A stretch of DNA of 38,797 bases from a virus. The position numbers and the translations under genes were made by a program. Below the pieces are notes generated by a model. It did not search any database. It saw nothing but the letters and a program-made list of their open reading frames with translations, and was not told where the DNA came from. How positions within the stretch are numbered: position 1 is the first letter of the stretch; every line of letters starts with the position of its first letter. Where the stretch lies: IMG/VR virus record IMGVR_UViG_3300049433_000118, positions 1-38,797 of that record. One strand, written 5' to 3'. This document shows positions 1-38,797 of the stretch, in pieces.

Positions 1-1
1 G

Positions 2-319
2 CTGACCAACTGCGGCCCGCCCGGCCGCAGCGACGCCGACCGGGCCATGGCCGCAAGCGACGGGGAGGGGATGCTCGGCAGCCGGTATGACTGGCTTGCC
101 ATCCTCGGCGACGGGTTCGATGACCTGCACGTGAAGATCTGGGGGCTGAACGGCCCGCAGGGCGTCAAGCCGGGCGAGGCAGTGTGCTCGTCGTTCGCCG
201 CGTACGTGTACGCCAAGCGGAAGTGGGCGCACCCCGACCTCGGTGACGAGCGGTTCTGCCAGCCCGGCGACTGGGACGCCTTCATCGTGACCCATGGCTA
301 CAACGTGAGCCTGCGGTGA
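2..319 (+). CDS. Permuted papain-like amidase/peptidase (YiiX-like), 5'-truncated
   Basis: The reading frame is open from the window edge, so the gene starts outside; the Met codons at 47 and 70 are internal. What remains resembles the C-terminal half of circularly permuted NlpC/P60-type enzymes (YiiX/DUF830 group): a G-S-R-Y-D-W strand, then AVCSSFAAYVY, where the Cys would be the nucleophile, then QPGDWDAFI. In permuted members the catalytic His comes before the Cys, so it would lie at or beyond the truncated end. Such enzymes cut amide bonds in peptidoglycan or lipids; a wall-related role is inferred here. The stop codon overlaps the next GTG start (GTGA), so the two genes are probably co-translated. 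The family call is moderately sure; the substrate is unknown. Confidence 0.6.
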   Translation: MTNCGPPGRSDADRAMAASDGEGMLGSRYDWLAILGDGFDDLHVKIWGLNGPQGVKPGEAVCSSFAAYVYAKRKWAHPDLGDERFCQPGDWDAFIVTHGYNVSLR

Positions 320-537
320 GCGGGCAGCCGTGGATGCACGTTGACCCCGCACAGGTCCCGGCCGACCTGAAGGAGCCTGCCATGGACGCGGGCTATCCGC
401 CGGACCGGAGGGGCATCGACGACGACGAGCACTGCAACTGGTGCCAGCGCGGCGGCGAGATGCAGAGCTTCGAGGGGCGGCTGTTCTGCGGCGAGCCCTG
501 CGCTAACGCCTGGTGGTGGGAGTGGAACGATGGCTGA
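316..537 (+). CDS. Small zinc-ribbon-like protein
   Basis: A 73-residue protein of unknown function. It starts at GTG 316 inside the stop of the preceding gene (GTGA overlap), which fixes the start. It has two Cys pairs in its second half, CNWC and CGEPC about 20 residues apart, typical of a treble-clef or MYM-type zinc knuckle, and a Trp-rich acidic end (AWWWEWNDG). Small four-Cys proteins of this sort are frequent in actinophage accessory regions and often go unassigned. It probably binds one zinc ion and a protein or nucleic-acid partner; this is inference. Its stop overlaps the next ATG. Confidence 0.6.
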   Translation: MSGQPWMHVDPAQVPADLKEPAMDAGYPPDRRGIDDDEHCNWCQRGGEMQSFEGRLFCGEPCANAWWWEWNDG

Positions 538-718
538 CATCGACGACGACCCGTACGACGGCGACGGCGAGGACGAGCGCTGCACCGGCTGCGACGGCGA
601 GGTCTGGGTCGAGTGCGACGACCCGATCCAGTGCTGCGACCCGCGCTGCGACGGCGAGTTCCACCCGGATCCGGCGTGCGGCGGCACCGGCCTGGCCAGG
701 CACCAGGTGCTCTGGTGA
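530..718 (+). CDS. Small acidic Cys-rich protein
   Basis: A 62-residue protein starting at ATG 530, 8 nt inside the preceding gene. It is strongly acidic at the N-terminus (repeated Asp) and carries six Cys: CTGC, then C, then CC, then C in DPRCDGEF, and C in PACGG. This pattern suggests one or two zinc sites. No enzyme motif is visible. It is the second in a run of four consecutive tiny Cys-rich genes joined by stop-start overlaps, so it is probably translated as part of one polycistronic unit. Function unknown. Confidence 0.55.
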   Translation: MADIDDDPYDGDGEDERCTGCDGEVWVECDDPIQCCDPRCDGEFHPDPACGGTGLARHQVLW

Positions 719-885
719 GCGGCGCGCAGCTGACCCGGCGGCGCGCGGCCCGCATCAAGGCCACGCTCTGGCTGTGGTCGGCCCGCAACTACGCGGACGG
801 CTACGCGTGGAGCCCGGTCCGGCGGTGGCGCTGCTGCGGCCACCTGACCCCGTTCCACGCGGCCGGGTGCGGTCACCCATGGTGA
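715..885 (+). CDS. Small basic protein with Cys/His C-terminus
   Basis: A 56-residue ORF beginning at GTG 715, which overlaps the TGA of the preceding gene (GTGA). A longer reading from an upstream ATG would lie wholly inside the previous gene and is unlikely. The N-terminal half is basic (QLTRRRAARIK), and the C-terminal half contains CCGHLTPFH and GCGHPW, a plausible single zinc site made of Cys and His. It may be a nucleic-acid-binding peptide. Identity unknown. Confidence 0.45.
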   Translation: MSGAQLTRRRAARIKATLWLWSARNYADGYAWSPVRRWRCCGHLTPFHAAGCGHPW

Positions 886-1169
886 CCCTGCCTGAGATCT
901 GCTGCGACACCTGCCCGTACAGCCCGACCTGCGAGGAAGAGCGCGACTTCCTGACGGAGGTATTCCACCTGAACGACGAGGATGACGGGCCAGCGGTGAC
1001 CGATGCCGGCGGGTTACGTGACCATGGCGGACATCGCCGCCTTGTACGGCGTCAGCCCGCGGACCGCCCGCAACTGGGCCGCCGCCGACCGCTGGCGGCG
1101 CAAGGGCACCCGCCTGAAGCGCTACTCCGTCACCGACGCCCAGGCGAGCTACGACAAGCGCAAGCGTGA
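879..1169 (+). CDS. Small Cys-rich protein; 3' part doubtful (possible frameshift)
   Basis: The frame opens at ATG 879 (ATGGTGA overlap with the preceding stop). The first 40 residues look genuine: EICCDTCPYSPTC has four closely spaced Cys and is followed by an acidic stretch. After about position 997 the frame runs through the next gene, and the translation becomes Arg/His/Gly-rich nonsense typical of an out-of-frame reading of GC-rich DNA. A one-base shift would end the protein at the TGA at 997-999, just before the HTH gene. Either a frameshift has occurred (real or a sequencing error) or the long overlap is genuine. The protein resembles its neighbours as a zinc-knuckle peptide. Confidence 0.35.
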   Translation: MVTLPEICCDTCPYSPTCEEERDFLTEVFHLNDEDDGPAVTDAGGLRDHGGHRRLVRRQPADRPQLGRRRPLAAQGHPPEALLRHRRPGELRQAQA

Positions 1170-1224
1170 CCGCACCATGCGGCACCTGGTGAAACGCTAC
1201 GGAACCGAGGAGGAACCACCATGA
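1003..1224 (+). CDS. Helix-turn-helix DNA-binding protein
   Basis: A protein of 73 residues or fewer containing a classic HTH: DIAALYGVSPRTARNWAAAD, in which GVS is the turn and RTARNW the recognition helix. A basic tail with many Lys/Arg follows. Alternative starts are GTG 1018 and ATG 1024; the latter sits in the ccATGg context shared by many starts here and would begin right at the HTH. The architecture is that of small phage excisionase/MerR-like or XRE-like regulators. It ends in an ATGA overlap with the HIT gene, so the two are coupled. Target unknown. Confidence 0.65.
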   Translation: MPAGYVTMADIAALYGVSPRTARNWAAADRWRRKGTRLKRYSVTDAQASYDKRKRDRTMRHLVKRYGTEEEPP

Positions 1225-1580
1225 GCACGAGCACAGACTGCCCGTTCTGCGGGCGCATCAAGCGCGGCGAGTTCGACTACGAGAACGACCGCAACGTGGC
1301 CTTCCAGCCGCTCAACCCGGTTACGCCCGGCCACTTCCTCGTCGTGCCCAGAAGGCACGTCTCGAATGCCCTCGAGTCGCCGGCCGCAGCGGGCGGCGCG
1401 CTCCGGTTCGCGGGCTACCTGGCCAACCAGATGGACCTGGTCGCGGCTAACTTCATCACCTCGGCCGGGCGCTTCGCCACGCAGACGGTCTTCCACCTCC
1501 ACGTGCACGTCGTGCCGCGCAGCGAGAACGACGGCCTGGTGCTGCCATGGACTGATCAGGCTGTTACCGCTGGTACTTGA
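1221..1580 (+). CDS. HIT (histidine triad) family protein
   Basis: A 119-residue HIT-domain protein, a full-length single domain for the family. The triad HLHVHVV (H-x-H-x-H-x-x) sits near residue 93; the middle His is the nucleophile in known nucleotide hydrolases and transferases. Other HIT features are visible: CPFC near the N-terminus, NPVTPGHFLVVPRRHV, and the S-x-G-x-x-A-x-Q-T-V block just before the triad. Expected chemistry is hydrolysis of AMP conjugates or dinucleotide polyphosphates in the cytoplasm. The start ATG has a GAGGAGG Shine-Dalgarno and an ATGA overlap with the HTH gene. A HIT enzyme on a phage might process nucleotide alarmones or adenylylated host molecules; that role is inference. 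Confidence 0.88.
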   Translation: MSTSTDCPFCGRIKRGEFDYENDRNVAFQPLNPVTPGHFLVVPRRHVSNALESPAAAGGALRFAGYLANQMDLVAANFITSAGRFATQTVFHLHVHVVPRSENDGLVLPWTDQAVTAGT

Positions 1581-1587
1581 TTGGCAC

Positions 1588-1616
1588 TTGACAAACGTGG
1601 CATGATCGGCGAATAC
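1588..1616 (+). promoter_or_regulatory. Sigma-70-like promoter
   Basis: A perfect TTGACA -35 hexamer at 1588-1593 is followed after 17 nt by GAATAC, or after 18 nt by AATACA; TACAGT at 1614 is another possible -10. The block is AT-rich compared with its surroundings and lies just after the HIT gene stop, upstream of a run of forward genes. It probably drives the operon from 1675 onwards. The exact -10 is uncertain. Confidence 0.55.
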
Positions 1617-1636
1617 AGTAGCCGGACGTGTCCCCA

Positions 1637-1661
1637 GGGAACGCCCGGCTCTTGCGTTCCC
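1637..1661 (+). repeat. Inverted repeat in the 5' leader (hairpin)
   Basis: GGGAACGC at 1637-1644 and GCGTTCCC at 1654-1661 form a perfect 8-bp stem with a 9-nt loop. It lies about 15 nt downstream of the expected transcription start and 13 nt before the ATG at 1675. It could be an RNA leader hairpin or an operator for a dimeric regulator. No U-tract follows, so it is not a standard terminator. Confidence 0.55.
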
Positions 1662-1674
1662 GGGAAGGCCAGCC

Positions 1675-1824
1675 ATGGACCGCGCGCTGATCCGCCTGCT
1701 GCTCGTCATCCTCGGCCTGGTGCTCGCCGCCGTGTGGCTGCTCGCCGGCATCATCCCGTTCGCCGCTCCGGCGTGGATACCGCCGTCCTCGGTGATCGCG
1801 CTCGCGGTCGCCATGCTGCTGTGA
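1675..1824 (+). CDS. Small membrane protein (two TM segments)
   Basis: A 49-residue ORF from ATG 1675 to TGA 1822-1824. It begins MDRALIRLLLVILGLVLAA, a strong hydrophobic helix after a short basic N-terminus. A second hydrophobic segment follows an FAAPAWIPPSS loop and ends in ALAVAMLL. It is the first gene after the promoter and hairpin. A role as a small membrane modulator is possible but not supported by any motif; the family is unknown. Confidence 0.5.
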   Translation: MDRALIRLLLVILGLVLAAVWLLAGIIPFAAPAWIPPSSVIALAVAMLL

Positions 1825-1949
1825 CCCGGGCCATGGCGTCGCTGATCCACCCCCACGTCCCCGTCTACCTCGCCGGCGCGGTTGCCGCCCTGTTCGGCTA
1901 CGCCGTGGGCTACCTCGCGGCACGGGCGCGCTTCCGGTCGCGGCGCTGA
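1821..1949 (+). CDS. Small single-TM protein
   Basis: The start is GTG 1821 by GTGA overlap (42 residues) or ATG 1833 (38 residues). The core is a hydrophobic helix AGAVAALFGYAVGYLAARA containing G-x-x-x-G-like packing, followed by a basic tail RFRSRR, predicting N-out/C-in topology. It directly follows another tiny membrane protein and precedes a coiled-coil protein. No family recognised. Confidence 0.45.
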   Translation: MTRAMASLIHPHVPVYLAGAVAALFGYAVGYLAARARFRSRR

Positions 1950-1951
1950 CC

Positions 1952-2230
1952 ATGGCCGCAACCCTCAGCCAGGTCCTCGCGCAGCTCGAAACCATCAACC
2001 TGAAACTGGACGTGCTCATGTCCCAGCAAGACGACATCACCGCCGACGTCACCGTCATCGAGGCAGGCGTCGCGAGCCTCGGCACCGCCGCGGCCGCGAT
2101 CCAGGCTGAGATCGCCGCGCTGAAGGCGGCCAACCCGGCGCTCGACCTGACCGGGCTCGACAAGGCCGCCGCCGACCTGACCGGCGCCGTGTCCGGCATC
2201 ACCGCCATCGCGACGCCGCCAGCCCCGTAA
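1952..2230 (+). CDS. Coiled-coil protein of unknown function
   Basis: A 92-residue protein beginning LSQVLAQLETINLKLDVL, a heptad pattern, with further Ala/Ile/Leu heptads (AAAIQAEIAALKAANPAL). It ends in an Ala/Thr/Pro tail. Proteins of this size and shape occur near virion genes of many actinophages without known function. It starts at ATG 1952, 2 nt after the preceding stop, in a ccATGg context with no obvious Shine-Dalgarno, suggesting translational coupling. Confidence 0.55.
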   Translation: MAATLSQVLAQLETINLKLDVLMSQQDDITADVTVIEAGVASLGTAAAAIQAEIAALKAANPALDLTGLDKAAADLTGAVSGITAIATPPAP

Positions 2231-2233
2231 GCC

Positions 2234-2497
2234 ATGGCAGACCCCGAACTCGAGCGCGCCCGCACCGCCGCCATAGGCAGGGCGCACGACCGCATCAGCG
2301 ACATCGTCCCGATCGGCCTCGACCATGGCCAGCTCGCCCGGCTGAGCCACGTGCTATTCCAGGTCTGGGACGACGGCTACGGTCATGGTCGCGACGACGA
2401 GGCGGACGGGCAGCCGACCGAGCCGTCCGAGGAGGACCGGATCCGCGGCGCCATGGCCGAGGCGAAGGACCACCCCGGCCGCGTCGTCACCAGGTAG
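2234..2497 (+). CDS. Hypothetical protein
   Basis: An 87-residue soluble protein, His- and Asp-rich in the middle (VWDDGYGHGRDDEADG), largely helical in its first half (LERARTAAIGRAHDRISDIV). It is acidic overall with no Cys and no recognisable catalytic motif. The ATG lies 3 nt after the preceding TAA. It belongs to a tightly spaced run of small genes between the promoter at 1588 and the terminase. Confidence 0.5.
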   Translation: MADPELERARTAAIGRAHDRISDIVPIGLDHGQLARLSHVLFQVWDDGYGHGRDDEADGQPTEPSEEDRIRGAMAEAKDHPGRVVTR

Positions 2498-2499
2498 CC

Positions 2500-2781
2500 A
2501 TGGCTGAGCTGGCCTACGGCGAATGCTGGATCACGCAGATACACGACCCGGTCAACGGCACTCAGTTCCGGGTTGACCGTGCCGACCCGGTAGTCCGCAT
2601 CTCGCCGCAGCTCCTGGCGGAAACACCGCCGCCCGGCAGCGGCTGGCCCGCGTCATTCGACGGCAAGGTCCTGCGCATCGAGGGCGTCAACCGCACCGTC
2701 GTCTACCGCATACGCGACGTCCTCGAACCCGTGCCCGGAGCGTTCGGCCACTGGGACTACATCGGCGAGTGGCCCGACTGA
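2500..2781 (+). CDS. Hypothetical protein
   Basis: A 93-residue protein, probably all-beta: alternating hydrophobic strands (CWITQIHD, VVRISPQLL, KVLRIEGVNRTVVYRIRDVL) and a Trp/Tyr-rich end (GHWDYIGEWPD). No family recognised. It begins 2 nt after a TAG stop, again in a ccATGg context. Its TGA overlaps the next ATG as TGATG, giving tight coupling to the HNH gene. Confidence 0.5.
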   Translation: MAELAYGECWITQIHDPVNGTQFRVDRADPVVRISPQLLAETPPPGSGWPASFDGKVLRIEGVNRTVVYRIRDVLEPVPGAFGHWDYIGEWPD

Positions 2782-3101
2782 TGCCGCGCACCCGCCGCGA
2801 CTACCAGCGGTACGCGCGTAAGGGAAGCACGACGGCCAGGGGATATGGCAGTGTCCATCAGGCCGAGCGCGAGCGCAGGCTGCGCCTCTACCGGCCCGGT
2901 GACCTGTGCGCCCACTGCGGCCAGCCGATCCTGTGGCCGCCGTCCGTGGTGCGCCGCTTCACCGACCTGCCGCACACGGCCGACCGCAGCGGCTACCTGC
3001 CCGGCCTCGCGCACCGCGCCTGCAACAGGGCAGACGGCGCGCGCCACGGCAACCGGATGCGCGGCCTGTCGCGGCAGTGGCAGCAGGCGCGCAGGTGGTG
3101 A
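2781..3101 (+). CDS. HNH endonuclease
   Basis: A 106-residue protein of the small HNH type found beside terminase genes in many actinophages. It has a basic N-terminus with STTARGYGSVHQ, CAHC (first zinc pair), then RSGYLPGLAHRACNRADGARHGN, where H-x2-C-N supplies the second half of the HNH/zinc site. Small HNH nucleases next to TerL stimulate terminase cleavage in HK97-like systems; a packaging role is inferred. The start is taken at ATG 2781 because of the TGATG overlap with the preceding stop; an in-frame GTG lies at 2769. Confidence 0.72.
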   Translation: MPRTRRDYQRYARKGSTTARGYGSVHQAERERRLRLYRPGDLCAHCGQPILWPPSVVRRFTDLPHTADRSGYLPGLAHRACNRADGARHGNRMRGLSRQWQQARRW

Positions 3102-3214
3102 CAGTGCAGGCGCTAGCCGCCGTGGGCATCGCGGCCATCGCCCTCCTGGCCGGCACTGCGATCGGCGAGGCACTGTGGCGCTTCAACCGCAAGCGCACAC
3201 GACGGCTGCACTGA
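3098..3214 (+). CDS. Small single-TM protein
   Basis: A 38-residue ORF from GTG 3098, overlapping the HNH stop as GTGA. It contains one hydrophobic segment (ALAAVGIAAIALLAGTAIGEALW) followed by a strongly basic tail (FNRKRTRRLH), i.e. a positive-inside single-pass peptide. No function can be assigned. It ends the forward gene run before the long gene-free block. Confidence 0.45.
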   Translation: MTVQALAAVGIAAIALLAGTAIGEALWRFNRKRTRRLH

Positions 3215-3508
3215 CAGATGCAACGACAGGTGCACGCGACGTGCGCACGTGCTGCTGCACGCGCGAGCGCACAGGCGCGTGATCACGGGCAGTGACCACA
3301 GTCAGCGGTGACCACCCGCCCGGAGCCGTGACCACCCGCTGATCTACCACCCCAGGATGGTCTATCAGCGGTATAACCGCAGGTCAGCGAATCGCGATGG
3401 ACAAACCGGACATATTGCCGACTCTGCAGCCAATCTTTTTTTGCGCGGCGTCACGCTTGTCCCGGGACGGTGACCGTCCGTGACCACCCTGGGTGACGGA
3501 GGGGCGGC
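3215..3508. other. Gene-free block before terminase with dense palindromes
   Basis: About 290 nt with no convincing gene (only a 28-codon ORF at 3397). It contains a 12-bp palindrome ACGTGCGCACGT (3239-3250); four GTGACCAC copies; an imperfect dyad 3339-3368 directly followed by CGGT-ata-ACCG (3369-3379); a run of seven T at about 3436-3442; and a GGACGGT-G-ACCGTCC palindrome (3465-3479). The segment 3340-3440 is the most AT-rich part of the area. Its place immediately upstream of the small terminase gene suits a packaging site (cos/pac) or an operator-promoter region; which one cannot be told from sequence alone. Confidence 0.5.
3292..3489 (+). repeat. Direct repeats of GTGACCAC
   Basis: Copies start at 3292, 3308, 3328 and 3480. 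The second and third extend to GTGACCACCCGC and are 20 nt apart, and the fourth reads GTGACCACCC. The core GGTGACC is itself a near-palindrome and also occurs inside the dyad at 3465-3479. Spacings of 16 and 20 nt would place sites on similar helix faces. Candidate binding sites for the small terminase or a regulator. Confidence 0.55.
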
Positions 3509-3913
3509 GTGGGGAAATCCTGCGAGGCTTGCGGCCGGCGGTTCGAGGCGAAGCGGCTGTCGGCGAAGTACTGCTCGGACCTGTGCCGGAAGCGGGCGCA
3601 GCGCGGGAAGTCCGCGCCGCCCGCGGCGAGCGGCCCTCCGACTGGCGCGCCTGGCGCGGTGGAGCGGCAGGTGCGGGCTGACATCGCGGCGCTGGTGACG
3701 GCTCACCCGATGGGGGAGAGCCTGGCCGCGATGTCTTTCGTGCTGGCGCGGGCGCTGGACGCGGGCACGGACGCGCCGGCGGCGGTGAACCGGGAGCTGC
3801 GCGCGAATCTTGTCGAGCTGAGCAGGCTGGCCGTTGACGACTCTGATGACCTCGCTGACGAGCTGTCCGCCCCTGAGATGTCCTCCCAGGTTCGGGACCC
3901 CGAGGAGCCCTGA
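3509..3913 (+). CDS. Terminase small subunit (probable)
   Basis: A 134-residue protein starting at GTG 3509 with a GGAGGGG Shine-Dalgarno. The N-terminus is a zinc-finger-like module CEACGRRFEAKRLSAKYC followed by SDLCRKRA, seen in many actinophage proteins encoded just before TerL. The middle is helical (RQVRADIAALVTAHP, ELRANLVELSRLAV) and the end is acidic. Small terminases bind the packaging site and deliver DNA to the large subunit. The assignment rests on position, size and the N-terminal finger rather than a strong motif. It ends inside the start region of the ATPase gene. Confidence 0.65.
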   Translation: MGKSCEACGRRFEAKRLSAKYCSDLCRKRAQRGKSAPPAASGPPTGAPGAVERQVRADIAALVTAHPMGESLAAMSFVLARALDAGTDAPAAVNRELRANLVELSRLAVDDSDDLADELSAPEMSSQVRDPEEP

Positions 3914-4793
3914 GCGCCCGACGCTGGGCGGCCAGGTCGCCAGGACGGCGGCGAAGCTGGGCAAGCCGTTCATGCCGTGGCAGCGGCACGTGGCCGACGT
4001 GGTGATGGAGGTCGACCGGGAGACGGGCCGGCTCGCTTACCAGGAGATGGGGCTGACGGTCCCGCGCCAGTCCGGCAAGTCGACGTTCGTGCTGGCCAAG
4101 AGCACGCACCGGGCGTCGGCGACGGGGTTCTTCGGGGCGCGCCAGCACCTGGTGTACACGGCGCAGACGCGGATGAAGGCCCGCGAGAAGTGGGAAGAGG
4201 ACTTCCTCGTCGAGCTCCAGGCGTCGGCCGACTTCAAGCACCGGGTCACCCCGCACATGATCTCCGGCGGCGAGTACATCCGGTTCGTGAACGGCTCGCG
4301 GTTCGGGATCGAGTCCGCGACGGAGAAGGCCGGCCACGGCGGGACGCTGGACGAGGCGTACATCGACGAGGCGTTCAGTCAGGTTGACTGGCGGCTTGAG
4401 CAGGCGTTCGGCCCGGCGATGATCACGCGGGTGAACAAGCTGCTCGCCTGGATCTCGACGGCGGGGTGGCAGGACGGCTCGCCTTACCTCAAGGACAAGG
4501 TGGCGGTCGGCCGGGCGGCGGCTGCGGAGGGCAGGCGCCGTGGCCTGGCTTACTTCGAGTGGTCGGCGCCGGAGGACGCGGACCCGGCTGACGAGGCGGT
4601 GTGGTGGCAGTGCATGCCGGCGCTGGGCCGCACGATCGCGGTGGAGGATATCCGCGCGGAGTACGAGAAGGCGCGGGACGCGGGGAAGCTGAACGAGTTC
4701 CGCCGGGCGTACCTGAACCAGTGGGTGCCGAGGGACGTGGACGACGACTGGATGGTCATCTCGCAAGACGCCTGGGGGGCTTCCGGTGGCTGA
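3846..4793 (+). CDS. terL: Terminase large subunit, ATPase domain (separate ORF)
   Basis: The packaging motor ATPase. Visible motifs are the adenine-binding-like FMPWQRHVADVV, Walker A VPRQSGKST, the TAQTRMKAREKWEED stretch, and Walker B AYIDEAF with the catalytic Glu; the coupling region is LAWISTAGWQDGSPYL. The ORF is about 315 residues, so it lacks the nuclease half, which lies in the next gene. ATG 3846 (or 3834) is the only conventional start before the MPWQ motif and overlaps the small subunit gene by about 70 nt; an internal or non-standard start near 3914 is possible. It ends with a TGA that overlaps the GTG of the nuclease ORF. Confidence 0.85.
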   Translation: MTSLTSCPPLRCPPRFGTPRSPERPTLGGQVARTAAKLGKPFMPWQRHVADVVMEVDRETGRLAYQEMGLTVPRQSGKSTFVLAKSTHRASATGFFGARQHLVYTAQTRMKAREKWEEDFLVELQASADFKHRVTPHMISGGEYIRFVNGSRFGIESATEKAGHGGTLDEAYIDEAFSQVDWRLEQAFGPAMITRVNKLLAWISTAGWQDGSPYLKDKVAVGRAAAAEGRRRGLAYFEWSAPEDADPADEAVWWQCMPALGRTIAVEDIRAEYEKARDAGKLNEFRRAYLNQWVPRDVDDDWMVISQDAWGASGG

Positions 4794-5307
4794 GCAGGAG
4801 AAGCCTCCGCCTCCGCAGTGCGCGCTCGGCATCGAGATCAGCACCAGCAGGCACCGGTGCGCGGTCGGGAAGGCGTACCGGGACCAGGGCCTCGTCACAG
4901 TCGAGGTCGTGTACTACGACCTCCCGGCGGGGGCGGCCGCGTTCGTCGCGGAGCGCTGGACGGCGGATGACCCGGTCGCGGTGGCGCTGGACCCGAAGTC
5001 GCAGTCGGCGACGCTGGCCGGCCCGCTCGCCGAGGCAGGTGTGCTGGTGACGCGGCTGTCGGCGGAGGACGTTGCGGTGGCGCACGGGGAGTTCACCGAC
5101 CTGGTCGCGGCCGGGGGCCTGCGGCACCTGAACCAGGACCCGCTGACGGCGGCGGTCCGCGGCGCGCAGCAGCGGGCGCTGGCGGGCGCGCAGGCGTGGG
5201 AGCGGCGGGTGGCGGCTGACCAGTCCCCGCTGAACGCGTGCACGTTCGCGGTGTTCGAGCTGCTGCGGTACGAGGAACTGGCCACGCCGGGCGTCTGGGA
5301 GGTCTGA
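4786..5307 (+). CDS. Terminase large subunit, nuclease domain (separate ORF)
   Basis: A 173-residue RNase H-fold nuclease domain that normally forms the C-terminal half of TerL. The first strand reads CALGIEISTSRHRCAVG, with Glu where many relatives have Asp. The second acidic position is likely in VAVALDPKSQSAT, and a third lies in HGEFTDLV. The ending, HLNQDPLTAAVRGAQQR with LNACTFAVFELLRYEEL, is typical of TerL C-termini. The start is GTG 4786, 8 nt before the end of the ATPase ORF and in a different frame, with a G-run upstream as a weak ribosome site. It cuts concatemeric DNA during packaging. Either a genuinely split TerL or a frameshifted single gene. Confidence 0.8.
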   Translation: MAEQEKPPPPQCALGIEISTSRHRCAVGKAYRDQGLVTVEVVYYDLPAGAAAFVAERWTADDPVAVALDPKSQSATLAGPLAEAGVLVTRLSAEDVAVAHGEFTDLVAAGGLRHLNQDPLTAAVRGAQQRALAGAQAWERRVAADQSPLNACTFAVFELLRYEELATPGVWEV

Positions 5308-5478
5308 GAAACCGAACGCCGCCCGGACGTCACACGACCGGACGGCGCGCTGGCGAGACTCCCGGCGCGCAACCGGGCTTCTCTCACCACCGGAAAATCA
5401 TCCCCCCTGCGTCTGGATAGGGGGCCTCTATGGCCGGCCGCAGTACCGCGCCTGCATTTCCGCTGGCTGCCGTCCACG
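5308..5478. other. Convergent intergenic region, possible terminators
   Basis: This lies between the ends of the nuclease ORF (+) and a reverse gene (-). Potential hairpins include the GCGCGC pair around 5345-5370 and CCCCC/GGGGG (5403-5407 with 5420-5424). No long T-run follows either, so termination is inferred from the convergent layout. No gene is seen in it. Confidence 0.35.
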
Positions 5479-5859
5479 TTAGCAAGGTCGGCCGCCTGGC
5501 AGGCTCGAAGCCCACTCCCGCCAGTACTCGGCGATCTCGTCATCAGGCAGCGCGCCAAGGTCGTTCTTGATGTCGCCGTAGCAGCGCCAGCAGGCGTCGA
5601 GCCACCTGGCGGACCCGAACAGGTCTGACGGCCCGGCGATGATCGCGGCGTTCGCGCGCTGGCCGCATACCGCGCAGTCGTGGATTTCGTCTCGGCTGCG
5701 GTACTCCATCGCCTGGCATTGCGCCTGATCGCTGGCCAGCAGCGCCGGCGGCACCAGCGGCAGGCTGCCGGCGACCTCGAATATGCGCAGCAGTACCGGC
5801 GGCGCTGGCATAGCCGGCGACTCGTGCCAGTCCTCTAGCAGGTGCAGGCGGTAGTCCAT
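5479..5859 (-). CDS. Reverse-strand accessory (moron-like) protein with CxxC pairs
   Basis: A 126-residue protein encoded against the direction of the structural operon. It has CAVC near residue 62 and CWRC near residue 90, spaced like a treble-clef zinc site (C-x2-C, about 25 residues, C-x2-C). Aliphatic helices flank this, and the end is acidic (PDDEIAEYWREW). No enzyme motif is seen. The start ATG at 5859 has no Shine-Dalgarno, but a promoter-like -35/-10 pair ends 7 nt upstream, so the transcript would be leaderless. An isolated gene with its own promoter between terminase and portal fits a moron expressed independently of the lytic operon. Function unknown. Confidence 0.6.
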   Translation of the reverse strand: MDYRLHLLEDWHESPAMPAPPVLLRIFEVAGSLPLVPPALLASDQAQCQAMEYRSRDEIHDCAVCGQRANAAIIAGPSDLFGSARWLDACWRCYGDIKNDLGALPDDEIAEYWREWASSLPGGRPC

Positions 5860-5866
5860 GCCGTCA

Positions 5867-5896
5867 AGTATCCAACCGGGAGCGAGGAGATGTCAT
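5867..5896 (-). promoter_or_regulatory. Promoter for the reverse gene at 5479-5859
   Basis: On the minus strand ATGACA (5891-5896), five of six matching TTGACA, is followed after 18 nt by GATACT (5867-5872). The -10 ends 7 nt before the start ATG, so transcription would begin at about the start codon (leaderless). The -35 overlaps the start codon of the forward gene at 5895. Confidence 0.5.
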
Positions 5897-6113
5897 GCGC
5901 CTGTCCGTGGTCCTGCTGCTGCTCTCCCTGGCCGGGGTCCTGGGCGGCGCGGCGCTGATCGGCCTGCCGGCGCTGGGCGGGGCGGTCATCTTCGACAGCC
6001 TGGCGACGGGCGTGTACGCGCTGCTGCGTGATGACGGGGACCGGGCGCGGCCGTCGGTGCACGAGGTCCCGACGCTGGCGAACATCCTTGAACGGGCGCG
6101 GGGCGCGGCGTGA
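5895..6113 (+). CDS. Small membrane protein
   Basis: A 72-residue protein with a strong GAGGAG Shine-Dalgarno. The first 50 residues are hydrophobic, probably two helices: LSVVLLLLSLAGVLGGAAL, then a LPALGGAVIF turn region. A charged tail (RDDGDRARPSVHEVP) follows. Possibly a membrane or signal-anchored accessory protein; it does not resemble a complete holin and is far from the lysis genes. It ends in a GTGA overlap with the next ORF. Confidence 0.5.
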   Translation: MRLSVVLLLLSLAGVLGGAALIGLPALGGAVIFDSLATGVYALLRDDGDRARPSVHEVPTLANILERARGAA

Positions 6114-6436
6114 CGGGCGCGGCGTGGATGGGCGGGCCGACCGAGGAATGGCGTCACTTCCTATGCTGCTACTCGGCAGCACCGGGTGAGCTGAAGTGCC
6201 AGCGTGATGCCGCCTGGCACGGGATGGTGATCGGCGAGGTCGATCTCATCGCGATGGAGTCCTGCGACGAGCACGTGCCGATTATGAGGCAGGTAGCCGA
6301 CTACGTTCACCAGCTCGTTCACCCATGCGGCATCCCTGACTCGATGTTCCGCTGGCCGGAGAACGAGTGCTACACCGACTGGGACGAGTCGGCTGAGTTC
6401 GCCGCTGAGGTCACTGAGCAGGCGCGGGCGTCGTGA
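6110..6436 (+). CDS. Hypothetical Cys-containing protein upstream of portal
   Basis: A 108-residue soluble protein starting at GTG 6110 (GTGA overlap). It contains CCYSAAPGELKC, CDEHV and two later Cys, with His residues between (DYVHQLVHPCG), which could form zinc sites. The C-terminus is acidic and Glu/Ala-rich. Its stop overlaps the portal start, so it is co-translated with the head operon. No family recognised. Confidence 0.5.
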   Translation: MTGAAWMGGPTEEWRHFLCCYSAAPGELKCQRDAAWHGMVIGEVDLIAMESCDEHVPIMRQVADYVHQLVHPCGIPDSMFRWPENECYTDWDESAEFAAEVTEQARAS

Positions 6437-7857
6437 GGCTGCTCGACCGCCTTATAAGGCGTGACGCGGGTTACTGGGAGGGGCAGGCCAGCGGCGCGGC
6501 GGTCCTGACGAGCTCCTACGGGTCGCCGGACCGGGAGGCGGTGCTGCCGCAGCTGGCGGGCTGGGCGCAGCAGGTCAACGGGTCGGACTCCCCTGTGTTC
6601 TCCGCCATCTTGGTGCGGATGATGCTGCTGGCCGAGGCGCAGTTCCAGTTCCAGGCGAAAGCGGACAAGCACCTGTTCGGGAACGAGACGCTGAGCCTGC
6701 TCGAGAAGCCGTTCGGGCCGGGGTCGACGTCGGGCGAGCTGATCGCCCGGATGGAGCAGGACGCGAGCCTGGCCGGCAACGCCTACATCTGGGCCCCGCC
6801 GGGCGAGGGCCGCCTGGTGCGGCTGCGCCCGGACTGGGTCACGATCGTCTCCGAGCTGGTCCGTACGGACGACGGCGGCAGCTACCGGCGGAAGGTCGGC
6901 TACTGGCACCAGCCGCCGCAGGGCGTCACGGGCCACGGCGCGCCGTTCATGGCACTGGCGGACGAGACGGCCCACTGGCACCCGATCCCGGACCCGGCGG
7001 CGGACTTCCGGGGCATGAGCTGGCTGACGCCGGTGATGCGGGACGTGCAGGGCGACGACGCGATGACCCGCTACAAGGTCAGGTACCTGCAGAATAACGC
7101 GACCCCGAACATCGTGATCCGGTACAGCCAGAAACTGCAGCCGGCCACGGTCGACGCGATCCGGGAGCGGGTTACGGCCCGGTACGGCGGCCCGGACAAC
7201 GCGGGCAAGACCCTGGTACTCGACCAGGGCGCCGACCTGACGCTGGCCGGGAACAGCCTGTCGCAGATGGACTTCAGCAACGTGAGCGTCGACGGGGTGC
7301 AGCGGATCCTCGCCCCGTCCGGCGTGCCGGCGCTGCTGATCGGCCTGGAGTCGATCAAGGGCGCGGGCAAGAGCTACGAGGACGTCATCCGCCGGTTCGC
7401 GGACCTGACCTTGCGGCCGCTGTGGAAGACGCTGTGCGCGGCGCTGGAGGGAGTCGTCCCGGACGTGCCGCAGGGGGCGAGACTGTGGTACGACACCGGG
7501 GCGATCGCGGCGCTGCAGGAGGGCGAGCAGGTCAGGGCGCAGGTCTCGCTGATCCGCGCCCAGGCGCTGCTGGCGTACGGGCAGGCGGGCTACGAGCGGA
7601 TGTCGGCGGTCGCGGCGGTCGAGGCCGGCGACGTGTCGCTGCTGAGGCCGTCGGCGGCCCCGCCGCCGATGCCGGCCGGGAACGTGCAGCACATGCTGCC
7701 GCAGGCGCAGCCGGGGGCGACGGCCACCCCGCTGCCGCCGTCGGCGCCGCGCCTGCCGACGGGGTCGACCTCGCCGGGTGACGGCGGGAACGGGACGCGC
7801 CCGGCGCCGGTGGCGTCGGCGGCACGTCGGGCGCTTAATGGGAGTTCCGGTGGATGA
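6433..7857 (+). CDS. Portal protein (HK97 family)
   Basis: A 474-residue portal of the HK97 type, the dodecameric ring through which DNA enters and leaves the head. Recognisable parts are the N-terminal helix, ASLAGNAYIWAPPGEGRLVRLRPDWVTI (wing/clip region strands), the stem region YKVRYLQNNATPNIVIRYSQKL, and the late block VDGVQRILAPSGVPALLIGLESIKGAGKSYEDVIRRFADLTLRPLW, which is a family signature. The last 70 residues are a disordered Pro/Ala-rich tail. GTG 6433 overlaps the preceding stop. Protease and capsid genes follow, as usual. Confidence 0.92.
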   Translation: MRLLDRLIRRDAGYWEGQASGAAVLTSSYGSPDREAVLPQLAGWAQQVNGSDSPVFSAILVRMMLLAEAQFQFQAKADKHLFGNETLSLLEKPFGPGSTSGELIARMEQDASLAGNAYIWAPPGEGRLVRLRPDWVTIVSELVRTDDGGSYRRKVGYWHQPPQGVTGHGAPFMALADETAHWHPIPDPAADFRGMSWLTPVMRDVQGDDAMTRYKVRYLQNNATPNIVIRYSQKLQPATVDAIRERVTARYGGPDNAGKTLVLDQGADLTLAGNSLSQMDFSNVSVDGVQRILAPSGVPALLIGLESIKGAGKSYEDVIRRFADLTLRPLWKTLCAALEGVVPDVPQGARLWYDTGAIAALQEGEQVRAQVSLIRAQALLAYGQAGYERMSAVAAVEAGDVSLLRPSAAPPPMPAGNVQHMLPQAQPGATATPLPPSAPRLPTGSTSPGDGGNGTRPAPVASAARRALNGSSGG

Positions 7858-9133
7858 GCGGCTGGCCGCCATGATGCGGGCGGCCGGCGCGGTGACGAAC
7901 CCCGGCGGCACCGAGCGGCTGCACGCCTACTGGGTGCACGGCGAGGGCGCCGCAAAAATTGGCTGGATGAAGCCGGGCGATTTTGACCGGTGCGTCCTCG
8001 AGCTCGGCAAGTACATCAAAGACCCGCAGGGTTACTGCGCGAAGGCTCACAAAGAGGCGACCGGCATGTGGCCCGCGCAGCACGCGGCCATGGAGAAGCA
8101 CGCAGGAAGGGCAGCACCGATGGCGGACAGCAAGCCTTACGGCGACGTGAAGTACGCCGACCCGAAGAACGGCAAGTACCCCATCGACACCGCTGACCAC
8201 GCCAAGGCGGCCTGGTCGTACGTCAACCAGGCGAAGAACGCCGGCCAGTACCCGGCGAACGGCGTGACCCTGGCTGAGGTCAAGGCCGCGATCATGGCGG
8301 CGTGCAAGCACTTCGGCATCGACGTGGCCGACGACGGCAAGCAGCCGGCGTCCCGCGCGGAGTTCATGCGGCTGTACCCGCTGGAGGACATCCACATCAT
8401 CCGCTCCGAGCAGGGCGGTGACGGCCGCGTTGTCGAGGCGTACGCCGCGGTGTTCGGCCAGGAAGCGGAGATCCACGACCACGAGGGGCACTACCTGGAG
8501 GTCATCGAGCCGTCCGCGTTCAACCGGGCGATCGACCACGCGTCGCGGGCCCGCGGCGGGTTCGCCGGGTCGGTGAAGGTGCTGTGGAACCACGGCCGGG
8601 ACCTGTCCGGCGCCCCCTCGGACCGGTTCTCCATGCCGATCGGCGTCCCCGTGCACATCGCGGCGGAGGCCCGCGGGGTGCTGACCCGCACCCGCTACAG
8701 CGAGACGCCGCTGGCTGACGAGGTGCTGGAGAACATCCGCAACGGGTCAATCACCGCGCAGTCGTTCGTCGGCCCCATCATGCGCTCGGACCCGCAGCTG
8801 CGCCGCGGGGACCGCTACCGCCCCGACAGCACCGGGGGCCTGCGCACCGTCCGCCGCACCGAGCTGGGCCTGCGTGACTACGGCCCGGTCCTGTGGCCCG
8901 CCTACTCGGGCGCCGAGATCCTCGGCGTCCGCATGTCCACTCCCGGCCAGTTCGGCCCGGACCCGGACGAGCACGAGGAGCAAGACCCCGGCACTCCCTC
9001 CGGTGAGGGACCCGCCGCCGGCGACCCGCTCAGCCGCGATGACGGCGACGAGCACTCGGCCCGGTATCACCAGCACGCGCTGTACGAGCTCCGCAGCAAG
9101 GAGCAGCGAGAGGCGATCGGGCTGGTCTGGTAA
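7850..9133 (+). CDS. Multidomain prohead maturation protease
   Basis: About 427 residues. The C-terminal domain (residues about 185-370) is an HK97-type prohead protease: VEAYAAVFGQEAEI, VKVLWNHG with the catalytic His, GSITAQSFVG with the probable Ser nucleophile, and LRDYGPVLWPAYSGAEILGV. Two extra domains precede it. Residues about 20-80 read AAKIGWMKPGDFDRCV then DPQGYCAKAHKEATG, a small domain known from phage head proteins. Residues about 95-165 read YGDVKYADPKNGKYPIDT then AAWSYVNQ, resembling the DUF6582 type. The start GTG 7850 has GGGAG five nt upstream; ATG 7838 is the alternative. It cleaves scaffold and capsid N-termini during maturation. The tail is acidic. Confidence 0.85.
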   Translation: MDERLAAMMRAAGAVTNPGGTERLHAYWVHGEGAAKIGWMKPGDFDRCVLELGKYIKDPQGYCAKAHKEATGMWPAQHAAMEKHAGRAAPMADSKPYGDVKYADPKNGKYPIDTADHAKAAWSYVNQAKNAGQYPANGVTLAEVKAAIMAACKHFGIDVADDGKQPASRAEFMRLYPLEDIHIIRSEQGGDGRVVEAYAAVFGQEAEIHDHEGHYLEVIEPSAFNRAIDHASRARGGFAGSVKVLWNHGRDLSGAPSDRFSMPIGVPVHIAAEARGVLTRTRYSETPLADEVLENIRNGSITAQSFVGPIMRSDPQLRRGDRYRPDSTGGLRTVRRTELGLRDYGPVLWPAYSGAEILGVRMSTPGQFGPDPDEHEEQDPGTPSGEGPAAGDPLSRDDGDEHSARYHQHALYELRSKEQREAIGLVW

Positions 9134-9156
9134 CGCGCTGAACGGAGTACCGCGTC

Positions 9157-10590
9157 ATGGCGACGCTGAAGGAAAAGTCCGAGGAGATGGCCCGCATCAA
9201 GGGCGAGCTCCAGCGGATGGAAACCTCCGAGGAGACCACCGAGGAGAACGACGGCGACCTGCGGGACACCCTGGTTGAGCGGTGGAAGCAGCTCGACGAG
9301 GAGACCAAGCCGATCATCCGGCGGATGGAGGAGATCCGCGCCATCACCCGCACCGCTCAGGATCCGGCGAACCTCGAGCGGCCCGCCGGGTACGACGGCG
9401 ACGGGAACGGCGGCGGAACCGCGAGGCGTACCGCCCCCGACTTCTGGCCGCAGAGCAACCGCAGCCCGTACGAGGACCTGGACGCGGTCCGCAGTCACGT
9501 CGTCACCCGCGCTGACCTGCGCGCCCGGGCGCTCGACGCGGTCGAGCTGGAGGCTAAGCGGTCCGGGCTGGCGCACGACTTCGCGGAAGAGGTCACCCGC
9601 AAGATCCAGGACGGCGGCACCTACGCGAAGAACAACATCGCGGAGCACTGCCTGCTGACCGGGTCGGAGGAGTACCAGGAGGCGTTCCGCGCTTACCTGG
9701 AGAACCCGCAGGGCATGGCCCAGCGCGCCGCGCTGAGCTTGACCCTGGCAAATGGTGGGTACCTCCTACCGTTCGTACTAGACCCAACGATCATACTAAC
9801 CAACTCGGCCAGCGCGAACCCGTGGCGGCGGATCTCCCGGATCGTGACGACGACCAGCAGCACCTGGAACGGCGTGAACTCGGCCGGCGTCACGGCGCAG
9901 ATGGTCGGCGAGGCGTCGGTGTTCGCGGACGCGACCCCGACGGTCGGCAACGTCGTGATCACGCCGCAGAAGGCGGACGCCTACATCTTCGGCAGCTACG
10001 AGGTGCTCGAGGACACCGACTTCGGGCAGCAGCTCCCGATGCTCCTGGCGGACGCCAAGGACCGGCTGGAGGAGTCCCAGTTCGCCACCGGCAACGGCAC
10101 CCCGCCGAACACCCAGGGCGTCGTGTCCGCCGCCACCACCGTGATCACCACGGCCACGACCCTGGTCATCGCGGTCGGCGACGTGTACGCGCTGCAGGGC
10201 GCGCTCCCGGCCCGCTTCCGCAACTCGGCTAAGGCCGCCTGGGTCGCGAACGTGGCGATCATCAACGCGTTCCGGCAGCTCGACACCGCGGGCGGCGCGT
10301 CGTTCTGGACGAACCTCGGCAAGGGCCAGCCGGAGACGCTGCTGGGCGCCCCGATCTACGAGTCCACGACGATGAGCGGCACCAAGTCCGTCGGGTCGCT
10401 TGAGGCGATCTTCGGGGACTTCCAGCAGTACGTGATTTGCGACCGCGTGGGAGTCAGTATGATTTACGAGCCCTTGGTCAAGGACACGACCACGGGCAGG
10501 CCGACCGGGCAAGCCGCGTGGGCGATGTTCTGGAGGTTCGGCGCGCAGGTCAGCACGCCGAATGCCTTCCGCGTTATGAAGGGCGCCTAG
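9157..10590 (+). CDS. Major capsid protein (HK97 fold)
   Basis: A 477-residue HK97-family capsid protein. The first 60 residues are a charged coiled coil (EEMARIKGELQRMET, then EETKPIIRRMEEIR), equivalent to the delta/scaffold region removed by the protease. The mature shell part follows from about residue 190 (LTLANGGYLLPFVLDP), with the E-loop/A-domain signatures VGEASVFADATPTVGNVVITPQKADAYIFGSYEVLEDT, LEESQFATGNGTPPNTQGV and a C-terminal GVSMIYEPLV stretch. A CGGAG Shine-Dalgarno precedes the ATG. It lies directly after the protease, as in HK97-like phages. Confidence 0.93.
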   Translation: MATLKEKSEEMARIKGELQRMETSEETTEENDGDLRDTLVERWKQLDEETKPIIRRMEEIRAITRTAQDPANLERPAGYDGDGNGGGTARRTAPDFWPQSNRSPYEDLDAVRSHVVTRADLRARALDAVELEAKRSGLAHDFAEEVTRKIQDGGTYAKNNIAEHCLLTGSEEYQEAFRAYLENPQGMAQRAALSLTLANGGYLLPFVLDPTIILTNSASANPWRRISRIVTTTSSTWNGVNSAGVTAQMVGEASVFADATPTVGNVVITPQKADAYIFGSYEVLEDTDFGQQLPMLLADAKDRLEESQFATGNGTPPNTQGVVSAATTVITTATTLVIAVGDVYALQGALPARFRNSAKAAWVANVAIINAFRQLDTAGGASFWTNLGKGQPETLLGAPIYESTTMSGTKSVGSLEAIFGDFQQYVICDRVGVSMIYEPLVKDTTTGRPTGQAAWAMFWRFGAQVSTPNAFRVMKGA

Positions 10591-10604
10591 AGTCCCGGCT
10601 GACC

Positions 10605-10675
10605 GTCTGGCGCTGGCTTTCCCTAGTTGAGAATCGCCTACGGGACAGTTCCCGGCGAGGGAAAGCCAGCCAGAC
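10605..10675. repeat. Long inverted repeat between capsid and HNH genes
   Basis: GCTGGCTTTCCC (10612-10623) pairs perfectly with GGGAAAGCCAGC (10659-10670). Allowing a 2-nt bulge, the stem extends outward to 10605 and 10675 for about 17 bp. Inside the loop a second stem, CGGGA/TCCCG (10641-10645 with 10650-10654), can form. No T-run follows. It may reduce read-through after the capsid gene, act as an RNA processing signal, or mark the border of the HNH insertion. Confidence 0.65.
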
Positions 10676-10681
10676 TAGTAT
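10676..10681 (+). promoter_or_regulatory. -10 element of a leaderless-type promoter
   Basis: TAGTAT matches the actinobacterial TANNNT -10 pattern and ends 6 nt before the ATG of the HNH gene, so transcription would start at about the start codon. No good -35 is visible 17-18 nt upstream, and the start lacks a Shine-Dalgarno. Confidence 0.4.
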
Positions 10682-10687
10682 GACTGT

Positions 10688-11368
10688 ATGGATGAAAAGA
10701 AGTGCTCCCGGTGCGGCCAGGTCAAGCCGCTGACGGAGTTCCACCGGATGGCCGCCGGCGCTGGGGGCGTCCGCTCTGACTGCAAGCCGTGCCACCTGGA
10801 CTACATGAGGTCCAGCTACGTCCCGCGCGTGCACGAGCCCGAGCAGATGGTGTGCCCTCAGTGCGGGGGGAGCTTCACCCGCGTCAGGACGCAGGGCCAG
10901 CCGAGGGTCTACTGCTCGCGTAAGTGCACGATGGCGGCCAGCGAGCAGCGGAAGGTGGACCGCAACGCCGGGTCGGGGCCGCGCCGCTGCAGTTGCGGCG
11001 CCGAGGTGGCCACCCGGGTAGGCAAGCCCGTCTGCCCGGACTGCCAGAAGGACCCTCGTCCGGATGCGCAGGTTCGCGACCGGGCCCGGACGCTGCGCGC
11101 CTACGGCCTGACCGAGGCCGACTGGGACGGCCTCGTCAAGCGCCAGGGCAACCGCTGCGCCATCTGCCGCACTGATAAGCCGGGCGGCCGCGGCGAGCGC
11201 TGGCACATCGATCACGATCATGTAACAGGCCAGGTACGCGGCCTGCTGTGCCACCGCTGCAACATGGGCATCGGGTTCTTCCTCGACGACCCTGGCACCC
11301 TCAAGGCGGCGGCCCGGTACGTGGCCAGGCACCGGCAGGCGGAACTCTTCCCAGGAAAGGCAGGCTGA
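10688..11368 (+). CDS. HNH endonuclease, Endonuclease VII-like, with extra Zn modules
   Basis: A 226-residue protein. The C-terminal domain (residues about 140-220) matches the recombination endonuclease VII / HNH type: YGLTEADWDGLVKRQGNRC, AIC, WHIDHDHVTGQVRGLLC and HRCNMGIGFF, with the His-Asp-His catalytic core and the zinc Cys pairs. Two small N-terminal zinc modules precede it: CSRCGQVKPLTEFH with CKPC (residues 5-35), and CPQCGGSF with YCSRKC (about 56-80); a third Cys cluster is CSCG/CPDC. It sits alone between capsid and head accessory genes behind a hairpin and a leaderless-type promoter, typical of a free-standing homing-type insertion, though a role in resolving DNA branches during packaging is possible. 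Confidence 0.82.
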   Translation: MDEKKCSRCGQVKPLTEFHRMAAGAGGVRSDCKPCHLDYMRSSYVPRVHEPEQMVCPQCGGSFTRVRTQGQPRVYCSRKCTMAASEQRKVDRNAGSGPRRCSCGAEVATRVGKPVCPDCQKDPRPDAQVRDRARTLRAYGLTEADWDGLVKRQGNRCAICRTDKPGGRGERWHIDHDHVTGQVRGLLCHRCNMGIGFFLDDPGTLKAAARYVARHRQAELFPGKAG

Positions 11369-11370
11369 CC

Positions 11371-11793
11371 GTGGCCAACAGGTACGCGATAGCCCCGGCT
11401 GTGGTCCAGCTGGCGTCTGGCGCGAGCGTGTTCGTGGACGCGGGCTCGCTGTGGCCGTCCGCGGGCGCGGTGGTGACCGCGGCGCCGGCGCTGTTCGCGA
11501 CGGCGATGACACTGGCCGCGACGGGCGTGGCATCAGTGAACCCGAACCCGGTGGCGCGGAGCATCACGATTACCGGCGGCACGGTGACGCAGATCGCGGT
11601 GAGCGGCACCAACACCGGCCAGACGAGCGGCACGTTCACCGTGCCCGCGGGCGGCTCGATAACGGTGACCTACAGCGTGGCCCCGACTTTCACCGACGCT
11701 GACCCGGTGCCGACGGCGGGGGCGTACCCGTTCGTCAACAGCGTCCTGGCCGGCTACCTGGCCGCGTACCCGAACGGCCCGCAAGTCTCATAG
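11371..11793 (+). CDS. Probable head decoration/structural protein, Ig-like
   Basis: A 140-residue protein starting at GTG 11371. It is rich in Thr, Ala, Val and Gly with alternating strands (SITITGGTVTQIAVSGTNTG, GTFTVPAGGSITVTYS), suggesting an immunoglobulin-like beta-sandwich. It follows the capsid gene (interrupted by the HNH gene) where decoration or head-stabilising proteins are usually encoded. The ending is Tyr/Pro rich (GYLAAYPNGPQVS). Function inferred from place and fold type only. Confidence 0.5.
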   Translation: MANRYAIAPAVVQLASGASVFVDAGSLWPSAGAVVTAAPALFATAMTLAATGVASVNPNPVARSITITGGTVTQIAVSGTNTGQTSGTFTVPAGGSITVTYSVAPTFTDADPVPTAGAYPFVNSVLAGYLAAYPNGPQVS

Positions 11794-11805
11794 GAGGATG
11801 CCCGC

Positions 11806-12069
11806 ATGGACTGGTTCCTGGCCCAGGACACGTTCACCGCCGACCTGAGCGACCACACGCAGAAACGGGTAGTCAAGGGCGACCCGCTGCCCGGCGATCA
11901 CGAGCTGGTTAAGCGGGACCTGGACGCGACGGCCGCTGCGGCGAAGGCGGGCACCGACCGGGCGCCGCTGTTCAAGAAGCTGGACACCGGCGAGGAAGAG
12001 CCCGCGCCGAAGCCGTCGGCAGCTGCGCGGGCGGCGGCGAAGGTAACAGGGAAGCCGGCGAAGGCATGA
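11806..12069 (+). CDS. Small head-region protein
   Basis: An 87-residue protein with a very strong AGGAGG Shine-Dalgarno 7 nt before ATG 11806. The first part is beta-like (WFLAQDTFTADLSDHTQKRVVKGD); the C-terminal third is a Lys/Ala/Pro-rich, probably disordered tail. Proteins of this pattern (short folded region followed by an Ala/Lys tail) occur after capsid genes in many actinophages. Exact role unknown. It ends in an ATGA overlap with the next gene. Confidence 0.5.
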   Translation: MDWFLAQDTFTADLSDHTQKRVVKGDPLPGDHELVKRDLDATAAAAKAGTDRAPLFKKLDTGEEEPAPKPSAAARAAAKVTGKPAKA

Positions 12070-12407
12070 TCACCCCGGCCGACAGCGCGCCGACTCCGCC
12101 GGAGCAGGTCCCCGCGTCCACGTGGGACATCCAGGCACCCTATGACCCGGGCACGCCGAGCCCGGTCCAGATGCACGGGGACGCTGACGCGGGCGGCCGC
12201 GACGACGTCGCCGGGGATGTGGCCGGCGCGCAGGCGAACGCGGAAGCGCGTTACCGCGAGCACATGTCCGACACGTACGGCCAGGGCTCGACGATCGGCG
12301 ACCTGATGACGATGCCGCCAGGCGGCCTGGACCCGGCGGCCAGCTCGCCCGGCACCACCGACCCGTCCGGCGCGTTCTACGACCCGCCGCGGAACTACGG
12401 AGGCTGA
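12066..12407 (+). CDS. Hypothetical head-region protein, paralogue 1 (MITPADS)
   Basis: A 113-residue, low-complexity, Pro/Gly/Asp-rich protein. It opens MITPADSAPTPPEQ and contains WDIQAPYDPGTPSP. The next gene opens with the same seven residues and also has a DIQAP motif, so the two are tandem paralogues. No catalytic or metal-binding motif. It is probably a flexible virion-associated or assembly protein, judged only by its place among head genes. Confidence 0.5.
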   Translation: MITPADSAPTPPEQVPASTWDIQAPYDPGTPSPVQMHGDADAGGRDDVAGDVAGAQANAEARYREHMSDTYGQGSTIGDLMTMPPGGLDPAASSPGTTDPSGAFYDPPRNYGG

Positions 12408-12408
12408 C

Positions 12409-12666
12409 ATGATCACTCCCGCCGACAGCCCGTCGAGCCCGGGGAACTACGCCGCGGTACAGGTACAGCCACTGGACATCCAGGCGCCGACGGGGGACCT
12501 GTCCGCGGTGACTGAGGCCGCGGTGTCACTGGCCGCGCCGGGCGGCCCGCGGCAGGCCCAGTCGGAGACGCTGCTGTCCGGGGCCGACGGGCCGGGCGTC
12601 ACCGCCGGCTACTCCGGCGGCGGCGGCGAGGACTGGCCGGGCGGCCCGCGGCCCGCGGGTGCCTGA
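12409..12666 (+). CDS. Hypothetical head-region protein, paralogue 2 (MITPADS)
   Basis: An 85-residue, Ala/Gly/Pro-rich protein beginning MITPADSPSSPGNY and containing LDIQAPTGDLSAV, clearly related to the preceding gene over the first 40 residues but diverged after. The C-terminus is glycine-rich (GYSGGGGEDWPGGP). It starts 1 nt after the preceding stop and overlaps the glycosyltransferase start. Function unknown. Confidence 0.5.
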   Translation: MITPADSPSSPGNYAAVQVQPLDIQAPTGDLSAVTEAAVSLAAPGGPRQAQSETLLSGADGPGVTAGYSGGGGEDWPGGPRPAGA

Positions 12667-13300
12667 CTGCGTCATCGGCTACGTGCACGGCGGCACGGTC
12701 CGCGCCGAGTTCTGCGCGTCGCTGCTGGCCGTGTGCATGGAAGGCGAGACGCGGGTCCGTACCGTCGTGGCGCTCGCGAGCGGGCCGAACATCTCGACGG
12801 GCCGGAACCTGATCGTCCGGGAGTTCCTGGACGGGAACCTCGCGCCGTGGCTGTTCATGTGCGACACCGACATGGTCCTGGAGCCGGACACGGTCGACCG
12901 GCTGGTCGCCGCCGCTGACCCGGCGGACCGCCCGGTGGTCGGCGCCCTGTGCTTCTCGCTGAGCCAGGGGCAGAAGTACCCGACGATGTACGAGCTCGTG
13001 GAGGGCGCTCCCGGCGGCCTGGCGTTCCGTCGCTACCGCGAGTGGCCCGAGGACGCGTGCGTGCGGCTGTCGGCGACGGGCGCGGCGTGCCTGCTGGTGC
13101 ACAGGGACGCGCTGCTGGCAGTGGAGAAGCACGCGAGCGACCCTGCCGCCCCGTGGTTCCGCGAGTCGGCGGTCGGCGCGCCGATGTCGCTGATGGGCGA
13201 GGACCTGACGTTCTGCCTGCGCTGCGCGGCGGCGGGCATCCCGGTGCACGTGCACACCGGCGTCCGGGTGGGCCACATGAAGACGACGATGCTGATCTGA
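12659..13300 (+). CDS. Glycosyltransferase, GT-A fold (family 2-like)
   Basis: A 213-residue predicted glycosyltransferase. A nucleotide-sugar-binding N-terminus is followed by SGPNISTGRNLIVREFL and FMCDTDMVLEPDTVDRLV, in which DTD is the metal-binding DxD motif. PVVGALCFS follows, and later GEDLTFCLRCAAAGIPVHVHTGVRVGH supplies the usual ED-x-x-F catalytic-side motif. It starts at GTG 12659, overlapping the previous gene. With the methyltransferase next to it and a second glycosyltransferase at 20302, it probably decorates virion proteins; modification of another acceptor cannot be excluded. Confidence 0.78.
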   Translation: MPDCVIGYVHGGTVRAEFCASLLAVCMEGETRVRTVVALASGPNISTGRNLIVREFLDGNLAPWLFMCDTDMVLEPDTVDRLVAAADPADRPVVGALCFSLSQGQKYPTMYELVEGAPGGLAFRRYREWPEDACVRLSATGAACLLVHRDALLAVEKHASDPAAPWFRESAVGAPMSLMGEDLTFCLRCAAAGIPVHVHTGVRVGHMKTTMLI

Positions 13301-13311
13301 GAGGCGGCCTG

Positions 13312-13869
13312 GTGCATCCTTCGGCGATGGCTTTCGCCTGCTCGGCGCTGACCGAGGCGGACGTGCGCGGCAAGTGCGTGATCGAGGCGGGGGCACTGAA
13401 CGTCAACGGCTCGGTGCGCCCGCACGTGGAGGCCCTCGGCCCGGCGAAGTACATCGCGACGGACATGCGGCCAGGGCCGGGCGTCGATGAGGTGTGCTCT
13501 GCTGAGCAGCTGCCCGTGTACTGGAGCAACGCGGGCCTGGTGATCTCGACGGAGATGCTGGAGCACGCGGCGGACTGGCAGGCGGCGGCGCGCGGCATGA
13601 TCGAGGTCCTCGCGCCCGGCGGCGTGCTGGTGCTGACGACCAGGTCGGCCGGGTTCCCGGTCCACGGCTACCCCGAAGACCACTGGCGGTTCCCGGTCGA
13701 GTCGATGCGGTGGATCCTCGACGTGGCCGGGCTGCTCGTTGAGCAGTGCGAGCCGGACCCGGACCCGGCGTCCCCGGGGGTGTTCGCGAAGGCACGTAAG
13801 CCGCGCGGCTGGTCGTGGCCAGCGGACACCGGCGAGGCGTGGGCCGACGTTCAGGTGACCCGGCCGTGA
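13312..13869 (+). CDS. SAM-dependent methyltransferase (class I)
   Basis: A 185-residue Rossmann methyltransferase. Motif I-like VIEAGALNVNGSVRPHV is followed by the acidic end of strand 2 (YIATDMRPGPGVDEVC). LVISTEMLEHAADWQ is the methyltransferase_11-like motif, and LAPGGVLVLTTRSAG is strand 5. HGYPEDHWRFPVESM is a His-rich segment seen in sugar methyltransferases. The start GTG 13312 has GAGAGGCGG upstream. Next to a glycosyltransferase, it most likely O-methylates a transferred sugar; this is inference from context. Confidence 0.78.
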   Translation: MHPSAMAFACSALTEADVRGKCVIEAGALNVNGSVRPHVEALGPAKYIATDMRPGPGVDEVCSAEQLPVYWSNAGLVISTEMLEHAADWQAAARGMIEVLAPGGVLVLTTRSAGFPVHGYPEDHWRFPVESMRWILDVAGLLVEQCEPDPDPASPGVFAKARKPRGWSWPADTGEAWADVQVTRP

Positions 13870-14189
13870 CCGGCGTGCCGCTGCTGGCCGTGATGGTCAG
13901 CTGGTACTGCCCTAACTGCCCGGTGACGGCCGTCTCGGCGCCGCTGCCACTGGGCACGCGGAAGTTCCACGTCTGCCCCGGACTGCACATGCTGACGGCG
14001 CCGCTGGTTGAGGCGGGGACCCGGTGCAAGGTGACCGCTGAGGAGCGGCAGGAGTACCTGGGCCGGGAGGTTCAGGCGACGGGGGACGACGGGCGCCCGT
14101 ACATGGCGGTCCGCACGACCCGGGACGACGGGTGCGACCTGGCGGTCAACGCCGGGCTGGCGCAGGCGAGATTGGGTGATTACAGGTGA
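13866..14189 (+). CDS. Conserved small head-region zinc protein
   Basis: A 107-residue protein starting at GTG 13866 (GTGA overlap). The N-terminus has CPNC and, 25 residues later, CPGLH, a likely zinc site. The block TAPLVEAGTRCKVTAEERQEYLG and the end VRTTRDDGCDLAVNAGLAQARLGD match a type of small protein I recognise from the head regions of many actinophages. Its biochemical role is not established. Confidence 0.55.
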   Translation: MTGVPLLAVMVSWYCPNCPVTAVSAPLPLGTRKFHVCPGLHMLTAPLVEAGTRCKVTAEERQEYLGREVQATGDDGRPYMAVRTTRDDGCDLAVNAGLAQARLGDYR

Positions 14190-14335
14190 GCGAGCAGGAC
14201 CAGGGCCAGCCGGCCGGGCCGGAAGAGGCGGCACCGGAAGAGGCCCCGGCGGTTACCGTGCAGGCGGGGCTCGCCACCGCGGCGAGCTCGGTCACCGGGC
14301 CGGAAGTCACCGAGCCTGAAGAAGACGAGGGCTGA
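14186..14335 (+). CDS. Small acidic protein
   Basis: A 49-residue ORF from GTG 14186 (GTGA overlap) to TGA 14333-14335. It is Glu/Pro/Ala-rich and acidic (PAGPEEAAPEEAPAV, then PEVTEPEEDEG), probably disordered. The tight stop-start overlap on its left and a 3-nt gap on its right support it being translated. Function unknown. Confidence 0.4.
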   Translation: MSEQDQGQPAGPEEAAPEEAPAVTVQAGLATAASSVTGPEVTEPEEDEG

Positions 14336-14338
14336 GCC

Positions 14339-14872
14339 ATGACATTCGGAACCGCGAGCGCCATCTTCCAGCAGGCGATGCTGAACCCGATCATGGGCCG
14401 GCTGTGGACGACGGCCGCGCCGACCACGTTCTCCAGCCTGAGCGCTGACGCCCTGGTATCCGCGGCGCTGTTCAACAACACGACCACGCCGGACAAGACC
14501 GCGGCCGTGGCGAGCACCGGGTTCAATACCGGCCAGTGGGTGACCGCGAACGAGGTCATCGACACGGGCGGCACGAACTGGGTGTCCGGCGGCCGGGCGC
14601 TGGCGTCGAAGGCGTTCAGCATCGACACCGGGTCGTCGAGCGTCTGCTTCCAGGCGGCGGCGACGGCCGGGGCCGGGAACGTCACGATCGCCAACGCGTA
14701 CGGCGCCCTGGTCTACGACGGCACGATCACCGGCGGGACGGTCGCCAAGCAGGCCATGTGCTACAACAGCTTCGGCGGGTCCGCGCAGGGAGTCACCGCC
14801 GGAACGTTCACCATCTTGTGGGCGACAGTGGGCGCGCTCACCAACGTGGTCGTCTTCAACGTCACCGTCTGA
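14339..14872 (+). CDS. Structural protein, head fibre/decoration candidate
   Basis: A 177-residue Ala/Thr/Gly-rich beta protein. The N-terminus FGTASAIFQQAMLNPIMG is helical; the rest has repeated short strands (KAFSIDTGSSSVCFQA, GALVYDGTITGGTVAK, FTILWATVGALTNVVVFNVTV). Low charge and this composition are typical of virion surface proteins. It lies in a cluster with two further fibre-like genes downstream. Assigned by composition and context only. Confidence 0.5.
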   Translation: MTFGTASAIFQQAMLNPIMGRLWTTAAPTTFSSLSADALVSAALFNNTTTPDKTAAVASTGFNTGQWVTANEVIDTGGTNWVSGGRALASKAFSIDTGSSSVCFQAAATAGAGNVTIANAYGALVYDGTITGGTVAKQAMCYNSFGGSAQGVTAGTFTILWATVGALTNVVVFNVTV

Positions 14873-14889
14873 GCGGGGAGCTGGCCTGA

Positions 14890-15444
14890 ATGCAGACGAT
14901 CTGGTCGGCGCCGGTAGGGCCGCTTTCATCGGCGGCCGGATCCGCGGTCACCGCCGCGGCGCTGACCGCCGGCACGCCCGTCCCGCCGCCGATCATCCCG
15001 GGCGGCACCCTCCAGCTAGGGTCACGGCTCCTGCTGGAGGCGGACCTGGAGATGACGTCGGCGTCGGCGACGCCGACGCTGGCCCTCGGGTTCTACATCG
15101 GCGCCGTGGGCGGCGCGATCGGGTCGGCGACGCTGGTCGCCGCGACCCCGGCGAACGCGCTGTCCGCCTCCGCCGCGGCGTGGCCGGTCAAGCTGCGGTA
15201 CCGCGGGACGATCCGGGTGCTCAGCCCGTCCGCCGCGGTCATCCAGGGGACGGCCGAGCAGCTGTACGGCACGTCGCTGACCGCCTGGACGTCAACCCCG
15301 TTCCCGGTGACGGCGGCCGCCCGGACCGTCTCGGCGCTGAACACGCAGCAGAACAACCAGCTTGACGTCGGGATCACCCTGTCCTCCGTGACCGGGTCGC
15401 CGTCGGTTACCGTCACCGGGTTCTACGCCGAGATCCTCGGGTGA
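14890..15444 (+). CDS. Structural protein, beta-rich fibre-like
   Basis: A 184-residue protein, Ala/Thr/Ser-rich with many strands (LLLEADLEMTSASATPTLALGFYIG, KLRYRGTIRVLSPSAAVIQG). It ends GSPSVTVTGFYAEILG, a jelly-roll-like pattern common in phage receptor-binding or decoration proteins. A GGGGAG Shine-Dalgarno lies about 11 nt before the ATG. It stands between another beta-rich protein and the giant fibre gene, so the three probably form one surface-structure module. Confidence 0.5.
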   Translation: MQTIWSAPVGPLSSAAGSAVTAAALTAGTPVPPPIIPGGTLQLGSRLLLEADLEMTSASATPTLALGFYIGAVGGAIGSATLVAATPANALSASAAAWPVKLRYRGTIRVLSPSAAVIQGTAEQLYGTSLTAWTSTPFPVTAAARTVSALNTQQNNQLDVGITLSSVTGSPSVTVTGFYAEILG

Positions 15445-15471
15445 GGGCCGCGCCCGCGGGGAGGCTATCCG

Positions 15472-15552
15472 GTGGCCGGGACCTCCGCCGGGATTACTAG
15501 CCCTGCTACCCACCCCGCTTCCCCCGGGATGGTGATGCCGTCATGGCCATGA
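15472..15552 (+). CDS. Short leader ORF before the giant fibre gene (possible frameshifted N-terminus)
   Basis: A 26-codon ORF from GTG 15472, preceded by a good GGGGAGG ribosome site (15459-15465). It runs through SAGITSPATHPASPGMV and ends at a TGA inside the first codons of the 1058-residue gene, in another frame. Its composition matches the N-termini of Ala/Ser/Thr/Pro-rich virion proteins. It is either a tiny coupled leader peptide or the true N-terminus separated by a frameshift. Confidence 0.3.
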   Translation: MAGTSAGITSPATHPASPGMVMPSWP

Positions 15553-18500
15553 CGGTTACCGCCACGATGAGCGGCACCGCCGCCAACGAGCACATTTACC
15601 TGTGGATCCGGGTCCTTACCGGGGCGACGGAGGCCGGCGGGGCCAGCGCGACCGGCATCGCGCCGTCCGGCGGCGCCGGGGTGACCGCGACCCTGACGCC
15701 GAACTTCAGCAGCTCGCTGCCCTGCTACGCGCTGTCCGGCGACAACTCGGCCGGCCCGCTCACCGCGGCCGGCAATAACACGATTGACTCCAGCAGCGCT
15801 GACCCGGACACCTGGGAGGCCGGCTTCGGCCGGTACACCGGCACTGTCACCGCGGCCACCCTGCTGACCTTCGGCGCGTCCAGCTTCGGCACCGGCGGCT
15901 GCGACTACGGCACCTGGGCGTGTTACGAGGTTCCGTCCTCGGGCGGCGGCACGCCCGCGGTGGACGCTTCCTCCCCGGCGCTGGCGTCGGCGACCGGCGC
16001 GGGCATTAAGACGGTCACCTCGGCCAGCTTCACCCCGCCGGCCGGGTCCGTCGTCGTCGCGATGATCGTCGGCGGCGGCACCGGGTCATCCGGGTCGATG
16101 GTGATGACGGTGACCGGCGGCGGCCTGACCTGGACGCAGCGGGCCGGCTCGGCGACGGTCACCGACCAGGACACGTTCGTTTTCACGGCCACCGCGGCGG
16201 GGGGCGCAGCTCCCGGGCAGGCGTCCGCGTGGCAGCTGCCGTGGCCTCCCGCGCTGACCCAGGCCTTCGGCCCCGGGGCGCCGTTCACGGCGACGTCATT
16301 CCAGATCGACGCCGCCCCCCAGGTGCAGGTCACCGCCGGGCTGGCCACCGCGGCCGCGGCGGCTGCGGCCCCGTCGTTCTCCCTGTACATCACCGGGCTG
16401 GGCGGCACGGGCGCCGGGTACTTCGCCGACCAGAACGGCAACCCGCGGATGGTGCTGGGCGACGCCGCGTGGGCGCTGCCGGGCAACGCGGGCCGGTGGA
16501 ACTCCGGGAACTGGCAGGCCGACTTCGACACCTACCTGGCCAGCCGGGCCGCGCAGGGCTTCACCGTCATCTACGCCAAGCCGGTCGGCACCACCCAGTC
16601 GGGGAACCTCGACGACAACGGCAAGACGTTCGACTCGCTGTACCCCTTCCAGGGCGGCACCCCTTCCACCGGGGCAGCGGGCGCGAACCCGTCATCGGGG
16701 CTGACCGCGGCGTTCTGGGCGCGGATCGATTACTTCCTGGCTTCCGCGCTGGCCAAGGGCATCACGGTCTTCCTCAACGCCATCGGGTACAGCAGCGACT
16801 TCGACGCTGGCCCGGGCCCGCTCGCGGGCAAGAGCACCACCGAGTTCACCGCGTACGGCACCGCGCTCGGCACCCGCTACGCGAGCCAGCCGAATTTGAT
16901 CTGGAACCTGGCTGACGACTACTTCGGCGACAACGACGCGCTGGTCACCGCGTTCCTGGCCGGGCTGCGCGGCGCCGGGGACACGCACGCGGTCTCGATC
17001 GAGAACTTCCCGGAGACCACCAGCCGCCAGGCCCTGGACACGGGGACCGCGGCCGCCTGGGGCGCGGCTCACGGCCAGTACAACTTCTGCTACTCCTACA
17101 ACGTCACCTACTACGGCATCGAGAAGGCGTACCTCGAGTCGTCGCCGGTCCCGGTCATCCAGGGTGACGGGTACTTCTACCAGGGCGGTTCCACTTACGC
17201 GGGCGGGTCCGGCGCGTTCGCGTACGACCGGGCGATCAGGCAGGACGCCTGGCACGCGATCACCGCCGGCGCCCGCGGCATCATCCACGGGTCCGAGTCG
17301 GTCTGGCAGTGGGCGTCGACGTCGCTGGCCTCCTCGGGGACCGACTGGTACTACGCCAGCAACGCCGGGAACATCCGCGCGCTGGTCGAGTCGCTGCCCG
17401 GCTGGCACACGCTGGTCCCGGACACGGGCTCGGCGCTGGTCACCGGCGGCCGCGGCACGCACGCCTCGTCGCTGTCCTCGGGCGGCGGCGGCGGCCAGTA
17501 CGAGGTCGCGTTCACCGACTCCTACGTCACCGCGTCGCGGACGCCGGACACCGGCAGCGGCTCGGCGCTGGCCCTGATCTACCTGTCGCACGGCACGACG
17601 ATCACCGTCGACCAGGCGAAGATGGCCGCCGGGTACACCGCGTCGTGGGCGGACCCGGTGACCGGGGCGCTGTCCGCCGCCACGGCCGGGTCCACCTATA
17701 ACTCGACGGCGAAGGGAAGCAACAGCCAGGGCGACCCGGACTGGGTCCTGGTCCTGCAGGCCCCGCTGTCGGCGAGCGCCCCGGCCGGCCTGGCCAGCGG
17801 CACCGGCACGGCACAGGCCCCCGCGGCCGCCGCCGGGGTGAGCAGCACGCTGGCGTCCGGCACGGGTACCGCGCAGAACCCGGCCGCGGCCGCAGGCGCG
17901 AGCGCCGCGGTCGCGGCGGGTGCCGGCGCGGCGCAGGGCCCGGTGCCCGCGGTGGCTGTCCTCGCGGGCGCGGCCACCGGGACTGGTGCCGCGCAGCCTG
18001 CGGCCGCTGCCGTGGGCGCCCCTGGGGGCATCGCTACCGGGACTGGTGCCGCGCAGAACGCCACGGTCAGCACGTCCTCGTCGGGGGCCGCGGCCGCCGG
18101 ACTGGCCTCCGGAACCGGCGCGGCGCAGGGCGCAGCCGCCGCGGCCGGCGTGAACGCCCCGGCCGCTACCGGCGCCGGCACGGCGCAGGGGCCTTCTGCC
18201 GCTGCCGCCCCCAGTGCTGGACTGGCCACGGGAACGGGCGCAGGGCAGGCGCCTGCCCTCGCGATCGGCGCCAGTGCCGGGCTGGCTGCCGGGGCCGGCG
18301 CCGCACAGAACGCGACGGCCTCAACTTCCTCGGCCGGGACCGCCGCGGCCAGGCTCGCCACCGGGACCGGCGCCGCGCAGCCGCCCGCGGCTGCTGTCGC
18401 CGTCTCCGCGGGGCTGGCGTCGGGTGCCGGCGCGGCGCAGGGCGCTGCCGGGCAGGCGTCCCGCACTGTCATCGCGGGGCTCGCCACCGGGGCGGGCGCA

Positions 18501-18719
18501 GCGCAGAACCCGGCACTTACCCTCACGGCCATCGCGCACGCGGCGGCCGCCCACGCGCTCGCCGCGGCCCTCGGGGCCACGGCTGCGGCGCAGGGCGCGT
18601 TCACCGTCGGCTCCCTGACCGCCGCTGACGTGCCCCTGGCCACGCTGGGAGCATCGGCGGCGACCGCCGGGCAGGCCACCCTGACCGCATCGGACAGCAG
18701 GACGGGAGGACCCAGCTAG
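15543..18719 (+). CDS. Giant fibre protein with apiosidase-like (DUF4038) glycosidase domain and Ala/Gly repeats
   Basis: 1058 residues. Residues 1-280 hold two beta-sandwich-like modules (for example LTWTQRAGSATVTDQDTFVF). Residues about 285-740 resemble the DUF4038/apiosidase-like TIM-barrel group: GYFADQNGNPRMVLGDAAW, a DFDTYLASRAAQGFTVIYA strand, LIWNLADDYFGD and SIENFPETT with acidic residues at strand ends, VIQGDGYFYQGG, AWHAITAGARGIIHGSE and a beta domain to about 740. After that come 12 repeats of about 20 residues with core L-A-[TSA]-G-[TA]-G-[TA]-A-Q, then an Ala-rich end. It probably degrades a glycan on the host surface, with the repeats as a stalk. Position among head genes rather than at the tail tip is unusual. 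Catalytic residues are not proven. Confidence 0.68.
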   Translation: MAMTVTATMSGTAANEHIYLWIRVLTGATEAGGASATGIAPSGGAGVTATLTPNFSSSLPCYALSGDNSAGPLTAAGNNTIDSSSADPDTWEAGFGRYTGTVTAATLLTFGASSFGTGGCDYGTWACYEVPSSGGGTPAVDASSPALASATGAGIKTVTSASFTPPAGSVVVAMIVGGGTGSSGSMVMTVTGGGLTWTQRAGSATVTDQDTFVFTATAAGGAAPGQASAWQLPWPPALTQAFGPGAPFTATSFQIDAAPQVQVTAGLATAAAAAAAPSFSLYITGLGGTGAGYFADQNGNPRMVLGDAAWALPGNAGRWNSGNWQADFDTYLASRAAQGFTVIYAKPVGTTQSGNLDDNGKTFDSLYPFQGGTPSTGAAGANPSSGLTAAFWARIDYFLASALAKGITVFLNAIGYSSDFDAGPGPLAGKSTTEFTAYGTALGTRYASQPNLIWNLADDYFGDNDALVTAFLAGLRGAGDTHAVSIENFPETTSRQALDTGTAAAWGAAHGQYNFCYSYNVTYYGIEKAYLESSPVPVIQGDGYFYQGGSTYAGGSGAFAYDRAIRQDAWHAITAGARGIIHGSESVWQWASTSLASSGTDWYYASNAGNIRALVESLPGWHTLVPDTGSALVTGGRGTHASSLSSGGGGGQYEVAFTDSYVTASRTPDTGSGSALALIYLSHGTTITVDQAKMAAGYTASWADPVTGALSAATAGSTYNSTAKGSNSQGDPDWVLVLQAPLSASAPAGLASGTGTAQAPAAAAGVSSTLASGTGTAQNPAAAAGASAAVAAGAGAAQGPVPAVAVLAGAATGTGAAQPAAAAVGAPGGIATGTGAAQNATVSTSSSGAAAAGLASGTGAAQGAAAAAGVNAPAATGAGTAQGPSAAAAPSAGLATGTGAGQAPALAIGASAGLAAGAGAAQNATASTSSAGTAAARLATGTGAAQPPAAAVAVSAGLASGAGAAQGAAGQASRTVIAGLATGAGAAQNPALTLTAIAHAAAAHALAAALGATAAAQGAFTVGSLTAADVPLATLGASAATAGQATLTASDSRTGGPS
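17790..18506 (+). repeat. Tract of 12 near-60-nt repeats encoding (LATGTGAAQ + about 11 residues)
   Basis: Twelve in-frame copies of the core LA-[ST]-G-[TA]-G-[TA]-A-Q can be counted. Spacing is 20 residues for most intervals, with two of 24 and one of 22. The 24-residue units both carry a Ser-rich insert (ATVSTSSSG, ATASTSSAG), so a larger block was probably duplicated. Variation at codon level shows it is an old, diverging array. Confidence 0.8.
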
Positions 18720-18907
18720 GGCAGCATCTGCGCGATGAAGTTCTCGGCCATCGAGATCGTCATGTGCGGCCCGGTCGGAACAACCTGTCCGCCTTCCGGG
18801 TGCTCCATGTAGCAGCGGCGGACCGCAGCCAGGATCGCGCGCAGCCGCTCCCGGTCGGTCTCCTCGGACGCCAGCCAGTCCGGCAGCGTCAGTGTTTCGT
18901 CGGTCAT
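18716..18907 (-). CDS. Small reverse-strand gene inside the structural operon
   Basis: A 63-residue acidic, helical protein (TLPDWLASEETDRERLRAILAAVRR) ending with TISMAENFIAQMLP. It is transcribed against its neighbours; its stop overlaps the stop of the giant fibre gene by 3 nt. The forward strand of this 215-nt gap carries no gene. GAGGG lies directly before the ATG, and TACCTT (a TANNNT -10) ends 6 nt upstream, so it may be leaderless. Its longer reading upstream would be antisense to the connector gene and is rejected. No family recognised; moron-like. Confidence 0.55.
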   Translation of the reverse strand: MTDETLTLPDWLASEETDRERLRAILAAVRRCYMEHPEGGQVVPTGPHMTISMAENFIAQMLP

Positions 18908-18934
18908 TCCCTCAAGGTACGGGAGGTGAGCTAG

Positions 18935-19819
18935 GTGGCGCGCTACCCGCTGAACCAGCCCATCCGCCTCAGTACCACGGTCCGCGACGTCACCGGCACG
19001 CTGGTCAACCCTGGCACGCTGACGCTGCTGGTGAAGCTGGCCCAGGCTGACGGCACCTGGCTGACGACGGGCACGTACGCCAGTCCTGCCAACGATTCCA
19101 CCGGTACCTACCATCAGGACATCCCGGTCACCGACCTCGCCGCCATCGGCCACTACCAGTACGCGTGGACGAGCACCGGCACCGGGGCCGGCGTCAGCTG
19201 GGGCGACTTCGACGTGTTCGACCCGTTCGAAACCGCCGTGCTGCCGCTCGGCGACGCGAAAGACCAGCTGAACATCCCGCAGGCGACCACCACGTTCGAC
19301 AGCGAGATACAAAGCTACATTGCGACGATCCAGTCGAACCTGGAGCGGATGACCGGCGGCCCGCTGGTCAACCGGGCGTTCACCGAGCGGACGGAGATGC
19401 AGGCCGGCCAGACGGTCATCCCGGTGCGGCAGCGGCCCCTGGTGTCGGTCACCAGCATCACCGGCGCGTCGGGCGGGGCGATTGACATTTCGGCTGGCCT
19501 GGACCTCGACGTCAACGCGGGCCTGATCCGCCGGAAGCTGGGGCTGCCGTTCTACGGGCCGTTCTTCGCCTGGCTGCCGCAGGTCACCGTCACCTACGTC
19601 GCCGGGTGGGGCACGAGCGTCCCGGCGGCGTTCAATGTCGCCGCGCGGATCATCATCCAGCACCTGTGGGAGTCGCAGCGGGGGCCGCTGGCGATGCCGA
19701 TGGCGGGCGAGCCCGCCGTCATGGTGCCCGGGTTCGGGTTCGCGATCCCCAACCGGGCCGCCGAGCTACTCAACGGTAGCCAGGCGGGCATCCCCTTTAT
19801 GAGCGAGGCGTACCTCTAG
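18935..19819 (+). CDS. Head-tail connector (HK97 gp6-like) with N-terminal beta domain
   Basis: A 294-residue protein. The C-terminal two thirds fit the gp6-like DNA-packaging/connector family: LGDAKDQLNIPQATTTFDSEIQSYIATIQSNLERMTGGPLVNRAFTE is the helical N-part, followed by PVRQRPLVSVTSI, PQVTVTYVAGWGTSVP and AARIIIQHLWESQRGP. The first 100 residues form an extra Ig-like domain (RLSTTVRDVTGTLVNPGTLTLLV). GTG 18935 is preceded by GGGAGG. It docks below the portal to form the neck. Its stop overlaps the next start. Confidence 0.75.
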   Translation: MARYPLNQPIRLSTTVRDVTGTLVNPGTLTLLVKLAQADGTWLTTGTYASPANDSTGTYHQDIPVTDLAAIGHYQYAWTSTGTGAGVSWGDFDVFDPFETAVLPLGDAKDQLNIPQATTTFDSEIQSYIATIQSNLERMTGGPLVNRAFTERTEMQAGQTVIPVRQRPLVSVTSITGASGGAIDISAGLDLDVNAGLIRRKLGLPFYGPFFAWLPQVTVTYVAGWGTSVPAAFNVAARIIIQHLWESQRGPLAMPMAGEPAVMVPGFGFAIPNRAAELLNGSQAGIPFMSEAYL

Positions 19820-20298
19820 TGAGTGCCACCCGGTTCAGCGCCGCGGCGGCCGCCCTGATCGCCGCCTACACGGCGGCGCCGGCCCTGGCGGGGATTCCCG
19901 TTTACGACGGGATCCAGCCGCAGGCCGCGTCGGACCTGGCGTGCGTCATCGTCGGCCATGACGGCACCCTCGAGGCGGACGGCACCCTCGCCGCCGACGT
20001 GCTCGCCGGGAACTTCGCCCAGCAGTGGATCGAGATGGGCGCCCGGCAGGAAACCGGGCTCGTCAACTGCGCCCTGATCTGCCAGTCCGGCGGCACCGCG
20101 CTCGGCAGCCTGCGCGCCCAGGCGGCGGCACTGCTGGAGGCACTCGAGGACGCGGCCGACGCTAACGGCGGGAAAGCGGGCGGCCTCACTGACATGACGT
20201 TCGACGCCACCGCCGGCGGCCGGTGGATCTACCGGCAGTCGCTGGCGGGGGCGGCCGTCATCGTCGCCTACCGCGTCTCCTACTCGACGGAATGGTGA
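19819..20298 (+). CDS. Neck/tail terminator-type protein
   Basis: A 159-residue protein that overlaps the connector gene by one base. GIPVYDGIQPQAASDLACVIVGHDG, then a W-I-E-M segment with RQETGLVNCALICQSGG, and later GGRWIYRQSLAGAAVIVAYRVSYS, match the layout of small proteins encoded between connector and tail tube genes, which act as tail terminators or joining proteins. The N-terminal AAAAALIAAYTAAPALAG helix is not a signal peptide in this context. Assigned mainly by gene order. Confidence 0.55.
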   Translation: MSATRFSAAAAALIAAYTAAPALAGIPVYDGIQPQAASDLACVIVGHDGTLEADGTLAADVLAGNFAQQWIEMGARQETGLVNCALICQSGGTALGSLRAQAAALLEALEDAADANGGKAGGLTDMTFDATAGGRWIYRQSLAGAAVIVAYRVSYSTEW

Positions 20299-20301
20299 GC
20301 G

Positions 20302-21345
20302 TTGCGCTGGCTGGTCGTTCACCCCGGGCCGCAGTTCTCCGTCCACGACGTGTACGCCGGCTGGACCGAGGCGCTGCGCGACCTCGGCGAGGACGTCCTC
20401 GAGTTCAACCTCGACAAGCGGATCCAGGTGTACGACGCGGCGCTGCTGGAGACGGGCAACGCCGACGAGGGCGGGCACCCGGAGGTGCGGAAGGCGTTCT
20501 CCCGCGAGCAGGCCCTCGCCGCCGCGGTGCAGGGGATCACCAGTGCCTGCTACACGTGGTGGCCGCACGTGGTCCTCGGCGTCAGCGCGTTCTTCCTGCC
20601 GCCGTGGTACCTCGACGTGATGCGCGACCGGGGCCACAAGGTGGTGCTGCTGCACACCGAGTCCCCCTACCAGGACGGCGAGCAGCTGAAGCGGGCCGCG
20701 CACGCGGACCTGAACCTGCTCAACGACCCGGTCAACATCGGCGCCTACCGGCAGTCCGGACCGGCGGAGTACATGCCGCACGCCTACCGCCCGCAGGTGC
20801 ACCGCCCCGGGCCGGGCGTCCCTGAGCTGAAGTCGGACTTCGCGTTCGTCGGGACCGGGTTCGCGTCGCGGGTGGAGTTCTTCGAGGCGATGGACTTCGA
20901 CGGCCTGGACGTGCTGCTCGCCGGGGCGTGGCCGGGCCTGCCGGATACCTCGCCGCTGCGCCGCTACCTGCCCGGCGGCGACGTCGTGCAGTGCACGGAC
21001 AACGCTGAGACCGCGGCGATCTACCGCAGCACCAGGGCGGGAATCAACTTCTACCGCCGTGAGGCCGAGGACGCCCACGCGGGCGAGGGCTGGGCGGTCG
21101 GCCCCCGTGAGGTGGAGATGGCGGCCTGCGGGACGTTCTTCCTCCGCGACAAGCGCGGTGAGGGCGACGGCCTGTTCCCCATGCTGCCCGTGTTCGACGG
21201 CCCGGCGGACGCGTCAGAGAAGCTCCGCTGGTGGCTCGCGCATGACAGCCAGCGGGAAAAGGCGGCGGTGAAGGCACGCGCCGCGATCGCGGACAGGACG
21301 TTCGAGGCGAACGCCAGGCGGCTACTTCAGCTGCTGGACAAGTAA
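20302..21345 (+). CDS. Glycosyltransferase, GT-B fold (CgeB-like)
   Basis: A 347-residue protein resembling the CgeB / DUF3880 glycosyltransferase group. LVVHPGPQFSVHDVYAGWTEAL is the N-terminal Rossmann strand and helix, followed by KVVLLHTESPYQDGEQL, YMPHAYRPQVHRP, KSDFAFVGTGFASRVEFFEAM, and the C-terminal donor-binding block STRAGINFYRREAE then GPREVEMAACGTFFLRDKR with E-x-A-A-C-G. Start: TTG 20302, because a stop lies just upstream in frame. It is inserted between neck and tail tube genes, so it probably glycosylates tail or head subunits; with the GT-A enzyme at 12659 it gives two different glycosyltransferase folds in one operon. Confidence 0.77.
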   Translation: MRWLVVHPGPQFSVHDVYAGWTEALRDLGEDVLEFNLDKRIQVYDAALLETGNADEGGHPEVRKAFSREQALAAAVQGITSACYTWWPHVVLGVSAFFLPPWYLDVMRDRGHKVVLLHTESPYQDGEQLKRAAHADLNLLNDPVNIGAYRQSGPAEYMPHAYRPQVHRPGPGVPELKSDFAFVGTGFASRVEFFEAMDFDGLDVLLAGAWPGLPDTSPLRRYLPGGDVVQCTDNAETAAIYRSTRAGINFYRREAEDAHAGEGWAVGPREVEMAACGTFFLRDKRGEGDGLFPMLPVFDGPADASEKLRWWLAHDSQREKAAVKARAAIADRTFEANARRLLQLLDK

Positions 21346-21357
21346 AGGAGCCGGGAC

Positions 21358-21777
21358 ATGCCCTCGCAGCGGGAACACGGAAGAAACGGCGTCGTCTACA
21401 TGGGCATCACCCAGACGGCCGGGGTGAGCGCGGTCGCGTCGCCGGTTACGTTCCTGACCGACTGGACGGTGAACAAGAACACCGACAAGGTCGAGGTCAC
21501 GGCGTTCGGCGACTCCAATAAGACCTACGTCGCCGGGCTGCCCGACGCCACCGGCGACTTCTCCGGCTGGTACGACTTCTTCACCCCGCAGACCTACACC
21601 GCGGCCGGCGACGGCATCCCGCGGAACTTCTACCTGTACCCGAACACCCTGAACCCGACCGACTATTTTTACGGCACTATACTCCCGGATTTTTCCGCGG
21701 CGGGCGGCGTCGGCGCGGCGGTGTCGATCAAGGCCAGCTGGAACGCGGCCGGGCCGGTCAACCGCGCCGGCTTCTGA
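21358..21777 (+). CDS. Major tail (tube) protein
   Basis: A 139-residue protein behind an AAAGGAG Shine-Dalgarno. The sequence GVSAVASPVTFLTDWTVNKNTDKVEVTAFGDSNKTYVAGLPDATGDFSGWYD is typical of lambda-gpV-like tube proteins of actinophage siphoviruses (W-x-V-N, V-E-V-T-x-F-G-D, G-x-F-S-G). Rings of six stack to form the tube. Its position just before the tail completion and chaperone genes supports the call. The stop overlaps the next start (TGATG). Confidence 0.82.
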   Translation: MPSQREHGRNGVVYMGITQTAGVSAVASPVTFLTDWTVNKNTDKVEVTAFGDSNKTYVAGLPDATGDFSGWYDFFTPQTYTAAGDGIPRNFYLYPNTLNPTDYFYGTILPDFSAAGGVGAAVSIKASWNAAGPVNRAGF

Positions 21778-22235
21778 TGCTGGGAGTCGACGAGCTGGCG
21801 TTCGCCCTGTCCGCGGTCGCCGCGCGGCTGCGCGAGATCGGCGACGGCGGCCTGGCCCGGGAGCTGCAGAAGGCGATCGGCGACGCGGTCGCCCCGGTCG
21901 GCGGCGAGATCCGCCGCGGGCTGAGGCCGCACCTGCCCGACCGGTACGCCGAGGTACTGGACGCCGACCTGAAGATCTCCCGCAGCTCGTCGCTGTCGGG
22001 CGACGAGGCGCGGGTGACGGTGCTCGCCTCGCCCGGCGGCACTAAGAAGCGGAAGCTGCAGCCGCTCGACGACGGGATCCTGCTGCACCCGCTGTACGGC
22101 AACCGGGGCCGCTGGTTCGCGCAGCAGGTCACGCCCGGCTGGTTCAGCGGCCCGGTGGAAGACGCGGGGCCGCAGGTCCGGCAGGCGGTCGAGGCGGCAC
22201 TGGACGCCATTGTGGAGAAGGCGGTAACTGAGTGA
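21777..22235 (+). CDS. Tail completion/minor tail protein (HK97 gp10-like)
   Basis: A 152-residue protein. The N-terminal helices (ELAFALSAVAARLREIG, RELQKAIGDAVAPVGGEIRRGL) are followed by a strand region (EARVTVLASPGG) and LHPLYGNRGRWFAQQVTPGWF. The H-P-x-Y-G-x-R-x-x-W pattern is a signature of the HK97 gp10/minor tail group encoded around the tail tube gene. Its stop overlaps the chaperone start as ATGA-type coupling. Confidence 0.7.
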   Translation: MLGVDELAFALSAVAARLREIGDGGLARELQKAIGDAVAPVGGEIRRGLRPHLPDRYAEVLDADLKISRSSSLSGDEARVTVLASPGGTKKRKLQPLDDGILLHPLYGNRGRWFAQQVTPGWFSGPVEDAGPQVRQAVEAALDAIVEKAVTE

Positions 22236-22642
22236 AGATCATCATCGGCGGCGAGGCATTCGAGTACGACCCGGACAGGTACCTCATGTCCGAGGCGCTG
22301 GCCATCGAGAAGGCGTGGGGGCGCCGGTACTCCGAGTTCCAGCAGGAACTGGGAGCCGGGTCCGCCGAGGCGTGGGCGACGCTGGCGTGGGCGGTCTGGC
22401 GGCGCAACGGCCGCGAGGTTGAGCTGCAGGACATCCTCGACGGCAAGGTCGACTTCGACCACACCGAGATGGTCCGCTCCGTCAACGCGGGGTACGCGGA
22501 GGCCGCGAAGGAGGCGGAGCAGGGCCCTACGTCCGGGGCATCGCCCCTTACGGCCCCGGATGGCACGGGTACGACGCCGGCCGCTACCTCGGGTCGTTCG
22601 CCGCGGTCTTCGGCATCCGCCCGTGGGAAATCGGGCAGCTGA
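22232..22642 (+). CDS. Tail assembly chaperone, short form (gpG-like)
   Basis: A 136-residue zero-frame product. The first 95 residues (MKIIIGGEAFEYDPDRYLMSEALAIEKAWG, then WATLAWAVWRRNGREVELQDILDGKVDF) are the conserved chaperone part. After GPTSG the zero frame becomes Ser/Arg/Pro-rich nonsense, as expected if most function needs only the N-terminal part. The slippery site at 22522 creates the longer GT form. It binds the tape measure during tail assembly and is not in the virion. Confidence 0.78.
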   Translation: MKIIIGGEAFEYDPDRYLMSEALAIEKAWGRRYSEFQQELGAGSAEAWATLAWAVWRRNGREVELQDILDGKVDFDHTEMVRSVNAGYAEAAKEAEQGPTSGASPLTAPDGTGTTPAATSGRSPRSSASARGKSGS

Positions 22643-22698
22643 CGACGGACGAGTTCGACGCGCTGATCGGCTACCTGGAGTCGAAGGACGGCGGCTAG
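22232..22698 (+). CDS. Tail assembly chaperone, long form by -1 frameshift (gpGT-like)
   Basis: The ribosome reads 22232-22528, slips back one base on GGGCCCT, and continues from 22528 to the TAG at 22696-22698, giving about 155 residues. The added segment YVRGIAPYGPGWHGYDAGRY, then FGIRPWEIGQLTTDEFDAL and IGYLESKDGG, is a well-formed protein sequence with the W-E-I-x-x-L-x-x-x-E-F pattern of T-domain extensions, whereas the zero frame there is not. The T part contacts the tube protein in lambda-like systems. Confidence 0.8.
22522..22528 (+). promoter_or_regulatory. Slippery heptamer GGGCCCT for -1 frameshifting
   Basis: The heptamer fits X-XXY-YYZ in the chaperone frame: codons end CAG GGC CCT in frame 0 and become GGG CCC TAC after slipping. 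It lies exactly where the good coding sequence switches frame. Any downstream stimulatory structure was not computed. Confidence 0.75.
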
Positions 22699-22700
22699 CC

Positions 22701-22727
22701 CGGTAACTAGCCGGTAACTAGTTACCG
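22701..22727. repeat. Tandem repeat plus 16-bp palindrome between convergent genes
   Basis: CGGTAACTAG occurs at 22701-22710 and again at 22712-22721, where it runs into CGGTAACTAGTTACCG, a perfect 16-bp palindrome (22712-22727). It lies between the stop of the GT frame and the stop of the reverse gene, whose TAG is inside it. It may be an operator or a weak bidirectional terminator. Confidence 0.55.
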
Positions 22728-23026
22728 CCGCGCGAGGACCTCGAGGCGAGGAACGCGCCAGTCGCGGCCGTGACTACGCCGATGACGGCGGCTACCGCCA
22801 GGTAACCCGCCCAGGTTTCGGCACGGGCGCAGCCGCCGCCCGGGGCGAGCAGCCCGATGCCGGACTCGCAGAGGCCCCGGACCTGGCTGACGCTGCCGAC
22901 CAGGATGATGCCGGGCACCCAGTAGAGCACGGCGGCCAGGACCACGACGGCCAGCCCGGCGGCCGCGACGTGCAGCGGGTGGTCCCGCAGGCGCCACGCG
23001 CCGGGGAGGGGGTTGTCGTTTCTCAC
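22718..23026 (-). CDS. Reverse-strand membrane protein (two TM), moron-like
   Basis: A 102-residue protein on the minus strand between the chaperone and tape measure genes. It has a basic N-terminus (PGAWRLRDHPLHV), then TM1 AAAGLAVVVLAAVLYWVPGIILVG. A loop with two Cys (GLCESGIGLLAPGGGCARAE) could form a disulfide outside the membrane. TM2 WAGYLAVAAVIGVVTAATGAFL and a basic end RSSRGG follow. The GTG start has AAGGGAGG immediately before it, with no spacing, so the exact start is uncertain. The forward strand of this 370-nt gap is otherwise empty. It could alter the host envelope in lysogens (superinfection exclusion); this is inference. Confidence 0.6.
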   Translation of the reverse strand: MRNDNPLPGAWRLRDHPLHVAAAGLAVVVLAAVLYWVPGIILVGSVSQVRGLCESGIGLLAPGGGCARAETWAGYLAVAAVIGVVTAATGAFLASRSSRGGN

Positions 23027-23072
23027 CCTCCCTTCTTAATGCCCGCAGACGCCAGGGAACAGGGGGTATGGC

Positions 23073-26000
23073 ATGGCCGGCTCCCAGACGCTCCGCTTCG
23101 ACATCATCGGCGACGGCTCGTCTGCCTCACGCGCCTTCAAGGACACCGCCAGCAACGCGGCCCTCGCCGCGCGCGGCGCGAAGCAGCTCAGTGACACCCT
23201 CGGCATCCAGAGCAAGACGGCGCAGGCATCGGCGGCGGCGACAGTGTCGCTGGCGAAGTCCGACAGCGTCCTGCGCGACGCGCAGCTGGCGCTGGCCGGC
23301 GCCACCGACGATGCCTCCGGCAGCCTCGGTGAGATGAAGCTCCGCCTGGACGCGCTGAACGGCAAGGTCGCCGCCGCCCGGGTCAGCCTCGACGGCGACA
23401 AGGAAGCGCAGGCGCGGCTCGACGCGATCAGCGCCCGCCTCACCGACCTGGACCACAAGACGTCGACGCCGAGCCTTGACGTACAGGGCGTCGCGAAGGC
23501 GACCGCCGAGCTGTCCGCGATCGACGTGGCGCTCGACAAGGTCGGCGGCAAGGGAGGGTCGGCGCAGGCCGCGGCGTCGTCGGTCGGCCTGCTGGCCAGC
23601 CCGATGGGCGCGGCGGTCGCCGCCGGGGTGGCACTGTCGCCGGTGCTCATTACCGCCAGCATCGGCATGGCCGGGCTGGGCGCGGCGGCGGCCGACACGA
23701 TCTCGCCGATCCTGCAGGCGGGGACCGCCACCAAGAAGGCGCAGCAGGCGCTGGCCTCCCTGGACCCGGCGCAGCGGGCCGCCTACGACTCCCTCGGCCT
23801 GCTCAAGACCCAGTTCGGCGGGTTCGCGAAGTCGCTTGAGCCGGAAACCCTCGGTCTGTTCAACAAGGGCCTTACCCTCGCCTCCGGGCTGCTCGGCGAC
23901 GTCGAGCCCGTCGCCGCGGCGACCGGGAAGGCCCTGGGCGGCGCGGTCGGCGAGATCGACGCGGAGTTCCGCTCCGGGACGTGGCAGAAGTTCTTCGGCT
24001 TCATGGCGGCGACCGCCGGGCCGGACATCAAGCTGCTCGGCAGCCTGTTCGTGTCCCTGGCCGACGACCTCCCGCCGCTGCTGGAGGACCTCCAGCCGGT
24101 GGCCACCGGGTTCCTCGGGATCGCCACCGACGCCCTCAAGGCCGTCGGCGCGCTCGAGCGATTCGAGGGCGTCGCCCGGCAGGCGAACCAGGTCGCCGAC
24201 CAGTCGCAGAAGTCGGGGGGGAACGACCCGTTCTCGCTCGGGGCGATCGCCGGCGATGCCAAGAGGGCCGGCGAGGGGCTGCTCAACTCGCTGTACCCCG
24301 GGTTCACGAAGGTCACCGGCGCGGCCGGGAAGTTCGCCAAGTCGCAGGGTGACGCGGCCGGCGCGGCGAGCAAGAACGCCGAGGCCACCCGGCAGCAGGC
24401 CGCCGCGCAGCAGGCAGCCGTCGCCGCGGCGACCGGCCTGTCCGGCAACCTGACCATCCTGGAGGGCCGGTACAACCTGACGGCGGCGCAGGCGACGGCG
24501 CTGGTGAAGGCGGCCGGGCAGACGACCGGGGCACTGTCCGGCAATGACGCGGCGGCGACCGGGGCGCTGCACGCGGTCGAGGGGTACGCGAACGCGAGCC
24601 TGGCGGCGAAGTCCCCTACCGAGCAGCTGGCGGCCGACGTCGCGGTGCTGGACAACAACACGCTCGGCGCCACGCTGCAGCTCAAGGCGTTCACCGACGC
24701 GTGGAACGTCCTGGTGGGGAACTCGCTGTCCGACCAGCAGGCCGTCCTCGCCGACGAGTCCGCGTTCGACGCCCTGACGGGCGCGATCAAGAGCGGCGGG
24801 GCGGGCTCGCTGCAGGCCCGGCAGGCGTTCGTCTCCTACGTGCAGCAGATCGGCACCAGCATCTCCACGCTGCAGCAGAACGGCGCCTCGGTCGGCCAGA
24901 TCAACAGTGAGTACGAGACGAACATCAAGCGGCTGCAGGCGCTGCACAACCTGACCCCGGCCCAGCGCGCCGACGTCCAGGGGCTGATCAGGGACTACGA
25001 CACGTGGGCGGCGTCCACGGCCGGGCTGAACAGCCAGACGTCGGCGGCGGCGCAGACGATCAAGGACAAGTTCACCGCGAACCTCAAGGCCCTCGGCGAA
25101 TTCACGCCGAGTATCACCGGCGACGTCAACAACCTGGCGAACTCGGTGCTGAAGACCGGCACGACCAGCGCGGCGACCAACGGCGACCGGGCGAAGCTGA
25201 TCGCCGACCTGAGGCAGTCCGGGCTCAGCGCCCAGTCGGCGGCGAAGCTCGTCGACGACCTCACCGGCTCCCTGGAGCGGGTGCCGAAGTCGGTGAGCAC
25301 GCACGTCAGCGTGACCGCGTCCGCTAACGGCGCGATCACCGCCGCCCTCGGCGGCACGAACACCTCCTCGATCGCGAACATCAAGGCACTGCTGCAGTTC
25401 GGCGCCAACGGCATGCTCGTCTCCGGCGGGACCCCGGGCAAGGACAGCGTCCTGGTCGCGGCCATGCCCGGTGAGGTCATCGTGCCGACCGCCATGGTCC
25501 AGGGCGGCGCTGTCGATCACCTGCGCGGCAAGATCCCCGGCTTCGCGGGCGGCGGGCAGGTCAACCTCGGCGCGCCCTACCAGTTCGTGAGCGGCGACGA
25601 GAACAGCTTCGTCACGGGCATGGGCAAGCTGTTCATGAGTCAGGCGAACGCCGCGTTCCAGGCCAGCGCCAAGGCAGCGGCGGCGCTGGCCGGCTCCCCG
25701 GTGCCGTTCAGCAGCGCGGCCGGGATCACCCAGTGGGAGCCGGACGTGGCACGGGTGCTGGCCATGCTCGGGCTGCCGCTGGCTGACCTGCCCACGGTGA
25801 TGTCCCAGATGGGGACGGAGAGCGGCGGGAACCCGAACGCGATCAACCTCACCGACATCAACGCGCAGAACGGGGACCCGTCCAAGGGGCTGATGCAGGT
25901 GATCAGCGAAACCTTCGCCGCCTACCGCAGCCCGGCGCTGAGCAGCAACATCTACGACCCGCTCGCGAACATCTTCGCCGGGTTGAACTACGCGGTTCAC

Positions 26001-26300
26001 CGCTACGGGAATCCCGGCTGGCTGAGCGTGCTCGGGCACGGCCACGGCTACGACAGCGGCGGCTACCTGCCGACCGGCCTGTCGCTGGCCTACAACGGCA
26101 CCGGGAAGCCCGAGCCGGTCATCCCCGCGCGGCAGTTCATCCCCGGCGGCCGGGGCAGCAGCGGCGGCGAGATGCACATCAAGCTGGAACTGGGCAGCAG
26201 CTTCCGGCGGACCGGGCTGACGCCTGAGCAGGTCGCGGACATCCGCGCCACCGTAAACGGCCACGGCGGGAACGTGCAGACGGCGTTCGGGCGGTCGTGA
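23073..26300 (+). CDS. Tape measure protein with lytic transglycosylase domain
   Basis: 1075 residues, the tail-length ruler. It is Ala-rich and helical through most of its length, with hydrophobic segments in the middle (LLASPMGAAVAAGVALSPVLITASIGMAGLG) thought to insert into the host membrane on ejection. Residues about 905-990 are an SLT/transglycosylase-like domain: VMSQMGTESGGNP with the catalytic Glu, DPSKGLMQVISETFAAY, and IFAGLNYAVHRYGNP. Around residues 800-830, PGKDSVLVAAMPGEVIVP is a common tape measure C-terminal motif. By the usual 1.5 angstrom per residue rule the tail would be about 160 nm. It follows the G/GT genes as expected. Confidence 0.9.
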   Translation: MAGSQTLRFDIIGDGSSASRAFKDTASNAALAARGAKQLSDTLGIQSKTAQASAAATVSLAKSDSVLRDAQLALAGATDDASGSLGEMKLRLDALNGKVAAARVSLDGDKEAQARLDAISARLTDLDHKTSTPSLDVQGVAKATAELSAIDVALDKVGGKGGSAQAAASSVGLLASPMGAAVAAGVALSPVLITASIGMAGLGAAAADTISPILQAGTATKKAQQALASLDPAQRAAYDSLGLLKTQFGGFAKSLEPETLGLFNKGLTLASGLLGDVEPVAAATGKALGGAVGEIDAEFRSGTWQKFFGFMAATAGPDIKLLGSLFVSLADDLPPLLEDLQPVATGFLGIATDALKAVGALERFEGVARQANQVADQSQKSGGNDPFSLGAIAGDAKRAGEGLLNSLYPGFTKVTGAAGKFAKSQGDAAGAASKNAEATRQQAAAQQAAVAAATGLSGNLTILEGRYNLTAAQATALVKAAGQTTGALSGNDAAATGALHAVEGYANASLAAKSPTEQLAADVAVLDNNTLGATLQLKAFTDAWNVLVGNSLSDQQAVLADESAFDALTGAIKSGGAGSLQARQAFVSYVQQIGTSISTLQQNGASVGQINSEYETNIKRLQALHNLTPAQRADVQGLIRDYDTWAASTAGLNSQTSAAAQTIKDKFTANLKALGEFTPSITGDVNNLANSVLKTGTTSAATNGDRAKLIADLRQSGLSAQSAAKLVDDLTGSLERVPKSVSTHVSVTASANGAITAALGGTNTSSIANIKALLQFGANGMLVSGGTPGKDSVLVAAMPGEVIVPTAMVQGGAVDHLRGKIPGFAGGGQVNLGAPYQFVSGDENSFVTGMGKLFMSQANAAFQASAKAAAALAGSPVPFSSAAGITQWEPDVARVLAMLGLPLADLPTVMSQMGTESGGNPNAINLTDINAQNGDPSKGLMQVISETFAAYRSPALSSNIYDPLANIFAGLNYAVHRYGNPGWLSVLGHGHGYDSGGYLPTGLSLAYNGTGKPEPVIPARQFIPGGRGSSGGEMHIKLELGSSFRRTGLTPEQVADIRATVNGHGGNVQTAFGRS

Positions 26301-26306
26301 GCTGAC

Positions 26307-29300
26307 GTGACCGTCGCCGGCGTCAGCACGGGGAAGTTCGCCAGCGCCAACGGCTTCTCCCTCGCGCCCGGCGGCACCGGCCACTTCATCCTGCTGACCG
26401 TCATCTGCACCTCGGTGACCCGCTGGGCGACCGGGATAACCAACTCCGGGAACGTCACCTGGAGCTTCCTCGACCCGCTCAGCCCGCACCGGGTGTTCAG
26501 TAACAACGCCGTCACCGAGACGGTGTTCATCGGCAAGGTCAACAGCACCGCGAGCCAGCCCCAGACGGTCGCCTTCAACTCCGGCTCGCCGTCGATCCGC
26601 GCCGGCTGGCAGGAGTTCAGCACCACCGCCGGGTTCGCGTTCCTCACGCTCGACGCCAGCGGCATCATCGACGTCGCGTCCGGCGGCACGTTCCCGCCGG
26701 TCACCCCGACGGCGGCCGGGCGAACCTACTGGTGCTTCCTCTGGGACACGGGCACCGGCCTGGCCGGGTCGACCAGCGGGTACACGTACGCGGTCGACGG
26801 CATCAACGGCAACCTGCAGGCCTACAACACCAGCTGCGCGAACGCCACCCAGACCCCGGCCATCGGCGACACCGGGGACGGCACCAGCGGCACCGGCGTC
26901 ATGATCTACGAGGCGGCCGGCGCCACCGCGAGCGCCGGGCTCGCCGCCGGCACCGGGACCGCGCAGGCGCCGTCGGTCACCGCGGGCAACAGCGCCACAG
27001 CGCAGGCCATCACCGCCGCGGCCGCGGGGACCGCCGCCCGGCCGCTGGTCAGCGCAATCCACGACAGCACCGGCTTCCCGTACCACCAGCTGCACGTCAA
27101 GGTCGAGCTGCTGCTCGGCGCGACGTGGACCGACATCACCGCGTTCACCTACCTCCGCAACCCGATTAGCATCTCGCCGTTCGGCCGCACCAACGAGGCG
27201 TCCTCGATGGAGCCGGCGCAGATGACGCTGACGCTCAACAACCGCAGCGGCCGGTTTACCCCGGGCAACAGCTCAGGCGCGTACTACCCGTTCATCCAGC
27301 TCAACACGCAGGTCCGCGTCTCGGTCAACGACCAGTCCGTGAACGGGACGGCCTACTCCGGCTACCGGTTCTGGGGCGAGGTCAGCTCATGGCCCGCCGC
27401 CTGGGACGAAAGCGGCCGGGACGTCTACGCCTCCATTACCGCCTCCGGCATCTGGCGCAGGCTGTCGCATTCGACGAAGACCCTCGGCTCGCCGTACACC
27501 CGCTACTGCAACATCAACGTCCGCAACGCCTGGACGCTCGCCTCCTACTGGCCGATGGAGGACGGCAGCGGCTCGGTGACGTTCGCCAACCTGGTCGCCT
27601 CCCAGGCCGCCATGACGGTCAGCTCGGGCACCCCGACGCTGTCGAGCGTCAGCGCGTTCCCCGGCAGCGACGCCATCCCCGTGCTGAACGGCGCGACGCT
27701 GAACGGCCTGATCAGCACCAGCGCGCACCCGGCGAACGTGCTGTGGCGGTTCAACCTGTTCCTGCCGTCCGGCGGTGACACGGGCGCCTCGGGGGTCATC
27801 GCCCGGATGACCACCTCCGGGACGGTCGCCCGGGTTGAGGTCAGCCTCCACGCGTCCGGCGGCGGCCCGCTGACGGTCACCGGCTTCAACGGGGCCGGGA
27901 CCCAGCTGTTCACCGGCAGCAGCACGCTGGACGTCTGGGGCATCCCGCTGATGGTGCAGGCGGGGCTCGCCCAGTCGGGCGGCAACGTCACCTGGTCGCT
28001 GCGCACCATGCTGCCGGGCGCGGCCACCGCCAATACCACGGTCACCGGCACCGTCGCCGGCACCGTCGACGACTCCACCGGGGTCATCTACAACGTCACC
28101 GGGACCAAGTACAAGGGGGCCGCCGTCGGGCAGTCCGTCGTCATCTACGGCAACCCGGCGGTCACCGACGCCGCCGCCGCGCTGGCCGGCTGGCCGGGCG
28201 AGTTCGCCGGCGCGCGGTTCCTGCGGGTCTGCGCCGAGCAGGGCATCCCCGCCGTGCTGGCCGGCTCGTCAACGTCCGGCACCCCGATGGGGCCGCAGGC
28301 CGACGACACCCTGGCGAACGTGCTGCAGGCGGTCGAGGCGACCGACGGCGGCCTGCTGTACGAGACGCGCAGCCAGTTCGGACTCGGCTACCGGACCCGG
28401 GCGACGCTGAAGGACCAGGCATCGCAGCTCACCCTGAACTACGCCGCCCAGCAGCTGTCCGCGCCGCTGCAGCCCGCCGTCGACGACGCGCTGATCCGCA
28501 ACGACGTGACCCTGACGAACTACGACGGCTACGCGGTGCGCACCTACCTGGCCGCCGGGGCGCGGAGTATCCAGTCCCCGCCGAACGGGGTCGGCTCCGG
28601 CTACGAGTACACCCGGAGCGTGTCCTGCACCGACCACGCCCAGGTAAACGCGCTGGGCCAGCAGCTGCTGAACAGCGGCGTCGTCTCCGACCCCCGTTAC
28701 CCCACTGTCACCGTCAACCTGGCCCGCGTCACGACGGCCAGCCTGTTCAGCGCCGTCCCGTCGACGGACGCCGGCGACTACCTGACGCTGACGAACATGC
28801 CGGCCTACGGCGGCACGGCGACGCAGAAGCAGCTCGCATGGGGCTGGGCCGAGACGCTCGGCGAGTCCACCTGGACATTCGTTTTCAACACGGTCCCCGA
28901 GGCACCGTGGGAAACCGGGTTCGCCCCCGGTACCGCGGTGAGCGGCCAGGTTCCCGGGTCGCCGGTGACGCTGAGCCAGTCGGGCTCGGTCAGCGGCGCG
29001 CAGATCGCCGAGAGCGCGATCAGCCTGTTCAGCCTCGCCCAGGAAGTACTCACCTTCCAGTTCGGCGGCATCACCAGCAACATCACCAGCATCGCGCCGT
29101 CAAGTCCCAGCGACGGCGACCTCTGGTTCGACTCCGGTAACGGCTTCCAGGTCAAGCGCTGGGACGCCACCGGCGGCTCCTGGGTGCCGGTCACGTTCGA
29201 CGGCGACAACATCCTCGGCGCGGGCACGATCACCGCCGGGCTGCTCGCCGCGAACGCGGTAGTCGCCGGGAACATCTCCGCCGGCGCGGTCGACGCCACC

Positions 29301-30089
29301 TCGCTCGCCGCCGGGATCGTCAAGGCCGGCATCGTCAACGGCACCCTGATCAGCGGCGCCCAGTTCGTCGCCTACGGGACCACCGGCGAGATCCTCGTCT
29401 ACTCCTCCAACCCGCCGGCGTCCGGCAACCTGGTCATGTCCGTCTCCGCGATGGCCGGCACCGACGGGCAGGGCAACGCCTACAACGCCGGCGTCTGGAT
29501 CTACGACAGCGGCGGCAACTCGATGGGGATGGTGCCCGGCGGCGGCAGCGCGGCCAGCCAGCTCGCGCTGAGCACCGGCAGCGGCACGCCGACGCCGCCG
29601 GCCGGCAGCGCGGCCGTGTACGGGGCCGGGTCCGGTGCCGTGCAGGTGGTCGACGGCCTGGACGGCCAGGCGTACGGAACGCAGCGCCGCTCCCTGGTGC
29701 AGGGCAGTGACTCGGGCGGCCTCACCAGTTTGTCTACCGTCTCCACTACTACCGTCAGCGGGCCGCGGACGTACCGGGTGCACGCGCAGCTGTACGTTAC
29801 CGCTAACAGCGGAGCCCAGTTCAACTGCGCTATCTCCTGCTCAGGCAGCCCGACCGGGCAGTTCGCCTACATCATCTCCCGGGCGACGACGTTCGTGGCG
29901 GAGGTGTCCGGGCCGCCCAACGCCAACGTCGGCGCGGCTGTCACCCTGGGCGCGGCCACGTACATGGTGACCCTGGACGGGACCATCCGCACCAGCACCT
30001 CCGGGACGATGTCGCTGCAGGCAGGCAGCCTGACCGCGACCAGCCTGGTCGTCAACCAGTGGTCATTCTTCGAGATCATGCCGGTGTGA
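26307..30089 (+). CDS. Large minor tail / tail-tip protein
   Basis: 1260 residues starting at GTG 26307. Residues 1-210 are a beta-sandwich-like module; about 210-250 holds one copy of the LAAGTGTAQ repeat seen in the giant fibre. About 260-400 is the baseplate-hub-like part (WTDITAFTYLRNPISISPFGR, LTLNNRSGRFTPGN, YRFWGEVSSWPAAWDESG). About 405-590 is a laminin-G/concanavalin-like domain (YWPMEDGSGS). About 600-880 continues the hub type (DDTLANVLQAVEATDGGLLYE, DDALIRNDVTLTNYDGY, WGWAETLGESTWTFVFNTVPE). The C-terminal third is a fibre with short repeats (GAGTITAGLLAANAVVAGNISAG). It corresponds to the fused distal-tail/tail-lysin type proteins of actinophages and is the likely receptor-contacting tip. 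Confidence 0.78.
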   Translation: MTVAGVSTGKFASANGFSLAPGGTGHFILLTVICTSVTRWATGITNSGNVTWSFLDPLSPHRVFSNNAVTETVFIGKVNSTASQPQTVAFNSGSPSIRAGWQEFSTTAGFAFLTLDASGIIDVASGGTFPPVTPTAAGRTYWCFLWDTGTGLAGSTSGYTYAVDGINGNLQAYNTSCANATQTPAIGDTGDGTSGTGVMIYEAAGATASAGLAAGTGTAQAPSVTAGNSATAQAITAAAAGTAARPLVSAIHDSTGFPYHQLHVKVELLLGATWTDITAFTYLRNPISISPFGRTNEASSMEPAQMTLTLNNRSGRFTPGNSSGAYYPFIQLNTQVRVSVNDQSVNGTAYSGYRFWGEVSSWPAAWDESGRDVYASITASGIWRRLSHSTKTLGSPYTRYCNINVRNAWTLASYWPMEDGSGSVTFANLVASQAAMTVSSGTPTLSSVSAFPGSDAIPVLNGATLNGLISTSAHPANVLWRFNLFLPSGGDTGASGVIARMTTSGTVARVEVSLHASGGGPLTVTGFNGAGTQLFTGSSTLDVWGIPLMVQAGLAQSGGNVTWSLRTMLPGAATANTTVTGTVAGTVDDSTGVIYNVTGTKYKGAAVGQSVVIYGNPAVTDAAAALAGWPGEFAGARFLRVCAEQGIPAVLAGSSTSGTPMGPQADDTLANVLQAVEATDGGLLYETRSQFGLGYRTRATLKDQASQLTLNYAAQQLSAPLQPAVDDALIRNDVTLTNYDGYAVRTYLAAGARSIQSPPNGVGSGYEYTRSVSCTDHAQVNALGQQLLNSGVVSDPRYPTVTVNLARVTTASLFSAVPSTDAGDYLTLTNMPAYGGTATQKQLAWGWAETLGESTWTFVFNTVPEAPWETGFAPGTAVSGQVPGSPVTLSQSGSVSGAQIAESAISLFSLAQEVLTFQFGGITSNITSIAPSSPSDGDLWFDSGNGFQVKRWDATGGSWVPVTFDGDNILGAGTITAGLLAANAVVAGNISAGAVDATSLAAGIVKAGIVNGTLISGAQFVAYGTTGEILVYSSNPPASGNLVMSVSAMAGTDGQGNAYNAGVWIYDSGGNSMGMVPGGGSAASQLALSTGSGTPTPPAGSAAVYGAGSGAVQVVDGLDGQAYGTQRRSLVQGSDSGGLTSLSTVSTTTVSGPRTYRVHAQLYVTANSGAQFNCAISCSGSPTGQFAYIISRATTFVAEVSGPPNANVGAAVTLGAATYMVTLDGTIRTSTSGTMSLQAGSLTATSLVVNQWSFFEIMPV

Positions 30090-30121
30090 GACGTGACCAG
30101 TTCCAGGTGGCAGGAGAACGC

Positions 30122-30499
30122 ATGAGCAACAGCTTTCCGGTGCCGCCCGGCGACTGGCAACTGTCGCAGGTCAGGTATTCGGCCGTGCTGCCCGCGCCAG
30201 AGCTGCAGCCCGGCGCCCCGCTGGACTTCGGCGCGGGCGTGCACGGCCAGCTGGCCTACAACGTGCCGGTGCTGTCGGTAGTGTTCACGTTCGACGTGCC
30301 GGGCAGCTTCGGCACTTACGACCAGGGGACCGTGGAAGCAGGCCTCGCGCAGGCGGTTACCGGGGTGTGCGGGGTGCTCGCGTCCATGTCCGGCGCGGCG
30401 CTGGCTGACCTGCAAGCGCAGGTAACGATCACCCGCGCGTGGACCTGGGCCGCCGGCACCAGCAGCGTCGCAACGTCAGACGTCATGACGTACCCGTGA
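30122..30499 (+). CDS. Hypothetical tail-region protein
   Basis: A 125-residue protein with a GCAGGAG Shine-Dalgarno before ATG 30122; a longer in-frame start at 30059 would lie inside the preceding gene. It is rich in beta strands (QLAYNVPVLSVVFTFDVPGSFGTYD) with a helix (VEAGLAQAVTGVCGVLASM) and a final strand set (VTITRAWTWAAGTSS). It sits directly after the tail-tip gene and may be a minor tail component; no family recognised. Confidence 0.5.
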   Translation: MSNSFPVPPGDWQLSQVRYSAVLPAPELQPGAPLDFGAGVHGQLAYNVPVLSVVFTFDVPGSFGTYDQGTVEAGLAQAVTGVCGVLASMSGAALADLQAQVTITRAWTWAAGTSSVATSDVMTYP

Positions 30500-30548
30500 G
30501 CCGGGCGGGTTGTGTCGCCGGGCACGTCAGCCTGTGAGGGACTAGCCC

Positions 30549-31007
30549 GTGACCTGGACGATCATCGGCCTGATAGTGACCGCGGTCCTGGCGATCTTCG
30601 CGTCCTTCGGCGCCCCGGTGATCCTGATGAACCGCACCGCGAAGATGCACCGGGAAGACCGGATAGCCGACTGGGCGCGGCAGGACGCCCTGGCAGCAGC
30701 CGCCAAGGAGGCGGCCGACGAGGTGGCCAAGCAGACCAGCGGCAAGCTCGACGCCATCCACGGGCTGGTCGACGGCGCGTTCACGGCCGCGATGCGGGCG
30801 GAGCTCGACGCCACCCGGCGGGAGCTGGCCATGATGCGGGAGGTGGTCGCCATCAAGCAGGCAGCCGGGCACGAGCCGACCGTGGAGACCCTGGCCGCGA
30901 TCGAGGCCACGAACGCGAAGATCCAGACCCTGGCGGCCCAGCTGGCCGACCGTGAGGCGGCAGTGCAGGCGGCCGGGCTGCACGCTCCGCCGCCGGAGCC
31001 GGCATGA
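30549..31007 (+). CDS. Membrane-anchored coiled-coil protein
   Basis: A 152-residue protein from GTG 30549. There is one TM helix at the N-terminus (TIIGLIVTAVLAIFASFGAPVIL), then a long charged helix or coiled coil (EDRIADWARQDALAAAAKEAADEV, and later RRELAMMREVVAIKQ) and a Pro-rich end. This bitopic layout next to holin and endolysin genes suggests a role in lysis or tail-fibre assembly at the membrane. Stop and next start overlap (ATGA). Confidence 0.55.
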   Translation: MTWTIIGLIVTAVLAIFASFGAPVILMNRTAKMHREDRIADWARQDALAAAAKEAADEVAKQTSGKLDAIHGLVDGAFTAAMRAELDATRRELAMMREVVAIKQAAGHEPTVETLAAIEATNAKIQTLAAQLADREAAVQAAGLHAPPPEPA

Positions 31008-31357
31008 GCGCACCCGGGCCCGCGCCCCGCCGGACAGTCCAGCTCCCCGCCTGGTACCCGTGGGTAAACACCGCCATCCAGGTCGCCCTGACCGTCGTCG
31101 TCGTCATCCTGCTGCTGCAGAACGGCCAGCTGTCGCAGGCCAACCAGGCGAACATCACCGCGCAGCACGTCAGCAGCCTCCAGCAGTGCCAGCTGGCCAA
31201 CGAGACCCGGCTGCAGGACATCGCCATCTGGAACCGGCTGCTCAGCGTCTCGCCGTCCGCCGCCGCCGCGAAGGCCGAGGTCGCGGACCTGGAGCGCCTG
31301 GTGAAGGCCAAGGACACGCCGCGGGACTGCGCCGCCGCCTACCCCCTCAAGAAGTGA
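31004..31357 (+). CDS. Single-TM protein near the lysis cassette
   Basis: A 117-residue protein: a short Pro-rich cytoplasmic N-terminus, a TM helix (VNTAIQVALTVVVVILLLQN), then a helical domain with two Cys (LQQCQLANE and PRDCAAAYP) that could be disulfide-linked if outside. The topology recalls Rz-like or accessory holin proteins, but no motif proves it. It starts in an ATGA overlap with the previous membrane protein. Confidence 0.5.
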   Translation: MSAPGPAPRRTVQLPAWYPWVNTAIQVALTVVVVILLLQNGQLSQANQANITAQHVSSLQQCQLANETRLQDIAIWNRLLSVSPSAAAAKAEVADLERLVKAKDTPRDCAAAYPLKK

Positions 31358-31370
31358 CCCCGGAAGGGAA

Positions 31371-31649
31371 ATGATGACTGAGCTCACCAAGCCGAGTGTC
31401 GGGCGCATCGTCCACTACGTCAGCTACGGCACGCCGGGCGGCGAGTACGGCAGCGAGTGCCGCGCCGCGATCGTCACCGAGGTCACGCAGGCCGAGGTCA
31501 ACGAGGAGAATCCCGCAGGTGACGGCGCCTACCGCGGCACTGTCGGTCTGATGGTGGCCAACCCGGCCGGCCTGTTCTTCAACCGGGGCTGCCTTCAGGA
31601 CGAGGACGGCCACGCCGGGGGCACCTGGCACTGGCCGGAGAGGGTCTGA
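31371..31649 (+). CDS. Conserved actinophage protein of unknown function
   Basis: A 92-residue protein beginning PSVGRIVHYVSYGTPGGEY, with CRAAIVTEV, then VGLMVANPAGLFFN and ending GGTWHWPERV. I recognise this sequence type from many actinophage and actinomycete prophage genomes, usually near tail or lysis genes. It is a compact beta-barrel-like protein with no assigned activity. GGAAGGG precedes ATG 31371; a second ATG follows immediately. Confidence 0.6.
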   Translation: MMTELTKPSVGRIVHYVSYGTPGGEYGSECRAAIVTEVTQAEVNEENPAGDGAYRGTVGLMVANPAGLFFNRGCLQDEDGHAGGTWHWPERV

Positions 31650-31651
31650 GC

Positions 31652-32029
31652 ATGGCCGTCGAAACGAAAGTGCAGGCGTCTACCGCGGCCGCCGCCGTGT
31701 CCGGGCTGGCGCTGTGGGCGCTGGGCACCTACGTGTTCAAGGGCGACGTCCCGGACGTCGTCGTTTCCTGGGTGTACGTGATCATCCCGGCCGCGCTCGC
31801 GTTCGGCGCGGGCTACTGGGCTAAGCACACGCCCCGGCCGGGAGAGCAGCCTAAGTACCGCCTGCCGGCGTCGGGCCCCCCGGCGGCAACCGCTCCATCC
31901 ACGCGGGTCACCTGGCCAGAAACGCCGCCCCCCGTGCCGCCGTCCGGGACCGTCCAGGACCGTCCGGAACCGTCCGGGCCGCCGGCCAGCGTCCCGCCCG
32001 TGACCGGCACCCCGCCCGCGCAGCAGTGA
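31652..32029 (+). CDS. Holin (probable)
   Basis: A 125-residue protein with two TM helices: AAAVSGLALWALGTYVF, and VVSWVYVIIPAALAFGAGYWA followed by KHTPRPGE. This pattern (V-E-T-K-V-x-A at the start, G-x-V-P between helices, G-Y-x-A-x-H-T-P-R at the end of TM2) is the common actinophage holin type. The C-terminal half is a Pro-rich tail. It lies directly before the endolysin gene. Holins form membrane holes that release the lysin at the end of infection. Confidence 0.78.
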   Translation: MAVETKVQASTAAAAVSGLALWALGTYVFKGDVPDVVVSWVYVIIPAALAFGAGYWAKHTPRPGEQPKYRLPASGPPAATAPSTRVTWPETPPPVPPSGTVQDRPEPSGPPASVPPVTGTPPAQQ

Positions 32030-32042
32030 AAGGCAGGCCGTC

Positions 32043-33020
32043 ATGACCACACCCCGCAGCACCCCGTTCCGCGCGGGCGGCACCGACGGGCCGAGGGCCA
32101 AGACCAGGTTCACGCAGGCGCAGGCCGGCCCGGCCGTGCTGCTCGCCGACGTCTCAGAATTTCAGGCCGATTTGGCCGACGCTGTCTACCTGCGGTGGTC
32201 CAAGGCGGTCGTGATCCGCGCCGCCTACGGCAGCCAGCACGATGACAAGGCGTGGTACGGGGGGCAGCGCCGCCAGCTGCTGCACGCCGGCGGCGCGCGG
32301 TTCATTGGGATTTATCAATATTTGGTCGCCGGGCAGGACGGGGCCGCCCAGGCGGACGCGCTGCACCGGCTCGTCGGCGCGCTCCGGCCGGGAGAGGTCC
32401 TCATCGCGGACTTCGAGGAGGGCCAGCACGCGATGCTGACCGCCTGGTACAACCGGATGATCCTCCTGTACGGGACGGGCATCCGCCCGTACCTGTGGAC
32501 CTACAGCGGCCTGTTCTTCGCGGAGGCGAACGGGGCGGCGCCGGTCGAGTGGGTCGCCGCCTACGGGCAGGCCGAGCCGGCAGTGCCGCACAAGCTGTGG
32601 CAGTTCACCTCGTCGTTCCCGGTGCCGGGAGTGGGGCGGTGCGACTGCTCGGTGTTCCACGGCACGATCGACCAGCTGGCCGCGCTCGCCTACCAGGGGT
32701 CCAAGCCCGCGCCGCAGCCGGACTTCGGGCCGCCGGCCCGCGTCACGGTCCGCGCCGGGGACACGAACGTGGAGGTGCTGACGGCGGACGCGCCGGCCGG
32801 GATGACGCCGGGGCACTTCGAGGTGTCGGTGTACACGGGGTCGTTCCCGTCGGCGGCGACGCTCGTGGACAGCTACCCCCGGTTCATGGGGATGGCCCCC
32901 AAGTCGTTCGGCGGCCTCGGCGGGCTCGCCTCCGGCACGCACATGACCTGCCGGGTTGTGGCCGTGGACGCGGACGGCACCCGCAGCGCTTACGCCGACG
33001 TCCACTTCGAGATGCCGTGA
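32043..33020 (+). CDS. Endolysin, GH25 lysozyme (muramidase)
   Basis: A 325-residue endolysin. Residues about 30-220 are a GH25 barrel: LLADVSEFQADL (first catalytic Asp region), KAVVIRAAYGSQHDDKAW, FIGIYQYLV, VLIADFEEG (D-x-E catalytic pair), PYLWTYSGLFFAEAN, and LWQFTSSFPVPGVGRCDCSVFHG near the end, which replaces the usual W-Q-Y-x-x-x-G-x-V-D-x-x. The C-terminal 90 residues form a fibronectin-III-like domain (ARVTVRAGDTNVEVLTADAP, then MTCRVVAVDADGTRSAYADV), probably for wall binding. It has no signal peptide, so export relies on the holin. It hydrolyses MurNAc-GlcNAc bonds. Confidence 0.88.
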   Translation: MTTPRSTPFRAGGTDGPRAKTRFTQAQAGPAVLLADVSEFQADLADAVYLRWSKAVVIRAAYGSQHDDKAWYGGQRRQLLHAGGARFIGIYQYLVAGQDGAAQADALHRLVGALRPGEVLIADFEEGQHAMLTAWYNRMILLYGTGIRPYLWTYSGLFFAEANGAAPVEWVAAYGQAEPAVPHKLWQFTSSFPVPGVGRCDCSVFHGTIDQLAALAYQGSKPAPQPDFGPPARVTVRAGDTNVEVLTADAPAGMTPGHFEVSVYTGSFPSAATLVDSYPRFMGMAPKSFGGLGGLASGTHMTCRVVAVDADGTRSAYADVHFEMP

Positions 33021-33112
33021 CCAGGCTCAGGCGGGCGCTGGACCGGTGGCGGCAGGCGCGGAACGCCCGCGCCCTGGCCCGCAACAACGCGTGGGCGGGA
33101 TCTAGGCCGTAA
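33017..33112 (+). CDS. Tiny basic peptide after endolysin
   Basis: A 31-residue ORF from GTG 33017 (GTGA overlap with the endolysin stop) to TAA 33112. It is very basic (RLRRALDRWRQARNARALARNN). The overlap and its place just before the terminator suggest it is translated, but it could be a chance frame. Confidence 0.35.
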   Translation: MTRLRRALDRWRQARNARALARNNAWAGSRP

Positions 33113-33142
33113 GCTGGCAGCCGGGAAGCTCACAGGGCAAGG

Positions 33143-33174
33143 AAAAGAGGGACCGCTCAGGCGGTCCCTCTTTT
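33143..33174. terminator. Bidirectional intrinsic terminator
   Basis: A perfect 14-bp stem, AAAAGAGGGACCGC (33143-33156) with GCGGTCCCTCTTTT (33161-33174), and a TCAG loop. A-tract on the left and T-tract on the right give a U-run on both strands. It lies between the end of the late forward operon (33112) and the end of the reverse operon (33187), exactly where both need stopping. Confidence 0.93.
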
Positions 33175-33194
33175 CGCGTCTGCGGGCTAATCGG
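33161..33194. repeat. Direct repeat copy 1 (terminator right arm)
   Basis: The right arm of the terminator plus about 20 nt beyond it recurs at 33438-33471. The first 27 nt are identical (GCGGTCCCTC through TGCGGGC), followed by one inserted T and then a shared AATCGGT. Copy 1 ends in the 3' end of the reverse gene 33187-33351. Confidence 0.8.
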
Positions 33195-33351
33195 TTTCGT
33201 TAAGCGCCAGGCGCATGTCGCGAAGTGACGCGAGGTCGGTACTCGCGTCCGTGTAGGCGTCATCGTCGCCTGCCTGGAACGCTGCCGATGCGCGGTTATT
33301 CGCGTCCCGGATCGCGTTATCGAGCATTTGCGCGTCTTCTGACTTAGCCAT
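33187..33351 (-). CDS. Small acidic helical protein, reverse operon
   Basis: A 54-residue protein starting at ATG 33351 with an A/G-rich AGGAAAGGGAAAG ribosome site; the longer frame upstream lacks one. It is acidic and Ala/Asp-rich (DNAIRDANNRASAAFQAGDDDAY, then SLRDMRLALNETD), predicted helical. It is the last gene of the reverse operon before the terminator. No family recognised. Confidence 0.55.
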   Translation of the reverse strand: MAKSEDAQMLDNAIRDANNRASAAFQAGDDDAYTDASTDLASLRDMRLALNETD

Positions 33352-33437
33352 TTCTTTCCCTTTCCTGGGTGAGTCCGGCTGGCACTGCCAGCCTGCGGCT
33401 GATCGTCCCTGCCGTCTGTCCAGATCTGGACACAACG

Positions 33438-33471
33438 GCGGTCCCTCTTTTCGCGTCTGCGGGCAATCGGT
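33438..33471. repeat. Direct repeat copy 2 (terminator half-site)
   Basis: The second copy of the 34-nt repeat, again just past the 3' end of a reverse gene (33471-33695). Here the left arm of the terminator stem is absent, so no equivalent hairpin forms. A 12-bp palindrome TCCAGATCTGGA lies upstream at 33419-33430. It looks like the remnant of a duplicated gene-plus-terminator unit. Confidence 0.7.
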
Positions 33472-33695
33472 CACCGCCGTCGCGCGAGTTCCGCGCGCAG
33501 CAGGTCCGGGTCAACGATCATCCGCACCCCGGCGACCGTCAGGCTGTCCCAGCGCTCCCGGTTGCGGGGGTATCGCTCGGTCCAGTCGAGCATGCTCCGC
33601 AGGCGCTCCGCGCCCAGTGCCCGCAGGGCGGCGGCCATGGCGTCGCGCTCGATCAGGTCCGGTCGCTGCAAGGAAGTTGCACGAGCAAAATCCAC
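33471..33695 (-). CDS. Small helical protein, reverse operon
   Basis: A 74-residue protein if read from GTG 33695, which has AGGGAG 8 nt upstream; this overlaps the end of the next upstream gene by 43 nt. ATG 33638 gives a 55-residue alternative starting 15 nt after that gene's stop. It contains ALGAERLRSMLDWTERYPRNRERWDSLTVAGVRMIVDPDLLRAELARRR, a compact helical domain with a basic C-terminus. No family recognised. Confidence 0.5.
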   Translation of the reverse strand: MDFARATSLQRPDLIERDAMAAALRALGAERLRSMLDWTERYPRNRERWDSLTVAGVRMIVDPDLLRAELARRR

Positions 33696-33883
33696 GGGCC
33701 TAACTCCCTGTGACTCAGATCAGGTGGCAAAACGAGAAGGCCAGCCCCGGCCTGCGGTTCCAGGATCGTCGCCAGCACGCTGAGTTGCTCCGCCGCGTCC
33801 TTGTCCCCGGCCGCGACCCGCTGGCCCAGCTCCAGCACGGCCGTCGTCACCCGCATCAGCGCGGGCAGGCACGACGAGTCCAA
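33653..33883 (-). CDS. Hypothetical protein, reverse operon
   Basis: A 76-residue protein from TTG 33883, supported by GGAG five nt upstream; an internal ATG ten codons in is the alternative. The first 45 residues are a clear amphipathic helix set (LMRVTTAVLELGQRVAAGDKDAAEQLSVLATI); the rest is Leu/Pro-rich and overlaps the downstream gene, so the true C-terminus may be less conserved. No family recognised. Confidence 0.45.
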   Translation of the reverse strand: MDSSCLPALMRVTTAVLELGQRVAAGDKDAAEQLSVLATILEPQAGAGLLVLPPDLSHRELGPWILLVQLPCSDRT

Positions 33884-33944
33884 GGCAGCTCCGGTAGAAG
33901 TCAGCCGAAGTTCGGTAGGGCGGTAGAGGGGCGCGAGCGCGCGG

Positions 33945-34151
33945 CTAAATCGTATCGCCCTCGCCCGGCTTGCCGTCCCGCTGCGCCAGCCGCTCGCGCA
34001 GGTCGTCGAGCGTCATCGCGCTCACCACTGGTGTCCCCGCCGGGACCGCCTCCCAGATCGCGCCCGGCCGCCTGACGTCCCACTCCGGGCTCTCCTCGGC
34101 GATCTCGGCGAGCAGCTTCTCTTCCCGCCTCGCGCGGTCACGGCCCAGCAT
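33945..34151 (-). CDS. Hypothetical protein, reverse operon
   Basis: A 68-residue protein from ATG 34151. A basic helix (GRDRARREEKLLAEIAEESPEWDVRRPGAIWEAVP) is followed by GTPVVSAMTLDDLRERLAQRDG. The latter resembles a short helical dimer segment, somewhat like antitoxin-type peptides, but this is not a confident match. The start overlaps the stop of a 15-codon ORF as TGATG. Confidence 0.5.
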   Translation of the reverse strand: MLGRDRARREEKLLAEIAEESPEWDVRRPGAIWEAVPAGTPVVSAMTLDDLRERLAQRDGKPGEGDTI

Positions 34152-34198
34152 CAGGCCGCCTCGATCTCGGCGGGCAACGCGAAGTTCCGCAGGCTCAC
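34151..34198 (-). CDS. 15-residue micro-ORF linking two genes
   Basis: GTG at 34198 overlaps the stop of the upstream gene (GTGA), and its TGA (34151-34153) overlaps the ATG of the downstream gene (TGATG). The peptide is VSLRNFALPAEIEAA. Both junctions have the exact geometry used for coupled translation elsewhere in this genome, so ribosomes could pass through all three frames. It may simply relay coupling. Confidence 0.35.
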   Translation of the reverse strand: MSLRNFALPAEIEAA

Positions 34199-34377
34199 CC
34201 CCACCACCTCGCCCATGCGGACAGGTTCGGGTCCTCCATCGCCTCGTGGACGGCGTCATTCGCCCTGTTGAATTCCTCGTCGGTGGCGTTCCTTGGCACG
34301 CGCTCCAGCTCATCCATCGCGTCGGTATACCTCTGGGCGGACGCCTTCTGCTCGGGCGCCTTGCTGAACAGTCCCAT
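34195..34377 (-). CDS. Small protein with MGLFSKAP N-terminus (copy 1)
   Basis: A 60-residue helical protein: MGLFSKAPEQKASAQRYTDAMDEL, then NRANDAVHEAMEDPNLSAWARWWG. A GAGGAACGAG ribosome site precedes ATG 34377. Its 5' leader and first eight codons are nearly identical to those of the gene at 34810-34953, although the rest differs. The short amphipathic N-terminus could be a membrane or partner targeting tag. Function unknown. Confidence 0.55.
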   Translation of the reverse strand: MGLFSKAPEQKASAQRYTDAMDELERVPRNATDEEFNRANDAVHEAMEDPNLSAWARWWG

Positions 34378-34411
34378 TTCTCGTTCCTCTTTCCGTGGTC
34401 GGTGATTGCGG
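34353..34411. repeat. Duplicated leader + start region, copy 1
   Basis: The 28 nt at 34353-34380 are identical to 34929-34956, covering the codons for MGLFSKAP and the bases just before the ATG. A further 31 nt upstream of each (34381-34411 against 34957-34987) match with a few changes. So two reverse genes share a promoter-proximal or ribosome-site cassette of about 59 nt. Confidence 0.8.
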
Positions 34412-34413
34412 TG

Positions 34414-34611
34414 CTAGCTCTTGCCCGCCTCGATCGCGCCGAGCAGCAGGTCCAGCGTCCGGGCCGTCAGCAGCTCCCGCGACGCCCGGTACTCCAGCCG
34501 GTCCGGGTCGAACCGGATCACCCAGCCCGCCCGCACGGCCGCGTCGACGCGCGCCTGGCGGGCCTCCGCCGCTGCCCGCGCTTCGCCGGGCCCCATGTCC
34601 GTCGGCCCCAT
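34414..34611 (-). CDS. Hypothetical protein, reverse operon
   Basis: A 65-residue protein from ATG 34611 (TGATG overlap with the previous stop). It has an Ala/Arg-rich helix (GEARAAAEARQARVDAAVRAG), then WVIRFDPDRLEYRASRELLTARTLDLLLGAIEAGKS. It could be a small DNA-binding or adaptor peptide; no motif is recognised. Confidence 0.5.
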   Translation of the reverse strand: MGPTDMGPGEARAAAEARQARVDAAVRAGWVIRFDPDRLEYRASRELLTARTLDLLLGAIEAGKS

Positions 34612-34760
34612 CAGTTCTCCCCCGCCCGGCGCCGGGCCAGCCGGTCCGCCGGCCTGTCCGCGTTCAGCGGCTGCGCCTTGCCTGTCGCCAGCCGGGCCTG
34701 CCGCTCGGCCTCCCGGCGGTCCGCGCGCGCCTTCGCCGCCGCGTCATCGTCCTTCGCCAT
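34611..34760 (-). CDS. Small highly charged helical protein
   Basis: A 49-residue protein from ATG 34760 behind GGAGAGGAA. Almost entirely charged and helical (KDDDAAAKARADRREAERQARLATG, then RPADRLARRRAGEN). The longer frame starting at 34898 lacks coding character upstream of this ATG. Its stop overlaps the next gene as TGATG. Function unknown. Confidence 0.45.
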   Translation of the reverse strand: MAKDDDAAAKARADRREAERQARLATGKAQPLNADRPADRLARRRAGEN

Positions 34761-34809
34761 TACCGTTCCTCTCCCGCCGCGCCCCGGCGGCGCGCCCTCA
34801 GGACGGCGG

Positions 34810-34953
34810 TCACGACGGCCGCGGGTCGGTGATCTCGCATATCTCGTCGCACTCGCACAGCATGTGCCGGTCCGTCCACGCCTCCGCCTCTGCGTCATTC
34901 CTGGACGCGGGCGGAAGCGGCGCCGGCGCGGGCGCCTTGCTGAACAGTCCCAT
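34810..34953 (-). CDS. Small Cys-rich protein with MGLFSKAP N-terminus (copy 2)
   Basis: A 47-residue protein: MGLFSKAPAPAPLPPASR, an acidic helix, then MLCECDEICEITD with three closely spaced Cys, and a short end. The N-terminus, ribosome site and leader are duplicated from the copy at 34195-34377, showing cassette shuffling of start regions onto different bodies. It may bind a metal. Function unknown. Confidence 0.5.
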   Translation of the reverse strand: MGLFSKAPAPAPLPPASRNDAEAEAWTDRHMLCECDEICEITDPRPS

Positions 34954-34987
34954 TTCGCTTCCTCTTTCCGGTGGCTGGTGATTGCGG
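34929..34987. repeat. Duplicated leader + start region, copy 2
   Basis: Partner of the repeat at 34353-34411. Both copies lie at the 5' end of a reverse gene and include the ribosome site and the first codons. Confidence 0.8.
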
Positions 34988-34989
34988 GG

Positions 34990-35526
34990 TCAGCCCTCGC
35001 CGTGGCGGCGGAGGATCTCGGCGACCTGCTCAGGGTCGGTGCCGTGGAAGTGCATGCGGCAACGCTCGCTGCGGCCCTTGCTCTGGTTGCAGGGCAGGCA
35101 GAGAGTCTGGAAGCCTTCAGGAAAGCCGTTCTTGATCAGCCAGCGATATACGGGTAGTGGGCTCCGGCTCTTCCCGCCGAGTTCTCTGCGGTGCCGCCCG
35201 CCATCACCGTTGACGTGGTCGATCGACGGCTGTTCCGTGCTGCCGCAGCAGGCGCAAGACCAGCCGTAATGGTCAAACACGGCCTGACGGAGCGTCTCGT
35301 GGTTGCGCTTGCGGCGCGCTCTGGGCTTGGCCGGATCTGCCCAGTAGCGTTCGCGCTGCAATTGAGGACCGTCCGGGTTGGCGCGATACGCCGCCAGCTT
35401 CCCCGGCTTGTGGCACGCCTTGCAGACGTTCATGCGCCCGTCAGGCTTGCCGCGGTCCCGGTAGAACTCTTCCAGCGGCTTGTCCGCGTTGCAGCGCTGG
35501 CACGGCTTAGTCAAGGCTGGCGTCAT
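34990..35526 (-). CDS. HNH endonuclease
   Basis: A 178-residue protein. The N-terminal zinc module CQRCNADKPLEEFYRDRGK then CKACHK is of the kind also found in the HNH gene at 10688. The C-terminal HNH domain reads CACCGSTEQPSIDHVNGDGGRHRREL, with the catalytic D-H, then FQTLCLPCNQSKGR with C-x2-C-N, and a closing Cys/His stretch. The ATG has AAGGGAG upstream and overlaps the previous gene by 20 nt. It is probably a free-standing homing-type or early-region nuclease. Confidence 0.8.
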   Translation of the reverse strand: MTPALTKPCQRCNADKPLEEFYRDRGKPDGRMNVCKACHKPGKLAAYRANPDGPQLQRERYWADPAKPRARRKRNHETLRQAVFDHYGWSCACCGSTEQPSIDHVNGDGGRHRRELGGKSRSPLPVYRWLIKNGFPEGFQTLCLPCNQSKGRSERCRMHFHGTDPEQVAEILRRHGEG

Positions 35527-35908
35527 CGTTCTCCCTTACCTGCCGCATGATCGCGGCGACCTGTTCGGCATCGGCGCCGGCGCCGACGTGCAGGTGCCAG
35601 TGCTGGTGCAGCTCCCGCGCCGCGGGCGGCTCGATCGCGGGCCGCCCCGGCGCGGGAAGCTCGTGCAGCGCCGGAGCCGGGACGATCCCCCGGGGCACCG
35701 GGGCCGGGTGCCGCGCCCGGTACAGCAGGAACACGGCCAGCGCCGCCACGGTCAGGACGACAACCGCCGCTGCGGCGGCCAGCAGCACGATGACCGCGGT
35801 CGCGACCGCCGCGGCGGCGCCGGACGCGGCCAGGATGACGACGCCGGCGACAAGCAGGATCACGCCGCCGCCGGGGCTGCGGTCGTCGGTCTGCCAGGTG
35901 CCCTTCAC
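35507..35908 (-). CDS. Membrane protein, reverse operon
   Basis: A 133-residue protein from GTG 35908 (GTGA overlap with the gene before it). It has two adjacent TM helices (GGGVILLVAGVVILAASGAAAAVATAVIVLL and VVLTVAALAVFLLYRARH), then a Pro-rich linker and a C-terminal domain, LHQHWHLHVGAGADAEQVAAIMRQV. It lies in the cluster leading away from the FtsK-like translocase; small membrane proteins beside tra genes (Spd proteins) in Streptomyces plasmids share this size and topology, but similarity is only general. Confidence 0.55.
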   Translation of the reverse strand: MKGTWQTDDRSPGGGVILLVAGVVILAASGAAAAVATAVIVLLAAAAAVVVLTVAALAVFLLYRARHPAPVPRGIVPAPALHELPAPGRPAIEPPAARELHQHWHLHVGAGADAEQVAAIMRQVRENDDASLD

Positions 35909-36150
35909 TGCCGGGCCTTCCTTCGCTCGGCGAGCGCCACGCGCCCGCGGTGCACGGTCCTCGCGCCGAGGCGGATCCGCCTGCCGCCGTCGCAGTGGCG
36001 GCACTGGCCGAACCGCGCCCGCTTGCTGCCGGGGTTGCGCCCGCTGCCCTCGCAGCGGCGGCACGGCCGGTACGGCCACAGGTAGAGGGTGACCACCCGC
36101 CCGGCGGCGAGCAGCAGGATGATGACGATCCACGTCAGGGCGGCGCTCAC
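35905..36150 (-). CDS. Membrane-anchored zinc-finger protein (DnaJ-type CxxCxGxG)
   Basis: An 81-residue protein from GTG 36150 (GTGA overlap). There is one TM helix (ALTWIVIILLLAAGRVVTLYLW), then CRRCEGSGRNPGSKRARFGQC and RHCDGGRRI, i.e. one complete C-x2-C-x-G-x-G ... C-x2-C zinc unit like those of DnaJ, and a basic tail. The finger would be on the cytoplasmic side. It may recruit a partner to the membrane near the translocase; inferred. Confidence 0.6.
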   Translation of the reverse strand: MSAALTWIVIILLLAAGRVVTLYLWPYRPCRRCEGSGRNPGSKRARFGQCRHCDGGRRIRLGARTVHRGRVALAERRKARQ

Positions 36151-36608
36151 GTGACGTGCTCCAGCGGGCAGTCCTCGAGCCCGTCCCGGTACGCCCGGCA
36201 GGCGTGCCGCGCGCACTCGTCGTCCCGGCAGAGCCGGTAGTCGTGCGCCTGGCGCGCCGCGGGCCTCCTGGCGGCCGCCGGGCGCTTCTCCCGCGCCTTG
36301 CGGCGGCGCTCGGCAGCGGCCGCCTTCCGGCGGTCCGCGGCGGCCTTGCGCCGCGCCCTCGCCGTCTCCCGGCGCCGCGCCGCGGCGTCACGGCGGCGCT
36401 GGGCCTGGCGCTCGCGTTTCTCGGCCCGCTCGGCGGCGGCCTTGCGGCGCTTGAAGTCCGTGCTGACGGCGCAGGCATGCGCCAGCGGGTTCGTGTACCG
36501 CTTGCCGCACGTGCCGCACTTCACCGAGACCTGGCGCGCCCGCTGGCGCACGGCGCGCTTCAGCGGCGCCTGGACCTTCCGGCGGACGACGCGCTTGATC
36601 AGTCCCAT
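36147..36608 (-). CDS. Arg/Ala-rich basic zinc-finger protein
   Basis: A 153-residue protein. MGLIKRVVRRKVQAPLKRAVRQ is followed by a C-x2-C ... H-x-C finger (VKCGTCGKRYTNPLAHAC), then a 65-residue helix of Lys/Arg/Ala/Glu, and a final Cys-rich part (YRLCRDDECARHACRAYRDGLEDCP). It is strongly basic and probably binds nucleic acid. ATG 36608 is preferred; an ATG at 36629 lies inside the palindrome. It is the first gene downstream of the GTGCAGCG repeat block, in the same direction as the translocase. Confidence 0.55.
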   Translation of the reverse strand: MGLIKRVVRRKVQAPLKRAVRQRARQVSVKCGTCGKRYTNPLAHACAVSTDFKRRKAAAERAEKRERQAQRRRDAAARRRETARARRKAAADRRKAAAAERRRKAREKRPAAARRPAARQAHDYRLCRDDECARHACRAYRDGLEDCPLEHVT

Positions 36609-36620
36609 GTGATAACCCTG

Positions 36621-36730
36621 CCGCTGCATGTGCAGCGGGTACGCTGCACGTCCTGACCTGCGAAATCACCCTGGCCCGCTGCACCCGCTGCACGGCTCAC
36701 CCCTCCCGGCCTGCGGTGCCGCGTGCAGCG
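36621..36730. repeat. Cluster of GTGCAGCG 8-mers at the 3' end of the translocase gene
   Basis: In the minus-strand sense, GTGCAGCG occurs at 36686-36693, 36677-36684 and 36642-36649, with ATGCAGCG at 36622-36629; inverted copies lie at 36630-36637 and 36723-36730. Two form a tandem GTGCAGCGG pair, two form a perfect 8-bp stem with a 4-nt loop (36630-36649), and CCGCTGCA-TG-TGCAGCGG (36621-36638) is a second dyad. Candidate recognition site for the translocase or an operator. Confidence 0.75.
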
Positions 36731-38797
36731 GCATCCTCGACGTCGCGGCGGTAGCAGCCCTTCCTGACCGCGCCCGAGCGCCCCGGCGGGTACCGCACGT
36801 CGGCGCTGCGCACCTCGAGGTCGCGGCACTGCTGGGACACCGCGTCGGCCGTCGTGCCGCCCCAGCGGTCAGGGAACTGGCCGGCCAGCCGCTCGGCCAG
36901 GACACCCCAGTGGAGCTGGGTATCGGCACCGAACACGGCGAGGACGTCGCCCAGGACGTCGCGGTCGTCGCGGGAGTCCTCCAGTCCTGCCGCCATGCCG
37001 GACAGCGTCCCGGCCTGCTCGCGCAGCCGGCGGCCGGCCAGCAGGACCTTCTCCGCGTCCCGGCCGTCCGCCAGGTACGTCCGGACCGTCGGCGAGCGGT
37101 CGGAGGCGCCGCGCAGGATGCCGACGCCCTTGTACTCCGGCAGCAGCGCGGAGGTGTCCAGTCCCTCGGAGTACGCGCCGGCGCCCAGGCACAGCTCTGA
37201 GACCTGCCATGAGCTGGTGCGCAGCCCGAAGCGGATGGCGAAGTTGTCGCGGAAGCTGGTGAACTGCTGGCCGAGCTCGCCGCCGCCGCCGACGCCGGAC
37301 GGCCGCTGCGTCGACCCGAGGATGATGACCCCGGCGCCCGGCGCCACCTTGATCAGGTAGGTGAGCAGCTTCGCCGCCTCGAGGGAGTCCTTGCCCGCCT
37401 CGTAGATCTCCTGGAACTCGTCCATCACCAGCACCCGGACCGGCATGGCGTAGCGCGGGTCGCGGGCGATCTCCCTGGTCAGCTTGCCCTCGGGGCAGAT
37501 CTTCGGGTCCATCTGCGACAGCCGCTCGTACCGGCCCTGGACGTCGGCCTTGATGTCCATCAGCGTGTCGCCGAAGACCTGCAGCGGCAGGCCGTCCCTG
37601 GTCGGCGTCAGCCCGAACGCGCACGAGTTCGCGACCAGCGCGAACTTCCGCCAGTCGGGGGAGCCCTTGAAGTCGAACACGTCAAGCTTCACCGTCGGGT
37701 CGAGGACGGCCCACAGCGCCAGCAGCCGCGCGCTGAACGTCTTCCCGGCCCTCGGCAGCGCCGAGACGAGCACCGAGTTCCACATCAGCGCCACGCTCAC
37801 CAGGGCACCGCGCTCGTCGAGGCCGAGCGGCGCGGGCTTCCAGATGTCGGATGGCTTGCAGGCCAGCAGCGGGGTGCGGCCGACCGGGACGGCGAGCGGG
37901 TCACGGTCGGCGACCCACAGCGCGTGCCTGCGGTGCGAGGTGGGGTCGCGGTGCAGGAACACCTGCGAGACGGTCACGTCCAGGCCGGAGGCGATGCCCG
38001 GCCGCGCCTTCACCGCGTCGTCCAGGCCCTTGCCGTAGGGCAGGTCGATCACGACGCGTGAGCCGTCGCCGTCCCTGCTCATCGTGGAGCCGAAGCTGAC
38101 CTGCTGGTTCGGCTTCACCGGGTCGCCGAGCCCGGCCGCGTAGTACGCGCGGAGCACGACGTCGGCGTTGATCAGCCGGAACCTCGGCGCGGTCATGCTC
38201 GGCGTGACGATCGGCCTGTCCTCCGGCCGCCCGGCGCGGGCCAGCAGCGGAAGCGCGACAGTACCGATCACGGCCCACGCCCACCAGGGCGCGAACCGGG
38301 CGGTCAGCACAGCGGCGAGCAGGACGGCGAACGCGCCGATGCCCGTCAGGACGCGGCGGTACTCGTGCGTCTTGCGCCAGTCGGCCTGCTGGCGCCGGTA
38401 CTCCTGGCCGTCCCCGTCAGCGATCGCCTGCGAGAGCAGGATGCCCTGCTCGCTGACGAAGACGTAACCGAACAGCCGCCCGGCCAGCCGGAGGGCGCCG
38501 ACGACCGCCCACAGCACCGCGAGCAGCAGGTACCACGGGGACCGGACGGCGTGGAACGCGAGGCTGTGGCCGGCGTCCGCGGCGCGCGCGGCCGCCGCCG
38601 AGCGGGCGCCCTCGAGCGTCCGCAGGTGCTGCGGGATGACCGGCAGCCGGGCCGCCTCCTGCGGCAGCACGGCCAGCGCGTCGCCGTCGTGCACCGGGGC
38701 GGCCGGGCCGTCCGGCTCGTCGTCGAGAGCGACCTCGAACGACGTGTCCAGGGGGGCCTCAGCCTCCCCGCCCAGGGGTGGCTGGAGGGCGGGAAGG
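36697..38797 (-). CDS. FtsK/SpoIIIE/TraB-type DNA translocase, 5'-truncated
   Basis: At least 699 residues; the frame is open to the window edge, so GTG 38694 is probably internal. An acidic N-terminal part is followed by two TM regions (SPWYLLLAVLWAVVGALRL, and IGAFAVLLAAVLTARFAPWWAWAVIGTVAL). The motor has Walker A SALPRAGKTFSAR, then LDVFDFKGSPDW, and Walker B VRVLVMDEFQEIY, then VIILGSTQRPSG (sensor-like) and NFAIRFGLRT. The C-terminal 120 residues contain RWGGTTADAVSQQCRDLEV, a possible small winged-helix-like region. TraB-like proteins move double-stranded DNA between mycelial cells in Streptomyces plasmids; FtsK moves chromosome ends. The gene's 3' end carries 8-mer repeats, which favours the TraB comparison. 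Confidence 0.85.
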   Translation of the reverse strand, partial: LPALQPPLGGEAEAPLDTSFEVALDDEPDGPAAPVHDGDALAVLPQEAARLPVIPQHLRTLEGARSAAAARAADAGHSLAFHAVRSPWYLLLAVLWAVVGALRLAGRLFGYVFVSEQGILLSQAIADGDGQEYRRQQADWRKTHEYRRVLTGIGAFAVLLAAVLTARFAPWWAWAVIGTVALPLLARAGRPEDRPIVTPSMTAPRFRLINADVVLRAYYAAGLGDPVKPNQQVSFGSTMSRDGDGSRVVIDLPYGKGLDDAVKARPGIASGLDVTVSQVFLHRDPTSHRRHALWVADRDPLAVPVGRTPLLACKPSDIWKPAPLGLDERGALVSVALMWNSVLVSALPRAGKTFSARLLALWAVLDPTVKLDVFDFKGSPDWRKFALVANSCAFGLTPTRDGLPLQVFGDTLMDIKADVQGRYERLSQMDPKICPEGKLTREIARDPRYAMPVRVLVMDEFQEIYEAGKDSLEAAKLLTYLIKVAPGAGVIILGSTQRPSGVGGGGELGQQFTSFRDNFAIRFGLRTSSWQVSELCLGAGAYSEGLDTSALLPEYKGVGILRGASDRSPTVRTYLADGRDAEKVLLAGRRLREQAGTLSGMAAGLEDSRDDRDVLGDVLAVFGADTQLHWGVLAERLAGQFPDRWGGTTADAVSQQCRDLEVRSADVRYPPGRSGAVRKGCYRRDVEDAAARGTAGREG

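Follow-up and report, generated by a model that had tools for sequence, protein, structure and literature searches.

The DNA analysed here (the window, an entire viral contig record of 38,797 bases) is probably the structural half of a temperate actinophage equipped with a TraB–clt transfer module, in which the winged helix of an FtsK-like motor is inferred to recognize an array of 8-mer repeats and to direct the pumping of double-stranded DNA between mycelial compartments. The family and fold of the motor, the clustering of the sites, their conserved position, their lineage-specific sequence, their co-variation with the motor and the recurrence of the arrangement on phages are all supported computationally. 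A TraB/clt interpretation had been put forward in an earlier, sequence-only reading of this DNA, and it is sustained by homology to TraB of pSVH1 (E = 6e-19), by the equivalent placement of the clt locus in that plasmid, by lineage-specific repeat clusters in relatives and by a winged-helix residue that tracks the repeat.

The motor gene occupies positions 36697–38796 on the minus strand and was identified by tblastn, fold and alignment as encoding a TraB/FtsK-like, membrane-anchored dsDNA translocase. Its 5′ end is cut by the end of the contig, leaving an open frame of 699 residues from which, based on alignment with the motor of phage L002, only about 10 residues are missing. An AlphaFold2 model (mean pLDDT 86) comprises a four-helix N-terminal region of membrane type, followed by an FtsK motor and, at the C-terminus, a segment resembling a winged helix, and the N-terminal membrane segments are evident both in hydropathy and as model helices between residues 61 and 189. 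Foldseek assigned the FtsK motor fold (match to 6t8o, E = 4e-14, probability 1.00), with FtsK–DNA structures ranking at the top and the conjugation coupling protein TcpA as the next best family, consistent with the initial description of a membrane-anchored FtsK-family ATPase ending at 36697. Walker A (ALPRAGKTF, 37735–37761, minus strand) contains G351 and K352, which are invariant in a 34-row alignment, and in Walker B (VLVMDEFQE, 37408–37434, minus strand) E460 is invariant and D459 nearly so. The C-terminal winged-helix domain (residues 627–699; 36700–36918, minus strand) aligns with the C-terminus of pSVH1 TraB and is the putative repeat-reading domain; in the model its strands (627–629, 665–668 and 677–682) and helices (630–640 and 650–659) follow a helix-turn-helix-plus-wing pattern. 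Of the features that define TraB, an FtsK/SpoIIIE-type fold with Walker A and B motifs, N-terminal membrane segments and a C-terminal winged helix are present in this protein; hexamers, a pore activity and DNA transfer are attributed to it by analogy only.

Searches with the motor by tblastn matched 39 plasmid records, mostly from Streptomyces. TraB of pSVH1 is a homologue (28% identity over residues 249–624 and 23% overall), and the motor of the Pseudonocardia element pPaSha2 matches at 31% over 92% of the protein. No close relative of the window motor was detected by tblastn among 50,697 phage records in INPHARED, where other motor queries returned only distant FtsK-like proteins, including translocases of large Streptomyces phages. 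In the HMM search proposed with the sequence-only reading, no model in the curated Pfam and NCBIfam libraries, which include TraB and FtsK_SpoIIIE models, matched the motor above its cut-off, and the PHROG search returned only a generic FtsK-like family. With NCBIfam NF041214 (plasmid_TraB) the motor scored 12 bits against a cut-off of 800; it was not assigned to this equivalog because the score lies under the cut-off of what is a narrow model. As a separate observation, the motor C-termini in pPaSha2 (4843–5133), G022 (14952–15173) and G026 (25906–26142) show a weak similarity, under cut-off, to the C-terminal portion of DUF3631 (RepAM); a DNA-reading domain may on this basis be common to the transfer motor and the replication protein of actinomycete integrative and conjugative elements (AICEs).

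Five exact copies of GTGCAGCG and one variant, ATGCAGCG, lie within 109 bp (36622–36730) around the motor stop codon, in accordance with the six 8-mers within 110 bp that had been noted there. The variant (36622–36629, minus strand) is followed by exact repeats at 36630–36637 (plus), 36642–36649 (minus), 36677–36684 (minus), 36686–36693 (minus) and 36723–36730 (plus), the last of which falls within the final codons of the motor gene. In third-order Markov simulations of the whole window, none of 1500 runs contained any 8-mer at five copies per 110 bp. The window as a whole holds 12 exact copies of GTGCAGCG against 4.7 expected; since the seven copies outside the cluster are close to expectation, the excess is local, and an evenly common 8-mer, which would have refuted the sequence-only reading, can be discounted. 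Compared with the arrays of integrated elements, the orientation of the repeats in the window is less regular.

A further 119 relatives were gathered from viral contigs and GTDB genomes, with every named host belonging to the Actinomycetota; the motors were dereplicated to 73, and repeated 8-mers were sought locus by locus, with no sequence presupposed. A significant 8-mer cluster marks the 300-bp stretch at the motor 3′ end in 48 of the 73 relatives (66%); the corresponding shares are 6.2% for random 300-bp windows and 12 of 71 for motor 5′ ends (p = 6e-40). As a positive control, the documented TraB motif of the pSVH1 clt, GACCCGGA, was recovered at the equivalent 3′-end position. About a third of the relatives, including the phage contigs L018, L040, L042 and L043, lack a cluster of exact 8-mers, and two viral contigs (L009, 330–620, and L013, 9690–9990) carry a CCGCTACC array of the usual geometry at the motor 5′ end. 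Arrays with 5–10 sites over approximately 170 bp were seen. The 8-mer itself varies by lineage, being CGCTGCAC in the window, CCGCGACC in phage L002 and Micromonosporaceae, CCGCTACC in L007 and Actinoallomurus, CGCTACAC in Frankia, CCCCTCTA in Streptomyces-type phages, and CTAGCGGC or CCCGTCAC in other lineages. Despite this change in sequence (CGCTACC, CGCGACC, CGCTAC[AC]), site spacing and orientation are largely kept in the best-sampled lineages. Functional clts are known for only a few plasmids, and none has been described for the model AICE pSAM2 (PMC9513070); the survey supplies predicted cis-sites for about fifty motors.

Within the window's clade (34 loci), 670 alignable motor columns were scanned for co-variation with base 5 of the repeat, which is either T or G. 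A single column separates the two classes without exception, corresponding to residue 595 in the 665-residue numbering and residue 629 in the 699-residue frame, where His, Ser or Pro accompanies T and Gln accompanies G. In the window this residue is His629 (codon 36910–36912, minus strand), which sits just ahead of the invariant Trp that opens the winged helix. On a tree made without the winged-helix domain, repeat base 5 changes three times, and residue 629 changes alongside it every time. It is important to note that with only three independent changes a sign test falls short of significance (p = 0.25) and that the column was found by scanning. In addition, the base-5 G call in L008 and L010 derives from the motif CGCGATCC and depends on how that motif is framed. 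Residue 629 and repeat base 5 constitute a named pair that can be swapped in a binding or mating assay. A wing residue (the X of ‘X-LKG’) initially appeared promising as the determinant of base 5 and was rejected, the association being broken by L008, L010 and L073. Among Frankia/Pseudofrankia motors (L065–L071 versus L062 and L064), a wing Gln occurs with CGTTAC and an Arg with CGCTACAC; judged from these sequences, the Frankia/Pseudofrankia wing residue is a possible second specificity position.

Many arrays, including that of the window, also enclose a core akin to the pSVH1 element CTGACCTGCGCAAAC, which is found in other Streptomyces plasmids as well. In the window, this core-like element, CTGACCTGCGAAATC (36653–36667, plus strand), has two mismatches to the pSVH1 sequence and is assigned no role. 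With the pSVH1 sequence held fixed and up to three mismatches allowed, the CTGACCTGCRCAAAC core was found near 12 of 72 motors versus 1.6% of random windows. The pattern CTGACCTGC[GA]CAAAC has 21 exact sites in 22 actinomycete genomes (~200 Mb), compared with none for the reversed control pattern, and no recognizable motor was found within 1.5 kb of any of these 21 copies. Because exact genomic copies occur far from motors, the core is not motor-specific, and CTGACCTGCRCAAAC was rejected as a universal clt core. Instead of being specific to transfer, the core may serve as a site for a host factor. By eye, many of the exact sites look intergenic, and some lie beside tRNAs or terminator-like hairpins.

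On its plus strand, the remainder of the window carries a siphovirus operon for head, tail and lysis; a minus-strand block follows, in which the motor gene comes last and runs off the contig. PHROG matches confirm the siphovirus structural operon that had been anticipated: the terminase large subunit TerL (3834–5307; phrog_9), the portal, head maturation protease and major capsid protein (6433–10590; phrog_12, phrog_80 and phrog_10), a head–tail adaptor (18935–19819; phrog_442) and a tape measure protein (23073–26300; phrog_5448), all on the plus strand. A GH25-type endolysin is encoded at 32043–33020 on the same strand (Pfam PF01183, E = 1.1e-5, slightly under the curated cut-off). TerL consists of two overlapping open reading frames (3834–4793 and 4786–5307), an ATPase part and a nuclease part, and is split at the same place in the relative G001 (6695–8067). 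Two endonuclease VII/HNH genes were also observed, one between the capsid gene and the subsequent genes (10688–11368) and the other in the minus-strand block (34990–35526).

Downstream of the motor, the first gene past the repeat array encodes a basic CxxC zinc-ribbon protein (36147–36608, minus strand), with a homologue equally placed in L002 and L006. It is followed by a small membrane protein with a zinc ribbon (35905–36150, minus strand), similar to proteins located 3′ of the motor in L006, in pPaSha2 (L003) and apparently in L004, and by a second small membrane protein to which no function was assigned (35507–35908, minus strand). The proteins at 35507–36150 had been likened to Spd proteins; they are indeed small and membrane-associated, but the real Spd-type protein is the DUF2637 protein that relatives encode upstream of the motor, a region that in the window would lie beyond the contig end. 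DUF2637 was detected above cut-off in 12 of 32 records, usually 0.8–1.9 kb upstream of the motor.

Motors of this kind are distributed over actinomycete plasmids, integrated elements and uncultured temperate phages. TerL is encoded on the same record as the motor in 20 of 35 records (19 viral contigs, including the window, and pPaSha2), a portal accompanies the motor on 15 records, and the phrog_10 capsid is present in 15 of 32. In six Streptomyces-type phages the motor and TerL are 3.3–4.6 kb apart, which indicates that the motor belongs to the phage genome order, and one whole phage clade keeps the two side by side. Several of the motor-bearing phages encode tyrosine recombinases. By comparison, in bacterial genomes most motors sit on contigs devoid of TerL, and these loci are probably AICEs. 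Phage motors and those of other elements alternate in the tree, such that 14 label changes are needed, and it follows that cassettes have moved several times. The window motor falls among plasmid, integrated-element and phage motors with a C-terminal DNA-recognition domain, and not, as would have counted against the sequence-only reading, among phage proteins devoid of one.

The nearest complete relative, L006 (45 kb, 64%), combines TerL, a portal, a capsid protein, a tyrosine integrase, a DUF2637-like protein, the motor and the array. The window is a metagenomic fragment without the integration and regulation region; of the marks of a temperate siphovirus (HK97-type head genes, tape measure, lysin and integrase) it shows the head, tail and lysis genes; the integrase is absent from the fragment and present in L006 and L007. 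AICEs are defined by integration, replication and transfer functions (Int, Rep and Tra; PMC3218068) without virion genes, a definition that the window does not meet: Tra occurs together with a full virion operon, integrase is found only in relatives, and neither the window nor L006 yielded a plasmid-type replication gene (RepAM or Prim-Pol). A resemblance to AICEs remains, in that motors of integrated elements are up to 57% identical, with equally placed clusters, and L006 has both Int and Tra. Of the two forms proposed earlier, a phage-plasmid and a phage/AICE hybrid, the hybrid fits this contig better, because L006 has a tyrosine integrase and a plasmid-type replication gene was not found. 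A phage-plasmid is defined by genes for extrachromosomal replication or partition alongside virion genes, and the fragment lacks that region.

Among the closest described systems is TraB–clt of pSVH1 (NC_007431; Vogelmann et al. 2011, via PMC3583192 and PMC4170104), in which the winged helix of TraB reportedly reads 8-bp repeats within clt. The window shares with it the FtsK-like motor, the N-terminal membrane part, the C-terminal winged helix, an 8-mer cluster at the 3′ end of the gene and a similar CTGACCTGCRCAAAC core, and differs from it in the 8-mer (CGCTGCAC rather than GACCCGGA) and in being a phage instead of a rolling-circle plasmid. The circular 41.9-kb element pPaSha2 (CP052773) of Pseudonocardia alni, annotated only as a plasmid, is a phage-plasmid with the same kind of module, uniting terminase, portal, capsid, integrase, DUF2637 and an FtsK/TraB motor. 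By eye, it also has a repeat-rich stretch with a core beyond the motor's neighbouring gene, but motor identity to the window is 31%, and its repeats are different and less exact. Titles cited in PMC4487206 and PMC7157519 present pZL12, or phage ZL12 (NC_013420; Zhong et al. 2010), as a conjugative Streptomyces plasmid-phage, and its transfer by conjugation is recorded in PMC3583192. This phage genome transferring by conjugation, with an FtsK-like gene (gp071), is comparable in principle, but it is a 90-kb ParAB plasmid. Its motor was not matched by tblastn with the window motor, hhalign gave 80% probability for the motor domain only, and no 8-mer cluster was found at the gp071 3′ end. With gp071 only remotely related and lacking such a cluster, pZL12 was ruled out as the same system. 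TraB–clt on plasmids and the conjugative plasmid-phage pZL12 are known already; no report of TraB–clt modules on temperate actinophages was found in the open literature, subscription papers being mostly outside the search, so the modules predicted here appear unreported within that scope.

Operator function, FtsK-type segregation and vestigial cargo remain possible as alternatives, and each explains fewer facts than a TraB–clt module does. If the repeats were operators, a repressor of phage or AICE type (GntR/KorSA-like, for example) would bind them and control the genes downstream of the motor; inverted 8-mers ahead of a start codon are a typical operator layout, the array fills the space separating the motor from its downstream neighbour, and L007 encodes a GntR regulator. 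Yet in the 48 relatives (of 73) with clusters the array keeps its place by the motor 3′ end even where the downstream genes differ, the only residue that tracks the repeat lies in the winged helix of the motor, the recognition motif of pSVH1 TraB is equally positioned, and the arrays are longer than most operators, so that this explanation is considered unlikely.

It also seems improbable that the motor is an FtsK-like aid to segregation, dimer resolution or packaging that moves no DNA between cells. The guide sites of FtsK are spread along the genome, whereas the window's 8-mer is clustered; packaging is already served by TerL; and both the association with DUF2637 Spd-type proteins and the kinship with plasmid transfer motors favour transfer. 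What keeps this alternative under consideration is the FtsK fold itself, together with the tyrosine recombinases of several phages and the distant FtsK-like translocases of large Streptomyces phages. Lastly, the mobility of cassettes implied by the 14 label changes would allow for a transfer cassette that was acquired from an integrated element and is no longer used by the phage. Such a relic is very doubtful given that the motor frame is intact with conserved Walker motifs, that array and motor have changed together in phages as well (L002 compared with the window and L007), and that an entire phage clade has retained motor and TerL together.

For a TraB–clt module, a simple model based on analogy, and the most likely one, would suggest that once the phage genome is excised, circular or replicating, the motor, anchored in the membrane, forms a hexamer on its array. 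The hexamer would then drive intact double-stranded phage DNA through septa or mating contacts of the mycelial host, assisted by the upstream Spd-type DUF2637 protein seen in relatives. Hexamer formation, array binding and DNA pumping are inferred, and the transfer of phage DNA between compartments or cells purely so. In this manner, the phage genome would spread without lysis, within the mycelium or to neighbours, in addition to its spread in virions. More generally, we tentatively propose, as a possibility rather than a conclusion, a recurrent class of temperate actinophages that spreads through virions and through TraB-driven movement of dsDNA, exchanges cassettes with AICEs, and has motor and cis-site specificities that change together by a residue-to-base code. 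The virus in the window, apparently temperate and with soil actinomycetes as hosts, may be capable of spreading by two routes, as virions and through conjugation-like transfer. Phages and conjugative elements are usually regarded as separate routes of gene transfer; with the one-protein conjugation system of actinomycetes present on many temperate phages, phage DNA, and host DNA with clt-like sites, might therefore move without virions.
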